Part shown: positions 1 to 64,000 of the stretch, piece by piece | How positions within the stretch are numbered: position 1 is the stretch's first letter | Layout of the letters: each line of letters begins with the position of its first letter | Assembly: GCA_910574935.1 (NCBI GenBank) | Contig: CAJTCU010000003.1 | Coordinates: forward strand, 124,001-188,000 | Direction: 5' to 3' | DNA length: 64,000 nucleotides | Origin: Oscillospiraceae bacterium | GTDB lineage: Bacteria > Bacillota > Clostridia > Oscillospirales > Acutalibacteraceae | Translations under genes and position numbers: made by a program | The notes under the pieces: model-generated | What the model was told of the DNA's origin: nothing | Databases searched by the model: none | Seen by the model: the letters and a program-made list of their open reading frames with translations, nothing else

Positions 1-1284
1 CAGGTGGACGGCGAGCTGCTGATGGCCAAGCTGAAAGCGGCGGGCTATGAGCTGGTAGACGACGTGGCCATGGCCGATGTGGCCATTGTGAACACCTGCG
101 GCTTTATTGAGAGCGCCAAGAAAGAGTCCATTGAAGAAATATTAGAGCTGTCTCTGCTGAAAAAGGAGGGACGCATCAAAAAGCTGGTGGCCACAGGCTG
201 TATGGCGGAGCGCTATCAGCAGGAAATGCGAAAGGAGATCCCTGAGCTGGACGGCGTCCTGGGCATTGGGGCCAACGCCGACCCTGTCCGCTACATAGGG
301 GAGCTGACGGAATCCGGCGCGGTGGAGGCCTTCCCCCCAAAGGACAAGCTGCCCCTCTGCGGAGAACGAGAGCTGAGCACCCCCAGCTGGTCCGCCTATC
401 TAAAAATTGCCGAGGGCTGCGACAACCGCTGCTCCTACTGCGCTATCCCCATGATCCGCGGCGGCTACCGGAGCCGCGGCATGGAAGACATTGAGGAAGA
501 GGCCCGGCGGCTGGCTGAAAACGGAGCCAAAGAACTGGTGCTTATCGCCCAAGACACCACAAGATATGGAATTGACGTCTATGGCAAGTACTCTTTGGCG
601 GAATTGCTCCGGCGGCTCTGCCAGATCGAAGGGGTCTGCTGGCTGCGGGTGCTGTACTGCTACCCAGACGCCATCACCGACGAGCTGTTAGACGTGATGG
701 CCCAGGAGAAAAAGGTGCTGCCCTACATCGACCTGCCCTTGCAGCACGCCTCGGGCCGGGTGCTGAAAGCCATGAACCGCCGGGGGGACCGGGCCTCCTT
801 GACGGCGCTGATTAAGAAAATACGGGCAAAGGTGCCGGGGGTGATTCTGCGCACCACGCTGATTACAGGTTTTCCCGGAGAGACCGAGGAGGACTTTACA
901 GAGCTGGCGGAGTTCGTCAAGGAGGCCCGGTTCGACCGGCTGGGCTGCTTTACCTATTCTCAGGAGGAGGACACCCCCGCCGCCCTGCTGCCAGACCAGG
1001 TGGACCAGGAGGTAAAGGAGCGCCGGGCGGAAATCATTACGGACATGCAGATGGACATTACCGACCCCAAATGCGAGAGCTATGTGGGGCGCACCTTCCA
1101 GGTGCTGGTAGAAGGCTTTGACCGGTACGCCGAGTGCTGGTTTGGCCGGTCCTACATGGACGCCCCGGACGTGGACGGAAAAATTTTCTTCACCACCCAG
1201 GGCAAGCGGCCAGTGCTGGGCAGCTTTGTGCCGGTGATCATTGAGGACTGGATGAACGGCGACCTGACCGGCAGTATGGTATGA
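1..1284 (+). CDS. rimO: Ribosomal protein S12 methylthiotransferase RimO (5' end outside window)
   Basis: Radical SAM enzyme that adds a methylthio group to an aspartate of ribosomal protein S12 in the cytoplasm. The reading frame is open from base 1; the first residues (QVDGELL) match the interior of the N-terminal UPF0004 domain, just after the usual first cysteine, so the true start lies upstream and the GTG at position 4 is not it. Visible features are the UPF0004 cysteines in VNTCGF and ATGCMAE, the radical SAM cluster motif CDNRCSYC (about residue 140) and a C-terminal TRAM-like region. The choice of RimO over MiaB or MtaB rests on the NTCGFIESAK-type N-terminus. pgsA follows 16 bp downstream, so the two are probably co-transcribed. 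Confidence 0.95.
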   Translation, partial: QVDGELLMAKLKAAGYELVDDVAMADVAIVNTCGFIESAKKESIEEILELSLLKKEGRIKKLVATGCMAERYQQEMRKEIPELDGVLGIGANADPVRYIGELTESGAVEAFPPKDKLPLCGERELSTPSWSAYLKIAEGCDNRCSYCAIPMIRGGYRSRGMEDIEEEARRLAENGAKELVLIAQDTTRYGIDVYGKYSLAELLRRLCQIEGVCWLRVLYCYPDAITDELLDVMAQEKKVLPYIDLPLQHASGRVLKAMNRRGDRASLTALIKKIRAKVPGVILRTTLITGFPGETEEDFTELAEFVKEARFDRLGCFTYSQEEDTPAALLPDQVDQEVKERRAEIITDMQMDITDPKCESYVGRTFQVLVEGFDRYAECWFGRSYMDAPDVDGKIFFTTQGKRPVLGSFVPVIIEDWMNGDLTGSMV

Positions 1285-1300
1285 TAGGAGGAAATTTCTC

Positions 1301-1888
1301 ATGAAAATGAACCTGCCCAATAAGCTGACCCTGCTGCGGGTTGCTCTGGTGCCGGTGTTTATGGTGTTCGCGGGCTTTGTACACACGGACTTCGGCTATG
1401 GCCAGACGGGCTTTTCGCCGCTGATGTATGCCTTGGCCGGGGCGGTGTTTGCCTTGGCCAGCCTGACGGACTTTTTGGACGGCTACCTGGCCCGGAAGAA
1501 CAATCTGGTCACTGACTTCGGCAAGTTCGCGGACCCTTTGGCAGACAAGATGCTGACCACCGCCGCCCTGATCTACATGGTAGTGGACGGGGTGTGCAGC
1601 CCAGTGGTTCTGGCTGCGGTGCTGTTCCGGGAGTTTGCGGTGGCGGGCATTCGGATGCTGGCGGCGGCTGGGCAGAAGGTGATTGCGGCCAATCTGTGGG
1701 GCAAGATCAAGACAGTGGCCCAGATGCTGACCATCCTATTCTACTACTTTGCGGCGGCTCTAGCTGGTCCCACAGAGATTGGCCTGGTCCAGCTCATTAC
1801 CCAGGTGCTGTGCTGGACAGTGGCTGTGCTAACGATCCTTTCGGGTGTAATCTATATCAAGGATAACCTCGCAGTACTAAAGGACTAG
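1301..1888 (+). CDS. pgsA: CDP-diacylglycerol-glycerol-3-phosphate 3-phosphatidyltransferase
   Basis: Membrane enzyme that joins CDP-diacylglycerol and glycerol-3-phosphate to give phosphatidylglycerol phosphate, the committed step to phosphatidylglycerol. The CDP-alcohol phosphotransferase signature is complete (DG..AR, then G...D...D), seen as DGYLARKNN followed by DFGKFADPLADK at about residues 53-77. Several hydrophobic segments surround it, and the length of 195 aa is normal. The ATG at 1301 has AGGAGG at 1286-1291. Oddly, the TAG stop codon forms the first three bases of a foldback element (1886-2048), so the element seems to have inserted at or into the extreme 3' end of the gene. Confidence 0.95.
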   Translation: MKMNLPNKLTLLRVALVPVFMVFAGFVHTDFGYGQTGFSPLMYALAGAVFALASLTDFLDGYLARKNNLVTDFGKFADPLADKMLTTAALIYMVVDGVCSPVVLAAVLFREFAVAGIRMLAAAGQKVIAANLWGKIKTVAQMLTILFYYFAAALAGPTEIGLVQLITQVLCWTVAVLTILSGVIYIKDNLAVLKD

Positions 1889-2048
1889 GGCTTGTTTGAA
1901 AAATCGAAAAGGCCGTCTTTATGCCCATAAGAGGCCCCTTTCCGCATCAAAAAACCTGGCCAATCGGAAGAGTTGACAGGTTTTTTCCTTGAAATGGACT
2001 CCTTCTGGCCAAAAATTCGTCATTTCCTCTATTTTCAAACAAGCCCTA
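1886..2048. repeat. Foldback element, family A, copy 1 (MITE-like)
   Basis: The ends are an inverted repeat, TAGGGCTTGTTTGAAAA on the left and its exact complement on the right, each beginning with the dinucleotide TA. The interior is homologous to the copy at 2962-3147 in the opposite orientation. No coding capacity is seen. The TA-bounded ends and short size resemble miniature inverted-repeat transposable elements; that is inference. The element supplies the pgsA stop codon. Confidence 0.65.
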
Positions 2049-2404
2049 GCCCCAGGGTGAATGCATGCATCGTGACGTGTAGGGGCTGGGGGTGTGGGTG
2101 ACCGGCGGCAGCCGAACCAGCGGGCAGATAACTTGTTTCTCCCAGCAGAACGGGAGACCGCGTCCCTGCCCTTTGGCCTTAAAGAATGGCGCAAGAACCA
2201 AGCAGGAAAAGCGGCCTTTCTCAACACGATAACAGAGGCAAGACACACCATTGCCGCCCAGCAGCCAGACGGGATGGGGAAATGGAGCGGACCGCTTGCA
2301 GAGGTCTGCCATAGAGATGCCACTATATCTGCGGGATAGCCATGTCCTCTGCTGGTTGATACCGCCAGGGCTTTTCGCTCCTTCCCCGCGTATGTTTCTC
2401 TCTC
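2049..2404. other. Intergenic stretch without recognisable gene
   Basis: About 350 bp between a foldback element and the terminator of the XRE regulator. Both strands carry short open frames, but none has a convincing ribosome binding site or a recognisable protein family. I see no RNA gene here. Confidence 0.4.
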
Positions 2405-2407
2405 CAC

Positions 2408-2445
2408 AAAAAAAGAGCCGCTGAAGAAGCGGCTCCTTTTTTATT
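2408..2445 (-). terminator. Intrinsic terminator after the XRE/zinc-ribbon gene
   Basis: GAGCCGCT (2415-2422) pairs with AGCGGCTC (2429-2436). A-rich sequence on one side (2408-2414) and TTTTTTA on the other make it potentially bidirectional. On the minus strand it directly follows the stop codon at 2444. Confidence 0.75.
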
Positions 2446-2887
2446 ACACGTTCTTCCAGTGGTCCAACTTTGGCAGGGCCTGTGCAAAATATGCCCGGGC
2501 CTGCTGGGGCGGAAAGCTTTCGTTGGACATATGCTCTGCCAAAAAATCCAGCAGTTCCTCCATGCTTTTATACACAAACGCCCCGTCCGTATAGCACCAC
2601 TGGCAGTATGCCTCGTTAAAGCTGCCATCCGGCTCCCGGCTGATGTTTCCGTCCTCCAGCGGCATGCCGCAGCACTGGCAGACCAACTGTCTGGGGCTGC
2701 CCAGCAGAGTATTGATAGACACATTAAATAGTGCCGAAAGCAGCTTTAGCGTCTCCGGGTTAGGAACCGTCTCCCCATTCTCCCAGCGGGAAACCGCTTG
2801 ACGGGTTACAAACACCCGGCCAGCCAGTTGCTCTTGAGACAGGTTATGTTTTGCCCTTAGCTGCATGATTATATCTTTTGTTTCCAT
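2444..2887 (-). CDS. XRE-family regulator with C-terminal zinc-ribbon domain
   Basis: 147-aa DNA-binding protein. Residues 1-62 form a classic helix-turn-helix of the XRE type (LSQEQLAGRV, then RQAVSRWENG). A putative zinc ribbon follows (CQCCGMP near residue 70 and CQWC near 96), as in proteins of the Zn_ribbon_2 type, where an HTH is joined to a small ribbon and helical tail. The start is an ATG preceded by GAGGTGAT, with a good sigma-A promoter 22 bp upstream. The gene is monocistronic, with its own promoter and terminator. Target genes are unknown; sensing of a ligand or metal by the ribbon is only a possibility. Confidence 0.85.
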   Translation of the reverse strand: METKDIIMQLRAKHNLSQEQLAGRVFVTRQAVSRWENGETVPNPETLKLLSALFNVSINTLLGSPRQLVCQCCGMPLEDGNISREPDGSFNEAYCQWCYTDGAFVYKSMEELLDFLAEHMSNESFPPQQARAYFAQALPKLDHWKNV

Positions 2888-2908
2888 CTTAGTATCACCT
2901 CAAGTACC

Positions 2909-2937
2909 AGTATACAACAGTCTTTTAAAAAGCTCAA
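2909..2937 (-). promoter_or_regulatory. Sigma-A promoter of the XRE/zinc-ribbon gene
   Basis: On the minus strand TTGAGC (2932-2937), a 17-nt spacer and TATACT (2909-2914). It lies 22 bp upstream of the ATG at 2887. Confidence 0.6.
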
Positions 2938-2961
2938 GCAACTGGTTGTTGCGGGACTGCT

Positions 2962-3147
2962 TAGGGCTTGTTTGAAAATAGAGGAAATGACGAATTTGGG
3001 GCCAGAAGGGGACAATTTCAAGGAGAAGAACCGCTGTAGTTAGCTGCGCTAACTACGTCACTCTGGCGATTGACGAGGATTTTCGACGTAGAAAGTGGCC
3101 TCTTATGGCAAAAAAGACGACGTTTTCGATTTTTCAAACAAGCCCTA
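2962..3147. repeat. Foldback element, family A, copy 2
   Basis: Same terminal inverted repeat as 1886-2048 (TAGGGCTTGTTTGAAAA and complement), with TA at both outer ends. The interior shares several blocks with copy 1 in inverted orientation, for example GAGGAAATGACGAATTT and GTGGCCTCTTATGG against GGGGCCTCTTATGG. It also contains a perfect 9-bp palindrome, GTAGTTAGC (3036-3044) and GCTAACTAC (3048-3056). It has no protein-coding capacity. Confidence 0.65.
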
Positions 3148-3329
3148 GTCCCCCTATGTTGGGGATATAATTTCCATTCTGCAAATCAATCATATGTGTC
3201 TCCACCCCCCAAAAAGCCAAATCTCCCTTTGGATTATAACACCTGGTCTAAGCTCATTCAAACTTTTTGAGACCCCGCCCAAGTTCTAAACTGGCGGCAA
3301 TTCTGAAAAGGAAGCTTTTAACATCCATC

Positions 3330-3358
3330 TTGCGGTCTGCGGCGAAAAGTGGTATAAT
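3330..3358 (+). promoter_or_regulatory. Sigma-A promoter of rlmB
   Basis: TTGCGG (3330-3335), a 17-nt spacer and a perfect TATAAT (3353-3358). Transcription would start near 3365 and read through the foldback element at 3396-3578 before reaching the rlmB ribosome binding site. Confidence 0.6.
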
Positions 3359-3395
3359 GATTAAAATTATGCCAAGAATTTGCCTGGGCCAGGTT

Positions 3396-3578
3396 TTTAA
3401 GGCAACACCGCACAAAGATTGTGCGCGAGTTGCGCAGTCAATTTTTTCGTCAGAGTGTACAGCTTGAGGGCAGACAATCTGTCGATTGGCAATGGAAAGC
3501 TGTGCGCTATGACGGAAAAAGTGCAAGCAAATCGTGTGCAAAGACCGTAGGCCGGTCTTTGTGCGGTGTTGCCTTAAA
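3396..3578. repeat. Foldback element, family B, copy 1, in the rlmB leader
   Basis: The ends are a perfect 23-bp inverted repeat beginning TTTAAGGCAACACCGC and ending in its complement. A second copy with the same ends is at 41222-41505. Internal blocks shared by both copies include ATGACGGAAAAAGTGCAAGCAAATC. It has no coding capacity. It lies between the rlmB promoter and start codon, so it should be part of the 5' untranslated RNA. Confidence 0.65.
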
Positions 3579-3640
3579 GGGAATTTGCCCTTGCTTTGGC
3601 GAATGGTCCAGCCCAAAACACCCGAAAAGGGGAGAAGGTA

Positions 3641-4402
3641 TTGGAAAACACAGAGAAAGATATTTACGGCAGCGGTATTCTCGCTGGACGTAACCCCGTG
3701 GCCGAGGCCCTGCGCTCTGGCCGGGCGGTGGACTGCGTCTATCTGGCCCCAGGGCCCCGCTCGGGCCAGCTGCCCCTTATTTTAAGGCTAGCCAAAGAGC
3801 AAGGCGTGCCTGTAAAGGAGGCGGACCCCCGCAAGCTCTCTCACATGTGCAACGGGGCCAACCACCAGGGGGTAGTTGCCGTGGCGGCAGCCAAAGACTA
3901 CGCCACCGTGGAGGACATGCTCTCCCTGGCCCAAAGCCGGGGAGAACCGCCCCTGCTGGTGGTATGCGACGGCCTGGAGGACCCTCATAACCTGGGTGCC
4001 GTGATACGGGTGGCAGAGTGCGCGGGGGCCCACGGGGTCATTATCCCAAAGCGCCGCAGCGTGGGGCTTACTTATGCGGTGAGCAAGGCCTCCGCCGGGG
4101 CGGTGGAGTACCTGCCCGTGGCCCGGGTGCAGAACCTGGCCTCCTTAATGGAGGACCTAAAGGCCCGGGGACTGTGGGTATTTGCGGCGGACATGGACGG
4201 CGGCCCCTGGTGCCAGGCGGACCTTACCGGCCCCACAGCCCTGGTCATTGGTTCCGAGGGTAAAGGCGTCAGCCGCCTGGTAAAAGAAAAGGCCGACTTC
4301 GTGGTAGCTTTGCCCATCCGGGGACAAGTGAATTCCCTGAACGCCTCGGTGGCGGCGGGTATCCTCTGTTACGAGGCTGTACGTCAGCGGGGCGGGCTTT
4401 GA
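3641..4402 (+). CDS. rlmB: SpoU-family 23S rRNA 2'-O-ribose methyltransferase (RlmB/TrmH-like)
   Basis: Transfers a methyl group from SAM to a ribose 2'-OH of rRNA; RlmB modifies G2251 of 23S rRNA. An N-terminal substrate-binding domain (YGSGILAGRNPVAEAL) is followed by the knotted SPOUT domain with its three motifs: CDGLEDPHNLGAVIR, VIGSEGKGVS and LPIRGQVNSLNASVA. The TTG at 3641 was chosen because GGGGAG (3629-3634) sits 6 bp upstream. An upstream in-frame ATG at 3596 lies only 18 bp past the foldback element and has no ribosome binding site. About 253 aa is typical. The SpoU assignment is firm; the exact target nucleotide is inferred from the family. Confidence 0.88.
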   Translation: MENTEKDIYGSGILAGRNPVAEALRSGRAVDCVYLAPGPRSGQLPLILRLAKEQGVPVKEADPRKLSHMCNGANHQGVVAVAAAKDYATVEDMLSLAQSRGEPPLLVVCDGLEDPHNLGAVIRVAECAGAHGVIIPKRRSVGLTYAVSKASAGAVEYLPVARVQNLASLMEDLKARGLWVFAADMDGGPWCQADLTGPTALVIGSEGKGVSRLVKEKADFVVALPIRGQVNSLNASVAAGILCYEAVRQRGGL

Positions 4403-4823
4403 GGGCTGCCCGTGCTACCCAGTAAGCCGGGGAACACTCTGACCCAGCCTTTGGCCATGGCCCGGCGCTGGACATCTCGCTTTTTGAGACAGTGGACGAG
4501 GAAGAACATCAGGCCTCCCCACTAGCTATGAAATGTCTCCATACGGCAAAGAGGACCTTACCCCTGTAGCAGGAGAACCGAACGTTGAGACAGAGGAGCC
4601 GAATACTGTGCGAGGATGAGATTTTTGTACAGACCCTGGAGACTTTGTACATGGTTTTACCCATAGAGGTCCCTGGTCCTACGGATTAGGGCACCTGGGC
4701 AACAGCCTATGAAATGTTTTCGAGCCGGCGAGTATGAGAACCAGAAGAAACCGCTTTCCATAGAAGAAATGGAAAAACATCGCTGGCAGGGCCACGGGCC
4801 CCACCGGAGAGGAGCACATCAAT
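4403..4823. other. Intergenic stretch, possibly a decayed coding remnant
   Basis: 421 bp after rlmB without an intact gene. Stretches in different plus-strand frames look codon-like (for example around 4455-4565 and 4640-4705) but are broken by stops, which could mean an old pseudogene; I recognise no family. The last 20 bp carry GGAGAGGAG, the ribosome binding site of the next gene. Confidence 0.3.
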
Positions 4824-7800
4824 ATGAATGAAGATTTCACCCTGGAGGATATTTTGGAGGAACAGCGCCAAAAGCGGGAACAGGCCCAAACCGCGATCGC
4901 GGGAACAGCCCCCACCACGGCTCCTGCCCAAAACCAAGAGCCGGCCCGTAACCAAACCCAGGAGCCGCATCTGCCCCCTGGGGCGGAATATGTGGAGGTA
5001 AGCCCAGAAGAGCTCGAGGCAGATACGGATGCTCCTTTGCAGTCCGCTGCCCCCCAGGCGCCCCCCCGGCTGGCCAGCCCCCCCCAGCCGGAGCCTCCGC
5101 CCACCATGGAAGAGGAGTCCCCAGCCCCTTCCCCTTTGCCGGCAGAGGGGGGCAAAAAGAAAAAGAAGAAAAAGCGCTGGAGCCTTTTTGGCAAGAGGAA
5201 GGTGCCAGACTTTGACGAGAGCGAAGAGGATATGTACTACGGCATCCAGCTTAAGCCGATTGACGAGTACCGGCTGGATGGCGACGCACCTCCTCTGGGA
5301 GAGGAGGGCTATAAGGCCCTGTTTGACGACTCTAAGTCCATTGACGATGAGGTAGAGGAAAACTTCCTGCGCCTGCAAAAGGAGCGCCGCCGCCGGGTGG
5401 CTGAAACCGTGCAGAGCGCGGGCATGGACGAACAGCAGATTGCCGAGGAGTTCGGCGTAGTAGCTCCCATGCCGGTGACGCCCTTTGCCGCCGATCCCTA
5501 CGCCCGCCAGCACGGTCTGGACGTAGAGGGCGTCAGCGGTTTGAGCGACCTGCAAAAGGCCATGCTGGAAACCTCTGGCGACCAGACTATGGAGATCAAG
5601 CTGAATGTGCTGAACAGCACCATTGAGCTGCAAAAGATCGGCGACGGGGCCCCCCCTGTGAGCGAAGAAACTGTGGAGCGCATCCTGGAGGCAGCCCCAG
5701 CCCAGTCTCCCCAACAGGAGTATGGGGAGCAGAGTGCCTACGTCGAACCTCCCCAGCAGGAGTATAGGGAGCAGAGCGCCTACGCTGAACCTCCCCAGCA
5801 GGAGTATAGGGAGCAGAGTGCCTACGCCGAACCTCCCCAGCAGGAGTATAGGGAGCAGAGTGCCTACGCTGAACCTCCCCAGCAGGAGTATGGGGAGCAG
5901 AGCGCCTACGTCGAACCTCCCCAGCAGGAGTATGGGGAGCAGAGCGCCTACGCTGAACCTCCCCAGCAGGAGTATAGGGAGCAGAGTGCCTACGCCGAAC
6001 CTCCCCAGCAGGAGTATAGGGAGCAGAGCGCCTACGTCGAACCTCCCCAGCAGGAGTATGGGGAGCAGAGCGCCTACGCCGAACCTCCCCAGCAGGAGTA
6101 TAGGGCGCAGAGCGCCTACGCTGAACCTCCCCAGCAGGAGTATGGGGAGCAGAGCGCTTACGCCGAACCTCCCCAACAGGAGTATGGGGAGCAGAGTACC
6201 TACGCCGAACCTCCCCAACAGGAGTATGGGGAGCAGAGTACCTACGCCGAACCTCCCCAACAGGAGTATGGGGAGCAGCCGGCCGTCTCAGAAAAAACGA
6301 TTGAGATGCCCCGGGCAGCAGTCCGGCAGGCTCAGGAGCAGGCGCCTCCTCCCCCGCAGCCTCCTCGGAAACCGGCCCCGCCGCCCAGGCCCACTCAGCA
6401 GGTGCCCTATGTGGAGAATATCTTCCAGTACCGCTCCCGGGCCATGCCCACCCACATCATTAACGCCAATGTGCTGCAAAGCGCCCTGCTCAGCGAGTCG
6501 GACGCTATTCAACGTACGAAAGAGGCGGAAGAGGCCCTGCGAACCCCTAAACCCCAAAAGCGTCCCCGGCCCCAAAAGGCAGAAGAGGCCGCGGCAAAGC
6601 CCAAGCCGCCTAAAAATGCCTCTCCGCCTTCGCAGGACACTGGCGAGGCCATAGAGGACTACACCGGCCCTGAGGACGCCCGGTCTGTTGCTAATGAGCT
6701 GCGAGGGGAAATGCACGAACTCTCTTTACGCATTATGATTACAGGCGTGTGCACGGTGCTACTGACCCTGGTGGCACTGGTGTGCCGCAGCAGGTTCTCG
6801 GTAACAGCTGGCTCTGGCAGCTGGCCTCTGGCTTATGTAATTCTCACCCTGGTGTTCTCCATTGTAGCAGCAGGGGTCTGCTATAAGACCGTTGGCAACG
6901 GCCTAAAGGCCCTGTTCGCTGCCAAAGCCAACTCGGACAGCGCTGTAGCCGTGGCCGTGCTGGCTGGCCTAGTGCAGACTGTTTGCTCTCTGTTTTTCCG
7001 AGAGGACCTGGTTACCGGCGGGCTGCATCTGTACGCCCCAGTGGTTTCAGCCCTGCTGCTGGCCAACGCGGCGGGCAAGCTGACCATGATTCGCCGGATT
7101 CATAGTAACTTCCGGTTTGTCACCTCTCGGGAGCAGAAGTACGCTGTAAAGACGTTTGACGACTACAATACCTCCCTAAAAATGACGAAGGATTGTGTGG
7201 CGGAAAAACCACTGATTTCCTACCAGTGTAAAACCGGATTCCTCAAGCGCTTCCTGGAGCTCTCCTATGCTCCGGACCCTTCGGAAGCCTCTTCCCAGGT
7301 TATCGCGCCCCTGGGGCTTATCTGCTCTTTGGTATTATGCATTGCCTGCTTGCTGATTACAAGCAGCGTCCCCACAGCAGTCAGTGCTTTTTCAGCGGCC
7401 TGCTGCGCCTGTGTGGCAGCGGCCAATATGCTCTCCGTCAACCTGCCCATTAGCCGGATGTGCAAAACCGCCCGCCGGGCCGGCGGCATGCTGGTGGGTT
7501 ATGAGGCAGTGGAAAAGTTTGGCGACGTAAACGCTGTAATTGCCGACGCCGGGGATCTGTTCCCCACAGGTACCGTGGTGTTGGGGGGCATTAAGACCTT
7601 TGGCAGCCGGGTGATTGCCGAGGACGCCATTATGTGCGCAACGGCCCTGATGAAGGAGATTGGCGGACCCCTTAGCGGGGTATTCGACCAGGTAATTAAT
7701 GAAGCGGAAGAAATTCTTCCCGAGGTGGAAAAGTACACCTATGAGAGCGGCGGAGGCATTGTGGGCCGGGTAGACGGCAAAACCATCTACATCGGCGGCC

Positions 7801-8378
7801 GGGGCCTGCTAATCAACCACCGGCTGGAAGTGCCTACTCGGGAAGAGGAAACCCAGTACGCCTCTGGCAACCAAAATATCATTTATATTGCCGTGGACAC
7901 GATGGTAGCCGCTATTCTGGTGCTGAGCTACTCGGCAGACCGGCGGCGAAAAAATGAATTGCAGCGGCTGGAGGACAGCGGAATCAGCGTGCTGGTGCGT
8001 ACCACGGACCCCAACGTTACCGTGGCGCTGGTCTCCCGGCTGTTTGGCATCGACTCCGCCAGCGTGGGCATTTTGGATGCCCAGCTGGGAGACACCGCCA
8101 ACCGGTTGACCCTAGAGACCGACCCCAGGGCGGACGCAGTGGCAGCCACAAAAGGCCGGATGGAGTCCATGATGAGCCTCATCTCGGCCTGTGTGGAACA
8201 AAAACGCACCGCGGGGATTCTGGTGGCCATACAGACCGCCGCAGTGGTGCTGGGCTTTGTCTTGGTGGCACTTTTGGCCTGTTTTGGGGGAATGCGGCAG
8301 CTTTCCACCCTGGTGTTATTCTTGTTCGAGCTGTTCTGGCTAGGGCTTCTGGTGCTCATTCCTAAGCTGCGGCGCTAG
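4824..8378 (+). CDS. Large membrane protein: disordered repeat-rich N-terminus and degenerate P-type-ATPase-like C-terminus
   Basis: 1184 aa. Residues 1-295 are acidic, proline-rich and disordered, with a lysine run near 112. Residues about 296-491 are 14 tandem copies of a 14-residue unit built on PPQQEYGEQSAYAE. A proline-rich linker follows. From about 636 there are paired transmembrane helices, a soluble region and a final helix pair (about 1130-1180). The soluble region has the layout of a P-type ATPase P/N domain, but the phosphorylation motif DKTGT is replaced by DAGDLFPTGT (near 904), and no TGES or GDGxND motif is seen, so ATPase activity is unlikely. The ATG has GGAGAGGAG upstream. 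Function is unknown; it may be a scaffold or sensor. There is no signal peptide, so the repeat region probably faces the cytoplasm. Confidence 0.75.
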   Translation: MNEDFTLEDILEEQRQKREQAQTAIAGTAPTTAPAQNQEPARNQTQEPHLPPGAEYVEVSPEELEADTDAPLQSAAPQAPPRLASPPQPEPPPTMEEESPAPSPLPAEGGKKKKKKKRWSLFGKRKVPDFDESEEDMYYGIQLKPIDEYRLDGDAPPLGEEGYKALFDDSKSIDDEVEENFLRLQKERRRRVAETVQSAGMDEQQIAEEFGVVAPMPVTPFAADPYARQHGLDVEGVSGLSDLQKAMLETSGDQTMEIKLNVLNSTIELQKIGDGAPPVSEETVERILEAAPAQSPQQEYGEQSAYVEPPQQEYREQSAYAEPPQQEYREQSAYAEPPQQEYREQSAYAEPPQQEYGEQSAYVEPPQQEYGEQSAYAEPPQQEYREQSAYAEPPQQEYREQSAYVEPPQQEYGEQSAYAEPPQQEYRAQSAYAEPPQQEYGEQSAYAEPPQQEYGEQSTYAEPPQQEYGEQSTYAEPPQQEYGEQPAVSEKTIEMPRAAVRQAQEQAPPPPQPPRKPAPPPRPTQQVPYVENIFQYRSRAMPTHIINANVLQSALLSESDAIQRTKEAEEALRTPKPQKRPRPQKAEEAAAKPKPPKNASPPSQDTGEAIEDYTGPEDARSVANELRGEMHELSLRIMITGVCTVLLTLVALVCRSRFSVTAGSGSWPLAYVILTLVFSIVAAGVCYKTVGNGLKALFAAKANSDSAVAVAVLAGLVQTVCSLFFREDLVTGGLHLYAPVVSALLLANAAGKLTMIRRIHSNFRFVTSREQKYAVKTFDDYNTSLKMTKDCVAEKPLISYQCKTGFLKRFLELSYAPDPSEASSQVIAPLGLICSLVLCIACLLITSSVPTAVSAFSAACCACVAAANMLSVNLPISRMCKTARRAGGMLVGYEAVEKFGDVNAVIADAGDLFPTGTVVLGGIKTFGSRVIAEDAIMCATALMKEIGGPLSGVFDQVINEAEEILPEVEKYTYESGGGIVGRVDGKTIYIGGRGLLINHRLEVPTREEETQYASGNQNIIYIAVDTMVAAILVLSYSADRRRKNELQRLEDSGISVLVRTTDPNVTVALVSRLFGIDSASVGILDAQLGDTANRLTLETDPRADAVAATKGRMESMMSLISACVEQKRTAGILVAIQTAAVVLGFVLVALLACFGGMRQLSTLVLFLFELFWLGLLVLIPKLRR
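5709..6296 (+). repeat. 14 tandem 42-bp repeats inside the large membrane protein gene
   Basis: Fourteen copies of a 42-bp unit starting CCCC(A/G)(A/G)CAGGAGTAT, exactly in phase, with a diverged last copy. Copies differ mainly at the G/R residue after EY, the A/V before EP and A/T in the SAY triplet. The period is a multiple of three, so other frames and the antisense strand also stay open here and produce spurious long open frames. Confidence 0.9.
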
Positions 8379-8470
8379 ATAAGCCTCCTGGAGCCGCTGT
8401 GGTTCTCCCGGGAGTCTCCTGCTCAAAAGTTTCATGGAGTTTGTTACACCTCCGCAGAACAAAACCTACG

Positions 8471-8511
8471 CAAAAAAAAGCCGCTCCGTTTTAATCCGGA
8501 GCGGCTTTTTT
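8471..8511. terminator. Bidirectional intrinsic terminator between convergent genes
   Basis: GCCGCTCCG (8480-8488) pairs with CGGAGCGGC (8497-8505), flanked by an A-run on the left and TTTTTT on the right. It serves both the large membrane protein gene (plus) and the lipoprotein gene (minus). Confidence 0.8.
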
Positions 8512-8532
8512 ATTACTTTTAACTGTAAGTTT

Positions 8533-9093
8533 TTACTTAGAGTTAAAATCCTGGCTAAAGATCTCGCTGCCGTCAGCCTGGGCATAGACCACCCGTACAG
8601 TGGCCTTGCCGCTGTCCAGCACAGAAGCCACCTGGTCGGCAATGTTCTCAAAAGTAGCAGCCTTGGTGCTCATCTCAGTCTTCAGCGTAGTGGCCACTGT
8701 CTCAATATCGTTTCCTTCCAGAGCCGTGTCGGAATAGGTGAACAGATAGACCAGGACATCGCCCTCGCCCTTAATGTCAATGCTCATCTTCTCGTTGGCC
8801 AAAGAGCTCATCATCTCTTTAATTGGCCCGCTAACATTGGGGTCCTCCAGGAACTCCTCCACAGAGGCATAAGTACCGCTGGTGTTGGTCAAACCGCTGG
8901 TCTCTTCAGAAGAGGTGGAAGCCTCGGAAGACACCTCAGAGCTGGACTCCTCCGCGCTGCTGGAAACCTCGCTGCTGCTCACCGCGCTGGAAGCACCTGC
9001 GGAGCTGCTATTGTTCTCGCCGCAAGCGGAAAGAGTCAGAGCCATCGCAATGGCCATTGTGCCGGCCAAAATCCGGAAAACTGTTTTTTTCAT
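8533..9093 (-). CDS. Secreted lipoprotein (DUF4854-like)
   Basis: 186 aa. Lipoprotein signal peptide with lipobox LSAC at about residues 21-24, then a serine/glutamate-rich linker (about 28-65) and a globular domain starting at TYASVEEFLEDP. This arrangement resembles the DUF4854 lipoproteins common in Clostridia; the domain name is from memory of the family pattern and the function is unknown. The protein is expected to be anchored on the outer face of the membrane. It has a near-perfect sigma-A promoter (9170-9198) and its own terminator, so it is monocistronic. Confidence 0.8.
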   Translation of the reverse strand: MKKTVFRILAGTMAIAMALTLSACGENNSSSAGASSAVSSSEVSSSAEESSSEVSSEASTSSEETSGLTNTSGTYASVEEFLEDPNVSGPIKEMMSSLANEKMSIDIKGEGDVLVYLFTYSDTALEGNDIETVATTLKTEMSTKAATFENIADQVASVLDSGKATVRVVYAQADGSEIFSQDFNSK

Positions 9094-9169
9094 GATCGCA
9101 CGCCTTTCTTCAATCAGTCTAAATTTTATTTGGTTCCTAACTTGCTGTTCTCAAGCTGGACCAACAGTG

Positions 9170-9198
9170 ATTATACTACTGGAAAAGCGGGATGTCAA
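9170..9198 (-). promoter_or_regulatory. Consensus sigma-A promoter of the lipoprotein gene
   Basis: On the minus strand TTGACA (9193-9198), a 17-nt spacer and TATAAT (9170-9175). Both hexamers are perfect, which suggests strong expression. Confidence 0.75.
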
Positions 9199-9400
9199 GC
9201 AAAATGGGGTTACAAAAAGATTAAAAATTCCTTACAGCTACAGAGAATTTATCAACCTATATAAAAATAACTCCCAGTGCATTCTGTTCTTGTATGATGT
9301 GAGAGAACCACCTAGAACCCGACTTTTAAAGATTTTTGCCAGCAGGGCCCTTTCGTCACTTCATATCCGCTGGACCCGTCTGTGCCTCATTCAACCCCTA

Positions 9401-9429
9401 TTGACAAATTCCCCTCCATCAGGTATGAT
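9401..9429 (+). promoter_or_regulatory. Sigma-A promoter of the TPP riboswitch-thiT unit
   Basis: TTGACA (9401-9406), a 17-nt spacer and TATGAT (9424-9429), ending about 9 bp before the riboswitch P1 stem begins. Confidence 0.75.
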
Positions 9430-9437
9430 AAGGTCGA

Positions 9438-9553
9438 AAAATGAAATAAGGGGTGCCGAACATTGGCTGAGAGGAGCAAGAGCCGTTAAGGCTTTGGAGC
9501 TTAAACCCTAAGAACCTGATGCGGATAATACCGACGGAGGAAGCATTTCATTT
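9438..9553 (+). promoter_or_regulatory. TPP (THI-box) riboswitch
   Basis: The conserved thiamine pyrophosphate aptamer elements occur in order: GGGGTGC, GGCTGAGAG, ACCCTAAGAACCTGAT and GGATAATACCGACGGAGGAAG. The P1 closing stem is complete, AAAATGAAAT (9438-9447) pairing with ATTTCATTTT (9544-9553). A terminator hairpin at 9732-9759 precedes thiT, so control is probably by transcription termination when TPP is bound. Confidence 0.95.
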
Positions 9554-9731
9554 TCTTTGCGTAGAGGCAAATAATATTGGGAACCCGGCGCTTTAGCCCC
9601 CTAGCCAAGGGGACGCATAATCCCGCCAGATTAAGAAAGAATCCATAGGGTCTTTCTAGTAGGTTTCCTATAGCTTATGGCGTTTGGGTCGAGTAAGCCC
9701 CACGTTTTTGCTCTACAAAAAGGATGCTTTC

Positions 9732-9771
9732 GCGCTGCCTGGATTTTTCCGGGCGGCGCTTTTTCATTTTT
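9732..9771 (+). terminator. Riboswitch-controlled terminator before thiT
   Basis: GCGCTGCCTGGA (9732-9743) pairs with TCCGGGCGGCGC (9748-9759), allowing two G-U pairs, followed by TTTTTCATTTTT. It lies between the TPP aptamer and the thiT start. Part of the 180-nt linker between aptamer and terminator may act as antiterminator; I did not resolve that alternative pairing. Confidence 0.7.
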
Positions 9772-9801
9772 CAAAAAAATTTTCTGAAAGGAAAGAAGCA
9801 T

Positions 9802-10431
9802 ATGAACAACCAAAACCCAAACCCGTCCGTCAAAAAGGGCCCAAACCACCAGGTGCTGAACCTGGCCCTGGCCGGAATCCTCATCGCCCTGGGAACCATC
9901 CTGTCCTTTTTAAAGCTGTTCGATCTACCCTATGGGGGCTCGGTCACCATTTGCGGCATGCTGCCCGTTATGGTGTTCGCCTACCGCGCCGGCCCCAAAT
10001 GGGGGCTGGGGGCTGGCCTTGTATTCAGCGTTTTACAATTGCTTTTCGGCCTGGACGCTCTAAAAGGGGTCAGCGGCGCCACCGTAGTGGGCTCTATCTT
10101 CCTGGACTACCTGCTGGCCTTTACCGTGCTGGGGCTCGCAGGCATTTTCCGGGGAAAGCTGAAAAGCCACCCTACCGCCTTTACCCTGGGCTGCCTGGTA
10201 GCCGGGCTGCTGCGCTACCTCTGCTCCTTCCTCTCCGGATGGATTTTATGGAGTGAGTATGCGGACGCGAACTTTTCCCCTATTCTGGCGGGCATGAGCG
10301 GGCAGCAGCTGGCGTTTTTCTACTCCCTGGTCTATAACGGCGGATACATGATTCCAGAAATTCTCATCACCTGCATAGCAGGCTTTTTGGTAATGCAATT
10401 CGCGGGCCAGCAGATTTTGAAGGGGACGTGA
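9802..10431 (+). CDS. thiT: ECF transporter thiamine-binding S component ThiT
   Basis: 209-aa integral membrane protein of the ThiT family, which binds thiamine with high affinity and uses a shared ECF energizing module (EcfAA'T) encoded elsewhere. About six hydrophobic segments are visible, with the conserved GGSVTICGMLPVMVFAYRAGPKWG region after helix 2. The control by a TPP riboswitch supports the substrate. The ATG at 9802 was chosen over an upstream in-frame ATG (9724) because that one lies within the terminator region and GAAAGGAAAG precedes 9802. Confidence 0.92.
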   Translation: MNNQNPNPSVKKGPNHQVLNLALAGILIALGTILSFLKLFDLPYGGSVTICGMLPVMVFAYRAGPKWGLGAGLVFSVLQLLFGLDALKGVSGATVVGSIFLDYLLAFTVLGLAGIFRGKLKSHPTAFTLGCLVAGLLRYLCSFLSGWILWSEYADANFSPILAGMSGQQLAFFYSLVYNGGYMIPEILITCIAGFLVMQFAGQQILKGT

Positions 10432-10611
10432 CCGCGCAAAAAGAGGGAGCACGCAAAAGCCTTCCCTCTCCGGTGGAACAAAAGGGGCACCGCCCTGTGC
10501 CGCCTATGCCGGCAGCAAATTTCAAAAATTATGCTAACAAAATTTTTCCATAAGCCGTCTGCCAGCACTTAGTTCCCCAGAGAAGGGGCTAAACGGCGGC
10601 TTTGTTGTAAT

Positions 10612-10660
10612 GAGAAGAGGATCCTTCTGGAGATCCTCTTCTCTTGTCTTGCCTTTTTCC
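10612..10660 (+). terminator. Hairpin downstream of thiT, probable terminator
   Basis: A perfect 12-bp stem, GAGAAGAGGATC (10612-10623) and GATCCTCTTCTC (10632-10643), followed by an interrupted T-tract (TTGTCTTGCCTTTTT). It lies between thiT and the DHHW gene. The T-tract is weak, so termination may be incomplete. Confidence 0.5.
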
Positions 10661-10713
10661 TGGAAATCTGTTATCATAGAAAAAATGCGTCTGACCAGAA
10701 GGAGATGTTCCCC

Positions 10714-11856
10714 ATGCCCGCAAAGCACCGTCGCCCAGAGTCACAGGGCCCCAGTTGGGGGTTAATCGCGTCCATTGCCGCCCTGCTTCTTGTTCTGGCG
10801 GGCATCGGCGCGGCAGCCTTTTTGCTGTGGAATAAATTTTTTGTCCCCAGTAAGCCTGCCGTCTCCCCCACCCCAGCCCCTACCGCCCCGCCGGTTACTC
10901 CTACGCCAGATCCCACGCCACAGCCTACTCCCGATCCCACCCCCACGCCTTCCCCGGCTCCTATTCCGGACAACGGCCAGGACGGGTATCTCTCGGAAGG
11001 CATCTACATCTGGAACAGCATGGCTTTTGAGCTGTTCTACGGCTATGACGAGTCCGCCCAGCCCTATGCCCAGGCCATTGAAAGCTTTGCCGCCAGCCTG
11101 CCCGGGATAGATGTGTACAACATAGTGGTGCCCAACCACTCGGAGTTCGGTTTGCCAAAGCGTCTACGGGACAGCATGGGCTGCGGCTCCCAGCGAGAAA
11201 ACACCGCCTCTATTTACAATAGCTATTCCGCTGTACACCCTGTAGACATCTATGACATTATGGACCAGCACAAAGAAGAGTATCTATATTTCAATACAGA
11301 TACCCACTGGACCGCCCTGGGGGCCTATTATGCCTATGTAAAGTTCTGCGAAATCGCCGGGCTGGAGGCTTCCCCCCTGGAAAGTTTCACCCGCGCCACC
11401 CCTAACGACAGCTTTTACGGTTATCTCTATGAAATGACCTATGACGAGAGCCTGGGCCCAGACCATATCGACACGTACGAGCCGGGCTATGCCTACACCG
11501 CGGCCTCCTCCTATGACGGGGTGGACTTTACCCCTCTAGAGGGCATTAACAGCGGGGACAGCTCTATGGGATACACCATGTTCCTTTACGGAGACCAGCC
11601 CTGCGTGCGGGTGCAGAACCAGGACTGCCACAACGGCAGGAAGCTGGTGATGGTAAAGGAGTCCTACGGCAACGCCATTGGGGCCTTTTTGGGGGCTGGA
11701 TTTGAGGAGCTTTACGTGGTGGATTTCCGCTATTTTGAGGGGAACCTGCCCCAGTTCTGCCAGAGCTGGGGGATCACGGACCTGTTGTTCCTAAACAGCA
11801 CCATGGCGGCCAACACCTACCAGCGGGTGGAGGATCTGTATACCTTGTTTGAATAA
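10714..11856 (+). CDS. Exported DHHW-family (AlgJ/AlgX-like) protein
   Basis: 380 aa with one N-terminal transmembrane anchor (about residues 17-40), a proline/threonine spacer rich in PTP (about 47-85), then an extracytoplasmic domain. The motif TDTHWTALGAYYAY and the later KESYGNAIGAFL resemble the catalytic Asp-His block and Ser block of AlgJ/AlgX/DHHW SGNH-type proteins, some of which acetylate or bind surface polysaccharide. No acyl-donor partner (MBOAT) is in the window, so the role is open. The ATG at 10714 fits AAGGAG at 10699-10704 with a 9-bp spacer; the ATG at 10705 is too close. A strong terminator follows. Confidence 0.8.
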   Translation: MPAKHRRPESQGPSWGLIASIAALLLVLAGIGAAAFLLWNKFFVPSKPAVSPTPAPTAPPVTPTPDPTPQPTPDPTPTPSPAPIPDNGQDGYLSEGIYIWNSMAFELFYGYDESAQPYAQAIESFAASLPGIDVYNIVVPNHSEFGLPKRLRDSMGCGSQRENTASIYNSYSAVHPVDIYDIMDQHKEEYLYFNTDTHWTALGAYYAYVKFCEIAGLEASPLESFTRATPNDSFYGYLYEMTYDESLGPDHIDTYEPGYAYTAASSYDGVDFTPLEGINSGDSSMGYTMFLYGDQPCVRVQNQDCHNGRKLVMVKESYGNAIGAFLGAGFEELYVVDFRYFEGNLPQFCQSWGITDLLFLNSTMAANTYQRVEDLYTLFE

Positions 11857-11943
11857 TACTCCCTGCTCGCTGCTTATTCTTTTTCTGGGGCAGAGCGGCC
11901 AAGGGCCCCATCGTTTAAAAAAGCGCTGTGTGGCGCACCACAA

Positions 11944-11987
11944 AGCGCCTCCATCCACGGTAAGTAGTGAATGGAGGCGCTTTTTTC
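11944..11987 (+). terminator. Intrinsic terminator after the DHHW gene
   Basis: AGCGCCTCCAT (11944-11954) pairs with ATGGAGGCGCT (11971-11981), followed by TTTTT. Confidence 0.8.
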
Positions 11988-12008
11988 AATATTCTCTTTC
12001 GCGCCGTT

Positions 12009-12105
12009 TAGGGCTGGTTTGAAAATCAAGAAGAGGATTTTCCACACACAAATCCGCCCGGACAGGGCAAAAAGATGGTGTTTGCGATTTTTCAAACAAG
12101 CCCTA
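12009..12105. repeat. Foldback element, family A, copy 3 (short)
   Basis: The ends are TAGGGCTGGTTTGAAAA and the complement of TAGGGCTTGTTTGAAAA, bounded by TA. At 97 bp it is shorter than the copies at 1886 and 2962, as if internally deleted. It lies between the convergent DHHW and hemW genes. Confidence 0.6.
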
Positions 12106-12208
12106 GGCCAAAACCCGCCTCCAGCGGCCAAGTCTTTGCCTTGTCTCCGGGCTTGTCCCCACTATTCTCAGAACCACTTTCCTTTGGCGGCCTATGGAAA
12201 CGCATTTC

Positions 12209-13330
12209 TTACGCTATTCCCTCCAAAAGTCGTGCCAGCAGAACGTTTGACACCAAAAAGCCCTCTGGCGATAGGGCCACCCGGCCCTCCTCCTCCGCTA
12301 ACAGATCTGGCGGACAATGGCTGGCATTGGCCTGGAGCTTTTCAAAAGCCGCTTCTCCCTCTGTGCCAAATCGTTCTGCTAGGGCCCCACGGGTTAGGCC
12401 CTGGGTCAGCCGCAGACGCAGCATAGCAAACTCCTCCAGACCACCCCCGGGACCATCGTCTATCGTCCCGCCCCCAGCCAAAAAACCGGCCAGGTCTCGG
12501 GGATAATAGCTCCGCCGTTCCTCTATAAAAGAGTGGGCCCCAGGCCCCAGACCTAGGTATTCCCCACAAAGCCAGTAGTTCATGTTGTGCCGCCCCGTAA
12601 AACCGGGCTGGGTAAAGTTGCTGATCTCGTACTGCCCATACCCCCTGGCTGCCAGCTCCCTTACGCAGAACAAATACTGCTCTGCCACCTGGTCCCCGTC
12701 GGGCAGGGCCAGGCTCTGCTGGGCAAAGGGCGTGTTCGGCTCCACCTTTAGAATATAAGCCGAAATATGCTTCGCTCCCAGCTCGCTTCCAAAGGCAATG
12801 GACCGTCCCAGCTTTTCCTCTGTACCCCCGGGCAGGCCCAGCATCAGATCTAAAGAAATGTTTTCAAATCCCCCCGCGCGGCCCCATTCTACCGCACGGG
12901 CAGCATCTTCCGGGGTGTGAGCCCGGCCCAACAGGGCCAGCTCTTCCCGCACCGCGGACTGCAAGCCCATCGAGAGCCGGTTGAACCCCGCCTGGCGCAG
13001 GTCTCGGAAAAATCTCCTGTCCACATGGGTGGGATTGGCCTCGCAGGTGACCTCAAGGTTCTGGCTGACAGAAAAATTCTCTATCACCGCCTCCAGTACA
13101 CTAGCCAGGCGGCGGGCCCCCAACAGGCTGGGGGTGCCCCCGCCAAAATAGACAGTTTCCGCCAGATAGGCGCGGCTCTTTGGGTGAATCTGGGCCACCA
13201 GGTTCACCAGACGCTCCACATAGGCATCCATCGCCTCTTGGGTTGCGGCGGGCAGAGAGTAGAAGTCGCAGTAAGGGCATTTCCCCGCGCAGAAGGGGAC
13301 GTGGATATAAATAGAAAGTTTTTTCTTCAT
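12209..13330 (-). CDS. hemW: Radical SAM family heme chaperone HemW
   Basis: 373-aa HemN-like radical SAM protein. The N-terminus KLSIYIHVPFCAGKCPYCDF carries the CxxxCxxC cluster motif, and Y.GGGTPS follows. The single C-terminal HemW domain and the length fit HemW (heme insertion into respiratory enzymes) rather than the longer coproporphyrinogen dehydrogenase HemN. The ATG at 13330 was chosen because AGGAGG lies 6 bp upstream; an earlier in-frame start would add 14 unrelated residues. It lies 235 bp downstream of the flavoprotein gene on the same strand, so co-transcription is possible but not evident. Confidence 0.9.
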   Translation of the reverse strand: MKKKLSIYIHVPFCAGKCPYCDFYSLPAATQEAMDAYVERLVNLVAQIHPKSRAYLAETVYFGGGTPSLLGARRLASVLEAVIENFSVSQNLEVTCEANPTHVDRRFFRDLRQAGFNRLSMGLQSAVREELALLGRAHTPEDAARAVEWGRAGGFENISLDLMLGLPGGTEEKLGRSIAFGSELGAKHISAYILKVEPNTPFAQQSLALPDGDQVAEQYLFCVRELAARGYGQYEISNFTQPGFTGRHNMNYWLCGEYLGLGPGAHSFIEERRSYYPRDLAGFLAGGGTIDDGPGGGLEEFAMLRLRLTQGLTRGALAERFGTEGEAAFEKLQANASHCPPDLLAEEEGRVALSPEGFLVSNVLLARLLEGIA

Positions 13331-13565
13331 GATTGCCTCCTGTGGAACCCTGTTTTTTGTAGAGGCAGGCACGTACCCTTACCCTGGCGCTGGAGGTCCT
13401 TTTCGCCAAATAAGCGGCCCGCACGAAGATAATCCACCACTTCGCGCAGGCAACCGCCGAGGGTTCCCACTGGGCTCCATTATTTCCATGCCTAAGGGCG
13501 CAAGCCCGCACTGCCGAACCATCCGGGCGGGCCCAAACACCGCACACTGGCTCACCAAACAATTT

Positions 13566-14822
13566 TCATTGCATATAATCCGCAGCCCTGCGTGGCTTCT
13601 CGAATAAAGGTCCAGCGCTTGCGCTGGCGGTGGCAAAGGCTATTTGTAGGTTATATCCGCCGGTGGGGGCGTCTACGTCCAGAATTTCCCCGGCAAAGCG
13701 CAGCCCACGCACCAGCTTGGACTCCATGGTCTTTGGGTCCACTTCCTTCAGGCTGACGCCCCCCGCAGTCACAATCGCCTCCTCCAGCGGACGAAAACCC
13801 TTGATCTCTACCGTAAAGTCCTTTAATAGCTCCAAAAACCCCCGGCGCTGCTCCCGGGTCACCGCATTGCACCGGGTCCCTGGGGAAATGCCCGAGCGTT
13901 CCACCATAATAGGAATCAGCTTTTGGGGCAGCAGCTGGTCCAGAGAGTTGGCAAACAGTTTGTTTTTGTTTTGTTCTAGGTCCCGCAGCAGCCGGGCGTC
14001 CAGCTGGGCTTGGTCCAGGGCGGGTTTTAGGTCAATGTGTACCCTGTAGCGTCCCGGCTCCATTGGCCGCATATGGGCCGAGGCGCTGAGAATAGTGGGC
14101 CCAGACAGACCAAAGTGTGTAAACAGCAGCTCGCCAAAATCCTCATGCACGGGCTTCTTTTTGCCAGCGGCGGTTACCTTCAGTCCGCAGTTGCGCAGAG
14201 AGAGCCCCATCATCCGCTGGCAGAAGTTCCCCGCCTCCTCCAAAGGCACCAGCGAGGGGGCAACGGGCACAATGGAGTGCCCCAGAGCCTGGGCCAGCCG
14301 ATAGCCCGAGCCGTCCGACCCAGTGGCCGGATAGGACGCGCCTCCACAGGCCAAAATTACTCCCTGGGCCCTGTATTCACCCGCTCCAGTACGCACCCCG
14401 GCGGCGCGGCCGTTTTCCATCAGCACCTGGGTAACCGTCTCTTGGCGTAGCACGGCGCCCTTCTTCCTAGCAAATCCAGCCAGGGCATCCGCCACCTGGT
14501 GGGCGCTGTCTGAAACAGGAAAGACCCGCCGGCCCCGCTCGGTTTTTAGGGGCACGCCCAGGTCCTCAAAAAAATCCATTACCGCTTGGGGCGGAAAGGC
14601 GCTCATGGCGCTGTGCAAAAACCGTCCTCCGTGGGCCACGGCAATCACCTCTTCCGGGGAGCAGTGGTTGGTCAGGTTGCAGCGGCCCTTGCCTGTGATA
14701 CGCAGCTTGCGCCCGGGCCGGCTGTTTTTATCAAAAATAAGGGTACGCAGGCCTTGGGCCGCGCACAGGCCCCCCGCCATCAGCCCGGCGGCCCCTGCCC
14801 CCACCACGATCACATCTGTCAT
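13566..14822 (-). CDS. FAD-dependent oxidoreductase, HI0933/BaiN family
   Basis: 418-aa flavoprotein. The Rossmann motif VVGAGAAGLMAGG is at the N-terminus, followed by the family signature GRKLRITGKGRCNLTN near residue 38 and a second glycine-rich block, CGGASYPATGSDGSG. The family includes BaiN of gut Clostridia, which has been linked to reduction of bile-acid intermediates, but most members are uncharacterised, so the substrate is unknown. The start is ATG. The stop of the RpiR regulator lies 6 bp upstream, so the two form an operon. Confidence 0.88.
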   Translation of the reverse strand: MTDVIVVGAGAAGLMAGGLCAAQGLRTLIFDKNSRPGRKLRITGKGRCNLTNHCSPEEVIAVAHGGRFLHSAMSAFPPQAVMDFFEDLGVPLKTERGRRVFPVSDSAHQVADALAGFARKKGAVLRQETVTQVLMENGRAAGVRTGAGEYRAQGVILACGGASYPATGSDGSGYRLAQALGHSIVPVAPSLVPLEEAGNFCQRMMGLSLRNCGLKVTAAGKKKPVHEDFGELLFTHFGLSGPTILSASAHMRPMEPGRYRVHIDLKPALDQAQLDARLLRDLEQNKNKLFANSLDQLLPQKLIPIMVERSGISPGTRCNAVTREQRRGFLELLKDFTVEIKGFRPLEEAIVTAGGVSLKEVDPKTMESKLVRGLRFAGEILDVDAPTGGYNLQIAFATASASAGPLFEKPRRAADYMQ

Positions 14823-14828
14823 AGCTCC

Positions 14829-15701
14829 TTACTGCTCCTCCTCATCCACCTTTTCATAAACTCCGTACTCATCCCAAATAGACTCCATTAGCTGAAGGGA
14901 ACGGGAGACCTCCGCCTTTTTTCGAATAGCCACCGTGACAATGAGGGCGTTGATTAAGCTTAAAGGCCCTACCAGAGAATCCACAAAAGAGACCATGTCA
15001 CTACGGGCCAGCAGAATATGAGAGGCGGACTCTGCCACAGGGGAATTTGGGCTATCTGTAATGGCCACCGCGCTCATGCCCCGGTTGGAGGCGTATTTCA
15101 AAGCCTTGGCGGCCTTTTTCGAATACCGGGGAAAGCTGATGGCTATAATCGCGTCGTCCTCGTGTACACGGACCATCTGCTGTAAAATAGCGGCCTCGCT
15201 GGTAGCCTCTACCAGCTGGACCGAGTCAAAGATCAGCTGCATATAGTGGGCCAAAAAGGTGGCCAGAGCCAAAGAGCTGCCCGCCCCCAGCACAAACACC
15301 CGCCGGGCCTTTACCAAATCGTCCACTGCCCGGTAAAAAGCGGCGGTGTCCATGTTTTCCCTGGTCCGGCGCAAAATGTCAATGTCCTGCTCCAGCACCG
15401 CGTCCAGCAGCTTGTCCATAGGAACGTTCCGAGAAGTCATCTCCAAGCGCTGAAACGTGGTTAGTTTATTGCGTATCATCCCCTGCACCCCCTGCTGCAT
15501 GGCAGGGTAGCCGGAATAGCCAATTTCGGTGGCAAACCGCACCACGGTGGACTCGCTGACACCCACTGTGGCGCCCAGCTTAGAGGCTGTCATAAAGGCC
15601 ACCTCCTCTGGGTGGTCCTGAAGATATTTTGCAATGGCCCGCTGGCTTTTGGAAAAGCCCCGCCGGCTGGCCTGTATCCTTTCGGAAAGTTGGTCGTTCA
15701 T
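14829..15701 (-). CDS. MurR/RpiR-family transcriptional regulator with SIS domain
   Basis: About 290 aa. Residues 1-77 form the RpiR-type helix-turn-helix (VGVSESTVVRFATEIGYSGY); a SIS domain at about 110-260 (FVLGAGSSLALA and ISFPRYSKKAA) binds a sugar phosphate in known members. The start is the ATG at 15701, preceded by AGAGGGAG on the minus strand. It is translationally close to the downstream flavoprotein gene (6 bp). No sugar-catabolic gene lies adjacent, so the effector cannot be inferred. Confidence 0.9.
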   Translation of the reverse strand: MNDQLSERIQASRRGFSKSQRAIAKYLQDHPEEVAFMTASKLGATVGVSESTVVRFATEIGYSGYPAMQQGVQGMIRNKLTTFQRLEMTSRNVPMDKLLDAVLEQDIDILRRTRENMDTAAFYRAVDDLVKARRVFVLGAGSSLALATFLAHYMQLIFDSVQLVEATSEAAILQQMVRVHEDDAIIAISFPRYSKKAAKALKYASNRGMSAVAITDSPNSPVAESASHILLARSDMVSFVDSLVGPLSLINALIVTVAIRKKAEVSRSLQLMESIWDEYGVYEKVDEEEQ

Positions 15702-15805
15702 GGGCTTGTTTCTCCCTCTTCCAAAGACGTTACTGCCTTTTATTTTACATTGTTTTGCCCGGGAAATCAAGAGGGAAAGCTTGTGGGGAGACGCCTATTT
15801 TATTC

Positions 15806-15834
15806 TTCCCATTTCGATTCGTTTATGGTATAAT
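15806..15834 (+). promoter_or_regulatory. Probable sigma-A promoter of the DUF6062-ogg pair
   Basis: A perfect TATAAT at 15829-15834 with a weak TTCCCA (15806-15811) at 17-nt spacing, 36 bp upstream of the start codon at 15870. Confidence 0.45.
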
Positions 15835-15869
15835 TTTATTATAAATTGCCGCAAAGGAGGCTACAAATC

Positions 15870-16577
15870 ATGCGGGAAGATATTTGTTCTATTCCTGTCA
15901 ACGAAGTTTTCGAGCCAAAAGACGGCTGTCCTTTCTGCCGGATGCGGGACATGCTGGAGGACCGCATGGCCACCTACATCACTGGCGCGGCCATGATGGA
16001 GCCCGACGTGCGTATTGAGACCAACCGCCTGGGCTTTTGTTCTCATCACTTCAACCAGATCCTGGCCCGGGGCAGCCGCCTCTCTGTGGCTCTTATTCTG
16101 GAAAGCCTTTTGGCGCAAGTAAAGGGCCAGGTGTTTCCAGGGGATAAAACCCCTGCCAAGAAGATCGTGGCGGCTGTACACAGCCGGGGGGAAAATTGTT
16201 TTATCTGCGAAAATATAGACCAAAACATGCGCCACCTGCTGGACAGCACCATTACCCTTTGGCAGGCCGAACAGGAATTCCGGGATATTTACGCTGCCCA
16301 GCCCTTTATCTGCCTGCCCCACTACGGCCTGGTGCTAGAAGCCGCCCAGAAAATGCCCAAAAAAAATTTTCAGCCCTTCCAGGCCATTACCACCCAACTG
16401 GCCGCCGCCTACCTGGAAGAGCTGGGCGGCGATGTCACCCATTTCTGCCGGATGTTCGACTACCGCAACGCGGGCGGAGACTGGGGAAATTCCCGGGACT
16501 CTATCGAACGGGCCATCACCTGGCTCACCGGCCGGGAGCCCACTGCCCAGCAGGACGCTAACGAGAAAAACCGGTGA
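15870..16577 (+). CDS. DUF6062 family protein
   Basis: 235-aa cytoplasmic protein matching the DUF6062 pattern. It has four cysteine/histidine blocks arranged as two pairs: GCPFCRMRD with GFCSHHF, and CFICENI with CLPHY, spaced as if binding two metal ions. No catalytic function is known. The ATG at 15870 has AAAGGAGG 9 bp upstream. It overlaps the start of ogg by 4 bp (GTGA), so the two are translationally coupled. The cysteine-histidine layout suggests a zinc-bound or redox-sensitive protein, which is inference. Confidence 0.75.
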   Translation: MREDICSIPVNEVFEPKDGCPFCRMRDMLEDRMATYITGAAMMEPDVRIETNRLGFCSHHFNQILARGSRLSVALILESLLAQVKGQVFPGDKTPAKKIVAAVHSRGENCFICENIDQNMRHLLDSTITLWQAEQEFRDIYAAQPFICLPHYGLVLEAAQKMPKKNFQPFQAITTQLAAAYLEELGGDVTHFCRMFDYRNAGGDWGNSRDSIERAITWLTGREPTAQQDANEKNR

Positions 16578-17386
16578 GCGGCGTGTGCATCCCCGCCAGC
16601 TTTGACCTGGCCCAGACCCTGGACTGTGGCCAGGCTTTCCGCTGGCAGAAACTGGAGGACGGTTCCTGGCAGGGGGTTGCCTTTGGCCGGATGCTCATCC
16701 TGCGGCGGACAGAAGACCAGCTAGCATTTTCTTGCCCCGCAGAGGACCTTTCGCAGATCTGGCGGGCTTACTTCGATTTGGACCAAGATTACGAGGCCCA
16801 GCGCCAGGCCCTCTCCCGGCTAAGCCCTGCCCTGGCCGAAGCCGCAGCCTTTGCCCCCGGCATCCGTATTTTGCGCCAGGACCCCTGGGAGGCCCTGTGC
16901 TCCTTTATCATGTCCCAGAATAACAATATCCCCCGCATCAAAGGCATGGTCCAGCGCTTTTGTCAGTTGTTCGGCCAGCCCATTCCCGGGTCGAAGCTGC
17001 ATGCTTTCCCCACCCCAGAGGCAATGGCAGCCCTCTCGCCCCAGGATCTGGCCCCCCTGCGCTCTGGATACCGGGCAGGTTACATTCTGGACGCTGCCCA
17101 AAAAGTGGCCAGCGGCCAGCTGGACCTGGAAGCTATTGCCCGAGAGCCGGCAGAGTTCGGCCGGGAAGAGCTGCGAAAAATCAAGGGCGTGGGGCCAAAG
17201 GTGGCCGAGTGCGCCCTGCTGTATGGCTTTCATAAGACGGAATGCTTCCCCATGGACGTGTGGATGAAGCGGGCTATGGCCACCCTGCTGCCTGGGATGA
17301 GCCCGGAGGACTTTGGCCCCAGCGCGGGCCTGGCCCAGCAGTATATTTTCCACTACAGCCGGATGCATCCAGAGTTGTTTGCGTAG
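16574..17386 (+). CDS. ogg: 8-oxoguanine DNA glycosylase/AP lyase (Ogg1 type)
   Basis: 270-aa base-excision repair enzyme that removes 8-oxoguanine. An N-terminal OGG domain (TLDCGQAFRWQK) is followed by an HhH-GPD domain: SQNNNIPRIKGMVQRFC, the hairpin KIKGVGPKVAECALLYG with the presumed catalytic lysine in VGPK, and the catalytic aspartate in FPMDVWMKR. The start is a GTG overlapping the stop of the DUF6062 gene. Operon partner: the DUF6062 protein. Confidence 0.9.
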   Translation: MSGVCIPASFDLAQTLDCGQAFRWQKLEDGSWQGVAFGRMLILRRTEDQLAFSCPAEDLSQIWRAYFDLDQDYEAQRQALSRLSPALAEAAAFAPGIRILRQDPWEALCSFIMSQNNNIPRIKGMVQRFCQLFGQPIPGSKLHAFPTPEAMAALSPQDLAPLRSGYRAGYILDAAQKVASGQLDLEAIAREPAEFGREELRKIKGVGPKVAECALLYGFHKTECFPMDVWMKRAMATLLPGMSPEDFGPSAGLAQQYIFHYSRMHPELFA

Positions 17387-17576
17387 CGGCTTTCCCCGTC
17401 TCCAAACGCCTTCCAACCCCCATACAGTCCTTCCTCCCCCATTTGTTAATTTTCGTTGCTTGCCTTTTTCCCGTCGGAATGCTATCGTAAATACGGGTAG
17501 ATTCCCGCGTTGCCGGGTTTCGACCACCTTAGCCATAAAATCAAAGCAACATCATGGGGAAAGGAGGCGCGGCTTT

Positions 17577-18464
17577 ATGATTGGTCAGAACATCCAAGCG
17601 GCCAGAAAAGCCAAAGGCCTTAGCCAAGAGGAACTGGCCGTCCGGCTGAACGTGGTACGGCAGACCGTCTCCAAGTGGGAGAAGGGCCTCTCCGCCCCGG
17701 ACGCGGACCAGCTGGTCCTGTTGGCCCATGCGCTGGAGACCCCGGTAGACCGCCTGCTGGGCATACCGCCCCAGGAACTTTCCGGGCTGGAAGAGGAGCG
17801 GGAGCGTATCCTCCAAGAGTTCTCCCTTTACCGGCAGAGAGATGCCCGCCGGGCCCTGTTAGAGCGCAAGCGGGGCCGGCTGCTGGCCCTTTCTTTTGCC
17901 GCTATGCTGGCCGCTTTGGCGGTCCGCCGTCCGGTGGTCTCTCTGCTGCTTACCGGAGGCTGCGCCCTGGGGGCGCTGGCTCTGCTGTACAAGGATCTCC
18001 CTCTGCTGACGGAGTCTGCCCAGGAGCAGAAGCTCCCGAAGCAAACGCTTCCGGGCCCAAAGGGCCTGGCCGCTGTCCGGCTGACCACTGTCTTTGACCT
18101 GGTCCTTTTGGGGCTGGCTCTGGGGGCGGCGCTGCTGGACCAAAGCCCCTTGGCTCCTTTTGGGGACGGCCGGGGGCTGGCGCTGTTCCTTATAACAGCG
18201 TGTATGGCCTTTTCCGGGTATATCTCGCCCCGGCTGCCCTTTAACCGGCATACCGGCCTGCGGCTTCCCTGGACGGTACGGGACCCCGCCGCCTGGAACG
18301 CCGCCCACCGGACGCTGGGCTATGTTTCGTTGCCCCTGGCCCTGCTGTATGTGGGCGCGGGGCTGACGGTCCCAAACTTTGAGGCAGTGACCTTTGCCGT
18401 TATAGCCCTCTGGCTGGGGATTCCCGGCCTTCTCTCGTTGGCCATCTATAGGAAACACACTTGA
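17577..18464 (+). CDS. XRE helix-turn-helix fused to SdpI-like membrane domain
   Basis: 295 aa. Residues 1-65 are an XRE helix-turn-helix (GLSQEELAVRLNVVRQTVSKWE). After a charged linker come two hydrophobic helices (about 102-137) and then a four-helix region containing GLRLPWTVRDPAAWNAAHR, the signature of SdpI/YhfL membrane proteins. SdpI in Bacillus is an immunity and signalling protein against the SDP toxin. A regulator tethered in the membrane is therefore plausible, but no toxin gene is adjacent. The ATG at 17577 has AAGGAGG at 17561-17567. The stop codon lies within a perfect palindrome. Confidence 0.82.
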   Translation: MIGQNIQAARKAKGLSQEELAVRLNVVRQTVSKWEKGLSAPDADQLVLLAHALETPVDRLLGIPPQELSGLEEERERILQEFSLYRQRDARRALLERKRGRLLALSFAAMLAALAVRRPVVSLLLTGGCALGALALLYKDLPLLTESAQEQKLPKQTLPGPKGLAAVRLTTVFDLVLLGLALGAALLDQSPLAPFGDGRGLALFLITACMAFSGYISPRLPFNRHTGLRLPWTVRDPAAWNAAHRTLGYVSLPLALLYVGAGLTVPNFEAVTFAVIALWLGIPGLLSLAIYRKHT

Positions 18465-18699
18465 AAATCGGCACATACCGATTTTCAAGCAGAGCGGCGC
18501 GGGCATCTCCGTGCCGCCAGGTTCAAAAGAGGTATCACCTCTTTTGAACCGCGTTAACTATATTGTAAGAAGCTGCCGCGTTAAGGCGGCAAAAAAGGAC
18601 GGTGGGCTTTCGGGCCCGCCGCCCTTTTCTATATCGGATTTCACCAAATTTTTTTGTGTAATAGATGGCCTCCAGGCAAAAGAATTCACAGAATTCTTT
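18460..18699. repeat. Cluster of perfect palindromes between convergent genes
   Basis: Successive hairpins: CTTGAAAATCGG/CCGATTTTCAAG (18460-18471/18478-18489), which overlaps the upstream stop codon; GGTTCAAAAGAGGT/ACCTCTTTTGAACC (18520-18533/18537-18550); a GC-rich hairpin around 18598-18625 with an A-run before it and CCCTTTTCT after it, likely a bidirectional terminator; and AAAGAATTC/GAATTCTTT (18679-18687/18691-18699). No gene is seen in this 340-bp gap. Confidence 0.65.
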
Positions 18700-18804
18700 C
18701 GCCCTATGGCAAGATCTTGGACTTTCGCAGCCCAAACCCGCGCCAGCTTAAGGCCAGCTGGACCGGCCTCTTTGCTGGCGGTGGCTGTTTCGCGAGAGGG
18801 CAAT

Positions 18805-20847
18805 TTACAGCTCCATCTCAAACTCGACCTCATGCCGCAGAGGAATGCCGTTGGCCCCCATCTCCGGCAACTGGGGCTTATACTTGCGCACCAGCTCCAT
18901 CATGTTGTGATACAGCCGCGCCATGTCGAAGCCCCGCTTCTGGTAAAAGCCTATGGCCTGTAGGTTATCGTTGGTGGTAACCACCACCAGCTTTTTGCAG
19001 CCTCGCTCTTTGGCGGCGGCTTTCACCCGCTCAACGAGAGCTGTACCAGTCCCCCGGCCGCTGTGGACGCTGTCCAGAGAGATAATCTCGCATACGTCCC
19101 CCGCCACGTTGTAGGTCACAAGACCCGCCAGCTTCTGCTCCTGCCAAGCGGCAAAGGCCGGAAGCCTGGTCATATCCACCGCCTGCCCGCGCACATACAT
19201 GGTGGTGGCAAGCCAATGCTCTTGCAAAAAGGCGTTCACCACGCCGCGCTGGCGCTCCTCTATTGGGCGGATCTCCACTGGAGCGGCGTCCTCTGCTTTT
19301 TTATTGTTTTGGCTGATTCCCGCATCCGCTGCCTGGAGCGCGGGGTTTGCCGCCGGCTTGGGCTCGTGCTCCTTTTGAAGCTGGCCCGCCTCCATAGAAC
19401 GGGAGCTCCCTAACCCGCAACCACCAACCTGTCCGTCGGCAGCGGATGGGGCCTCGCTTTGCCCGTCTCCGTCCAGTGTGTCCAGCCAGCCGCAGGGAAC
19501 AACCGGGCCCAGACGGTAGATCTTTACCCCATAAGGGGGCAGGTCGATGCCGCCGTGCAGTTCTTCCCCCTTGCCCGAGAGCAGCTCGGTGGCGGGGCCA
19601 TTGTAATTGCACTGGATGTGGAACCCGCCGCCGTCCGCGTTAATGGCCACCAGCACCGTCTCCTCCTGGCACTCCCGGCGGATGACGATCTGCTTGTTCA
19701 GCAAGGTCTCGTTTTTGTAGCCCCCCTCGCTCAAGGCCTTGCTGTGGAGCTTCACCCGGCTAAGCCGGGCCAGGAACTGGGTCAGCTCGTTCTCTACCGG
19801 CCCATCAAAGCAGGGCCGCAGGGCCGGGTCGCCCTGGTGTTTGTCGCCGTCCGCACCCCACTCGCTGCCGTAGTACAGGCAGGGGATGCCCGGCATACCG
19901 TACAGCATCGCGTACAGACCCGGCAGCTGCTCCTTTTCCTTTAAAATGGTGTGGATGCGGGTCACATCGTGGTTGTCCGCAAAGCACAGCAGGTGCTCGC
20001 CCCGGTACAGGCACCAGTTCTCGCTGCCGAACTGCCGGTTGAGGGAGTGGGCGATCTCAAACATATTCTTGTCGTTAAAGGAGGAATACAGCCCCTTGTA
20101 GCACTCATAGTTGGTGACGCTGTCCAGCATATCTGGGTTCATGATGCGCCGGTAGTCCCCGTGGATCATCTCCCCCAGAAGGAAAAAGCCCGGGTCCCGG
20201 CCCTTGGTAAACTGGTGCAGCCGGCGCATGAAGTTCTCGTCCAGCAGGTAGGCCACGTCCAGCCGCAGGCCGTCGATGGCGAACTCGTCCATCCATCCAG
20301 CCACGCACTCCAAGATATGGTCCACCACCGCGGGGTTTTGCAGGTTCAGCTTAACCAGCTCGTAGTGGCCCTCCCAGCCCTCGTACCAAAGGCCGTCGTT
20401 ATAGCCCGAGTTGCCGCCGAAATTGATGTGGAACCAGTCCCGGTAGGGGGAGCTCTCCCGGTTGCGGAGCACGTCCTGAAAGGCCCAGAAGCCCCTGCCC
20501 ACGTGGTTGAACACGCCGTCCAGCACCACCCGGATGCCCTTTTCATGCAAAGCGCCGCATACCTGGGCAAAGTCCTGGTTGGTCCCCAAGCGTGTGTCGA
20601 TCTTGCGGAAGTCCCGGGTGTCATAGCCGTGGGTGTCGGACTCGAACACAGGGGAAAAGTATACGGCCCCCACCCCCAGCTTGGCAAGATGTCCGGTCCA
20701 GTCCAGCACCTTTAGGATGCGGCTTTGGGGGCGGCCGTCGTTCTCATAGGGGGCCCCGCAGAAGCCGATGGGATAAATTTGGTAAAATACCGCGCTGTTC
20801 TGCCAGCCGGGCTGGTTTTTCAGGCGGATGACTTGGGTTTCGCTCAT
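18805..20847 (-). CDS. GH13 alpha-amylase-family enzyme fused to a GNAT acetyltransferase domain
   Basis: 680 aa. Residues about 1-450 are a GH13 glycosidase with all four conserved regions: DGVFNH, DGLRLDVA (nucleophile Asp), LGEMIH (acid/base Glu) and FADNHD (transition-state Asp). A charged, low-complexity linker (about 450-523) leads to a GNAT domain (about 524-680) with the acetyl-CoA loop SGRGTGTALV and a typical ending, AIGFYQKRGFD. No signal peptide, so it acts in the cytoplasm on imported maltooligosaccharides or related glucans (inference). The ATG at 20847 has GAAAGGAAA upstream; longer in-frame starts run into the neighbouring pseudogene. Direct GH13-GNAT fusion is unusual. Confidence 0.88.
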   Translation of the reverse strand: MSETQVIRLKNQPGWQNSAVFYQIYPIGFCGAPYENDGRPQSRILKVLDWTGHLAKLGVGAVYFSPVFESDTHGYDTRDFRKIDTRLGTNQDFAQVCGALHEKGIRVVLDGVFNHVGRGFWAFQDVLRNRESSPYRDWFHINFGGNSGYNDGLWYEGWEGHYELVKLNLQNPAVVDHILECVAGWMDEFAIDGLRLDVAYLLDENFMRRLHQFTKGRDPGFFLLGEMIHGDYRRIMNPDMLDSVTNYECYKGLYSSFNDKNMFEIAHSLNRQFGSENWCLYRGEHLLCFADNHDVTRIHTILKEKEQLPGLYAMLYGMPGIPCLYYGSEWGADGDKHQGDPALRPCFDGPVENELTQFLARLSRVKLHSKALSEGGYKNETLLNKQIVIRRECQEETVLVAINADGGGFHIQCNYNGPATELLSGKGEELHGGIDLPPYGVKIYRLGPVVPCGWLDTLDGDGQSEAPSAADGQVGGCGLGSSRSMEAGQLQKEHEPKPAANPALQAADAGISQNNKKAEDAAPVEIRPIEERQRGVVNAFLQEHWLATTMYVRGQAVDMTRLPAFAAWQEQKLAGLVTYNVAGDVCEIISLDSVHSGRGTGTALVERVKAAAKERGCKKLVVVTTNDNLQAIGFYQKRGFDMARLYHNMMELVRKYKPQLPEMGANGIPLRHEVEFEMEL

Positions 20848-20965
20848 GGTTTCATTTCCTTTCTTTTTTAAGAATCTGTATTCACAGCGGACTGGCCTCT
20901 GGCGGCAAAGAGTCGTTTGGCTGCCAAAGGGTTTCTTTAAGGCCCCTCCCGTATGAATACGGATT

Positions 20966-21356
20966 CTAACTTTCCGGGCGGGTCTCCATCTGACCGCAGA
21001 GCATGGTGGTAAACCCGAATTTTTCGTAAAATGGCCGCAGGCTTTCTTCGCCATAAATCACAGAGATCATATAAATTTGGTCAGATTTCAAACGGGCAGT
21101 GGCCCGGTTCATCAGTTCCGTGCCGACGCCCTTTCTCTGATAGAACTATCACGTCCTGGATATACGCGTCCGTGGCGCCGTTGCTTACCACCGCCAGAAA
21201 GCCCACCAGTCTTTCGCCATCATAGCAGGCGGCGCGGAGGTAGTCGTGCAAAGCGGGATCCCCCAGCTCCGCCTCCATACCGCCCCAGCCCACCGACCGC
21301 CGCAGAGCGGCGACGCGCTCAGGGGACGCGCTGGCGTCCATAACGTAGTTCAGCAT
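20966..21356 (-). pseudogene. GNAT acetyltransferase with frameshift
   Basis: The first frame reads MLNYVMDASAS to AYIQDVIVLS and breaks near 21140. Another frame then continues the GNAT fold exactly: YQRKGVGTELMNRATARLKS to PFYEKFGFTTM, ending at the TAG at 20966-20968. Residues corresponding to the usual LPEYQ segment are partly missing, consistent with a small deletion (about 8 nt, not a multiple of three) at the acetyl-CoA loop. The gene is probably inactive unless this is a sequencing error. Confidence 0.75.
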
Positions 21357-21557
21357 AGCATAACCCTCCTAGGGCTTGTTCCCATCAGCGTTCATGGGTG
21401 CTTTTTGGGCAGGTTTCCGCCATCCCCTCCGTAAGAAGTCCGCGAGCTCACAAGAAAAGCCAGAGGCTCTGCCAGTTTTCACCTTATGTCTGACCAAAGC
21501 CCGCGTATACAGCGTATATCAACACGCCCTAAAGTAACTCTCTCTTTTCTCCACTGT

Positions 21558-22481
21558 TCATACTGCAAGGAAACGCAAAACCGCGTTCGTATATTTTTCC
21601 GGTTCTTCTACTCTAGGGAAATGCCCGCTGTTCTCAAAAACAACCCGCGTCACATTTTTGCCATGGTTTAGCAGCGATTCTGATTGATATTTTGTACACG
21701 CGGGGTCATATTTTCCATTAATCAACAGAATCGGAAGGGCGGTCTCCTGGGCCAGTGGCAAAAAGTTATCCAGCATGGTGACTCTTTTCCCGGAAGGATT
21801 CCCCTGCTCCGGCCCGGTCTCCAACAGCTTTTTCAGGTGCCTCTCCCCTTTGGCCCACATTTCGTCTGTAATGCCGCTGGTGTCCATGCTCTGCCAGTAT
21901 TCCTCAAAAGAAATGCCGTGCAGGTAGTTCCCCAGCTTTGGATCCTCTACATAGCTAAGCAGGGTCATCAGATCCTTGGGGATCTCCCGCCCGCCGGAGT
22001 AGTCCGGGGCCTTCATCTTTTCGCAGAGCTCACGGGCCTCCTGATGATCCAGGCTTTCGATATGCCCGCTGACATACTCCGCCACGGATTTTGCGGAATC
22101 CTCAAACCACAAGGAGGGGCATTCCAAAATCACCTTTTGGATGGAGTCCGGGTACCGGCGCGCGTATAGGACCGCAAGCATGCCTCCATAGGAATGCCCC
22201 AGGATGCTCCACCGCTCTATGCCAAAGGATTTCCGCATTTCCTCTAACATCTCCACCTGATACTCCATACTGTAGTCTTCGTCCGCGCCGATGGCGTCTG
22301 AGCGGAGGACCCCCAACTGGTCAAAGGAAATGACCTTTATTTTTTTGCTCAAAGCTTTTGCTTGATTTACAAAATCAAGGCAGCTGGCCCCCGGACCGCC
22401 ATGAAGATACAACAAAATATCTTTATGTTCCGCGCCATACAGTTCATAATAAATTTTATGAGAAAAAACATCCACAAACAT
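21558..22481 (-). CDS. Alpha/beta hydrolase, proline iminopeptidase-like
   Basis: 307-aa serine hydrolase. The motif LHGGPGAS (oxyanion hole, about residue 27) and the nucleophile elbow GHSYGG (about 117) are characteristic of the proline iminopeptidase (S33) group. The catalytic Asp lies in NGKYDPAC and the His in NSGHFPR near the C-terminus. The family includes aminopeptidases, but also hydrolases with other substrates, so the substrate is uncertain. The codon use looks more AT-rich than that of the neighbours, possibly a sign of acquisition. A partial foldback element lies about 20 bp upstream of the start. Confidence 0.85.
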   Translation of the reverse strand: MFVDVFSHKIYYELYGAEHKDILLYLHGGPGASCLDFVNQAKALSKKIKVISFDQLGVLRSDAIGADEDYSMEYQVEMLEEMRKSFGIERWSILGHSYGGMLAVLYARRYPDSIQKVILECPSLWFEDSAKSVAEYVSGHIESLDHQEARELCEKMKAPDYSGGREIPKDLMTLLSYVEDPKLGNYLHGISFEEYWQSMDTSGITDEMWAKGERHLKKLLETGPEQGNPSGKRVTMLDNFLPLAQETALPILLINGKYDPACTKYQSESLLNHGKNVTRVVFENSGHFPRVEEPEKYTNAVLRFLAV

Positions 22482-22501
22482 TCCCGCATCCTCCTACAGT
22501 A

Positions 22502-22569
22502 TAGAGTCCTTGCGAAAAGAATTATTTGAGTAATAGTGGGCCTTCGGACGCAAAGGCCGCGCCCTCCGC
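22502..22569. repeat. Partial copy of foldback element family D
   Basis: TAGAGTCCTTGCGAAAAG and the following sequence up to GCGCCCTCCGC match the left 70 bp of the element at 23886-24051 in the same orientation. The match ends exactly at the stop codon of the M18 peptidase gene; the right half is missing. Confidence 0.5.
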
Positions 22570-23864
22570 TAGCCCAAGCGCCAGTGGTTCCCCTGCCAGG
22601 CAAACGAGCTGTTATAAAAAGCCGTCATGGCCTTTACCATATGCTCCAGGTCCTCCCGGCCCGCCGTCTCGTAGGGGGAGTGCATGGCAAGCTGGGCCAG
22701 GCCAATGTCTACTGTAGGGATGGACACATGGGAGCCGGAGATCAGTCCCAGGGTGCCCCCGCCGGGGTTGGAGGAGTGGTTGTAGAAGTCCTGGGTGGGC
22801 ACGCCGGCCTTTTCGCAGATACATTTGAACGCGGCGGCGGTCAGGCTGTCGGTGGCGTAGCGGGTGCTGTGCTTTACCACTACACCCTGGTTCAAGTAGC
22901 AGCGGCTGGTGGGGTCGGCTTTTTCGGGGTAGTTGGGGTGCACCGCGTGGGCGTTGTCCGCTGAAAGCATCATGCCGTTCTGAATGGCCCGCTGCCGCTC
23001 CTGCTCGTCCTTACCCGCCGCCAGACAGATGCGCCCCAGCACGTCCCAGAGGAAAGTGGCCCCCGCCCCGTGGCGGGTCATGCTGCCGGTCTCCTCGTTG
23101 TCAAACACCGCGCATACGGTGCAGTTCTCGGCATTTTCACTCTGCAAAAAGGCGGTGACGGCAGAGAAAGCGCACTCTAAATCATCCAGCCGGGGCGCGG
23201 CGATGAACTCCTCCCCCGCCCCGAACACCGTGCCCCGGGCCCGGTGGTACAGGTACAGGTCGTAGTCCAGCACATCTTCCTTAGCCACCCCGGCGCTTTT
23301 GGCGGCCAGCTCTAAAAGCTCCCCTTCCTTGCCGCCCAAAAGGGGCAGGGTGTCCTTTTGGGGGTCCACTTTGCTGCCGGAGTTGGCCTCCCGGTTCATG
23401 TGAATGGCCAGGCTTGGAATCATCAGCAGGTCCCGGGAGATGTCCGTCAGCCGCGGGGCAATGCCCTCCGGTGTACGCACCGCCAGCCGCCCCGCCACTG
23501 ACAGGGGCCGGTCCAGCCAAAGGTTCAGGGCCATGCCCCCATAGACCTCGGTGTTCAGCTTGGTATAGTGGTCCTCCACCCGCATCTCCGGATGCCCCTT
23601 CACCTTAAAGCAGGGGGAGTCCCCGTGAGGCGCGACGATGGAAAAGGCCCGAAAGTCCCGCTTCGGGCAGCGGAACGCGATCACCGTGCCCATCCCCCGG
23701 GTGGTAAAGTATCCCTTGCCCGGTTCCAGAGACCAGGCCTCCCCCTCGTCCAGCTGGGTAAATCCCGCCTGCAACAGCATGGCCCCCACCGTGCGGGTGG
23801 TGTGCAAGGCGGTGGGGCTGCCCTCGATAAAATCAAAAAGCCGGTTGGTTAGTTGGTCTATCAT
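22569..23864 (-). CDS. M18 family aminopeptidase (aspartyl aminopeptidase-like)
   Basis: 431-aa cytoplasmic zinc aminopeptidase that trims acidic or other N-terminal residues from peptides. Metal and catalytic motifs of clan MH are visible: SIVAPHGDSPCFKVK (His near 80), a conserved RLDDLECAF block near 225, DNEETGS near 265 (catalytic Glu/metal Glu) and a histidine near the C-terminus (GGGTLGLISGSHVS). The start is ATG. The gene is bracketed by two same-direction copies of the family D repeat (22502-22569 and 23886-24051). Confidence 0.93.
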   Translation of the reverse strand: MIDQLTNRLFDFIEGSPTALHTTRTVGAMLLQAGFTQLDEGEAWSLEPGKGYFTTRGMGTVIAFRCPKRDFRAFSIVAPHGDSPCFKVKGHPEMRVEDHYTKLNTEVYGGMALNLWLDRPLSVAGRLAVRTPEGIAPRLTDISRDLLMIPSLAIHMNREANSGSKVDPQKDTLPLLGGKEGELLELAAKSAGVAKEDVLDYDLYLYHRARGTVFGAGEEFIAAPRLDDLECAFSAVTAFLQSENAENCTVCAVFDNEETGSMTRHGAGATFLWDVLGRICLAAGKDEQERQRAIQNGMMLSADNAHAVHPNYPEKADPTSRCYLNQGVVVKHSTRYATDSLTAAAFKCICEKAGVPTQDFYNHSSNPGGGTLGLISGSHVSIPTVDIGLAQLAMHSPYETAGREDLEHMVKAMTAFYNSSFAWQGNHWRLG

Positions 23865-23885
23865 GATTTTGTCCTCTTTTTCTAT

Positions 23886-24051
23886 TAGACCTCTTGCGAA
23901 AATAATAATTGTTTGAGTACTAAAAGGCCTCCGGGCGCAAAGGACGCGCCCTACGGCAAGGCCATGGGGCTCTGCCCCACACCCTGCCAGGGGCCCAACG
24001 CCCCTGGACCGCGTACTCTGGTTGGCTTGCAGCTATTTCGCAAGAAGTCTA
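23886..24051. repeat. Foldback element, family D, full copy
   Basis: The ends are TAGACCTCTTGCGAAAATA and the complement of TAGACTTCTTGCGAAATA, an imperfect inverted repeat bounded by TA. The interior is GC-rich and non-coding. It lies about 20 bp upstream of the M18 peptidase start codon, so it would affect that gene's promoter or leader. Confidence 0.55.
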
Positions 24052-24150
24052 TTGTTGATGTAAGGCAGGCGTATGTATGGAAGCGTCCCGCCGCGCTATT
24101 CTACAAACGGACTTTTTGACCGCAGAACTGAAAAGACTTCGTTAGTCTCA

Positions 24151-25080
24151 TCAGATCTCGTCCGTCGTCTCTTCCTCTTTCCACTCGATCCACTGGTCCA
24201 TGGCCGGGCCGGCGTTCTCGTTGGGCCGGGGGACAAAGCCGAACCGCTGGTAAAAGCCCTCCCGGCCCTGGTTGGCCAGCAGGTGGACCTTAAACCGCCA
24301 CCCGGGCCGCAGCTGGGCCCGCAAAAAGTCCATGCAGCGCTCCACCATCTTTGTACCAATGCCTAGCCCCTGATACTCTGGCAAAACCATTACATCCGTT
24401 AAGTAGACCGTGTAGCCGCCGTCCCACAAAAGCCGGGCACTGCCCACAGCCGCTTCTCCGTCATAACAGCCTACCACATACGCGGAGCCCACCAGCCCCG
24501 CCTGGGCCTGCTGGGGACAGATGGCGCTCCAGCCCAGCGCTTCCCGAAGCTGGCAGTAGCTTTCTGTGGTCACGGAATTTTTATAGCACAGCTCCTGGGT
24601 TCCCATAATCAGGAACTGGGATCCCGTGGTTTTCTGGGTCACTCGCCGGCTGGGGGAAAAACCGCAGCGCCCATAGACCGTTCTGGCCCGCTGGTTAAAC
24701 TCCGCCACAGTCAGCCGGAAGCTCCTGGCCCCCAGCTCCTCCTGGGCAAACTTCATGCCTGCCAGCACAAAGGCCTTTCCCAGCCCCAGGCCGCACAGGT
24801 CTGGCCGCAGCCCAAAGCCAATGTCCAGTGGCCCCTCTCGGTAGGGACTGCCTCCCCAGGGGCCGTCCTCTTCCACTGGTACCCTTGCCCCCTGCCCAAA
24901 CTGATAAAAGCCTACCAGATCCCCGGTAATGTTCAAAACCGCATAGGTGCTGCCATCCAACAGTTCATCCAGGGGGGTGCCTTCCCGCCAGTCATAGACC
25001 GCGTACTCCCCTGGATACTGCCAAGCGGCAATTTCCTCAGCCAATGGCTGGGTCATGGGCGTAATCCTCTGTTCGCTCAT
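24151..25080 (-). CDS. Tandem two-domain GNAT N-acetyltransferase
   Basis: 309 aa with two GNAT folds. The first (about 1-150) has an acetyl-CoA loop variant, RPDLCGLGLGKAFV, and the ending RARTVYGRCGFSP. The second (about 165-300) has the standard PEYQGLGIGTKMVERC and FYQRFGFVPRP. It may acetylate amines or small molecules; the substrate is unknown. The gene starts 6 bp after the stop of the CHAP gene, in an apparent operon with it and the radical SAM gene further upstream. Ends in acidic KEEETTDEI. Confidence 0.85.
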   Translation of the reverse strand: MSEQRITPMTQPLAEEIAAWQYPGEYAVYDWREGTPLDELLDGSTYAVLNITGDLVGFYQFGQGARVPVEEDGPWGGSPYREGPLDIGFGLRPDLCGLGLGKAFVLAGMKFAQEELGARSFRLTVAEFNQRARTVYGRCGFSPSRRVTQKTTGSQFLIMGTQELCYKNSVTTESYCQLREALGWSAICPQQAQAGLVGSAYVVGCYDGEAAVGSARLLWDGGYTVYLTDVMVLPEYQGLGIGTKMVERCMDFLRAQLRPGWRFKVHLLANQGREGFYQRFGFVPRPNENAGPAMDQWIEWKEEETTDEI

Positions 25081-25086
25081 ACCGCA

Positions 25087-25596
25087 TCATCCTCCATAAA
25101 CAAAGTTCTCCGGCAAGCTGATATAGCCCCGGATATGCCCGTCCTTAGGGCGCTCCACTACGCCAGATACATTGCCCAGGTTTCCCTCCGCCGTGAGAAT
25201 GCTGGCGCCCCGGTCCCCTAAAACAATCCCAATATGATCATGCGCCTTATTTTCAAAGACCTTATCAAAGATCACAATATCTCCTGGCTGGGGCAGGCAG
25301 GTATTGGTGCGCCAGCCAATGCGGTTATCGGCCTTTGCCCACTCCTCCCAGCCTCCACAGCCCGCCAGGTTGCACGAAACGCACTCCTTGGGGCGAATCG
25401 GAATGCCATAGCCTGCGGTAACGCAGCAATAATAGACAAAAGCCGCGCACCAGCGGCCGTCAGCCTCTTTTAGGCTCCATCGGGGGAACAAACTGACCAT
25501 GGGCTGAAGGTTCGACTCCAGTCCCATCACCATGCCGTGCCAGGTCTTTAGCGCCTCTGCCCGTGCCACATATGCCAACCCGTCTCGCGTTGCCAT
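25087..25596 (-). CDS. CHAP-domain cysteine amidohydrolase-like protein
   Basis: 169 aa. The CHAP/NlpC-like catalytic pattern is visible: Cys in GRWCAAFVYYC (about residue 50), PQPGDIVIFD, and His in AHDHIGIVLG (about 118). Such domains cleave amide bonds, often in peptidoglycan. There is no signal peptide or wall-binding domain, which is unusual for a cell-wall hydrolase; it could act in the cytoplasm or be released by lysis. It lies in an operon-like run, 6 bp from both flanking genes. Confidence 0.78.
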   Translation of the reverse strand: MATRDGLAYVARAEALKTWHGMVMGLESNLQPMVSLFPRWSLKEADGRWCAAFVYYCCVTAGYGIPIRPKECVSCNLAGCGGWEEWAKADNRIGWRTNTCLPQPGDIVIFDKVFENKAHDHIGIVLGDRGASILTAEGNLGNVSGVVERPKDGHIRGYISLPENFVYGG

Positions 25597-25602
25597 AATA
25601 CC

Positions 25603-26508
25603 TCATCTCTCCTTTTTGGTCCCGAAATCCGGGATATATTTTGCGCCCTTGGCTTCTCTAGACTGGACAAAACCGTCCAGCCCCAGAGAAAACAAAGCGT
25701 CCTGCACTTTGTGAAGCTCCCGCCGGGTAATGGCCCGGGAGAGCTCTGGATATCCGGGAATGCCCCCGGGCTCTTTGGCTCTACCCCAAGGGGTATACTG
25801 GGCCATCAGGCTAACCGGGACCCCGGGAAACCGCTGGCCAATGGCTTCCAACACTTGAAGGGAGTTTTTGGTGTGCCCAGGCAGAATCAGGTGGCGGATC
25901 ATTACGCCCTTTACCATCATCCCCTCCCCGTTGTACTGGGGCAGGCCCGTCTGACGCAGCATCTCTCCAATCGCCTCGAAAGCTCGCTGTGGATAATCCG
26001 GCGCGGCGGAAAGATCCCCGCTAAGCTTTTCCTGGGCATATTTGTAATCCGGCAGATAGATGTCCACCAGCCCTTCCAGGCTTTGCAGGGTTTCCACCCG
26101 CTCATAGCCGGAGGTATTGTATATCACAGGCACCGGCGGCTTTTTTAGCAACAAAGCCCTTCGTATTTGGGGGGCGAAATGGGTGGGGGTCACCAAATTG
26201 ATATTGTGGGCCCCGGCCTCTATCAGCTGGAAAAATATTTCGCTCAGTTCCTCTGGGTCCACCTCCCAGCCGGGGTTTTCCGCTGTACTGATCTCATAGT
26301 TCTGGCAATACAGGCACCCCAGAGGACAGCCTGTGAAAAACACGGCCCCGGAACCATTTTTTCCGCTGATGGGCGGCTCCTCCCAGTGATGCAGCGCTGC
26401 CCGGGCAATATGCATCTGCCCGCCGCTTTTGCAGGCTCCCAGGTTCTCAGGGGGCTCTCGGGACACGCCACAGCTTCTGGGGCAAAGGCGGCAGGCCAGG
26501 GGCTTCAT
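25603..26508 (-). CDS. PflX-like radical SAM protein (COG1313 type)
   Basis: About 301 aa. The N-terminal cysteine pattern ACRLCPRSCGV, then the radical SAM motif CPLGCLYCQNYEIS and HNINLVTPTHF. This is the pyruvate formate-lyase activase-related group (PflX/COG1313), whose target protein is not established. No glycyl-radical enzyme is adjacent. The ATG at 26508 overlaps the stop of the upstream exonuclease-PgeF gene (ATGA), so translation is coupled. The CHAP gene follows 6 bp downstream. Confidence 0.85.
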   Translation of the reverse strand: MKPLACRLCPRSCGVSREPPENLGACKSGGQMHIARAALHHWEEPPISGKNGSGAVFFTGCPLGCLYCQNYEISTAENPGWEVDPEELSEIFFQLIEAGAHNINLVTPTHFAPQIRRALLLKKPPVPVIYNTSGYERVETLQSLEGLVDIYLPDYKYAQEKLSGDLSAAPDYPQRAFEAIGEMLRQTGLPQYNGEGMMVKGVMIRHLILPGHTKNSLQVLEAIGQRFPGVPVSLMAQYTPWGRAKEPGGIPGYPELSRAITRRELHKVQDALFSLGLDGFVQSREAKGAKYIPDFGTKKER

Positions 26509-28241
26509 GGGTTCAGGGCCAGCATCGCGCAGTTGCTGCCCCGCTGGCCCCGGGTCTTTCGGTGAGAGAACACCAGGCTGCTCTCTTCCATGGTGCACAG
26601 TCCGCCCAGGGTGATGTGTTCCTCTCGCACACCCGTCCCCAGCAGAGACCGGCGGCAGCACTCCCACAGGTCCACGTGGTATTTGCCCCCCTGGGGCCCA
26701 GTAACAAAGACCTCTGCTCCAGGCAGAGCCAGGAACTCCTGGGCTACGGGCTCATCCACCTCGAAGCAGTTCTGGCAGATGGAGGGGCCCACTGCCGCCA
26801 GCAAATCGCCGGGGCAGCTGCCGAACTCTTCCGCCATGCGGCGGACCATCACCCCCGGCATCCCTGCCGCAGCCCCCCGCCAGCCCGCATGGGCCAGGCC
26901 AATAGCTTTTTTCACTGGATCTACAAAGTAGATGGGCACACAGTCTGCTCCATAGACAACAAGAGTGACCCCCGGGGCGTCTGTGCACAGGCCGTCGGCG
27001 CTGTCTATATCATTTTTACGCCAAACGCCCAGTCCCCGGTGGCTCTCATCCACCCGGCGGATGTCTGTTTTATGCACTTGGCAGCCGCATACCAGGGAGT
27101 CTGGATCAAACCCGGCAGCCACACAGAAGCGGCGATAGTTCTCCGCCACGTTTTCTTCTGGGTCCCCCCGGCCAAAGCCCAGATTCATGGCAGCGAACTC
27201 CTTTTCACTGACGCCTCCCAGGCGAGTGGAAAAGGCGTGGGTTACCAGTCCAAGTCCTTTCCAGGCCGGAAAGCGCAACACTCCCACGCCGCCGGAGACC
27301 TCCAGCTCCATATTCCCCACCGGGCCCGGGACCGCCTGACGGGGCTTTTCTATAATGGGTACAGGGAAAGTTTTCTTATTCACAGTCAATCCCTCATATT
27401 TCTCTTTGATAATCACCCGGCCCGCAAAGGGCCAGCCACAGCTTTCGCAGGAGAACTCTGCCCGAAACCCCCTGTTGCGCAGCACCCACTGGGAGGCTCT
27501 GCGGGTCTTGCCACCACAGTGAGGACAGGGAAAGCTCAGGTCCGCCTCCTTGGCCTTGGGGTCCTCCATGTCCGTAATATAATGGGTGCGGAAGGTCATT
27601 TTTTTGTAAAATTCCCGGTCGCAGTGCTGAATATAGGGAACAATCGCTTTGGGGTCAAAGGTGCGCTCCAGCACCTTTAAAGTCACTAAGCTGTCGTCCA
27701 GCGCCCGGTGCTGCTCCATCTGGGAGATGTCCAGGCCCAGCAGCTCCGCCGCTTTGGAAAGGCCGGTCTGGGTGGCCGGGTCCAGGCCCAGCACGTCCTG
27801 TACATAGCGCTGCAAATCGCAGTACCGGGTAAGAAACGGCACCTGCTGGTCGCCGCTGAAGTAGCGGCAGTTTTCAATGAGTGTAAGAATATCCCCAGTG
27901 CCCCAGGTCATCAGCACGCAGTCCCCCAGCCAGTGGCGGAAGCGGCTGACTGCCCGCATAAAAGGTATGCCACCGGTTAGGCTCTCGTCGGTAAGGTTGG
28001 TCAGGTCCGTAACCACCGCGTTCAGGTGCTTGCTGACTTGGGGACGGACAAAACAGGCAAAGGTCCCGGCAGGGGAAAAGTCCGGGCCGCATTTAACCGC
28101 GCCGAACTCGATGATTTCGTTGATATAGCCTTTTAGTTTGCGGCTGTAGGCGGCGTTCCATTCCAGGTCTAAGATAGCAAGATTGATAACGGGTTTCCCC
28201 CTTTCGAGAAATCGTGGACTATGCAAAAACGCGGGACACAA
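26505..28241 (-). CDS. Fusion of DEDDh 3'-5' exonuclease, zinc ribbon and PgeF/YfiH (multicopper polyphenol oxidase-like) domain
   Basis: Up to 578 aa in one frame. About residues 19-205 are a KapD-like exonuclease (ILDLEWN with Asp/Glu, and HRALDDS). A zinc ribbon follows (CPHCGG and CESCGW, about 237-270). From about 315 to the end is a PgeF/laccase-domain protein (FSTRLGGVSEKEF, CGCQVHKTD, YGADCVPI, LAHAGWRG), a family with purine nucleoside phosphorylase/deaminase and peptidoglycan-editing roles. Start uncertain: the only standard start before the exonuclease fold is a TTG at 28241 without a good ribosome binding site, while AGGGGG sits just before the codons GTT ATC at about 28190, hinting at a rare ATC start. 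The two enzymes are normally separate proteins. Confidence 0.82.
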   Translation of the reverse strand: MCPAFLHSPRFLERGKPVINLAILDLEWNAAYSRKLKGYINEIIEFGAVKCGPDFSPAGTFACFVRPQVSKHLNAVVTDLTNLTDESLTGGIPFMRAVSRFRHWLGDCVLMTWGTGDILTLIENCRYFSGDQQVPFLTRYCDLQRYVQDVLGLDPATQTGLSKAAELLGLDISQMEQHRALDDSLVTLKVLERTFDPKAIVPYIQHCDREFYKKMTFRTHYITDMEDPKAKEADLSFPCPHCGGKTRRASQWVLRNRGFRAEFSCESCGWPFAGRVIIKEKYEGLTVNKKTFPVPIIEKPRQAVPGPVGNMELEVSGGVGVLRFPAWKGLGLVTHAFSTRLGGVSEKEFAAMNLGFGRGDPEENVAENYRRFCVAAGFDPDSLVCGCQVHKTDIRRVDESHRGLGVWRKNDIDSADGLCTDAPGVTLVVYGADCVPIYFVDPVKKAIGLAHAGWRGAAAGMPGVMVRRMAEEFGSCPGDLLAAVGPSICQNCFEVDEPVAQEFLALPGAEVFVTGPQGGKYHVDLWECCRRSLLGTGVREEHITLGGLCTMEESSLVFSHRKTRGQRGSNCAMLALNP

Positions 28242-28274
28242 AGCCGGCGGCCCCCCAAAACGGCTAGGTCTTTT

Positions 28275-30098
28275 TTATTTCTTCCTGCTGGCCTGCTTCA
28301 TTCTCTGCTCATGAGACAGCGTGGCTTTTCGCATCCTTACGCTTTTGGGCGTTACCTCTACGTACTCGTCCTCGCCAATAAACTCTAGGCATTGTTCCAG
28401 GCTCAGCACTGAGTGGGGTGTCAGCTTCAGGGCTTCGTCCGCTCCAGAGGACCGGGTATTGGTGGCGTGCTTTTTCTTACAGATATTCACCACCAGGTCC
28501 TCGCTCTTAGGGCTCGCCCCCACGATCATCCCCTCGTATACCTCCACTCCGGGGCCAATAAACATCCGCCCCCGGTCTTGGGCATAAAACAGTCCGTAGG
28601 CTGTCGATTCGCCGGTCTCAAAGGCAATAATAGAGCCCTGCTGCCTTTGGGAAATATCTCCCTTATAGGGCTCGTAGCCCTCAAACACATGGTTCATGAT
28701 TCCGTTGCCATTGGTGTCGGTCAAAAACTCCGAGCGGTAGCCCATCAGGCCCCGGGCGGGAATTCGAAACTCCATATGGGTTACGCCAGTCTCCCGGCTG
28801 CCCATATTCACCAGCTCCGCTTTACGCGAGCCAATTTTCTCCATTACCGCGCCCACATAGTTGTCCGGGGTCTCAATCATTAAAAGCTCCATGGGCTCAA
28901 GCCGCTGGCCATCCTTCATCTTATAGATTACCGTGGGAGGCGACACCTGGAATTCGTATCCTTGGCGGCGCATCTGCTCGATGAGAATGGACAAGTGCAG
29001 TTCGCCCCGGCCCGAGACCTTAAAGGTGTCCATGCTCTCGGTCTCTTCCACCCGCATGGCCACGTTGGTCTCCACCTCTTTAAAAAGCCGGTCCCGGAGG
29101 TTCCGGGAAGTGACGAATTTGCCCTCCCGCCCGGCAAAGGGGGAGTCGTTCACTTTGAACATCATAGAAACCGTGGGCTCGTCAATCTTTACAAAGGGCA
29201 TGGGCTCTATAGTATCTGGGGCACAGGCCGTCTGGCCAATGTTCAGATCCGCGATGCCGGACACCGCAATGATGTCCCCCAGCTGGGCGCTCCCTGCTTC
29301 TACCCGCTTCAGCCCTTCAAACTGATAGAGTTTTGTGATCTTAGCCAGCTTGTGGCCCTCTTCTCCGCCGCCGCAGATGGCTACCTGCTGGCCTGCTTTA
29401 ATAACGCCCCGCTCCACTCTGCCAATGCCGATACGGCCTACGTAGTCGTCATAATCAATATTGGAGAACAGCACCTGGGTGGGGCCCTCCAGGTCTCCCT
29501 GAGGAGCGGGCACCTCTTTCAAAATCATCTCAAACAGAGGGGTCATATCCTCTCCTGGAGTCTCCGGCTCCAACGTGGCGTAGCCCTCCCGGGCGGAACA
29601 GTATGCCACCGGGAACTCCAGCTGGTCGTCGTTTGCCCCCAGCTCAATGAACAGGTCCAGCACCTCGTCTACCACCTGGGCGGGGCGGGCCCCGGGGCGG
29701 TCGATCTTATTCAACACCACCAGGGGCTTTTTGCCCAGAGCCAGGGCTTTTTTCAGCACAAACCGGGTCTGGGGCATACAGCCCTCAAAGGCGTCTACAA
29801 GAAGCAGCACGCCGTCCACCATCATCAGGACCCGTTCCACCTCGCCGCCAAAGTCCGCGTGGCCAGGGGTGTCCACAATGTTGATTTTTGTGTCCTTGTA
29901 CATCACGGCGGTATTTTTAGAGAGGATGGTAATGCCCCGCTCCCGCTCCAGGTCGCCAGAGTCCATCACCCGCTCGGCCACCGCCTCGTTACTTCTAAAA
30001 ATGCCGCTCTGCCGCAGCAACTGGTCCACCAGGGTGGTTTTTCCATGGTCTACGTGGGCAATAATGGCCACGTTGCGCAGGTCGTTTCTTGTTCCCAT
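28275..30098 (-). CDS. typA: Ribosome-associated GTPase TypA/BipA
   Basis: 607-aa translational GTPase that binds ribosomes, supports 50S assembly and helps under stress or cold. G-domain motifs are complete: AHVDHGKTT (G1), RGITI (G2), DTPGHADFGG (G3) and NKID (G4). EF-G-like domains II, III and V and the TypA-specific C-terminal domain follow, and the length is normal. The start is ATG. A strong sigma-A promoter lies at 30236-30264, leaving a leader of about 130 nt. Confidence 0.96.
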   Translation of the reverse strand: MGTRNDLRNVAIIAHVDHGKTTLVDQLLRQSGIFRSNEAVAERVMDSGDLERERGITILSKNTAVMYKDTKINIVDTPGHADFGGEVERVLMMVDGVLLLVDAFEGCMPQTRFVLKKALALGKKPLVVLNKIDRPGARPAQVVDEVLDLFIELGANDDQLEFPVAYCSAREGYATLEPETPGEDMTPLFEMILKEVPAPQGDLEGPTQVLFSNIDYDDYVGRIGIGRVERGVIKAGQQVAICGGGEEGHKLAKITKLYQFEGLKRVEAGSAQLGDIIAVSGIADLNIGQTACAPDTIEPMPFVKIDEPTVSMMFKVNDSPFAGREGKFVTSRNLRDRLFKEVETNVAMRVEETESMDTFKVSGRGELHLSILIEQMRRQGYEFQVSPPTVIYKMKDGQRLEPMELLMIETPDNYVGAVMEKIGSRKAELVNMGSRETGVTHMEFRIPARGLMGYRSEFLTDTNGNGIMNHVFEGYEPYKGDISQRQQGSIIAFETGESTAYGLFYAQDRGRMFIGPGVEVYEGMIVGASPKSEDLVVNICKKKHATNTRSSGADEALKLTPHSVLSLEQCLEFIGEDEYVEVTPKSVRMRKATLSHEQRMKQASRKK

Positions 30099-30235
30099 AA
30101 TAAATGCAACATTCCTTTCTTTTTGGGCCGCCCTAAAAAGCTGGATTATACGTTCCAGCCGGCCCGCTTCCGCCAGGGGGAATGTCCGCCTAGCTAAAGG
30201 TGGATTCTCAATATCCTATTCTTTCTAATCTATGT

Positions 30236-30264
30236 ATTATATCATAAGCCCGCTTTCCGTGCAA
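30236..30264 (-). promoter_or_regulatory. Sigma-A promoter of typA
   Basis: On the minus strand TTGCAC (30259-30264), a 17-nt spacer and perfect TATAAT (30236-30241). Confidence 0.65.
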
Positions 30265-30278
30265 GGCTTGTGTTTTTA

Positions 30279-30561
30279 AGGAAGTGTTCAAAAGAAGAGT
30301 TTATGACTATTGAGTGGAGTCTCACCTGCCGCCTCAGTCGGCTTGCGGCCTGCCGGCAGACGCTCACCCCAAGGCCTGACGTAGTCCAGTCTCCCAACCC
30401 CGCAGCCTTTGAAAAGGGCAAGAATCGCCATGTGGCAGAGGGTTGGCGCAAAGCATCCACTCTCGTCACGAGCCCACCGAGCCCAGCCGATTCCATTGCC
30501 TGGCGAGACGGCGAAACTTTTACCGTTTGTTCGTCGGAGCCTCTTCTTTAAACGCTTCCTT
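30279..30561. repeat. Foldback element, family C
   Basis: AAGGAAGTGTTCAAAAGAAG at the left end is complementary, with a few mismatches, to CTTCTTTAAACGCTTCCTT at the right end. The 283-bp element between typA and the PLP lyase gene holds no recognisable gene. Its interior shares short modules (GGCAGACGCTCA, CGAGCC.ACCGAGCC) with the sequence near 43310 and with the element at 41222. Confidence 0.5.
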
Positions 30562-30660
30562 TTGTACACGCCCGTTTTTAAGGGCGTATCCCAACGCGTT
30601 GTTTTACGAACAACATCCCAAAACAGGCTTTTACTGCCTTAGCCGCCAGCGTTCTTACGC

Positions 30661-31944
30661 TTATGGGCATCCTTTGTTTCCTTCCACCGCAATCACCTCT
30701 TGCGCGGCCATCAATATTCCCATCTGGCCCGCCGGGTAGTTCAGCCCCCCCTGCATCCACACTGCGTAGGGCTCCCGCAGAGGCGCATCGCCCGAGAGTT
30801 CAATGGATGACCCCAGGGTAAAGGCCCCCGCCGCCATAATCACGTCGCTGTCATACCCCGGCATAGGGCTGGGCTCCGGCACCACAAAGGAGTCCACCGG
30901 CGAGCCCTTTTGCAGGCCCCGGCAAAAGGCTACCAGGGCCTCTCGGGCGCCCAGCTGAATGGCCTGGATAATATCACTCCGCGCCTCTTCCGGGGTGGGG
31001 GTTACCGTGTAGCCCATCAGGCTGAACAGCGACGCCGCGAACACAGCGGTCTTTAAGGCTTCTCCAGTTACAAAGGGCGCATGAAATGCCCCCATAAACA
31101 GCTCCCGGCTGTGGCCAAGGGTGCAGCCCAGCTCCCGGCCGGTGCCAGGGGTGGTTAGCCGGTAAGAGCACATCTCCACCAGGTCCCTGCGCCCAGCAAT
31201 ATACCCGCCGGTGGGTGCAATGCCTCCGCCCGGGTTCTTAATCAGCGAACCCACTATTAGGTCCGCCCCACAGGCAGTAGGCTCCTCCCGCTCCACAAAC
31301 TCGCCATAGCAGTTGTCCACCATTACCACGCAGCCAGGAGCCTTGCGCTTAGCCAAGGCCGCCAGACGGCCGATCTCCTTCACGCTCAGAGAGGGGCGCA
31401 GACTATAACCCCGAGAGCGCTGAATGTATACCATCCGGCAGTCGCTGCTAATTTCCCGCTCCAGCTCAGCATAGTCTGGGGTTCCGTCCGGCAGCAGGTC
31501 CACCTGTTCATACACCACGCCAAACTCCTTCAGGCTGCCGGGCTCTTCCCGTCCAGGCAAACCGAACACCCCCTGTATGGTGTCATAGGGGGTCCCGGTG
31601 GCGCACAGCACTGTATCACCGGGACGCAGGATACCAAACAGAGCCACGGTTAAAGCATGGGTCCCGCTGACAAAGTTATAGCGCACCAGAGCATCCTCGG
31701 CCCCAAAGGCGGCGGCATACACCTGGTCCAATAGCTCCCGGCCCCGGTCGCCGTAGCCATAGCCCGTGCTGGCTGTAAAGCTGCTCTCGCTGACCCCGGC
31801 TTTTTGAAAGGCCGCCAGCATTTTCTGTTGGTTCCAGCGCTGGGTAGCCTGGATCTTCTCAAACTGTCCGGCAGCCCGGCTGCTGGCCTGGTCTGCCAGG
31901 CGCATCACCGGTTCACTTATTTGAAAATAGGGATAATTCTCCAT
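30661..31944 (-). CDS. PLP-dependent methionine gamma-lyase family protein (Alum_res)
   Basis: About 427 aa, cystathionine-lyase-like fold of the family first named aluminum resistance protein (PF06838). The PLP lysine lies in GSLIKNPGGG (about 240), the cofactor aspartate in MVDNCYGEF, and FVSGTHALTVALFG binds the cofactor phosphate. It probably acts in sulfur amino acid breakdown. The ATG at 31944 was chosen because AAGGAG precedes it by 8 nt; the GTG at 31953 directly abuts the ribosome binding site. Stops at 30661, about 100 bp from element C. Confidence 0.88.
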   Translation of the reverse strand: MENYPYFQISEPVMRLADQASSRAAGQFEKIQATQRWNQQKMLAAFQKAGVSESSFTASTGYGYGDRGRELLDQVYAAAFGAEDALVRYNFVSGTHALTVALFGILRPGDTVLCATGTPYDTIQGVFGLPGREEPGSLKEFGVVYEQVDLLPDGTPDYAELEREISSDCRMVYIQRSRGYSLRPSLSVKEIGRLAALAKRKAPGCVVMVDNCYGEFVEREEPTACGADLIVGSLIKNPGGGIAPTGGYIAGRRDLVEMCSYRLTTPGTGRELGCTLGHSRELFMGAFHAPFVTGEALKTAVFAASLFSLMGYTVTPTPEEARSDIIQAIQLGAREALVAFCRGLQKGSPVDSFVVPEPSPMPGYDSDVIMAAGAFTLGSSIELSGDAPLREPYAVWMQGGLNYPAGQMGILMAAQEVIAVEGNKGCP

Positions 31945-32059
31945 GATCGACACTCCTTGATAAATGATTTGGATCCAATAAAGCAGGGAAGCCGCAAGCC
32001 CAGAAGGACTGGCAAATCGTAAAAGTTCCCTGCCCGCCAGTCTTGCTCTGAAAAAGGAA

Positions 32060-32800
32060 CTAACCCCCTCCCTCTAACCAGGACTCTCTCTCATCATAGC
32101 CCAATCTTTGGTAAAACCGCTGGTTCTTTCCTTCCTCCCGCAGCACATATAGGCTCTTTCCAGGCAGTGCGGCCTCTATCCGTCCCACCAGCTGGCTCCC
32201 AATTCCTTTCCCCTGCCATCCGGATTGTACTGCTACAGCCGAAAGCAAAGCCCCTTCTTTGGTCACAGCGGCTGCCACCGCACAGCCTAGAAGCGCCTCC
32301 CCCTTCTGATAGGTCTCTACCATTGCCACGCCATGCCGCAGCCGGTGGGACAAATCCAGATAAAAGGGCTCGAAATCTCCAGCCATATTCCACTGCCGCA
32401 GCAGCGTGTGTATCTTTTTAAGGGACTCCATATTCTGTGAATTCCGCTCTGCTCCCATTTTCGCCCAGGTCTTGGCAGGCAGGCGCTTTTTCAGTACCTT
32501 GCCTTGATTCTTTACTACCAACCCCAGACCCGCGGCAGCCTCTTTTTGGCATAATACCGAGCCCGGCCCCAGCGCTGCCAGAAACGCCCGGGCTTCTGCC
32601 GGGTCCTCCGGTCGACCGCAAAGGACCATCTGGCCTTCCAGCAGGCCGTAGGCAGCGGTCTGGCTTAACCAAAACTGAACCAGCCTTTGGTCAAACCCAT
32701 AAGCTTTCACCATTCCCGCCAGTTTGCAGCCAAAAGCCGAGCCCCGGCACCGGTCCAGCAGTGCTTGCTGGGCCCGGGGCCCTTCTACAAAACAGATCAT
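32060..32800 (-). CDS. GNAT family N-acetyltransferase
   Basis: 246 aa. The C-terminal half is a GNAT domain: AVAVQSGWQGKGIGSQLVGRIE (acetyl-CoA loop) and RFYQRLGYDE. The N-terminal half (about 1-125) is a less conserved domain beginning MICFVEGPRAQQALLDRC, as in two-domain clostridial GNATs. Substrate unknown. Ends 115 bp before the lyase start on the same strand, so an operon with it is possible. Confidence 0.82.
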   Translation of the reverse strand: MICFVEGPRAQQALLDRCRGSAFGCKLAGMVKAYGFDQRLVQFWLSQTAAYGLLEGQMVLCGRPEDPAEARAFLAALGPGSVLCQKEAAAGLGLVVKNQGKVLKKRLPAKTWAKMGAERNSQNMESLKKIHTLLRQWNMAGDFEPFYLDLSHRLRHGVAMVETYQKGEALLGCAVAAAVTKEGALLSAVAVQSGWQGKGIGSQLVGRIEAALPGKSLYVLREEGKNQRFYQRLGYDERESWLEGGG

Positions 32801-32973
32801 CGCCCTTCTCCTATCCGTCCCGCCTTTCGCCGCGATTGGACATAGCCAAAGCCCCCATTCCCTGGGGCACCACTATGGGAAAGCCCCCTGGATCTTTTGC
32901 CAACTCCTCCCATACCCTTTGGCGAAATGCAGAAATTCAATTTTCTTAGAGGCCGGCCCCAGTATCTTCCTAC

Positions 32974-33001
32974 AAAAAGAGCAGCGCCAAAGCGCTGCTC
33001 T
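32974..33001 (-). terminator. Intrinsic terminator after secG
   Basis: AGAGCAGCGC (32978-32987) pairs with GCGCTGCTCT (32992-33001). On the minus strand the hairpin is followed by TTTTTG. Confidence 0.75.
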
Positions 33002-33056
33002 CCGTTCTGTTCTCAGAATCGCTTCGTTCTGAACTTTTTGTCCGCACTGCCGTTTT

Positions 33057-33305
33057 TTATTTCACAAAATACATCACGGCATTGGCCACCAACACCAGCA
33101 CAAAGAAGCCAATGGCAATAAACTTTGTCCAGCGGGCCAAAAACGCGTCTACAGAACGCGCCTTATTTTTAGAAAGGAACGTGTCTGCGCCGCCAGTTAC
33201 TGCCCCCAAATTTTTCTGGTTGCCCTCTTGCAGCAGTACCACCAGAATAATTGCCACAGAGAAGAGCAGCAGGGCGATGGCAAAAATGATCTCAAATGCA
33301 TTCAT
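33057..33305 (-). CDS. secG: Preprotein translocase subunit SecG
   Basis: 82 aa with two transmembrane helices (about 4-25 and 59-80) joined by the conserved glycine-rich loop LLQEGNQKNLGAVTGGADTFL. Part of the SecYEG protein export channel. The start is ATG with GGAGGAAA upstream. Own promoter (33383-33411) and terminator, so it is monocistronic here. Confidence 0.93.
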   Translation of the reverse strand: MNAFEIIFAIALLLFSVAIILVVLLQEGNQKNLGAVTGGADTFLSKNKARSVDAFLARWTKFIAIGFFVLVLVANAVMYFVK

Positions 33306-33382
33306 GGTTTTTCCTCCTCTATCGTTTGCGCCTGGGGCGGTGGCTTTTGCCCCGCGCCGGTTTTTTATGGCATTCTTTCGGT

Positions 33383-33411
33383 ATTATACTATACTTCCCC
33401 TTGTTTTGCAA
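33383..33411 (-). promoter_or_regulatory. Sigma-A promoter of secG
   Basis: On the minus strand TTGCAA (33406-33411), a 17-nt spacer and TATAAT (33383-33388). An opposing TATACT occurs in the same spot on the plus strand and could serve the candidate RNA at 33418-33670. Confidence 0.65.
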
Positions 33412-33417
33412 GGGGGT

Positions 33418-33670
33418 CTGGCTCATAAAAATTTTTTTGCGGCTTAGGCTTTTAGCCCGCATAAGCTGCCTGCCCTTGGGCTACACTATTCTCAAGCGGC
33501 ACGGAAGCGTTTGCGTGCCCAGCGGTTTTGGTATCGCCCAATCGGGCCAAAAGAATTCAAGCCCCGCCGGGTTTGAGAATTTTGAGGAATACCCCGCGGG
33601 GCTCCGGCTGCTTTGCCCCACTGACCGGAGGGTTTTCTCCCTCTGGCCAGTGGGGCTGGTTTTTTATTTT
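33418..33670 (+). ncRNA. Candidate structured non-coding RNA (6S-like?)
   Basis: No gene fits this gap, but the plus strand ends in a strong intrinsic terminator: GCCCCACTG (33615-33623) pairs with CAGTGGGGC (33648-33656), then TGGTTTTTTATTTT. Upstream sequence folds extensively: GGCACG/CGTGCC, TTTTGG/CCAAAA around GCCCAATCGGGC, and TATTCTCAA near 33488 can pair with TTGAGGAATA near 33582, joining 5' and 3' arms into a long rod with a central bulge. That resembles 6S RNA. I could not align it to a known 6S sequence, and the 5' end is a guess. Confidence 0.35.
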
Positions 33671-33677
33671 ACAAATT

Positions 33678-36308
33678 TTACATGTCCAGAAACTTTTTTA
33701 AGAGCCTAGTCACTTCTCGCACATCAATGGGCTTGGAAACATGGGCGTTCATCCCTGCCTCTAAGCACTTTTGCACATCCTCCGCAAAGGCGTCCGCAGT
33801 CATGGCGATAATGGGTAGTCCCGCGTCTGGGTGGTTCAGTTTGCGAATGGCCCGGGCTGCCTCGAACCCTGTCATGACAGGCATGCGGATATCCATGAGT
33901 ACGGCCTTATAGTATCCCGGCTGGGCGTTTTCCAGCTTTGTCACGCAGATTTGTCCGTTTTCAGCCCATTCCAGCTCTAGTCCATAGGCAGAAAGCAACT
34001 CGCTGGCAATCTCCCAGTTCAGCTCGTTATCCTCTGCCACCAGTACCCGGATACCATTAAAGTCGGTCTCCTGTTCCTCCGTTCCCGTGGTCTCCACTTC
34101 CGGAATATCCTCCGCATACTTCCGAAGTCCATAGAACAGGGTGGACTTAAACAGCGGCTTTGGAATGAACCCACTGACGCCCGCCGCCCGGGCCTCTTGC
34201 TCAATATCGCTCCAGTCATAGGCAGAGATCAGTAAAATGGGAATATCGTCCTCCAGCCGGCTACGCAGCTCACGGGCAGTGGAAATGCCATCCAGCCCCG
34301 GCAGTTTCCAATCCAACAGAATAATGTGGTAGTTATCCCCCCGCCGGTGGCGCTCCTCTACCTTCTTAATGGCCTCCTCTCCGGAGAGGGTCCATTCCGC
34401 GTTGATGCCAATGGACTTTAACGAGCTCACAGTGCTTTCGCACAGCAGCTTGTCGTCATCTACTACTAGCATATTCCAGTTTGGCAGGGTCATATCCATC
34501 TCCGCGCCCCCGGCCCTTTCCATATCCAGGGTCAAACTGAACAGGGTGCCCTGGCCCTGGCGGCTCTCCACCCGAATATCTCCGCCCATAGCGTCCACAA
34601 TGAACTTGGTAATGGCCATACCCAGGCCCGTGCCCTCGGTTTTGTGCACACGGGTCCGGTCTTCCCGGGCGAAGGAGTCGAAAATATGCTCTACAAATTC
34701 CGGCGACATGCCTATGCCGTCATCCTGCACCCACACCCGTACCCGCACATAGTCCTCTCCTTTTGGCGAGGGCTCCTGCTTCATGGTCACCTGAATGCTG
34801 CCTTCGTCTGGTGTAAACTTTACCGCGTTAGAAAGCAGATTCAGCAGCACCTGGTTCAGACGCACACTATCGCACAGCACGTTTTCGGCAGAAATATCCA
34901 CAATGGACACCCCGAAGTTCTGGCGTTTCGTCTTTACCTGGGGCTGCACAATGCTCACCAGGCTCTCCATCAGCTCTCGCAGCGACACTCGGTCATAGGC
35001 CAGGGTCATCTTGCCGCTCTCGATCTTAGACATATCCAGCACGTCGTTGATCAGCCCCAAAAGGTGCCGGCTGCTGGTGGTAATTTTATGTAGGCAGCTG
35101 CGTACATGCTCTTTATCGTCTATGTTGGCTGTGGCAATGGCCGTCATGCCCACAATGGCATTCATCGGTGTGCGAATATCATGGCTCATGTTAGAGAGAA
35201 ACTCGCTCTTAGCCTGGTTGGCCCGCTCTGCCTGGGCCTGGGCCTGTTCCGCTTCCCGCCGGGCCTCTACCGCCAGGGTCAGGGCCCGCTCCGCCGACTG
35301 GCGCGCGTCGTCTACCACTTTCAGCTGGTGCCGGTTGATTTTATAATATCCTATAAAAATGAAAACCAACGTAATAAATATAATCCCACAACTTACAACA
35401 GCTCCCACCATTAGATGAGAGCTTAGGTGGTCGATGCTCTCGTTTAGGGAACCATAGGGCATAAATGTCAATAGATACCACTCGGAATAGGGCAGCCGGG
35501 TACAGAAAAGATGCCTGCGCTCCCCCTCAATCGTGAACTCGCTGGTATAGCTCTCTCCCTTTTCCATGGCTGCGCTCAGCTCTTCAATATACTGCTGGGG
35601 CGGCTTGCCGGCCACATCGTCATACAGACTTTCCACTCGGTCAAAATAGCTGTCCCGGGTAGCGTCGCTAGTGCGTATTACAAAGGTGCCGTCTTTGCGT
35701 ATGATAAAAGAGTACACCATGGAGTCGTTTATGTCCAAAGAGAGGGTATCTGTAATATAATCCGCCTCTATAACGCCCACCAGAGCTAAAGCAGGCTCGT
35801 CACTAGAAAGCCCATATTGGGCTGGCACACCCAGCAGCACCATATGGTTTCCCTGGGCGTCTTTTCCCACAGCCACCTTATCTTCTCCGGCTCTTAAGGA
35901 GCTCAAAAAGGGGTGGGGGTCATCCAGCGTCACCGAACTGCCGTCTACCATCTCAAACTCGCCATTCTGGCTTAGCAGCGCAAGAGATTTAAAGCCCCTG
36001 GCACGGCTGCTATAGGTCAGCTCGTCCTTCACCACTTGCCGGGCTGCCTCGTTTTCCCGCTCATGGGCAGGACGGATGTCGTTTACCATTGCCCTCACCT
36101 GGTCCAAGCGCAAAGAAACCGTGGTTTGAAAGTGCAGGGTGATCTGCTCGTTCATCCCGTGCATATAAGACTCTCCTACCTGGGCGATGGTATCGGTACT
36201 AGACCGGTCCATATAATGCGCTAAAAACAGGAACACCCCCAGTGTAACGATTGCCAGCACGACAAAGCTGCCCACTAGAAATTTATTGGGGTTGGTTGTT
36301 TCTTTCAT
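33678..36308 (-). CDS. Hybrid sensor histidine kinase with two receiver domains
   Basis: 876 aa. Transmembrane helix at about 10-30, an extracytoplasmic sensor domain of dCache type (about 31-295), a second helix near 300-322, a coiled coil rich in A/E/Q, a HisKA domain with the H-box [10 protein letters not shown] (about 375), an HATPase domain ([28 protein letters not shown]), and two receivers (VVDDDKLL with [11 protein letters not shown], and [10 protein letters not shown] with [11 protein letters not shown]). It should autophosphorylate and pass phosphate to its own receivers and on to the HPt protein encoded 5 bp upstream. The ligand is unknown. Confidence 0.93.
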
Positions 36309-36313
36309 GTGAA

Positions 36314-36670
36314 TTACAGCCCTTCTTTATAGGATCGTATCGCCTCCGCCGTGCGCTGGTAGTCTGTCCGCACCTGCTCCAGCAGCCCCGCCGATTCCGG
36401 CGTCCGGCCGCTGCGCAAAGATTCCGTCAGCCGTGAGCTGCTTTCTTGTAGGGTAGTAAAGCTCAGGTTTTGGCACATGCCCTTGATGGTATGCGCCGCC
36501 CGAAAAGCTTCCTCGTCATTGCCGCTCTGCCAGGAATCCTCCAGCAGCTGGTAAGACTGATCGTCCAAAAATTTTAGCACAAACTTCTGTATAAACTTCT
36601 CACTGGGCAGCCGGGAGCTGACCTCCTGATAGTTTCCGCCTAGAGCTTCGTAGCATTCTTGCAGGGTCAT
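36314..36670 (-). CDS. Histidine phosphotransfer (HPt) protein
   Basis: 118 aa, a single four-helix HPt domain with the phosphorylatable histidine in [12 protein letters not shown] (about residue 60). It lacks any other domain. Its place between a hybrid kinase (5 bp downstream) and a REC/HD-GYP/GGDEF protein (78 bp upstream) makes it the likely phosphate shuttle between them. Start ATG with GGAGAGG upstream. Confidence 0.9.
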
Positions 36671-36748
36671 GGTGCCTCTCCTCCATATTTAAAGATAAAG
36701 ATAATTTTTCTCGCCTTCTTGCCAGCCGCCGGTCTTTTACTGACACTT

Positions 36749-38875
36749 TCAATCCTCCTCGGAACTCTCCTGCTCGCCAGCCTCATAGTCCAAAATCTCA
36801 GACTGGTTGGCATATACGCTCTCGCCCGCCTCCTCCAGGGAGGTCTCCGCTCCATCATAGAACTTATACTGGCCCCGCCCAGACTGCTTCACCGCATACA
36901 GCGCCTTGTCTGCCGCGCTCATCAAGGCGGTAAAGTTGGGGCCCACCTGCTGGGTAGTGGCTACTCCCATGCTAATGGAGATGGTGAACCCGCGGAAATC
37001 CGTGCCATGCAGGGCCGAATGCATCCGGTTGATAATGGGGTCCAGCTCCTGGTGATACTGGAAAAAGATAATGAACTCATCGCCGCCCACCCGCGCCGCG
37101 ATGTCTCCGCTACGGATGGTTTGGTGAAGCCTTTTTGCAATATATATTAGTAGTTCATTGCCAAACAGATGTCCATATGTATTATTGGCAATTTTGAAGT
37201 AATCACAGTCAAAGAAAGCCAGGGCATAGCTTATGTCCGGGTTTTCCTTCAGCCGGGCCTCCGCCTGTTTTTGGGCGCTGGCCAGGTTTAAAAGCCCCGT
37301 TAGGCCGTCCAGCGAAGCCCGCCGCTCCAGGTTTTCCAGGTAGCTGCGGGAGCTGTGGATGTCTATGGCTTTGCCAATGACGCCCCGCAGCTCTGGGGGC
37401 TCATCCTCAGACCACAGGGTCTGCATAATAAAGCGGTACCACTTCATGTCGCCGCCGTAGCTCATCTTTGACTCCAGGGTCACAATAGGGTCTGTTGGGG
37501 TAGCCGTGTGGATCGCGTCCCGAATCTTCTCCCCCAGCCCCTGGCCCAGGAATTCCCGAACCTTCGGCTGGTTCAGGGGGTCCATCACAACCTCCTCCAG
37601 CCCCAGACGCTTAGCGCCCCAGGCATTTAAGGAGACCATAGCCGGAGAAAAAGTATATTCAAACTGTATTTCCTTGCTCATGGCCGCAAAGAAGCTATAC
37701 TTCATGCGCTCATGCTCCAAAAGCTGAAGGGTGCGGTTGCTGGCGCTAAGTTCGCTATGCTGAAAAGCCTTTTTTGCCAGGTTGCTCATGGGGTCCGCAG
37801 TGTGGCGTTTTCCACTGCTCTCTCCGTCCAGCTCCTCTTGCAGGGTATCCGCCACCTCCAACAGGCACTCTAAAAGCAAAGGGTTAAACGTTCCGCATTC
37901 ATTGTTGGTGATCATTTCCACCGCCTTTTGATGGGAAAACGCGGGCTTATACACCCGCTCACTGGTCAAAGCATCGTACACGTCGGCCAGAGCCACGGTT
38001 TGCGCCGCAATGGGAATTTCCTCTCCCGAGAGGCCGTCCGGATACCCCCGGCCGTCCCAGCGCTCGTGGTGCCACCGGCAGATCTGATAGGCGATTTTCA
38101 CCAGGGGCTCGTTCTGGTGTACAGAAAGGCCCTCCAGCATTTGGGCGCCGGCCATGGAGTGGCTCTTCATGATGGCAAACTCCTCGTTGGTAAGCCGGCC
38201 GGGTTTGTTCAATATTTTATCGTCAATGGCAATCTTGCCAATATCGTGAAGCGCGGAGGCCTCGCTAATAAGGGCAATGTCCGCCTTTGTCAGCTTATAC
38301 TGGCTGGTCTTTTGTACCAAGCGTTTCAGCAGTACTTCGGTCAGCTTTCGCACATGCACCACGTGCCGGCCGCTTTCGCCGTTCCGAAACTCCACAATAT
38401 GACTGAGAATATCAATCATCAAAAGGCTGTTTTGCTCTTTTTCATAGATCTGCTCGGCCACCAGCGCTTCCAGTTCCTGCTGCTTAGCAGAGCTTAGAAG
38501 GGTGTTCACCACCCTGCGGCGAATCACCCGGGCGTCGAAGGGGCGGCTGATAAAATCCGTGACGCCCAGCTCTAGTGCCTGGTCAATGCGGTCCGAGGTG
38601 GTCTCTGCCGAGATCATGATTACTGGGATGGTCTCAATCCACCTGCGCTGGCTCATAATCTTCAGCACCTGAAAACCATCCATTTCGGGCATAACAATAT
38701 CCAGCATCACCAGGGAAATGTCCGCGCCCTGGTTTTGCAGCACAGCCACGGCCTTTAGGCCATTTTCTACCTCGATGGTATCATATTCGTTGCCAAGCAT
38801 ATCCACCAGGATAGAGCGGTTCATTTCCGAATCGTCTACAATCAATATTTTCTGTCTGCGCTTCTGCCTATCCAT
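36749..38875 (-). CDS. Response regulator with HD-GYP and GGDEF domains (cyclic-di-GMP turnover)
   Basis: 708 aa: receiver domain (KILIVDDSEMNRS and LDIVMPEMDG, about 9-125), HD-GYP phosphodiesterase (ALHDIGK, HHERWDGRGYPDG, about 150-345), a PAS-like middle region (about 385-510) and a GGDEF cyclase domain (intact GGDEF near residue 635, preceded by the inhibitory I-site RSGD at the usual distance). All key motifs of both opposing activities are intact, so the protein could both make and break cyclic-di-GMP depending on phosphorylation. First gene of the relay operon. A C-terminal acidic tail (EQESSEED) is present. Confidence 0.93.
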   Translation of the reverse strand: MDRQKRRQKILIVDDSEMNRSILVDMLGNEYDTIEVENGLKAVAVLQNQGADISLVMLDIVMPEMDGFQVLKIMSQRRWIETIPVIMISAETTSDRIDQALELGVTDFISRPFDARVIRRRVVNTLLSSAKQQELEALVAEQIYEKEQNSLLMIDILSHIVEFRNGESGRHVVHVRKLTEVLLKRLVQKTSQYKLTKADIALISEASALHDIGKIAIDDKILNKPGRLTNEEFAIMKSHSMAGAQMLEGLSVHQNEPLVKIAYQICRWHHERWDGRGYPDGLSGEEIPIAAQTVALADVYDALTSERVYKPAFSHQKAVEMITNNECGTFNPLLLECLLEVADTLQEELDGESSGKRHTADPMSNLAKKAFQHSELSASNRTLQLLEHERMKYSFFAAMSKEIQFEYTFSPAMVSLNAWGAKRLGLEEVVMDPLNQPKVREFLGQGLGEKIRDAIHTATPTDPIVTLESKMSYGGDMKWYRFIMQTLWSEDEPPELRGVIGKAIDIHSSRSYLENLERRASLDGLTGLLNLASAQKQAEARLKENPDISYALAFFDCDYFKIANNTYGHLFGNELLIYIAKRLHQTIRSGDIAARVGGDEFIIFFQYHQELDPIINRMHSALHGTDFRGFTISISMGVATTQQVGPNFTALMSAADKALYAVKQSGRGQYKFYDGAETSLEEAGESVYANQSEILDYEAGEQESSEED

Positions 38876-38945
38876 ATGTGGAAACGGCTCCTTTCAGCAA
38901 AGAGTATTCGCTATGATTATAATACAATTCCGCTAAAATAGCAAG

Positions 38946-38975
38946 CCCCCAAGAACCGCTTTCGGCCCTTGGGGG
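38946..38975 (-). terminator. Hairpin after rhaD, probable terminator
   Basis: CCCCCAAG (38946-38953) pairs with CTTGGGGG (38968-38975). It separates the rhaD stop (39020) from the signalling operon. The T-tract on the minus strand is weak. Confidence 0.5.
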
Positions 38976-39019
38976 TGAAATTTTTTATAAGACTCTAAGG
39001 TACTAGTTTTCCCTCTTGT

Positions 39020-39841
39020 CTATAGGAATGCCGGATTTAGGGTGACCCCAAAGGCCCGGGCAATATCCAGTAAGTTTTCATCAGAAATCGTCTGGCAGAT
39101 TTTTCCTCCTCCCGCGCTCATTGCCAGCATAAAGATCTGCGCGGCCTTTTCAATGGTGTGCATCAGTCCAAAGGCAGTGTCAAAGTCTGGCCCGCTGACA
39201 AACAGCCCGTGGTGGGCCCACACCGCGGCCTCATACTTTTCCATCAGCTTGCTGGTGGCCACCGCAATCTCCGGCCCGCCGGGCACCATCCAGGGCGCCA
39301 CGCCCACTCCGCCGGGAAATACCACCGGGCACTCGGTGGCGCTCTGCCACAGGGCCCGGGTAAAGTCCCGGGCTGTCAGGGGCAGGATATAGGTCATGGC
39401 AATAAGGTTTGGGGTATGGGCATGATAGATAACCCGGTTGGCCCCGTTCGTAGCGGCCTTACGCACACTATGGTTCAAAAAATGACTGGGGAACTCGCTA
39501 GTGGGCAAGCCGCCCTTTTCTAAGCCCCAAACAATCCGGCGGCTGGCCCCATCCGAGCTGATCTCCACCACACAAATATTGTCCTGGGGGGCAAGCTCCA
39601 CGTTGCGAAAATATTTACCGCTGCCCGTGGCGATAAAGTACTCTCCGGCCAAGTTTTCCGCCCGCACACCCAAAGAGACCCACTCCTGAGGCTGGGTGAA
39701 GAAGGGGCCGCACGCCTCTGCCTCTTGGGGCGTCATGCGGTAGGTCAGGTTGCCGCCATTTCGTTCGTGCCAGCCCTGGGCCCAGCCGTCGGCGCACATA
39801 CGGATAAAGGCGGAAACAGGGGCAGTGTCAGTCATGTTCAT
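39020..39841 (-). CDS. rhaD: Rhamnulose-1-phosphate aldolase
   Basis: 273-aa class II zinc aldolase that splits L-rhamnulose-1-phosphate into dihydroxyacetone phosphate and L-lactaldehyde. NGGNLTYRM near the N-terminus, the zinc ligands in YHAHTPN and the later WAHHGLF fit the family, as does the length. The ATG at 39841 follows GAGGTG by 8 nt. Last gene of the operon rhaB-rhaA-rhaD, 47 bp after rhaA. Confidence 0.95.
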   Translation of the reverse strand: MNMTDTAPVSAFIRMCADGWAQGWHERNGGNLTYRMTPQEAEACGPFFTQPQEWVSLGVRAENLAGEYFIATGSGKYFRNVELAPQDNICVVEISSDGASRRIVWGLEKGGLPTSEFPSHFLNHSVRKAATNGANRVIYHAHTPNLIAMTYILPLTARDFTRALWQSATECPVVFPGGVGVAPWMVPGGPEIAVATSKLMEKYEAAVWAHHGLFVSGPDFDTAFGLMHTIEKAAQIFMLAMSAGGGKICQTISDENLLDIARAFGVTLNPAFL

Positions 39842-39888
39842 ATAATGGTCACCTCGGTAGTAAATTTTCCGTTATGGTACATAGCGAA

Positions 39889-41136
39889 CTAGCGCCGGCT
39901 GGTCACCGCCGTATCATATCTATTGATCTCCTCCAGGAATTCCTTCCCCGTGGGCGCCCCCTGTTCCTGGCAATAGCGCTCCCACACGTCTCCAAAGGGC
40001 AGGGTCTTTAGTTCCTCCCCCTCCAGCAGCAACCGGGTGAAGTCGCTTTTATCCTGTAGGGCCTTCATATTCTCCGCTGGCTGAAGCAGGGCGTACAGCA
40101 GAGCCTTCTGCATATTCCTGGCCCCCAGCGCCCAGGCGGCCACCCGGTTAATGGACGCATCGAAATAGTCCAGGCCAATGAGCACCCGGTCCTCGGCCCC
40201 GTTGCGCACAATCTCCTTGGCGATTTCCTTCACCTCATCCTCAAACAGCACCACATGGTCGCTATCCCAGCGCACCGGCCGGGTCACATGCAGGGGGACT
40301 TTATCGAAGAAAGCCAGTAGGCTGGGGATTTTATCGCTAACCGTCTCCGTGGGGTGATAGTGGCCGTTGTCCAGCAGGTCATATACCCCTGGGTGGCTGG
40401 CAGCATAGCTAAGATAGAATTCGGCGGACCCTACGGTGTAGGACTCCATACCAATGCCGAACACCTTACTCTCTACACAGTCAATGACACCGGGCAGCTT
40501 TTCCTCAAAGATCTCGTCCAGGCTCTTCTTCAGCCGCAGTCTGGGGCCCAGCCGGTCGGCGGGAATGTCCTTATAGCCGTCGGGAATCCACACATTGCAT
40601 AGGCAGTGGGTATTCAACGCCTGGGCAAAATAAGCGGCAATCCGGCGGCAGCGCCTGCCGTGTTCCACCCAGAAGGAGCGCACCCTCTCGTCTGGGGAAG
40701 AGAGGGTTAGGTTATCGGTAACCATAGGATGGCTGAAGAAGGTGGGGTTAAAGTCAATCCCCACGCCCTGGGCCTGGGCGAACTCTACCCACTTGGCAAA
40801 ATGCTTGGGCTCTATTCGGTCCCGGTCCACCGCCTCGCCAGGTTCAAACACCGCGTAGCTGGCATGCAGGTTGATCCGCTTTTTCCCAGGCACCAGGCTA
40901 AGGGTCTTGGCAAAGTCGGCGGTGAGCTCGTGGAAGTTCCGGGCCCGGCCCGGGTAGTTGCCTGTGGTCTGGATGCCCCCAGAAAGGGCCTGTCCCTGGC
41001 CCTCCAGGCCTGTCACGTCATCCCCCTGCCAGCAGTGGATGCTGATGGGGATATTTTTCAGGCGTTCCAGCGCGGCGTCCGTGTCCACGCCCCAGGCGGC
41101 GTACTGGCCTTTGGCATATTGATAGCGGTCGGTCAT
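39889..41136 (-). CDS. rhaA: L-rhamnose isomerase
   Basis: 415-aa enzyme converting L-rhamnose to L-rhamnulose. Family blocks include ISIHCWQGDDVTG near the N-terminus, GIDFNPTFFSHP and LDNGHYHPTETVSDK with metal-binding residues. Length is normal. The ATG at 41136 is preceded by AAGAAGGGA. Middle gene of the rhamnose operon; a family B foldback element and 430 bp separate it from rhaB. Confidence 0.96.
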   Translation of the reverse strand: MTDRYQYAKGQYAAWGVDTDAALERLKNIPISIHCWQGDDVTGLEGQGQALSGGIQTTGNYPGRARNFHELTADFAKTLSLVPGKKRINLHASYAVFEPGEAVDRDRIEPKHFAKWVEFAQAQGVGIDFNPTFFSHPMVTDNLTLSSPDERVRSFWVEHGRRCRRIAAYFAQALNTHCLCNVWIPDGYKDIPADRLGPRLRLKKSLDEIFEEKLPGVIDCVESKVFGIGMESYTVGSAEFYLSYAASHPGVYDLLDNGHYHPTETVSDKIPSLLAFFDKVPLHVTRPVRWDSDHVVLFEDEVKEIAKEIVRNGAEDRVLIGLDYFDASINRVAAWALGARNMQKALLYALLQPAENMKALQDKSDFTRLLLEGEELKTLPFGDVWERYCQEQGAPTGKEFLEEINRYDTAVTSRR

Positions 41137-41221
41137 AGCGGGTCATCCCTTCTTTAAATAATAATTAGCAGCCTCTCAAAACTTATTGCTTTAATGATGG
41201 CTATGGCGCTTTTTTCGTTAT

Positions 41222-41505
41222 AGACAACACCGCACAAAGATTGTGCACGAGTTGCGCCGTCAATTTTTCCGTCAGATGTGTACAAGAGTTGGCAAAGCCA
41301 ACTCTATTGAGCGCAGCCAATCAGACCATTTATGGTCTTGCGATTCTGGCAAGGGAAAGCTGGTGCGCAATAGCCGCAAAGCAGCTATGACGGAAAAAGT
41401 GCAAGCAAATCCTGTGCAAAGGGCGAGGGTCCCCAGCGGGGACCGTTCCGAGCCGACCGAGCCGGCAGGCGAGACACATAGGCCGGTCTTTGTGCGGTGT
41501 TGCCT
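41222..41505. repeat. Foldback element, family B, copy 2, inside the rha operon
   Basis: The ends are AGACAACACCGCACAAAGA and the complement of AGGCAACACCGCACAAAGA, the same as the element at 3396-3578. Internal blocks are shared with it, for example ATGACGGAAAAAGTGCAAGC and TAGGCCGGTCTTTGTGCGG, plus an extra 100 bp. It lies between rhaB and rhaA and would form a large hairpin in the operon mRNA. Confidence 0.65.
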
Positions 41506-41568
41506 ATAGATTCCTTTAAAAATTCTGGCCTGTGCTTTTTTAGGACGGCATGGCCTTTGTCGCTCTTC

Positions 41569-42981
41569 TTATTGTGGGTAGTATTCTTTTATTTCGAAAC
41601 TGTTCCGCTCCACTTCCCTGGCCTCGTCTAGGTCTTTCAGCTCCTCTTGGGCCATCATCTGTACCATTAGGTTTCCCAAGGCAGTGCCCTCGGTGGGCCC
41701 CGCGTACACCGGCAAGCCCGTGGCATTGGCGGTCAGCTGGTTCAAGTAGCCGTCCTGGCTGCCCCCGCCCACAATATTCACCGCAGTGATTTCTCTCCCC
41801 GTCAACTGGCCCAGCTGCTCAATGGCCCCAGCGTATCCCTCGGCCAGGCTGTGATAAATGCAGGCCGCGGTCTGTCCCCCGGTTTCTGGCACAGGCTGGC
41901 CCGTCCCGCGGCAATAGTCCGCTACGGCCTGGGTCATGCTCTCTGGGGCCAGAAAACCATTGTCGTTTACATCTACCCGGCTGGCAAAGTCAGCCTCCTT
42001 TTGGGCCATTGCAGCCACCTGGCCAAAGCTCACCTCTTTTCCCTCAACAGAAAGCTCCCGCCGCAGGTTTTGCAGCATCCACAGGCCCATAATGTTCTTA
42101 AGGTACCGGTAGCGGTACTGGTACCCACCCTCATTGCTGAAGTTGGCTTTCCGGCTCTCTTGGGTGGTAATGGGCTCCGGCAGCTCGGTCCCCAGCAGGC
42201 TCCAGGTGCCACTGCTCAAGTAGGCGGCGTTCCCGTCCTTAGCCGGCACCGCCAAAAAAGCCGAGCCTGTGTCATGACTGGCGGGCAGCACCACCTGGCA
42301 GTTGTACCCTATCCGTTCTTGAATTTCTGGCAATAAGCCCCCCAGCCGTTCCCCGGGGGCGGTGGGCGGCAGGAAGAGATCCCCCGGCAAGCCCAGCCGG
42401 TCCAGCAGGGGCTGGTCCCAGGTTTTCGCCGCGGCGTTCAGCAGGCCAGAGGTGCTGGCCTCTGTATACTCATTTACCTGACGCCCTGTTAGCAAATAAT
42501 GGAGATAGTCCGGTACCATCAGCAGGCGGTGGGCCCGGTCCAGCAGCCCAGGCTGGGTGGTTTTCACCGCCATCAGCTGATAGATGGTGTTAATCAGCTG
42601 CTTTTGAATGCCTGTTATTTTGTACAGCTCCTCCTGCGGCACCAGGCCCTCCACCACGCTGTCCATCCCCTGGGTCCGGCTGTCCCGGTAGGTCACCGCG
42701 TCGTCCAGCAGCCGGTTGTTTTTATCCAGCAGTACAAAATCCACACCCCAGGTGTCTATGCCCACAGTGGCGGGAATCTTTCCCAGCTTTTTACAGGCGG
42801 CCATGCCCTCGGTTACGTGGCTGGCAAGGGCCTCCAGGTCCCAGGTCAAGCGTCCTTGTTTCATCTTCGCGCCATTGGGAAAGCGGTAGACCTCTTCTAA
42901 GAAAACCTGCCCCCGATCCAAATGGCCGAGAATATGCCGTCCGCTGGACGCGCCAATATCTACGGCGAGAAAGTACTTCAT
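41569..42981 (-). CDS. rhaB: Rhamnulokinase
   Basis: 470-aa FGGY-family kinase that phosphorylates L-rhamnulose at O-1. The N-terminal phosphate motif FLAVDIGASSGRHILG, GIDTWGVDFVLLD, LPASHDTGSAFL and the adenosine motif NIVGGGSQDGYLNQ are all present. The ATG at 42981 has AAAGGAGG 7 bp upstream; longer in-frame starts lack support. First gene of the rha operon; no rhamnose regulator or dedicated transporter is adjacent. Confidence 0.95.
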   Translation of the reverse strand: MKYFLAVDIGASSGRHILGHLDRGQVFLEEVYRFPNGAKMKQGRLTWDLEALASHVTEGMAACKKLGKIPATVGIDTWGVDFVLLDKNNRLLDDAVTYRDSRTQGMDSVVEGLVPQEELYKITGIQKQLINTIYQLMAVKTTQPGLLDRAHRLLMVPDYLHYLLTGRQVNEYTEASTSGLLNAAAKTWDQPLLDRLGLPGDLFLPPTAPGERLGGLLPEIQERIGYNCQVVLPASHDTGSAFLAVPAKDGNAAYLSSGTWSLLGTELPEPITTQESRKANFSNEGGYQYRYRYLKNIMGLWMLQNLRRELSVEGKEVSFGQVAAMAQKEADFASRVDVNDNGFLAPESMTQAVADYCRGTGQPVPETGGQTAACIYHSLAEGYAGAIEQLGQLTGREITAVNIVGGGSQDGYLNQLTANATGLPVYAGPTEGTALGNLMVQMMAQEELKDLDEAREVERNSFEIKEYYPQ

Positions 42982-43362
42982 GCAATAGCCTCCTTTTTCA
43001 GGTTTATTGTAACACGCTTTGCGGCTGGGGGAAAGGACTTGCCTTTTCAAAAACACCGACCTAACTTTTCTTTTTTGCTGATGTCCGGCTTTACGGGAAC
43101 GCAGGACCTTTCAGGCTTTTTTGTAAGCCTGTGTTACAACGGAAGTTTCGGCGGGGGCGGGCGGCCCAATCTTGGGTTTTTCAGAGATTTTGGCGCGGCG
43201 CTCTTTGGCTCCTCGTTGCGCCGCCTTAAGGTCAAGACCGTGGAGCGCCGCACTCGGCCTGTCGGCTTGGCCGGTTCACGGCATGTCTGCCGCTGGCAGA
43301 CGCTCATTCCACCTCTCGCCCGAGGAACTACCCCCCTGGCCCCCGTCTGTCTGCCTGTATGG
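42982..43362. other. Intergenic region upstream of rhaB
   Basis: 380 bp without a recognisable gene. It contains small hairpins (CAGGCTT/AAGCCTG near 43111-43130, GTCTGCC/GGCAGAC near 43297) and a minus-strand TACAAT 28 bp before the rhaB ribosome binding site that may be a -10 box. Some modules (GGCAGACGCTCA) recur in the element at 30279. Confidence 0.35.
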
Positions 43363-46029
43363 TTAGCTTTTTCGCCTTTGGCCGTCTTTTCTCTTTTGGG
43401 CTTGCCTTATGGCGTCCCCTACTGTGCCGCCCCGGAGGGCCAGTCTTTTTTCCCGCAGAATTTCCGCTATCTCCCCCTGGGCCCTTTCTACTTCGGCTCG
43501 CAGCTCCTGGGCCGGCATCCGCAGAGCCCCGTGGCCCAGAATAATCAGCTGCTCCGCAAAGTCCGCGCTGGCCACCAGCACCCGTCTGTGCTCTTTGGTC
43601 AACTGGTAGCTGGCCTTTTCAATATATGCGTCCGCGGTTTCGGCCTCTTTGGTATAGACCACATGAATGTTATGGTACTTGAACACCGATCCCGTGCCCT
43701 TTGGCACCTTATAGGCGTCGAATACTAAAATCACCCGGTTCTGCCGGAAGCCCTGGTAGTTGCTGAGAATATCCATCAGCGCCTGCCGCGCGGACTCCAG
43801 GTCCTCTCTAGCAATGGCGTTCAGGTCTTTCCATGCAAAGATCATATTGTAGCCGTCCACTAGAAGATATTCCGGGCCCAGGGCGGGCAGCCGCACCTTG
43901 TCGGGACCCGGGTCCGCGTCCTGCCGCTTTTCCTGGGGGAGGAACCCTCTGGCCCGCACTGGGCCATAAGTCTTTTCAAAAATAGCAAGCAGCTCTGCGT
44001 CCTGTTCCAGGGTGGCGGCAGGCCCGCCCCGGGCGGCGGGGGCAGGGTCAAAAGGGCGGACCGGGGCCGCCTCCTCTTCAGCCGGGGCGGCGGGCTCTGG
44101 GCCAGGCAGACGCAGGGCGGGCAGGTGCATATAGTCCTCTACCCGGTCCCAGGGTACTAGGAACCCGGCTCCGTGGGCACAGAACACAGACCCCGCCGGG
44201 TCCTCTGTGTCCCCTTCCGGGTCGTAGCCAATGGCCTCTACCACCTTCTGCTGGTCCCCACAAGGCCGGTACCCCTCCAGGGTACAGGCCACCCGGCCCA
44301 TTCCTTTTGTATAGGCGGCCACCTGGGCGGCATAGTCCCCAAAAGCCGCCACCGGTACGCTGGCCTCCAGCACGGTCTCTTCTCCCAGGGTTTCGGGGGT
44401 TCCGGCCTGCCCCCCCATGCGCTGGATGTCTGCCAGGGCCCGGCCCAGGCTGGGGGTGGGCAGCTCCAGCCGCAGGGCGTACCAGGGCTCCAGCAAAATG
44501 GAGCGGGCTTTCATCAGGCCCTGGCGTACCGCCCGGTAGGTAGCCTCTCGAAAATCGCCTCCTTCGGTATGCTTTTCATGAGCACGGCCTATAATCAGCG
44601 AAATCTTTATATCCGTAATGGCAGAGCCTGTCAAAACCCCCCGATAGATCTTTTCCCCCAAGTGGGTTAGAATCAGCCGCTGCCAGTTCCGGTCCAACAC
44701 ATCCTCCGAACAAGCGCTGGCAAACACCATTCCTGTTCCTCTTGGCATAGGTTCCAGCAGCAGGTGTACCTCGGCGTAGTGGCGCAGCGGCTCGAAGTGG
44801 CCCACCCCCTCCACCGGGGCGGCAATGGTCTCTTTATACACCACGTTCCCTGGACCAAACCCCACCTCAAGGTCAAACCGGTCTCGAATCACCCGCCCCA
44901 GCACCTGGGCCTGAATCTCTCCCATCAGCCGCAGTGTAATCTCCCCTAGGGCCTCGTTCCACTCCAGATGAAGCTGGGGGTCCTCCTCCGCCAGCTGGCG
45001 CAGCTTGGGCAGCACCGCGTGGGCCTGGACTCCCTCCGGCAAAATCAGCCGGTAGCTAAGGGCCGGTTCCAGGGCCGGGGGACGCCCGGCCTTTCCGCTG
45101 CCCAGGGCCTGGCCCGGATAGGTGGAACGCAAACCCGTCACCGCGCAGACTGTCCCGGCGGGGGCCTCCTCCACGGCGGTGAACTTGGCCCCGGAGTAGA
45201 TACGGATCTGGTCCGCCTTCTCTGGCCCTCCGGGCAGGTCCACATTGGCCTTCACCCGCAGGGCGCCCCCTGTTACCTTTAGATGGGTAAGCCGCGCCCC
45301 CTGGCTGTCCCGGGAAATTTTGAACACCCGGGCCCCAAAGGCCTCTCCCCAGACAGGCCGGGGCCCGAACCGGCACAGCCCGTTTAGCAGCTCCTCTACC
45401 CCTTGGGCCCGCAGGGCGCAGCCGAAAAAGCAGGGGAACAGCCGCCGCCCCGCCACCAGCCCCCGTAGGGTGCTATCCCGCAAAGCGCCTTTTTCCAGGT
45501 ATTCCTCCAGCGCGGCTTCGTCCCCTAAAGCCGCCGCTTCCCAAAAAGCGGGCTGCCCGTACTGGGCAAAATCAACAATATTATCAGAAAGAGAGGCCCG
45601 CAGCCTTTCCAGCAGGGCGGCGCGGTCCACGGGCTGGTCCATTTTGTTCACGAACAGAAATACCGGCACCTGGCAGCGCTCCAGCAGCCGCCACAGGGTG
45701 AGGGTGTGCCCCTGGGGGCCGTCTGGGCCGGAGACCACCAGAATGGCGCAGTCCAGCACAGGCAGGGTGCGCTCTGCCTCGGCGGAAAAGTCCACGTGGC
45801 CGGGGGTATCCACCAGGGTGATCTCCACTTCTGGCAGGGGCAGTACCGCCTGCTTATCAAAAATGGTAATGCCCCGCTGGCGCTCCAGCTCCTCGGTGTC
45901 CAAAAATGCGTTGGCGTGGTCCACCCGGCCCATGCCCCGCAGCACCCCGCCCCTATAGAGCATGGCCTCGGTTAAAGTGGTCTTTCCCGCGTCCACGTGG
46001 GCCAGCACCCCGGCGGTCAGCCTGCGCAT
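43363..46029 (-). CDS. Tet(M)/EF-G-like translational GTPase fused to a C-terminal NYN (YacP/Rae1-like) nuclease domain
   Basis: 888 aa. Residues 1-650 are a full EF-G-type GTPase of the ribosomal protection (TetM/W/O) group: AHVDAGKTT (G1), RGITI (G2), DTPGHVDF (G3), NKMD (G4), then domains II-V. A proline/alanine-rich linker (about 655-690) leads to a NYN/PIN-like domain (about 714-888; bases 43366-43890) starting LLVDGYNMIFAW, with further acidic residues in VFDAY, ETADAYIE and SADFAEQ, matching YacP/Rae1, a ribonuclease that cuts mRNA in the ribosomal A site. The fusion suggests GTPase-driven delivery of a nuclease to the ribosome. It may not confer tetracycline resistance. Start ATG with GGAGGAAC upstream. 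Confidence 0.92.
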   Translation of the reverse strand: MRRLTAGVLAHVDAGKTTLTEAMLYRGGVLRGMGRVDHANAFLDTEELERQRGITIFDKQAVLPLPEVEITLVDTPGHVDFSAEAERTLPVLDCAILVVSGPDGPQGHTLTLWRLLERCQVPVFLFVNKMDQPVDRAALLERLRASLSDNIVDFAQYGQPAFWEAAALGDEAALEEYLEKGALRDSTLRGLVAGRRLFPCFFGCALRAQGVEELLNGLCRFGPRPVWGEAFGARVFKISRDSQGARLTHLKVTGGALRVKANVDLPGGPEKADQIRIYSGAKFTAVEEAPAGTVCAVTGLRSTYPGQALGSGKAGRPPALEPALSYRLILPEGVQAHAVLPKLRQLAEEDPQLHLEWNEALGEITLRLMGEIQAQVLGRVIRDRFDLEVGFGPGNVVYKETIAAPVEGVGHFEPLRHYAEVHLLLEPMPRGTGMVFASACSEDVLDRNWQRLILTHLGEKIYRGVLTGSAITDIKISLIIGRAHEKHTEGGDFREATYRAVRQGLMKARSILLEPWYALRLELPTPSLGRALADIQRMGGQAGTPETLGEETVLEASVPVAAFGDYAAQVAAYTKGMGRVACTLEGYRPCGDQQKVVEAIGYDPEGDTEDPAGSVFCAHGAGFLVPWDRVEDYMHLPALRLPGPEPAAPAEEEAAPVRPFDPAPAARGGPAATLEQDAELLAIFEKTYGPVRARGFLPQEKRQDADPGPDKVRLPALGPEYLLVDGYNMIFAWKDLNAIAREDLESARQALMDILSNYQGFRQNRVILVFDAYKVPKGTGSVFKYHNIHVVYTKEAETADAYIEKASYQLTKEHRRVLVASADFAEQLIILGHGALRMPAQELRAEVERAQGEIAEILREKRLALRGGTVGDAIRQAQKRKDGQRRKS

Positions 46030-46116
46030 ATGCGTTCCTCCTTAGCAAAGATAATGTCCTTATTCTGTCGTCCGCTTTCAGAGAAAGCCGGCGCTTCGCG
46101 CTTCAGGGCTTCTCCG

Positions 46117-46144
46117 TGTGTTCGAAAGCCTGCTTTTGAACACA
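46117..46144 (-). repeat. Tight hairpin at the 5' end of the GTPase-NYN transcript
   Basis: TGTGTTCGAAAGC (46117-46129) pairs with GCTTTTGAACACA (46132-46144) with one mismatch and a 2-nt gap. On the minus strand it begins a few bases after the expected transcription start and about 90 nt before the start codon. Confidence 0.45.
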
Positions 46145-46158
46145 TTTCGTTAGAACAT

Positions 46159-46187
46159 ATTATACCACAGCTTGGGGGAAAAGGGAA
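46159..46187 (-). promoter_or_regulatory. Possible promoter of the GTPase-NYN gene
   Basis: On the minus strand a perfect TATAAT (46159-46164) with a weak TTCCCT (46182-46187) 17 nt upstream. Confidence 0.4.
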
Positions 46188-46419
46188 TGAGGGCTGGGCA
46201 TGTATTTCGTTTCGGAAAAGTATGTTTCTATAAATTTTCCGAACTCCCCTTATTTTTCCCATCTATCAGCCGAATATAGTGGTGTAGACGCCACACGGCG
46301 TATTGTTTGCAAACCTACACTTTTTCGAACGCCTCCTCCACCAGGCCAGTGGGCGGGCGTATTCCCGGCGAGGAACGCTGGAAGAACACACGCAAAATAT
46401 TTTTGAAGGAGACAAAATT

Positions 46420-48585
46420 ATGCGTATCCAACACAACATTATGGCGATGAACGCCTACCGGAACTACAACACAAACACCTCCGCCCTGTCCAAGAACCTG
46501 GAGAAGCTGTCTTCCGGTTACAAGATCAACCGCGCGGGCGACGACGCGGCCGGTCTGGCCATCTCTGAGAAGATGCGCGCCCAGATCACCGGCCTGAACG
46601 CTGCCCAGAAGAACGTAAAGGACGGCATCAGCCTGGTAAAGACCGCAGAGGGCGCCATGCAGGAGATTCAGGACATGCTTAACCGCATGGACTACCTGGC
46701 CACCCAGTCTGCCAACGGCACCTATGACAACGAGGTGGACCGCTACAATCTGCAAAAGGAAGTTACGCAGCTTCGGTCTGAAATTGACCGTATTGCGGAC
46801 AGCGCTAACTTCAACGGCATCAAGCTGCTGGACGGCAGCCTGGACGTAAACAAGACCAACGTGGGCGAGGTTAAGGCGGAAGCCGGCACAGTCAGCTCCA
46901 TCGTTTCTTCCACCGTGGGCTCCACCCTGGGCACCAACACCATCCTGCACAGCAATGGCGTTGAGGCTGCCGAGACCCAGTTCGGCGTTGACCTGCACGA
47001 AGTGAAGTTTGGCAATGGCAATGGCGAGACCCTAACCTTGAAAATCGGCAATAACACCTTCACCTTGGATGGTGATGGCAACGGCGAACTAGACGCCGCA
47101 GGCATCGCTGCCGCTTTCGCGGCTGGCAAGTTTAAGGATGCAGGTGGCACACTTGTTACCGCTACCAGTGTTTCGCTGACCGACGGCACCAACACAGGCA
47201 CCTTCACAGCGGAAGCCAAGGACAACCGTATCGTCTTTACCCAGACAGCGGGCGAGACCCCTGTGAACGGCGATATGAATGTTACTGTTTCCGGCACAGG
47301 CGCTGCTGGTCCTGCGGCTACCGCTGCGACAATAACCAGCGCTGTGGCGCTGACCGGCACTGCTGCAAACGGCGATACCATCAACTTTATAAGTACTGGC
47401 GGTACTACAAATCTGAATCTCACCGCAACTTTCGATGGCACTAATTGGGCCGTCACTGGCGCTCCCACCGGCTGGACGGCTACTTTTGACGGTACTGATT
47501 TGGTTCTCACCAGTGATACAACTGGCGCAGCCGTCACTGACCTTGATGTAGGCACTATCTCCGGTACCACGACTAGCGCTGCTATTACTGGTATTACCGC
47601 TGGCACTGCTGCCTTTACAGCTGGCACCGACGCTGGCCCAGCAGGCGACTCCAGCGTAACCGGCGACTACAACACCACCACTACCGTTACCAAGCAGGGC
47701 GTAGAAGAGGCCGCGGGCCGCCTGGCCAGTGGCGTTGCCACCCTGAATAAAGACCATTTCGCCGACGGCAGCATTATCAAGATTGGCGACAAAGACTACA
47801 CCATCACCACCGACGCCGCTAAGAAGGGCGAGACAGACACCGTTTATGTTGGCGACCTGAACCTGGATGACGCCGCTGGCCTGAAAGAAGCCATCGACCG
47901 CCTGTCCGTTGCCGCCGACAGCAACAGTGTGTGGACCATCGGCCACGGCGCTACCGCTGGGCAGGTGACCTTTGTAGAGAAGGTAAACGCCGCTGGCAAG
48001 AGCTACACCGAGCAGAACACCACCAACGGCAAGCTGAACGACGGCGCCTTTGACCTGAGCAAAGAGGCTGTTATCAAGGAGACCTTTGGCACCGTTACCG
48101 GCAAGGTAGAGGCTGAGGCCGGCGAGGCTGGCAAGCCCCTGACCCTGCAAATTGGCGACACCTCCGATTCGTTCAACCGCTTAGAGGTTGGCGTAGGCGA
48201 CATGCACGTTTCCGCCATGGGCGTCATGAACACCAACGCGGACGGCGCGCCCGCTGGCGTAAAAGACGGCAAGTCCATTGCCAATATCGACATCAGCACC
48301 CGCGAGGGCGCTTCCGAAGCTATTGACGTAATCAAGGCTGCCATCAACTACGTTTCCGGCATCCGCGGCGACCTGGGCGCTACCCAGAACCGTTTGGAGC
48401 ACACTGCCAACAACTTAAGCGTCATGGCCGAGAACATCCAGGACGCCGAGTCCACCATCCGCGACACCGACGTGGCCGAAGAGATGATGGCCTATACCAA
48501 GAACAATATCCTCATCCAGTCTGCCCAGGCCATGCTGGCCCAGGCCAACGCCGTGCCCCAGGGCGTGCTGCAGCTCCTCGGTTAA
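46420..48585 (+). CDS. Flagellin
   Basis: 721 aa. The N-terminal D0/D1 region (MRIQHNIMAMNAYRN, LSSGYKINRAGDDAAGLAIS) and the C-terminal region (NRLEHTANNLSVMAENIQ to MLAQANAVPQGVLQLL) are textbook flagellin. The central 460 residues are a threonine-, glycine- and alanine-rich variable region forming the exposed filament surface. Longer than many flagellins (270-500 aa). The ATG at 46420 has GAAGGAGA 7 bp upstream. No other flagellar or chemotaxis gene is adjacent, so it is a stand-alone filament gene. A GCCGAATAT about 145 bp upstream recalls a sigma-D -10 box, but the -35 is not convincing. Confidence 0.96.
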   Translation: MRIQHNIMAMNAYRNYNTNTSALSKNLEKLSSGYKINRAGDDAAGLAISEKMRAQITGLNAAQKNVKDGISLVKTAEGAMQEIQDMLNRMDYLATQSANGTYDNEVDRYNLQKEVTQLRSEIDRIADSANFNGIKLLDGSLDVNKTNVGEVKAEAGTVSSIVSSTVGSTLGTNTILHSNGVEAAETQFGVDLHEVKFGNGNGETLTLKIGNNTFTLDGDGNGELDAAGIAAAFAAGKFKDAGGTLVTATSVSLTDGTNTGTFTAEAKDNRIVFTQTAGETPVNGDMNVTVSGTGAAGPAATAATITSAVALTGTAANGDTINFISTGGTTNLNLTATFDGTNWAVTGAPTGWTATFDGTDLVLTSDTTGAAVTDLDVGTISGTTTSAAITGITAGTAAFTAGTDAGPAGDSSVTGDYNTTTTVTKQGVEEAAGRLASGVATLNKDHFADGSIIKIGDKDYTITTDAAKKGETDTVYVGDLNLDDAAGLKEAIDRLSVAADSNSVWTIGHGATAGQVTFVEKVNAAGKSYTEQNTTNGKLNDGAFDLSKEAVIKETFGTVTGKVEAEAGEAGKPLTLQIGDTSDSFNRLEVGVGDMHVSAMGVMNTNADGAPAGVKDGKSIANIDISTREGASEAIDVIKAAINYVSGIRGDLGATQNRLEHTANNLSVMAENIQDAESTIRDTDVAEEMMAYTKNNILIQSAQAMLAQANAVPQGVLQLLG

Positions 48586-48630
48586 CGAACCGCTGGGATC
48601 ATTGTTCTACCCCAGACTTACCCTATATAC

Positions 48631-48669
48631 AAAAAAGGAGGACGGGCTCAAGGCCCGCCCTCTTTTTTT
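48631..48669. terminator. Bidirectional terminator after flagellin and the M20 peptidase
   Basis: GAGGACGGGC (48638-48647) pairs with GCCCGCCCTC (48653-48662), with AAAAAA before and TTTTTTT after. It serves the convergent flagellin (plus) and dipeptidase (minus) genes. Confidence 0.8.
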
Positions 48670-50077
48670 ATTTTCCCTGGCCAATGGCCTCGCCCAGCTG
48701 GGCCAAAGCCATTACGTAGATCTTCACAGCCTTTTTTAAATTGCTAATGCTTTGCAGCTCGTCCGGCGCATGGCACCCGCCGTGGCCCGGGGGCAGCCCC
48801 AGCTCGCTAGCGTCCGTGGGCAGTCCCGGTCCAAAGGCCACCGCCCGGGGAACCTTCCGGGCATAGGTGCCCCCGCCCATTACAAAGGGCTGGGCACTGC
48901 TGCCGGTAGCCTGGTTGTAAACCTGGGTCAAAAGCTTTACATAAGGGGATTCCGGGTCAAAGTAGTTGGGCGGGTTGTCCTGGCATTGAGCGACGGTCCA
49001 GCCCTCTGCCTGGGCCCGGGCCCCCAAAGCCTGGGTCAGTCCGGCTATATCCGCAGTAATGGGATAGCGGATGTTCACCTCTACCTCCAGCCGCCCCTCT
49101 TCCAGCCGCACCACCCCGGCCACACAGGTCAGCGCCCCGGAAAGTTCGTCCCGGCAGGCAATGGAAAGGGCGCTGCCGTCCGTAGAGCCGCACAGGGTCC
49201 CTAGCTTTTCAAAGACAGTCTGGGTCTGGCCCACCAGCAGTCCGGCGTCCAACATAGCCCGGCAAAGCTTCGCCGCCGCGTTCACCGAGCCCTCGGGAAA
49301 TGCCGCGTGGCCAGCCATACCGTGGGCTGTTAAAAGAACCGCTCCGTCCCGGGTTTCCCGCTGAATCTCTTCCGGCAGGCGGTCCAGCCCTTCCAATACC
49401 GCGGGGGTAGCTGCCAGTTCTGCCACAGCCAGGTCTGGCACAATGTTGGAAACGCTGCCGCTGTGGAAGGAGCGTACCTCTGTGCCGGGCAGCGGGCCTT
49501 GCAGTTCTACCTCTAAAATGCCCTTTTCCCCATAGCAGACTGGAAAACCGCAGTCTGTGATCATGTTGAAGTCCGGCGCGGAGTACTTCTGCACATAATG
49601 GACTACATCGTCCATACCCCTCTCTTCCGCACAGCCCACCACCTGTTCAATAGAGCAGTTCATGGGCAGGCCCAGCTCTTTGATGCACCGCATGGCATAC
49701 AGGCCGCCTATGCAGGGGCCCTTGTTGTCCTGCACACCCCGGCCTATGAGAAAGTCCCCTTTGCGCGTGCACTCATAGGGGGGATATTGCCAGCCGTTGC
49801 CCGCAGGCACCACGTCCAAATGCCCCCAAAGGCCAATGCTCTTTTGTTGGTCCCCAAAGCGGATGACCCCACAGCGGTAACCAGCGTTCTCTGTCTCAAA
49901 TCCGTACTTCTTCCCCAGCTCCAGCATGGCGTCCAGGGCCTGGGCACAGGCTTCGCCGTATACATGCCGCCCCTGGCTGGGAACCGAAACGCTTGGAATA
50001 CCCACCAGCTGGGCAATATCTCTCAACATTTCTTCCGTATGCTCTTCAACCCATTGGTCGATTTTCTCTTCTAACAT
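48668..50077 (-). CDS. M20 family metallopeptidase (PepV/Sapep dipeptidase-like)
   Basis: 469-aa cytoplasmic zinc dipeptidase. Metal-binding motifs: [12 protein letters not shown] (His/Asp), [10 protein letters not shown] (bridging Asp), [10 protein letters not shown] (catalytic and metal Glu). An insertion (lid) domain in the middle and a terminal [16 protein letters not shown] fit the PepV/Sapep group, which cleaves dipeptides such as carnosine-like substrates. Lies 16 bp downstream of the UPF0597 gene, probably in one operon. Confidence 0.93.
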
Positions 50078-50093
50078 GATTCTTCTCCTTTGG

Positions 50094-51392
50094 CTACTTA
50101 TGCAGCATCATGTCCAAAATCGCGGAGTTCGCCGCGCCCATTCCTTGGTTGCCCAGCATTCCCAAATTTTTCAGGGTCTGTTCCACGTCCACCGCCACAA
50201 TACCGTCATGGGCGTTGGCTCCCAGGCCATTTAGGGCCATCGTAGCCGAGCGGATGGCAGAATTTACCGCTGTGGCAATCTTCAGGGCGCAGCCCGGCTT
50301 GGCCCCGTCGCATACCACCCCGGAAATATCTGCCACCATGCTGTTTATGCCAATCTTCATGTTCTCCAGCCCACCGTCCAGCAGATAAATGATTCCGCAG
50401 CAGGAACCTATGGCCGCGGCAATGGAGCAGCCGCATAGCACCGAGAGACGGCCTATGTACTGCTTGGTGTGAATGGTCACCAGAATACTGAGCGCCAGGG
50501 CATGTAGTACCTTTTCCTCCGGCAGCTCCAGCTTCCATCCAATAACAGCCACGGGCAGCGAGGCTGTCAGCCCCTGGTTGCCGCTGCCCGCTGTGCTCAT
50601 CACGGGCTTTTCGCAGCCGGACATGCGGGCGTCCGCGGCGGCGGCGGTGCAGGCCACGGTGAAATTGGCCAAATCGTCAGAGACAAGCCCGGTTTTGCTG
50701 CTCTCTAAAATGCTTTTGCCCACCTTTAGCCCATAGTCGTGGGTTAGGCCCTCTTCCGCAATGGTCTGGTTGATGCGGATTACCTCCCGCAGAAACAGCA
50801 GCTCTTCGGTGGGCACACTGCCCACAAAGTCCACAATGCTCTCCAGGCTCATGTTCTCCGGTTCCTGGGGCGCGGCAGCCTGCTGTTCCTTGGGTTCCGG
50901 CTCATCTGGGGCGTTATTCACCAAAGTCTCGCCATTTTTGACAATTTTCGCCAGCCCCACATGGGTGCGCAGCACCAAAGCCTCTGCCTCTTGGCCTCCG
51001 GCTCGACAGATAGCCCGCAGGTATACCTTCTCCTCCGTCTCGGCAATTTGAATGCGCACCTGCTTTTTAGCCACCATCTCCTTGGCCCATTCCTTTTGTT
51101 CTTCCGACAGGTCGTTAAGCACCAGCAGCTGCTTTTCCGGCTGGGCGCTGATTGCTCCTAAAGCCGCCGCAATCTCCAGGCCCACCATGCCGGTGCCAGG
51201 AATCCCCACGTTCATCCCATTTTTAAAGATATAGGCGCTGACGCTCATCTCTACTGTCTCTGCTCTGGTCCCCAGCGCATGGGCGGCGTATGCAGCCGCC
51301 AGGGCTGCCGCGGCGGGCTCGGTACAGCCCATGGCAGGGGATATTTCTCGTTTCAGCAGTTCAACATATTCCCGCGTTGTTTCTCTCTCCAT
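50094..51392 (-). CDS. UPF0597 / L-cysteine desulfidase-like protein (CyuA family)
   Basis: About 432 aa, related to serine dehydratase alpha chains. Cysteines likely to hold an iron-sulfur cluster lie in MGCTEPAA (N-terminus), SGCEKP and [14 protein letters not shown]; the serine-dehydratase-like motif [13 protein letters not shown] is present. Characterised relatives degrade L-cysteine to pyruvate, ammonia and sulfide. The ATG at 51392 was chosen, with GGGAAAGGG upstream. Between a response regulator gene and a dipeptidase gene; peptide uptake followed by cysteine breakdown is a plausible shared role. Confidence 0.85.
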
Positions 51393-51443
51393 GATTACCC
51401 TTTCCCGCAAGATCCCGGCGTCCGGGCTCTGCGCTGTAAAAAT

Positions 51444-52979
51444 TCATTTTCCATCCGGCTTGCCGCCCGGTTCCGCCCCAGCAGACTGTTCCCGGAATCT
51501 TCGGGGCGTCATGCCCGTTTCTTTTTTAAATATGGCAATAAACTGGCTGGGGTCGTTATAGCCGCACAGAGTGGCCACCTCTGTAATAGGCAGGTGGCTG
51601 TCCAGCAGCAGCTCTTTGGCATGGGCGATGCGGATTTCTTTTAGATAGCTGGTATAGGTCTTTCCTGTCTTTTTGCGGATCAGGTAGCTTAAATAGCTGG
51701 GGTTCATAAAGAACACCTTTTTTGCCAGGTCTTTTAGGGAAAAGTCCTTGCTGTAGTTCTGCTGGATGTACTCAAATACCTGGTCCGATACGCTTCCTTC
51801 CAGCCCCGCCCGGTTGCTCTCTATTTCCACACAGACCTTTGTAATCTGTGTTCGCAGGTCTTCCAGGAGATCTGAAAAATCTCCGTAGGCCGTTACCGGA
51901 AACCACTGCTGCTCCAAAGAATCGGGGCCGCTTCTACCATGGTCCGCCATAGCCATTTGCAGCTTTAGCAAAAAGGTCTCGTAGGCCTCTATTTGCAGAG
52001 CATGGTCCTGGTACATTAGCAAAAGCTGTTCCGAGGCAATGCGGTATGCCTCCTCAGCCTTACCCTGCTGAATCTGGAAAGCAAACTCGTCCTTTCCAGG
52101 AAAGGACGCCTTGTGCACGGTCCGCCGCCGACGCAGCTCGTCAAAGGAGTAAATCTCCCGCTGCTCCAGCAGCCGGTATTTTTCCGCATAGCAGGCCTGG
52201 GTGTGGGCTGTCAAAAAATCTGAAAGCCTGCGGTGCTGTCCGCTGATGCCGCAGCAGTGCCGGCCCTGCTCCCCTAGAAACTCCGTCAGGGTCCGCAGCA
52301 TGGCCGCCATGTGTCCGCTCTCTTTGAACACAATCTCATACCGCAGAGACGACAGAGGCAGTACCCGAAAGTCCACATCCAACGCTTTAGAGAGCACTTG
52401 ACTCATCCCCTGCAAAAAACCCTCCGGCAGCCGCCGGTCTCCTGGCAGAAAGGTGATACTCACTACCCGAAAGGGCACAAAGATCCGGGAAAAGGACTGC
52501 TGCACCACATAGGCGTCGTCCAGCTTGTTTTCGTTAATGGCCTCTGTCAGGCAGACGGTCAGGGGGTCTCTGGGCCTTTCCTGGGCAGCGGCGGGGCTGG
52601 GGCTTTCCACCAAAAAGCGGGAAAAGCAATCTTGTAGGCTCTCGTCGCTCACGGGTTTTAGCAGGTAGCCAATGGCCCCTTGGTTCACCGCCTGCTGGGC
52701 AAACTGGAAGTCCGCAAACCCGCTGATCATCACCACCCGGGTAGTGGGCAGAAGCCGCCGTATCTCTCCCAGCAGCTCCAGGCCGTTCATAAAGGGCATC
52801 TGTATGTCAGAAAGCACCAGCTCTGGCCGCTGAGACCGCACCACCTCCAGGGCCTCTTTCCCGTCGGCCGCCTCTAAGATGGTCATGGTTCCCGCTACGT
52901 CCATGGCCTGCACCTGTTTAACCAGAGACTTGCGGGAATACACTTCGTCCTCTACAATCAGCAGCTTCAAAGCGCGCAC
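51444..52979 (-). CDS. YesN-type response regulator with AraC DNA-binding domain
   Basis: 511 aa. Receiver domain at the N-terminus (LLIVEDEVYSRKS, phosphorylated Asp in LVLSDIQMPFMNG, KPVSDESL), a long middle region (about 130-400) and a C-terminal AraC double helix-turn-helix (MNPSYLSYLIRKKTGKTY, VATLCGYNDPSQFIAIFKKETGMTPRRFR). Such regulators normally pair with a YesM-type membrane kinase and control sugar ABC importer genes. No kinase gene is adjacent. It lies between the ABC importer genes (upstream, same strand, 297-bp gap) and the UPF0597 gene (52 bp downstream). Confidence 0.93.
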   Translation of the reverse strand: MRALKLLIVEDEVYSRKSLVKQVQAMDVAGTMTILEAADGKEALEVVRSQRPELVLSDIQMPFMNGLELLGEIRRLLPTTRVVMISGFADFQFAQQAVNQGAIGYLLKPVSDESLQDCFSRFLVESPSPAAAQERPRDPLTVCLTEAINENKLDDAYVVQQSFSRIFVPFRVVSITFLPGDRRLPEGFLQGMSQVLSKALDVDFRVLPLSSLRYEIVFKESGHMAAMLRTLTEFLGEQGRHCCGISGQHRRLSDFLTAHTQACYAEKYRLLEQREIYSFDELRRRRTVHKASFPGKDEFAFQIQQGKAEEAYRIASEQLLLMYQDHALQIEAYETFLLKLQMAMADHGRSGPDSLEQQWFPVTAYGDFSDLLEDLRTQITKVCVEIESNRAGLEGSVSDQVFEYIQQNYSKDFSLKDLAKKVFFMNPSYLSYLIRKKTGKTYTSYLKEIRIAHAKELLLDSHLPITEVATLCGYNDPSQFIAIFKKETGMTPRRFREQSAGAEPGGKPDGK

Positions 52980-53276
52980 CTCCTTTGCCTTGGTGTAAAG
53001 GTCGTGGGCGTTCCCCCCACCAAGGAAACTTTTTCTTACATTCCCACCGGTCAGCCGCTGCCATAAGCAGGGGGACCGGCAGAAACGAGAATGTCTAGAG
53101 CGTCAAGAACGCTTTTCGGAGAACACCAGCGAGAGTGGGGGTTCAGAGGCTCCTGTTCTCCTGGCGGAGCGCGGGGACGAGGCTTGATCCTCCCCAGCTG
53201 ATTCAGATGACAGGTAAAACGCAAAGTCTTGCGCATGATCCCGTCAAACGCCCCACATTCCCCTGTCACCCATATT

Positions 53277-54110
53277 TTAGCTTTTTACCGCTCCTGCGGT
53301 CAAGCCAGAAATAATATATTTCTGTCCAAAGCAGTATACTGCTATGATGGGGAACATGGACATGAAATATGCTGTAAAGGCCATGGTATAGTTAAAGGAA
53401 TACTCTGTCTTAAAGTTGTACTGGAACAGGGGCAGGGTCCAGAACTCTCGAGACTTGTTCAACAAGAGTAAGGGCAGCATAAAGTCGTTCCAGAACCACA
53501 AAGCGTCCATCACCACCAGGGTGGCCAGCATGGGGCCCAAAAGGGGCAGCACCACTTTGGTGTAAACCTGAAAAGTGTTGCATCCGTCAATGCGGGCCGC
53601 CTCCTCAATCTCCAGAGGCAGACTGCGGATGTAGTTTACAAACATGAACACGCCTTTCGAAAGGCTGAGGGCTGTATAAAGGATAATCAAACCCCCAGGA
53701 CTTAGCAGGTTCATGTCTGTCATAATTTTGGTCAAGGGCAGCATGATCACCTGGAAGGGCACGAACAGGCCCATAATGATCAAATAATACACCGTTTTGT
53801 AATAGGGCCGGCGGAAGTTGCGGGAAATGGCATAGGACACCGCCGGGTTCACGATGATTACCAGAATAATGCCTACAATGGAGATCACCGCGGAATTGCG
53901 TACATAGGCCCAGTAGTTGTTCTTTGTGAACAGTTCCATGTAGTTGGAAAAGTCCAGGCTTTGGGGCAGGCTGAAAAAGTTTTTGCCCGCCTCGTCCAAA
54001 GACTTAAAGGTATTCACCACCACCAGGTACATGGGCGCCAGCACCATGAAAAATCCCAGCGCAATAAGAATGTCGCGGGCAATGCGCCAGCCAAGGGCTT
54101 CCTTTTTCAT
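53277..54110 (-). CDS. Carbohydrate ABC transporter permease (MalG/CUT1 type)
   Basis: 277 aa with six predicted membrane helices. The EAA loop that contacts the ATPase is present: EIEEAARIDGCNTFQVYTKVVLPLLGP. Ends with the typical HNYISGLTAGAVK-like sequence (QKYIISGLTAGAVKS). It overlaps the upstream permease by 4 bp (ATGA), so translation is coupled. Together with the upstream permease and binding protein it forms a CUT1 importer for an oligosaccharide; the substrate is unknown. Confidence 0.93.
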   Translation of the reverse strand: MKKEALGWRIARDILIALGFFMVLAPMYLVVVNTFKSLDEAGKNFFSLPQSLDFSNYMELFTKNNYWAYVRNSAVISIVGIILVIIVNPAVSYAISRNFRRPYYKTVYYLIIMGLFVPFQVIMLPLTKIMTDMNLLSPGGLIILYTALSLSKGVFMFVNYIRSLPLEIEEAARIDGCNTFQVYTKVVLPLLGPMLATLVVMDALWFWNDFMLPLLLLNKSREFWTLPLFQYNFKTEYSFNYTMAFTAYFMSMFPIIAVYCFGQKYIISGLTAGAVKS

Positions 54111-54994
54111 TCGTTCACGCCTCCTTTGCTGTTAAGTTTGATCTGTACAGCGGAGAGGGCCGCAATGATTATAAACAGCACCATAGATTCCGCATTGGCT
54201 AAAGAGAACTTCATATTGTTAAACGCGTCATTGTAAATCATAATGCCTATCACGTTAGTGGACCGGGAAGGCCCGCCCTGGGTCAGTGCCCAAACATAGT
54301 CGAACGTGACAATGCCTGCCTTAATGGTCAACACCATATTAATGGTGAAGGTGGGCATTAAGTAGGGGAATGTAATGTAGCGGAAGCGCTTCCAGGCGCT
54401 GGCCCCGTCCAGCATGGCCGACTCGTACAGGTCGCCGGGCACAGACTGAAGTCCTGCCATAAAGATCAAGGTGGGCATGGCCGTGGCCTGCCAGATGTTC
54501 ACCGCCACAATCGCGATCAGAGCGGTCTTCGTAGTGGCCAGAGGGCTTTGAGACAACATGCTAATGCCCAGGTTCTGCCCAATAACAGGCAGCACACGGT
54601 AGTAGATCTGGTCAAAAATCAGGGCAATGGTCACGCCGCCGATCATGGCGGGCACAAAAAACACGGACTTTGTAAGGGTCTGAAAATGCTTTAGGGAATT
54701 CAGCGCTAAAGAGAGCACCAGGGCCAAAAACATGACGCCAACCACCAGCATCAGGGTATACATCAGGGTAACCTGCATGGACTGCCAGAAGAAGGCATTT
54801 TTGAACAGGTTAATGTAGTTTTGAAAGCCCACATAGCCATACTCTTTGGCAATGCCGTTCCAGTCCGTAAAACTATAGTTAATGCCCAGAGCCACTGGGT
54901 AGATGAAGAACACACAGTATAGGAGCAGCGCCGGAAGGGTGAACAGTATGTTTGTCGCCCGATCAGCGAAAGACTCCCTGTTAGATTTTTTCAT
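54107..54994 (-). CDS. Carbohydrate ABC transporter permease (MalF/CUT1 type)
   Basis: About 295 aa with six membrane helices and the EAA loop LYESAMLDGASAWKRFRYITFP. The ATG at 54994 was chosen, with AAGGAG upstream; a longer frame would add 19 residues without support. Separated from the binding-protein gene by a 275-bp gap holding a terminator. No ATPase gene is present, so a shared MsmX-type ATPase probably powers it, as is common in Firmicutes. Confidence 0.93.
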   Translation of the reverse strand: MKKSNRESFADRATNILFTLPALLLYCVFFIYPVALGINYSFTDWNGIAKEYGYVGFQNYINLFKNAFFWQSMQVTLMYTLMLVVGVMFLALVLSLALNSLKHFQTLTKSVFFVPAMIGGVTIALIFDQIYYRVLPVIGQNLGISMLSQSPLATTKTALIAIVAVNIWQATAMPTLIFMAGLQSVPGDLYESAMLDGASAWKRFRYITFPYLMPTFTINMVLTIKAGIVTFDYVWALTQGGPSRSTNVIGIMIYNDAFNNMKFSLANAESMVLFIIIAALSAVQIKLNSKGGVNE

Positions 54995-55190
54995 AGGGGG
55001 ACTCCTTTCTGTAGCAGAGTTTTGAAGAGGGGGAGAGGAATATTCGGTCATGCGGAGTGGACTTTATTCACACAGGATCTCTCCTGCCGCTTTGGCCAGC
55101 GCCGCACAGGGGCAGCGCTCCTTACCACTGGCATTTAGCGCCCTAAACTCCTTTTCTCTTTCCATCCTTTTTTGTCCTTACTACACTTAA

Positions 55191-55234
55191 ATAAAAAGCA
55201 GGGGCGGCGATGGAACCATCACCGCCCTTGCTTC
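55191..55234 (-). terminator. Attenuating terminator between binding protein and permease genes
   Basis: AAGCAGGGGCGGCGATGG (55197-55214) pairs with CCATCACCGCCCTTGCTT (55217-55234) with two mismatches, followed on the minus strand by a T-rich tract. Partial termination here would give more binding protein than permease. Confidence 0.65.
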
Positions 55235-55268
55235 AGCTGTTCAAATGAGCCGTTTTTACAGGGTAATC

Positions 55269-56618
55269 TTACTGCATTGCGGTCTCAATAGTGGTGTCCA
55301 TGTTCTTCAAGAATTCATCCACCGGCTGTTTATCCAGCAGGAAAGCCTGCACGGTGTTATACAGCTCGTTAACCACATTGCTATTCAAGGTAGAAGCCAT
55401 CCAGTCGTGTACCTGGCCCGTCTCGTCAATGAAGTCCAGCATCGGCATGCAGTTTTCGTCATTGTACACAGTGCCGTTGATAATGGAGGGTTCGCCGGAA
55501 AGGTCGGACCACTTCTGGGCCACCTCGGTGCGGGAGATGTACTCCAGGAACTTTAGGCCAGCGTCCTTCTCGGCGTCACTGGCGGAGGCAGAAATGCACT
55601 GGGCGGCGTTTACACCGGTCAGGGCCTTTGTAGTCTCTTTGGTGTCGCCGGGCAGGGGGAAAGCGCCGAACTTAAAGTCGCCGTTAGCCAGGATGATGTT
55701 GCCCCTGGCATAAGAGCCGGCAATGATCATGGCGCACTGGCCGTTGGCAAAAGCCTCCTGCATCATGGTGCCGCTCATGCCGAAAGCGTCCTCGTTGCCA
55801 TATTCCAGCAGTTCCAGCATCTTATTGGCATAGTTCTCAAAGTCGGCATTGCCCACCAAAGAACCATTACCGTTGGCCACCTCTACCATGTCCTCTACGC
55901 CCTGAGGCGTCCACGCCACTGTGGTGGCCTGGAAAATGTGGCCCACGCCGTCTTTCAGAGGCAGGTACAGGGGGGCGATGCCCTTCTCTTTAAAGGTCTT
56001 GCATACGTTGATGAAATCCGCGTAGGTCTCAGGAGTCTCAATGTTGTTGTCCTTGAACATCTGGATATTGTAGAACACGGTCATATAGTTCCGGGCATAG
56101 GGCATAGCATAGTGCTTGCCGTCGTCTGCTGGGGCCATAGCCAAATAGGACTCGTTGACACGGCTGAAGAACTCCTGGTCGGTCAGGTCCATGTAGTAGC
56201 CGTTGCGTACCTTCTCCTTAAACTGAGACTGGGTGGGCCAGTCGGTAAGCAGCGGAGGCACGTCGTCTGTGGCAATGCGGGACGCCAGAACCTTCAGAGA
56301 GTCCGGCACGGTGTTCTGGGTAATCTTGATATTGGGATATTCCTTCTGGAAATCCTCGATAATGGCGTTGTAACCGGCCTGAATGGCCTCTTCACCCTGT
56401 TGCTGGAAGAACTCAATCTCAATAACCTCACCGGAAGCGCTTTCATCACCGCCAGTCTCACTGGAGCTGGGATCTTCCGCTTTACTGCTAGAGCTTTCGC
56501 TGGAACTGGAGCTGTCGGCTTGAGACGAGGAAGAGCTCCCCGCGTCGTTGCCGCAGGCTGCCAACGCACTAACAAGAAGCGCAGAGCTAAGAAGCATGGC
56601 AAAAATTCGTTTTTTCAT
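55269..56618 (-). CDS. Sugar ABC transporter substrate-binding lipoprotein
   Basis: About 449 aa, family 1 extracellular solute-binding protein. Lipoprotein signal MKKRIFAMLLSSALLVSALAAC with lipobox ALAAC; then a serine-rich linker (about 26-60) and the binding domain (EIEFFQQQGEEAIQAGYNAI). Catches a sugar outside the membrane for the two CUT1 permeases encoded downstream. The ATG at 56618 has AAGGAG upstream. Its position before a partial terminator fits higher expression. Confidence 0.93.
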   Translation of the reverse strand: MKKRIFAMLLSSALLVSALAACGNDAGSSSSSQADSSSSSESSSSKAEDPSSSETGGDESASGEVIEIEFFQQQGEEAIQAGYNAIIEDFQKEYPNIKITQNTVPDSLKVLASRIATDDVPPLLTDWPTQSQFKEKVRNGYYMDLTDQEFFSRVNESYLAMAPADDGKHYAMPYARNYMTVFYNIQMFKDNNIETPETYADFINVCKTFKEKGIAPLYLPLKDGVGHIFQATTVAWTPQGVEDMVEVANGNGSLVGNADFENYANKMLELLEYGNEDAFGMSGTMMQEAFANGQCAMIIAGSYARGNIILANGDFKFGAFPLPGDTKETTKALTGVNAAQCISASASDAEKDAGLKFLEYISRTEVAQKWSDLSGEPSIINGTVYNDENCMPMLDFIDETGQVHDWMASTLNSNVVNELYNTVQAFLLDKQPVDEFLKNMDTTIETAMQ

Positions 56619-56690
56619 GATGGTTTTCTCCTTAACATATATATTTTGGTGCATTAGTGCCTAAAGTAGTATAAACCTTTGCATAAGTCC

Positions 56691-57644
56691 TTATTTCACC
56701 GAAAAGCTGTGTGCTGCCTCAACCGCTGTCTGAATGCGGTCCAAACTAATGCCCTCGCCCTGAATCGTGCAGTCTGCTCCAATCATCATGCTGGCAGAAC
56801 CGAAACTCTCAATGGAGGCCTTCACCTCCGCGCAAATTTCCTCATCGCTGCCGTTAAGGATATTCCCCTTATTGTTTAAGCCGCCTAAAATAGGCCGCTT
56901 GAACAGCTCTTTACCTTGGGCCAGGCTAAAGTCATTATCTTTCACAGACCAGTTTACCATTGCGCCCGGATACTCCGCAAAACGAGAAAGCTCTGTCTTA
57001 AAAGCATATTCCGGTTCACCGCAAATATGTAGGATATTAAATTTGTCCTCCCGCTTTTCCGCAGCGGAAAGCGCCAGCAGATCCGAGGGCTTCACCAGCA
57101 TTTCCCACTCTTCGTCTGTAAAGCGTCCCGGTTCGCCGAACTGGGCCGAGAAGTAGATGCCGTCCACGCCCAAGTCCATGTAGGCGTTGGCCCACTGGAC
57201 CCACATCTCCGCAATAATCTTTACCCCCGCGGCCACCGCTTTGGGGTAGCGCTTGGCATGGTCCATCAGCAGCTGGTCCCCAAAGGCAAAAGAGGCGGCC
57301 TTGAAGGGGCCAAACATCGTCTGCACTGTATATGCCTCATCGCCCATGTCATCCAAAATTCGCTTGATAATCTCCGCCGCTTTTTGGAATGTCGGTGAAG
57401 AGGACGGAGCTTCAAACCTAATGTTGTACCAATCAGATTCCTTGGTAATCGCGCCGCTGATGGGATACATGAAATCCTGCATGATCTTCATAATATCCTC
57501 GTCCGTGTGATGAAACAGCTTCAAATGCTCTTCCGCCGTCTCTTGGGCGCTTAGGGAGGCAGGGTAGTGGAACCAAAAACCCGCGGGGACCCGGTCGGGG
57601 GTTTTCCCCTCTAAAACAGCCCGTACTCTCTCTTTTTTTGTCAT
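56691..57644 (-). CDS. UroD-superfamily methyltransferase (MtaA/CmuA-like)
   Basis: About 317 aa. The UroD fold starts MTKKERVRAVLEGKTPDRVP. Zinc ligands typical of corrinoid:CoM methyltransferases are seen in ILHICGEPE (His and Cys) and MIGADCTIQG (Cys), whereas true uroporphyrinogen decarboxylases lack them. No corrinoid protein gene is next to it. It lies upstream of the sugar importer on the same strand (72 bp gap); demethylation of a methylated sugar or other substrate is conceivable but unproven. The ATG at 57644 has GGGAGGAAA upstream. Confidence 0.82.
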   Translation of the reverse strand: MTKKERVRAVLEGKTPDRVPAGFWFHYPASLSAQETAEEHLKLFHHTDEDIMKIMQDFMYPISGAITKESDWYNIRFEAPSSSPTFQKAAEIIKRILDDMGDEAYTVQTMFGPFKAASFAFGDQLLMDHAKRYPKAVAAGVKIIAEMWVQWANAYMDLGVDGIYFSAQFGEPGRFTDEEWEMLVKPSDLLALSAAEKREDKFNILHICGEPEYAFKTELSRFAEYPGAMVNWSVKDNDFSLAQGKELFKRPILGGLNNKGNILNGSDEEICAEVKASIESFGSASMMIGADCTIQGEGISLDRIQTAVEAAHSFSVK

Positions 57645-57810
57645 AAATTGTTTCCTCCCTTCTTGATTTGCTTTATGATACCACAAAAAATTAAACAAAA
57701 ACATAAAAAAGTTTAGAAAAGAGATAGGTGGATTTTTAGGTCGTGACTGCCTCCGCAATTTATTTTTCTATTTTTTATGCCCTCTTTAGGGTGCTCCTCC
57801 CTATCAAAAC

Positions 57811-57855
57811 AAAAAAAGAGACAGCGGCCTTTCTTTTGGCCGCTGTCTCTTTTTT
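57811..57855 (-). terminator. Strong intrinsic terminator after ptsI
   Basis: GAGACAGCGGCC (57818-57829) pairs with GGCCGCTGTCTC (57838-57849), a perfect 12-bp stem with A-run and T-run on either side. It ends the ptsI transcript on the minus strand. Confidence 0.85.
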
Positions 57856-57859
57856 CTCT

Positions 57860-59551
57860 CTATTTTGTCAAAGTTTCGGCAATTTCTGCCTCGGTATTCA
57901 TTTTCATCGCCTTTTCCGCTATGGCCTCCGCCTCTTCTCTGGTCCATCGGGAAATCAGCCTGCGTACAGCTAGTACAGACGCCACCGGCACACTGAACCC
58001 GCTAAGGCCAAAAGCCATAAGCAGGGGGATCAGCCGCTGATCCGAAGCCGCCTCGCCACAGACGCTCACTGGAATCCCCCTATGCACGCCACACTGAATC
58101 ACGTGCCGCAGTCCTTTCAGCACTGCTGGCTGCAAGGGGGAATACAGATGTCCAACAGCGGGGTTCCCCCGATCACATGCCATAATGTATCCTGTCAGGT
58201 CATTGGTGCCAATGCTGAAAAAGTCCGCCTCCTGGGCCAGCTCCTCCGCCAAAAACACCGCTGCCGGAGTCTCTATCATAATACCCACTGGCAGGTTCTG
58301 GGCATAGCGAACTCCTTGAGCCTTTAGCTGTTCCCCAGCCTCTTGCAGCAGGGCCCGGCCCGCCCGCAGTTCCTCCAAAGAGGAAATCATGGGCAGCATA
58401 ATGCGCAGGTCCCCTTGGGTCCCAGCCCGCAGCAGGGCCCGCAGCTGGACTAAAAATACCTCCTGGTGAGCCAAACACCAGCGGATGCCCCTTAACCCTA
58501 AAAAAGGGTTTTCCTCTTCTCCCATGCTTAGGCATGGCACCACCTTGTCGCCGCCCACATCCAGGGTGCGCGCTACTAGGGGCCGGCCTTCCAGACCTTG
58601 CAGCGCCTGGCAGTAGGCCCGGTATTGCTCCTCTTCCCCAGGCGCCTGTTCCCGGTTCATAAATAAGTACTCTGTTCGAAACAGCCCCACGCCCTCGCCG
58701 CCGGCTTCCACTGCTCGGGCCGCCCCGGTGGGCATGCTAATATTACAATAAAGATGATATTCCTCTCCACTAGCCGAAAGCGTTCTTTTATCCCGGAAGG
58801 ACTGGGGGGCGTACTCTTCCAAAAAGTCCGTCTGCTTTTTCATGTACTCCTGGATCTGCTCTTGCCCTGGCTCGCAGATGACTTCGCCCCTGCTCCCGTC
58901 CACAATGACAAATTCCCCGTTCCAAAGCTTGGCTGCCGCGCCTTCTATTCCACACACGGTGGGCACGCCCATTGCCCGGGCTAAAATAGAGAAATGGGAC
59001 ATTCGCCCGCCGGCCTCTGTCACCAGACCCGCAATACGCTCTTTATCAATCGCTGCCATAACCGAAGGGCTCAGCTCTTTTGCCACCAGAATGGTGCCCT
59101 TGGGAGCCTGGTGTACCTCTGTTTCTTTCACCCCCAACAGCAAACAGAGCAAGGCATTGCAAACATCCCGAATATCACTGGCCCGCAGCCGGGTTAGCTC
59201 ATCATTGGAACTTGTGAACATTTCCACATACTGGTCACACTTTTCCTTGATGGCAAATTCCGCACATTTTCCCTGGTCTATCAGCTGCCCCACCTGTTCT
59301 TGCAGTTCCGGGTCTCGTACAATATTGATATGGCTCTCTAAAATACACGCATCCTTTTGCCCGGCGGAGGCTTTCAGCAGCTCCATCTGTCCAGCAGTAT
59401 TGGCGCAAAAAGTGTCCACAGCCTGTAACAGTCGTGCCTTTTCCGCTGCGGCGTCTATGTCTCGCTTCTCTTCATATATTAAGCTGCTTTCCTCTAGCAG
59501 CATAACTCTTCCCAAACCAATGCCCTCTGACACTCCGATTCCTCGCAACAT
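57860..59551 (-). CDS. ptsI: Phosphoenolpyruvate-protein phosphotransferase (PTS enzyme I)
   Basis: About 563 aa. Takes phosphate from PEP and passes it to HPr, the first step of PTS sugar uptake. The phospho-histidine is in GGRMSHFSILARAMGVP; the PEP-binding domain has GVGLFRTEYLFM, LRGIRWCLAH, GIMIETPAA and GTNDLTGYIMACDRGN. The ATG at 59551 has GAGGTGG upstream; the GTG at 59578 lacks one. No HPr or sugar-specific PTS genes are in the window; single-gene unit with its own terminator. Confidence 0.93.
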   Translation of the reverse strand: MLRGIGVSEGIGLGRVMLLEESSLIYEEKRDIDAAAEKARLLQAVDTFCANTAGQMELLKASAGQKDACILESHINIVRDPELQEQVGQLIDQGKCAEFAIKEKCDQYVEMFTSSNDELTRLRASDIRDVCNALLCLLLGVKETEVHQAPKGTILVAKELSPSVMAAIDKERIAGLVTEAGGRMSHFSILARAMGVPTVCGIEGAAAKLWNGEFVIVDGSRGEVICEPGQEQIQEYMKKQTDFLEEYAPQSFRDKRTLSASGEEYHLYCNISMPTGAARAVEAGGEGVGLFRTEYLFMNREQAPGEEEQYRAYCQALQGLEGRPLVARTLDVGGDKVVPCLSMGEEENPFLGLRGIRWCLAHQEVFLVQLRALLRAGTQGDLRIMLPMISSLEELRAGRALLQEAGEQLKAQGVRYAQNLPVGIMIETPAAVFLAEELAQEADFFSIGTNDLTGYIMACDRGNPAVGHLYSPLQPAVLKGLRHVIQCGVHRGIPVSVCGEAASDQRLIPLLMAFGLSGFSVPVASVLAVRRLISRWTREEAEAIAEKAMKMNTEAEIAETLTK

Positions 59552-59620
59552 AGCTTCCACCTCGCTTTTTGTTTGCACGTTTTGTGCTTTTGGCCGGTTT
59601 GGCCTTTTTTAGTATTACTA

Positions 59621-59729
59621 GAGTCTGTTTTGAAACCGGAGAAATACTGGCCCCTTTCCAGGCTTTTTGACGCCGAAGCCACCATTTCTGGGCAAAACTG
59701 ACCCTGTTTTGGAGTTTTTTAACAGACTC
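59621..59729. repeat. Small inverted-repeat element (family E, possibly related to A)
   Basis: GAGTCTGTTTTGAAA at the left end faces TTTTTTAACAGACTC at the right end. The terminal 9 bp pair perfectly. The layout (TA, then a short GC-rich end, then TTTGAAA) recalls family A. It lies between ptsI and the O-antigen-ligase-like gene. Confidence 0.4.
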
Positions 59730-59809
59730 CAGGACCAGCAAGACCAAACAATGCCGCTGCAAGGAAGCAACCGTCTCCTTTGACCTGCGGCGCCGCGCGC
59801 CCAGCCTAT

Positions 59810-61432
59810 TTACCAGACAAATTTTTCCTTCTCCGCCCGCCTTTTGTGGCAGCCTGTCTTTGCGCACATGCTTAGCAGACACGCTGCCGATATGGCAAAG
59901 TAAATGGTCACATTGGGCCGGCGCAGCACATAGCCCGAGTACTGGGCCGCTATCACCGCCAGCAGAAAGCTCATCCCCATGGCTCCTAGCTCCACAGTCA
60001 AAAAGCCCTTCAGCCCCCGGTACAGGCTAGCCGCAGTCCGCTTTAGCCAGCTTCCCGGCTTGCCCGCATCCGCCCGGAAGGTCCACAGCATGCCAAGGCC
60101 AAAGGCTCTAAGCACCGCCAACACAAATATGGCAAAAAACAGCATATACAGGCCAAAGCCAATGTATCCGCAGCAGTAAAAGACCGCCGGAAAATCGTTC
60201 TCCAAATCATAAATAATGCCGTCCACCACAAAGTCGCTGTATTCCACTCCTAAAAACTTGGTGAACAGGTCTTTTTCGCTCCAAATCAGTTCCGCAAAGA
60301 AGGTCTTTGTGGCCCGAAAGTCCGAGAGCAGGCCTGTGGCGGCAGAGTGGTGGAACACCTCCATCACATTGTACACCCCAAAGCGCTCATTCATATTATT
60401 CAGCTGCTTGCCATAAATCTCTTCATCCGTATAAATCCCCATCAGGCCCTGGCGCATTTTGGCCCGCACCTTCTCCGGGGGAGTTACCGGCACATTCTCC
60501 TCTGGCTTCTCCTCCTCTTCGCCCTCGTTTTTGATAATATCAATGATCTTCTCATCCACGCCGCTGTTTTCCAAACTCTCCTCCACTGCCTCGCCCAAAA
60601 TCCCCTGCGAATAGGCAGACATCCGCTCCCGCAGGGCCATGGGGGACTGGTGCCTAAAGGCAAACACCAGTCCAAACAGTACCAGCATGGGCAGAGCATA
60701 TTTCCAGCATCTCTTCCCCATTTGCACCACAAATAGGAAAGCGTAGGCGCCCGCAATAATAAAGATGGAGTAAAAGGTAAACTTCGTGCCAGTGGCAAAC
60801 ATCATACCAAAGCATAGCACCGCTGCGGCCAGATATAGCGGATATTTTCCCGTGCTATAAGCCCAATAAATGGCAATGGGAGCGGAGAGCACCAAAATAA
60901 CCGCCTGGGCGTTGGGGATTACAAACCAGCCCATAATGCCCACTGGCAGGGCAGGATACGTGTACACCGGATTTCCGGTCAGCCAGGGCAGGGCTGTAAA
61001 GAGGATCATCTCCCCAAAGGCAACGGCGGTCCCCAGGTAAAAGTATTTCCGCAGGCCGCTGTCTATGCTTAAAACCGTAATAAATGTTAAAGCAAAGATG
61101 GGAAAATTTAGGATGCGCAGAAAATTCGCCGTGTCCTGCACCACCGAGATATATCCCACCCGAAAACCATTGGCCACATGCACTGCCCAAAATACCGCCA
61201 CAATGCCGTATAGGATGAGATAGTACCACTTAGTCTCACTAAGGAAAAAGCCAAACAGGGCCACCAGCATCAGCATTCCAAAGCGCAGCACGGTAGAAAA
61301 GGCGTTGCTGCCCATTTCGCTTAGAAAATAGGAGAGTACATCCAGCAAAGGCTGTATGGCCACAAGGACCAGCAGAATCATTCCCAACCGGTCCACAAGG
61401 AATTGCTTTGTCTTCTGTAATTGCTTTGGCAA
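59810..61432 (-). CDS. O-antigen ligase/polymerase-like membrane protein, copy 2
   Basis: 540 aa, about 11 membrane helices with a large soluble loop between them (about 265-385, rich in E/K). Related to the O-antigen ligase (RfaL/Wzy) superfamily. In a Gram-positive it may polymerise or attach a cell-surface glycan. Paralog of the gene at 61447: both begin with IQPLLDVLSYF and share a late block of the form DLENDFPAVFYCCGYIGFGLY. Start TTG at 61432 with AAGGAGG 9 bp upstream. 14 bp after the paralog. Confidence 0.8.
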   Translation of the reverse strand: MPKQLQKTKQFLVDRLGMILLVLVAIQPLLDVLSYFLSEMGSNAFSTVLRFGMLMLVALFGFFLSETKWYYLILYGIVAVFWAVHVANGFRVGYISVVQDTANFLRILNFPIFALTFITVLSIDSGLRKYFYLGTAVAFGEMILFTALPWLTGNPVYTYPALPVGIMGWFVIPNAQAVILVLSAPIAIYWAYSTGKYPLYLAAAVLCFGMMFATGTKFTFYSIFIIAGAYAFLFVVQMGKRCWKYALPMLVLFGLVFAFRHQSPMALRERMSAYSQGILGEAVEESLENSGVDEKIIDIIKNEGEEEEKPEENVPVTPPEKVRAKMRQGLMGIYTDEEIYGKQLNNMNERFGVYNVMEVFHHSAATGLLSDFRATKTFFAELIWSEKDLFTKFLGVEYSDFVVDGIIYDLENDFPAVFYCCGYIGFGLYMLFFAIFVLAVLRAFGLGMLWTFRADAGKPGSWLKRTAASLYRGLKGFLTVELGAMGMSFLLAVIAAQYSGYVLRRPNVTIYFAISAACLLSMCAKTGCHKRRAEKEKFVW

Positions 61433-61446
61433 ATGGGCCGCCCTCC

Positions 61447-62967
61447 TTATAATTTTTTCATAGTTACCCCGGGGCGGCGTTCATACCTGGCAAAAAGTTT
61501 GCCCTCTCCGGAGTGGGCCCCAGTATACAGCTGCGCCGCTGCCAGGGCCAGGTACACAGTCAGGCTGGGTTTGCGCAGAGCCTGGCCCGAAAATTGAGCC
61601 GCCCCAAGCCCCAGCAGATAGGTCATGCCATAGGCCAGCAGCTGGGGTGAAAGATAGCTCCGCAGCCTCCGCCAGTTTCTCAGCGCGCCCCATGCAGCCC
61701 CCAGCAAAAAACAGACCGCAAAGGCCCCATATAACCCCACACCCACATAGCCGTAATAATACAAAAGCGCGGGGAAGTCATTCTCTGGGTCATAATGGGT
61801 ACCATTTAAGGTAGCTGTTGCATATTCCATGCCCAGCAGTTTTCCAAGAAAGTCCTGCTCCTGCCAGGAAAGGGACATCACTGCCAATTTCTTGCTGCGG
61901 GTATTATACAGGTCCGAAGCTTTGGTGGAATACTGGTACTGCTTCATAACCCGTTCTGTCCCAAAGCGCTCCAGCAGATCCCCCAAAAGAGGGGTGTCCG
62001 CCAGACTGCGCTGGGTGTAGACTTCCTCATACACGCGGGTGATTTTTTCTATTATCTTAGCGGGCACCTCCCCGCTTGTATAGACAAAATCTTTGTCCTC
62101 TCCCATAATATGGTCGCTCTGCTCTTGGTACAAGTCATAAGATTCCCCAGTAAGGGCCTGGCGCCGCTCCATAATGGACATGCTCCGGCATAGCACCAAA
62201 AGCGCTAAAACCACAGCCAAAGGCACACAGCACCAGCGCATACGTCCTCCGGCAATAAGCACAAGAGCCAAGAAGCCCGCGGCCACCAGGATTGCCGAAT
62301 AGTATGCCAATCGAGTGCCGGTAAAGTACAGCAGTCCAAACCCCGCCGCACATCCCAGCGAGAACACCCACACCCGCCCAGTGCGGTAAGCCCACAGCAG
62401 CAAGCAGGGGGTGAGCATAGAGACAATGGCACTTTGGGTATTGGGAACTCCAAACCACCCCAGCAGCCCCATCTTGACCCCCAGCGCTGGAATGTCATAG
62501 GTGTATTCCGGCCGGCCGGCGGCATAGGAAAGGCCGATAATCAGTAAAATAACGCCAAAATTCGCCGCCAGTATTCCCACCACCCGCAAATCCAGCCTGT
62601 CATGGCCCTTAAAAAAGGTGATGAAAGCCAGGGTCCACAGAGGGAACTGCACCAGCTTCAGGTACTCGGCTGCATCTCCTACTGGGTCCCGATAACCAAG
62701 ACGCAGGCAGTTTAGCATATGCAGCAGCCAAAAGCCGCCAATGACCCCATAGAACACCCAATACACCCGTCTTTTTCCGCTAACCGCCAGCCCGTATAGG
62801 CTAACAGCCATCAGCAAAACCGTGCGCAGGGTGGTTGTCACCGCAGTGGTCCCGGTCTCCCGCATAAAATAGGAAAGCACGTCCAGCAGGGGCTGAATCA
62901 AGAGCAGCGCTGCCATAAAATCTCCTATATGCGGCGCGAGTTTTTCTTTAAGGTGGATTTCCTTCAT
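61447..62967 (-). CDS. O-antigen ligase/polymerase-like membrane protein, copy 1
   Basis: 506 aa with the same topology as the downstream paralog: about six helices, a soluble loop (about 245-350) and four to five more helices. Shared blocks include LLIQPLLDVLSYFMRETG, LGWFGVPNTQSAIV, FGLLYFTGTRLAYYS and DPENDFPALLYYYGYVGVGLY. The glycan substrate is unknown. First gene of the two-gene operon. No glycosyltransferase, flippase or polysaccharide cluster is adjacent. Confidence 0.8.
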   Translation of the reverse strand: MKEIHLKEKLAPHIGDFMAALLLIQPLLDVLSYFMRETGTTAVTTTLRTVLLMAVSLYGLAVSGKRRVYWVFYGVIGGFWLLHMLNCLRLGYRDPVGDAAEYLKLVQFPLWTLAFITFFKGHDRLDLRVVGILAANFGVILLIIGLSYAAGRPEYTYDIPALGVKMGLLGWFGVPNTQSAIVSMLTPCLLLWAYRTGRVWVFSLGCAAGFGLLYFTGTRLAYYSAILVAAGFLALVLIAGGRMRWCCVPLAVVLALLVLCRSMSIMERRQALTGESYDLYQEQSDHIMGEDKDFVYTSGEVPAKIIEKITRVYEEVYTQRSLADTPLLGDLLERFGTERVMKQYQYSTKASDLYNTRSKKLAVMSLSWQEQDFLGKLLGMEYATATLNGTHYDPENDFPALLYYYGYVGVGLYGAFAVCFLLGAAWGALRNWRRLRSYLSPQLLAYGMTYLLGLGAAQFSGQALRKPSLTVYLALAAAQLYTGAHSGEGKLFARYERRPGVTMKKL

Positions 62968-63162
62968 GTCAGTTTCCTTTTCCAGTCAAAAAAATGCCGG
63001 CGCGTTCTTCTTTGCAAATTCTGTTCCGAGTCATTATAGCATATTTTTCGACAGCACACAAGCATAAATACATGGCTTTCTTAGGCGCCCAGTCTTTACC
63101 CTACCCATCCAGCCTGTCTCATAATGGCAAGCTTCCGCGCCCACATTCCTCTATCCTCAAAC

Positions 63163-63192
63163 AAAAAAGACCGGCACGCCTGTGCCGGCCTT
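63163..63192 (-). terminator. Intrinsic terminator after the carboxyltransferase gene
   Basis: CCGGCAC (63171-63177) pairs with GTGCCGG (63182-63188) with AAAAAAGA before and CCTTTC after, following the stop codon at 63222 on the minus strand. Confidence 0.7.
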
Positions 63193-63221
63193 TCTTATTC
63201 TGTCCATTTTTATCAGGTCAA

Positions 63222-64000
63222 TCAAAAATTACCGCCAGTTAAGTCCTCTACCACCAAGGTACGAGGGCTATTGTCATTGGCTACAGCAGCCGGAGCAGCC
63301 GCAGGTGCTGCTACAGCCGGAGCGGCGCTTGTCTCGGGCTCAGCCGGATGGGGATGGTCCCGCCAGGCGAAAAACTTGCTGGCCACCTGGGGGAACAAGG
63401 CGTAGCTTAGGGTGTCCTCTTCGCAGTGGCCCAAACCCTTCTCCTTGCACTCGGCCCTCAGCTTCTCCATCTCAGGCTCCAGCAGGTCCGCAGGACGGCA
63501 GGTAATCACCTCATCGTTGCCAATGCACTTCTTGCGCACTTCCTCGTTCACCTGGCCGGGCAGGTTGCCATATTCACCCCGGAGCAGACCCTTGGACTCC
63601 TTAGAGACCATCTTGTACCGCTCGCCGGAAAGCACGTTCAGCACCGCCTGAGAGCCCACAATTTGGCTGGTGGGGGTGACCAGAGGCGGATACCCAAAGT
63701 CCTGGCGGACACGGGGCACCTCTTCCAGTACCTGATAATATTTGTCCTCGGCGTTGGCCTGCTTCAACTGGCTGATCAGGTTCGAGAGCATGCCGCCGGG
63801 CACCTGGTACAGCAGGGTATTTACATCCACCTTCAGCACCTTGGGGTTAATGTCCAGCTTCTGGGCCACATCCCGGAAGTGGGCGGCAGCCTCGGAAAGC
63901 TTGCCCATGTCCAGGCCAGTATCCCGGCTGGTACCCTGCAAGGTGGCCACCATAGCCTCGGTAGCGGGCTGGCTGGTGCCGTTGGCCAAGGGAGACAATG
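63222..64000 (-). CDS. oadA: Oxaloacetate decarboxylase/pyruvate carboxylase carboxyltransferase subunit (N-terminal part outside window)
   Basis: Only the C-terminal 259 residues are in the window. LANGTSQPATEAMVATLQGT matches the end of the HMGL-like barrel of OadA/PycB; the conserved carboxylase domain follows (VPGGMLSNLISQLKQ, DFGYPPLVTPTSQIVG, GLLRGEYGNLPG). A short alanine/proline linker leads to a tail, SPRTLVVEDLTGGNF, with no biotinyl-lysine (MKM) motif, so biotin must be carried by a separate protein. Acts in oxaloacetate decarboxylation, possibly with sodium pumping. The reading frame runs to base 64000, so the start lies outside. Confidence 0.9.
   Translation of the reverse strand, partial: LSPLANGTSQPATEAMVATLQGTSRDTGLDMGKLSEAAAHFRDVAQKLDINPKVLKVDVNTLLYQVPGGMLSNLISQLKQANAEDKYYQVLEEVPRVRQDFGYPPLVTPTSQIVGSQAVLNVLSGERYKMVSKESKGLLRGEYGNLPGQVNEEVRKKCIGNDEVITCRPADLLEPEMEKLRAECKEKGLGHCEEDTLSYALFPQVASKFFAWRDHPHPAEPETSAAPAVAAPAAAPAAVANDNSPRTLVVEDLTGGNF

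Follow-up and report, generated by a model that had tools for sequence, protein, structure and literature searches.

The window, a stretch of 64,000 nucleotides from an Oscillospiraceae bacterium, carries on its reverse strand a gene for an 888-residue protein in which a five-domain EF-G/Tet-like GTPase and a Rae1/YacP-type NYN nuclease are joined in one frame (Table 1). The motifs of the G domain are intact in both the sequence and the alignment (G1 AHVDAGKT, G2 RGIT, G3 DTPGH, G4 NKMD), and this domain matches its Pfam profile at 2.1e-43. The C-terminal domain matches NYN_YacP (PF05991) over residues 722-877 at 7.6e-48, with 163.1 bits against a cut-off of 24.6. When the last 175 residues were compared with the PDB using phmmer, the only matches were to YacP/Rae1 (5MQ8 and 5MQ9, 6.2e-28), the solved B. 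subtilis protein. The nuclease motifs VDGYN, VFDAY, ETADAYIE and SADFAEQ lie at residues 724-728, 769-773, 797-804 and 822-825, respectively.

Table 1 Features of the fusion locus and of the rlmB-type gene in the window; residue numbers are those of the 888-residue protein.
Feature	Coordinates	Strand	Basis
Complete fusion gene, 888 aa, ATG start	43363..46029	-	One open reading frame, Pfam, relatives
GTPase (G) domain, residues 4-220	45370..46020	-	Pfam GTP_EFTU, alignment
EF-G domain II, residues 232-304	45118..45336	-	Pfam EF-G_D2, slightly under cut-off
EF-G domain III, residues 341-392	44854..45009	-	Pfam EFG_III, slightly under cut-off
EF-G domain IV, residues 394-508	44506..44850	-	Pfam EFG_IV
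Domain IV tip loop, residues 481-494, GRAHEKHTEGGDFR	44548..44589	-	Alignment
EF-G domain V, residues 512-593	44251..44496	-	Pfam EFG_C
Folded C-terminal extension of the GTPase clade, residues 594-636, ending SVFCAHGAGF..PW.....MH	44122..44250	-	Alignment, model
Linker, residues 637-719, predicted to be largely disordered	43873..44121	-	Alignment, predicted structure
Helix within the linker, residues 675-688, motif ELLAIFEKTYGP	43966..44007	-	Alignment, predicted structure
NYN_YacP (Rae1-type) nuclease domain, residues 720-877; D725, D771, D800, E804, D823	43399..43872	-	Pfam, PDB match, alignment, model
Ribosome-binding site AAGGAGG	46037..46043	-	Read from sequence
Putative extended -10-like element TGGTATAAT	46159..46167	-	Read from sequence
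rlmB-type SpoU methylase	3596..4402	+	Profile match, TIGR00186 over cut-off

Architecture and integrity of the fusion

The predicted structure has a confident body (residues 1-640) and a confident NYN domain (from residue 720) with a disordered stretch between them, so that some 70 disordered residues connect two folded parts. In fold searches, which covered residues 1-612 only, the GTPase body aligned with ribosome-bound EF-G over 603 residues (Z 38.2, rmsd 10.8). Unfused orthologues of the GTPase end at about the extension that precedes the linker. The shortest linker among the fused proteins has 61 residues, and the median length is 78. The helical motif was caught by a pattern in 74 of 137 linkers and was recognized by eye, with variants, in more; we found no function for this motif.

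A YacP match is present in 33 of 99 relatives, the window's own genome included, and GTPase and nuclease share one frame in all 31 loci taken from these genomes. Among the other YacP-bearing genomes, one (G004) has the gene split by contig ends and one (G014) is known only as a partial frame. Among the best 80 loci from named genomes, 75 are fused; two of the other five are cut by contig ends, one has the nuclease in a separate frame, and two are unfused loci titled Bifidobacterium. Two loci are frame-broken, L191 and L187, the latter being one of the 75 and interrupted inside the nuclease. In the profile alignment of 138 fused loci, D725 is kept in 138, D771 in 137, D800 in 136 and D823 in 136, and the missing residues are confined to L050, which runs into a contig end, and L187. 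The same four aspartates, which we take to be the catalytic residues of the PIN/NYN site, occur in 30 of 30 free YacP proteins. The four aspartates are thus kept in every fused copy that is not cut or frame-broken; a dead nuclease is contradicted by these residues, from which activity is predicted. An assembly or frame artefact is ruled out by the recurrence of one frame across many families and two genome collections.

The preliminary description had read this locus as one continuous frame with G1-G4 intact and a C-terminal YacP/Rae1 domain, and these readings hold; the acidic residues are kept in orthologs and the genome has no separate yacP. It had named beforehand a missing profile match, lost acidic residues and a stand-alone Rae1 beside a degenerate fused copy as refuting, and none of the three occurred.

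Identity of the GTPase

Several observations place the GTPase apart from known families. (i) It scores 368.7 bits against the tetracycline-protection profile NF012153, for which the curated cut-off is 775, and two unfused orthologues score 391 and 374 bits. (ii) Against the EF-G profile TIGR00484 it scores 226.8 bits, under a cut-off of 659.4, and its own genome has separate EF-G-like genes. (iii) Fused and unfused GTPase rows fall on one side of a branch with SH-aLRT support of 100, with 16 others on the other side, in a tree that held only three proteins above the tetracycline-protection cut-off. (iv) Five EF-G-like rows from the same genomes, labelled by loop and score rather than by TIGR00484, form one side of another branch with support of 100, and the GTPase is not among them. 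The clade therefore includes unfused orthologues and is distinct from the three tetracycline-protection proteins compared. As for likeness, domains IV and V give a slightly better score with T. thermophilus EF-G than with Tet(O) or Tet(M).

The tip loop of domain IV is a further difference. A nearly invariant HxKHTEGGDF replaces the SPVSTPADF-type loop of the protection proteins; His484 aligns with the loop His of EF-G and Lys486 with the column of Tet(M) Pro509, described as a drug-site proline (PMC8161019). The non-Tet loop is found in 138 of 138 fused loci and in 22 loci of the unfused set, of which 136 and 21, respectively, have Lys in the Pro509 column. The drug-related part of the preliminary description, which had called the GTPase Tet(M)/EF-G-like, is not borne out by the score, the clade and this lysine.

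The GTPase is unfused in 13 of 74 genomes, five of which are without any YacP match, so the GTPase has a job without the nuclease. No genome among these 74 carries both a fused and an unfused form, and no unfused form was found beside the fused one in a set of 80 fused genomes; the second matches there, 12 in number, have a different loop, HTHPLDF, in every case. Conversely, 32 of the 40 free-YacP genomes tested (of 112) are without such a GTPase; Rae1 therefore does not need it.

Distribution, origin and surroundings

Fused and free YacP hardly ever occur in one genome. The window's own genome has exactly one NYN_YacP match, namely the fusion. Across the class (n=393), classified by frame length, fused YacP was scored in 130 genomes, free YacP in 113, and both in one (G376), compared with 37 co-occurrences expected under independence, a figure uncorrected for ancestry. 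The frame-length assignment was confirmed by sequence in 60 of 60 checked loci (30 fused and 30 free, with G376 in both sets). Five families and two genera contain both forms, in different genomes, and the two were not found together in any of 149 genomes of the phylum. No YacP match was found in 66 of the 99 near relatives, or in 50 of the 76 well-assembled ones, so Rae1-type function is dispensable.

The two forms also differ in location. Of 30 free yacP loci, 26 have an rlmB-like and 27 a sigH-like gene as neighbour, and fused genes have neither; the neighbour names used in the fused-locus survey (mrnC, thyX, rlmB, sigH, EF-Tu) are our assignments from gene order and sequence, made without a profile. 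In the window, no yacP adjoins the rlmB-type gene, the usual site of free yacP in relatives. Set against the PF05991 picture of a free-standing protein of about 170-200 residues in an rlmB-yacP-sigH operon, the nuclease here is fused, within 888 residues, and located elsewhere.

In the free GTPase tree, an unfused plasmid protein (L164) falls inside the fused group, and in the free nuclease tree three free YacP proteins lie among the fused nuclease domains. When the fused rows were constrained to form one group, the likelihood rose for both trees. Both are thus compatible with a single origin of the fusion, and neither establishes several origins.

Elements similar to the putative -10-like element were found 5′ of several relatives' genes. 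The 147-nt leader folds no better than shuffled sequences (z -0.17), and when the leader of this gene was compared with those of 12 near relatives, only the closest pairs resembled each other, which argues against an attenuator or other leader regulation. The sole Rfam match in the window at gathering scores is a TPP riboswitch away from this gene. No conserved partner gene was found within about 5 kb, the largest neighbour cluster covering 15 of 93 loci. Apart from the frame check of the named-genome loci, this neighbour count is the sole use made of the regions flanking the 13 unfused loci. In the survey of 61 fused loci, the frames of one cluster, seen at 10 loci, overlap the gene itself, and the cluster that follows in size reaches 8 loci. 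On the drug-related part of the preliminary description, we found no conserved leader, attenuator or partner gene indicative of drug induction. In viral contigs, the nuclease query found no relative and the GTPase query found three unfused ones, two of them with the gene at the very start of the contig; these matches do not establish phage carriage.

Proposed role and comparison with known systems

On balance, we lean slightly toward a Rae1 that became tethered and supplanted its free counterpart, the GTPase delivering the nuclease to ribosomes in which the A site is unproductive. The GTPase (G domain, domains II-V and C-terminal extension) would dock at the factor site of a ribosome with an empty or unproductive A site, and the HxKHTEGGDF loop would probe the decoding site. 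GTP hydrolysis and release of domain IV would then allow the NYN domain, at the end of a flexible linker of roughly 70 residues, to enter that A site or a neighbouring ribosome, so that hydrolysis and cutting would be coupled. The nuclease would cut mRNA in the manner of free Rae1 and so yield a truncated message, ready for rescue, and the fusion would take the place of free Rae1 in the genomes that carry it. The preliminary description had proposed one A-site machine; the near-exclusion of fused and free forms supports this idea, but simultaneous use of the A site by GTPase and nuclease is unlikely because both would occupy it, and a sequential hand-over along the linker would fit better.

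A bolder form of this proposal is possible but doubtful, namely that the proteins are a distinct stall-surveillance subfamily of translational GTPases in which the loop detects that the decoding site is empty and GTP hydrolysis sets the moment at which the tethered endonuclease takes over the A site. Such a protein would be a bacterial no-go-decay factor in one polypeptide, displacing free Rae1 across many Clostridia.

We consider it rather unlikely that the fusion is one of convenience, in which the GTPase (a housekeeping or stress translocase, or a recycling factor) and Rae1 keep independent jobs and are joined for co-expression or common delivery to ribosomes by a linker without functional coupling. 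Each part does exist alone, the GTPase even in genomes without YacP, and the linker, long and disordered, differs in length between proteins; however, the trees are compatible with a single origin, the joined form is kept across many families, a helical motif recurs inside the otherwise variable linker, and no clearly separated descendant was seen apart from the two frame-broken loci. It is improbable that the GTPase anchors the NYN domain for quality control, trimming or destroying rRNA (or tRNA) of faulty or immature ribosomes rather than mRNA, since the nearest solved relative, Rae1, is described as an A-site mRNA endonuclease (PMC12320835, PMC6613710) and the fusion is found where Rae1 is missing.

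Tetracycline protection by the fusion looks unlikely, and we give it a low probability. A ribosomal protection protein with an acquired RNase, a new mode of resistance suggested by Atkinson (2015), would account for the EF-G/Tet-like domain order, for the labelling of some copies as TetM/TetW/TetO/TetS family by NCBI, and for the occurrence of some copies on plasmid records. Against it stand the score far under the cut-off, the separate clade, the different tip loop with its lysine, and the lack of a conserved leader among 13 genes or a common neighbour in 93 loci. A published screen of new tetracycline genes tested six protection-type genes (PMC7725328). That the fusion is degenerate, or a chimera of gene calling or assembly, is scarcely credible, as its frame and residues recur in many families and two genome collections despite the two broken loci.

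In many gut Clostridia, the RNA-cutting enzyme Rae1 is borne on the flexible tail of a translation GTPase instead of being made as a free protein, an arrangement that suggests a single machine which goes to stalled ribosomes and cleaves the mRNA on them. For the recruitment of Rae1 to particular ribosomes, the fusion is a natural experiment in which Rae1 is tied to a factor-site GTPase in genomes without the free enzyme. If the proposal is true, common gut bacteria own a rescue factor that cuts mRNA in the A site and that GDPNP could trap on the ribosome, and a protein group partly annotated as tetracycline-resistance proteins leaves the resistance catalogue.

The fusion itself is not new. Atkinson (2015, BMC Genomics 16:78, PMC4342817) reported a Tet-like GTPase with a YacP-like NYN domain, in the same domain order as here, in ten clostridial species, assigned it to the Tet subfamily and proposed that it confers antibiotic resistance through its RNase, whereas in the present analysis the GTPase clade is separate from that of the protection proteins compared, and the fusion occurs where free Rae1 is missing. 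The statement in the preliminary description that no function had been described thus stands only in part: the fusion and a resistance hypothesis were published, and we found no experiment on any member of the family in the literature. Added here are the near-exclusion, the kept aspartates, the clade and its loop, the compatibility with one origin, and the two-part model.

Free Rae1 is reported to attack mRNA in the ribosomal A site (PMC12320835, PMC6613710). B. subtilis Rae1 shares with the fusion an NYN domain and its acidic residues, but is a free protein (a 181-residue PDB chain) encoded beside yacO/rlmB, whereas here the nuclease forms the tail of a GTPase whose gene lies at another site, one that is not conserved. 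Targets of Rae1 in B. subtilis include the yrzI and bmrCD mRNAs. Tet(M) and Tet(O) have the same EF-G-like domain order and fold, and the window protein differs from them in its domain IV loop, C-terminal extension, sub-threshold score and clade. With EF-G it shares the fold, the GTPase motifs and the loop His, but it is under the EF-G cut-off and in a separate clade. Yeast no-go decay, with an Hbs1-type GTPase and the endonuclease Cue2, is alike in its working only, and no homology is claimed. Hbs1 is a translational GTPase that acts on stalled ribosomes. Cue2 is an endonuclease described as acting on such ribosomes (PMC6598757). In yeast, GTPase and endonuclease are separate proteins, whereas here they form one polypeptide.

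Architecture of the fusion

The claimed GTPase-nuclease frame is real: a single 888-aa ORF matches Pfam profiles for an EF-Tu-type GTPase domain, EF-G domains II to V (II and III scoring slightly below their cut-offs) and, at residues 722-877, a YacP-like NYN domain (E 7.6e-48), the C-terminal assignment for which a profile search had been proposed. Motif inspection bears out a complete GTPase with G1 to G4 intact, including the PGH with the catalytic His of translational GTPases. In a PDB search, the N-terminal part matched Tet(O), EF-G and Tet(M), and matches of the C-terminal part were confined to B. subtilis YacP/Rae1 (5MQ8, 5MQ9; 6.2e-28). With Foldseek and VIA-align, residues 1-612 fall among EF-G-type chains, of which many are bound to ribosomes.

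Features of the window
Feature	Positions	Strand	Remarks
Fusion gene	43363-46029	minus	single frame, 888 aa
Helical linker motif	43966-44007	minus	ELxxIFExTYGP type
rlmB-type gene	3596-4402		TIGR00186 above cut-off
Overlapping long frames	4824-8378; 4707-6260	plus; minus	1184 aa and 517 aa; either strand may code; no Pfam match at limits used
TPP riboswitch	9439-9560	plus	66.3 bits; upstream of YuaJ-family thiamine transporter (9724-10431)
749-aa frame	18805-21054	minus	alpha-amylase catalytic domain + GNAT acetyltransferase domain, likewise an unusual join
578-aa frame	26505-28241	minus	RNase_T exonuclease domain + Cu-oxidase_4 (laccase-type) domain
TypA/BipA gene	28275-30098		adjoins the 578-aa frame

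An AlphaFold2 model built from 73 proteins (mean pLDDT 86, pTM 0.67) has a confident body at residues 1-640, C-terminal extension included, a linker with pLDDT <50 at 648-676 and 690-717 around a single helix (675-688), and an NYN domain that is confident from 720 and weak near 825-828; the model does not define where the nuclease sits with respect to the body. Across fused proteins the linker spans at least 61 residues (median 78). An ELxxIFExTYG-type motif (ELxxIFExTYGP and variants) recurs in these otherwise variable linkers, was not seen in the short N-termini of 30 free YacP, and may be a docking site.

The acidic residues, on whose retention in orthologues the preliminary description had staked the nuclease, are kept. 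Among 138 fused loci from two collections, with some genomes represented twice, we counted D725 in 138, D771 in 137, D800 and D823 in 136 each, and E804 in 135; the losses fall at a contig end (L050) and a frame break (L187), plus Gly at 804 in L048. These five residues are likewise present in each of 30 free YacP.

The architecture was already in print in 2015 (Atkinson, PMC4342817), described from ten clostridial species and with RNase-based antibiotic resistance as the suggested role. A full-text literature search, with most subscription papers outside its reach, found no experiments on the fusion. The present analysis adds the near-exclusion with free Rae1, the preserved active site and a GTPase clade that stands apart and has a tip loop of its own.

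Fused and free Rae1 across genomes

YacP matches occur in 250 of 393 class genomes (completeness at least 90). Frames of at least 600 aa were scored as fused, those of 100-230 aa as free and other lengths as unclear, a rule that agreed with the sequence in all 60 loci checked (30 fused, 30 free); frames of two genomes, G073 and G095, were added from a separate survey of relatives. The proposed survey across Clostridia thereby gave 130 fused, 113 free (counting the second copy of G376) and 8 of other length. A separate yacP is absent from the fusion's own genome (completeness 99.97), where the single YacP match is the fusion. Both forms occur together only in G376, against 37 genomes expected under independence (Fisher p 8e-23, treating genomes as independent and ignoring ancestry). 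Five families (f43, f44, f48, f49, f68) and two genera (g88, g93) hold fused and free forms in separate genomes; G376 comes from f72, a further family. Outside the class, among 149 phylum genomes, fused frames occur in 8 genomes of 3 families, and none of the 149 has both forms. This near-exclusion suggests that the fusion fills the place of Rae1.

The double carrier G376 (loci L080 and L081 on contigs C1 and C2) offers a natural case for whether fused and free YacP differ in task. Additional weak YacP matches occur in four genomes, G215, G268, G301 (sub-cut-off) and G461, and were not recovered with the window's NYN domain as query. In G461, a fused genome, they are two short adjacent pieces (L279; contig C56, 81209-81444) of 26.5 bits, just above cut-off, and 21.0 bits, one containing a stop; they might be a decayed free yacP copy.

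Free yacP has an rlmB-like neighbour in 26 of 30 loci and a sigH-like one in 27, the clusters being named from gene order and sequence. Near fused genes these clusters appear in 4 and 1 of 61 loci, respectively, and conserved order is absent; no yacP adjoins the rlmB-type gene of the window. In B. subtilis, yacO and rae1 adjoin, according to PMC6613710. We infer that free yacP was lost once the fusion had arrived.

In named genomes, 75 of the best 80 among at least 597 relatives are fused, including records titled Lachnospiraceae, Oscillospiraceae, Flavonifractor, Anaerostipes, Mediterraneibacter and Butyrivibrio proteoclasticus; the same best 80 hold unfused GTPases in two records titled Bifidobacterium (L233, L250). 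Monoglobus and Agathobacter rectalis have fused copies on records labelled as plasmids, and plasmids of Ligilactobacillus salivarius bear unfused ones (33 records of Ligilactobacillus, one examined). One L. salivarius plasmid protein, L164, is annotated as a tetracycline-resistance protein.

The GTPase clade and its origin

Unfused orthologues (654-688 aa) end near the linker start, at SVFC.HGAGF..W.....MH. In 74 chosen genomes (30 without YacP, 40 free-only, 3 fused and G376), the GTPase is fused in 4, unfused in 13 and present in both forms in none. Eight of the 13 have free YacP and five have no YacP match; since unfused GTPases thus occur without any YacP, the GTPase has a job of its own. 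It is absent, at the threshold used, from 32 of the 40 free-YacP genomes. No unfused orthologue accompanies the fusion in 80 fused genomes. In G004 the gene seemed to be split, and both pieces extend to contig ends.

A second protein, 35-39% identical, occurs in 12 of the 80, near enough to match; all 12 carry the HTHPLDF loop of a third Tet-like group, made up of similar proteins in relatives. Its counterpart in the fusion's own genome, L142 (contig C8, 32238-34187; 722-aa frame), scores 517 bits, below the 775-bit cut-off for tetracycline protection proteins, and has an HVHTHPLDF tip loop, an AHADAGKT P-loop and a DAPGHADF G3.

In a quick tree of 92 proteins, many rows of which have odd composition, a branch of support 100 separates 62 fused and 14 unfused proteins from five EF-G-like rows, from three loci above the 775-bit protection cut-off and from the third Tet-like group. 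Unconstrained, one unfused plasmid protein fell within the fused group of the GTPase tree, and three free YacP fell among the fused nucleases of the nuclease tree. When all fused rows were constrained to group, the likelihood rose by 14.9 in the GTPase tree (p-AU 0.67) and by 0.97 in the nuclease tree (p-AU 0.52), so a single origin is compatible with both trees.

Proposed mode of action and the tetracycline question

Rae1 attacks A-site mRNA, and the cut clears the A site for tmRNA, as described in a review (PMC12320835). The A-site machine at the centre of the preliminary description is the best reading of the fusion, which would bind the ribosome and cut there. With confidence only just past even, we read the protein as a tethered Rae1, whose binding, cutting and coupling we infer. 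Because a Tet/EF-G-type GTPase fills the same A site as Rae1, simultaneous action of both domains on one ribosome is unlikely; more plausibly, the flexible linker would allow the A site to be handed over from GTPase to nuclease, or the nuclease would act on a neighbouring ribosome. That the two domains form merely a fusion of convenience is unlikely, and a nuclease of rRNA or of ribosome quality control is more doubtful still.

As their domain IV loop, two of the three protection proteins carry GLYYSPVSTPADF and the third GEFFSPASTPADF; the EF-G-like rows carry GSYHEVDSSEMAF, and the clade of fused and unfused proteins carries GRAHxKHTEGGDF with minor changes. Judged from these alignments, the last loop is older than the fusion, because fused and unfused members both have it. 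Pro509 of Tet(M) sits in the drug site, according to PMC8161019. The Pro509 column is Lys in 136 of 138 fused loci and the EF-G His column is His in 134; each holds in 21 of 22 loci of an unfused set that takes in three broken or cut fused genes (L191, L210, L217) and three viral-collection loci. Tetracycline protection is less probable than the three readings above; the loop sequence speaks against drug displacement by the Tet(M) mechanism and remains compatible with some drug role. The antibiotic part of the preliminary description found no support, with Lys in the Pro509 column and the clade standing apart from the three protection proteins compared.
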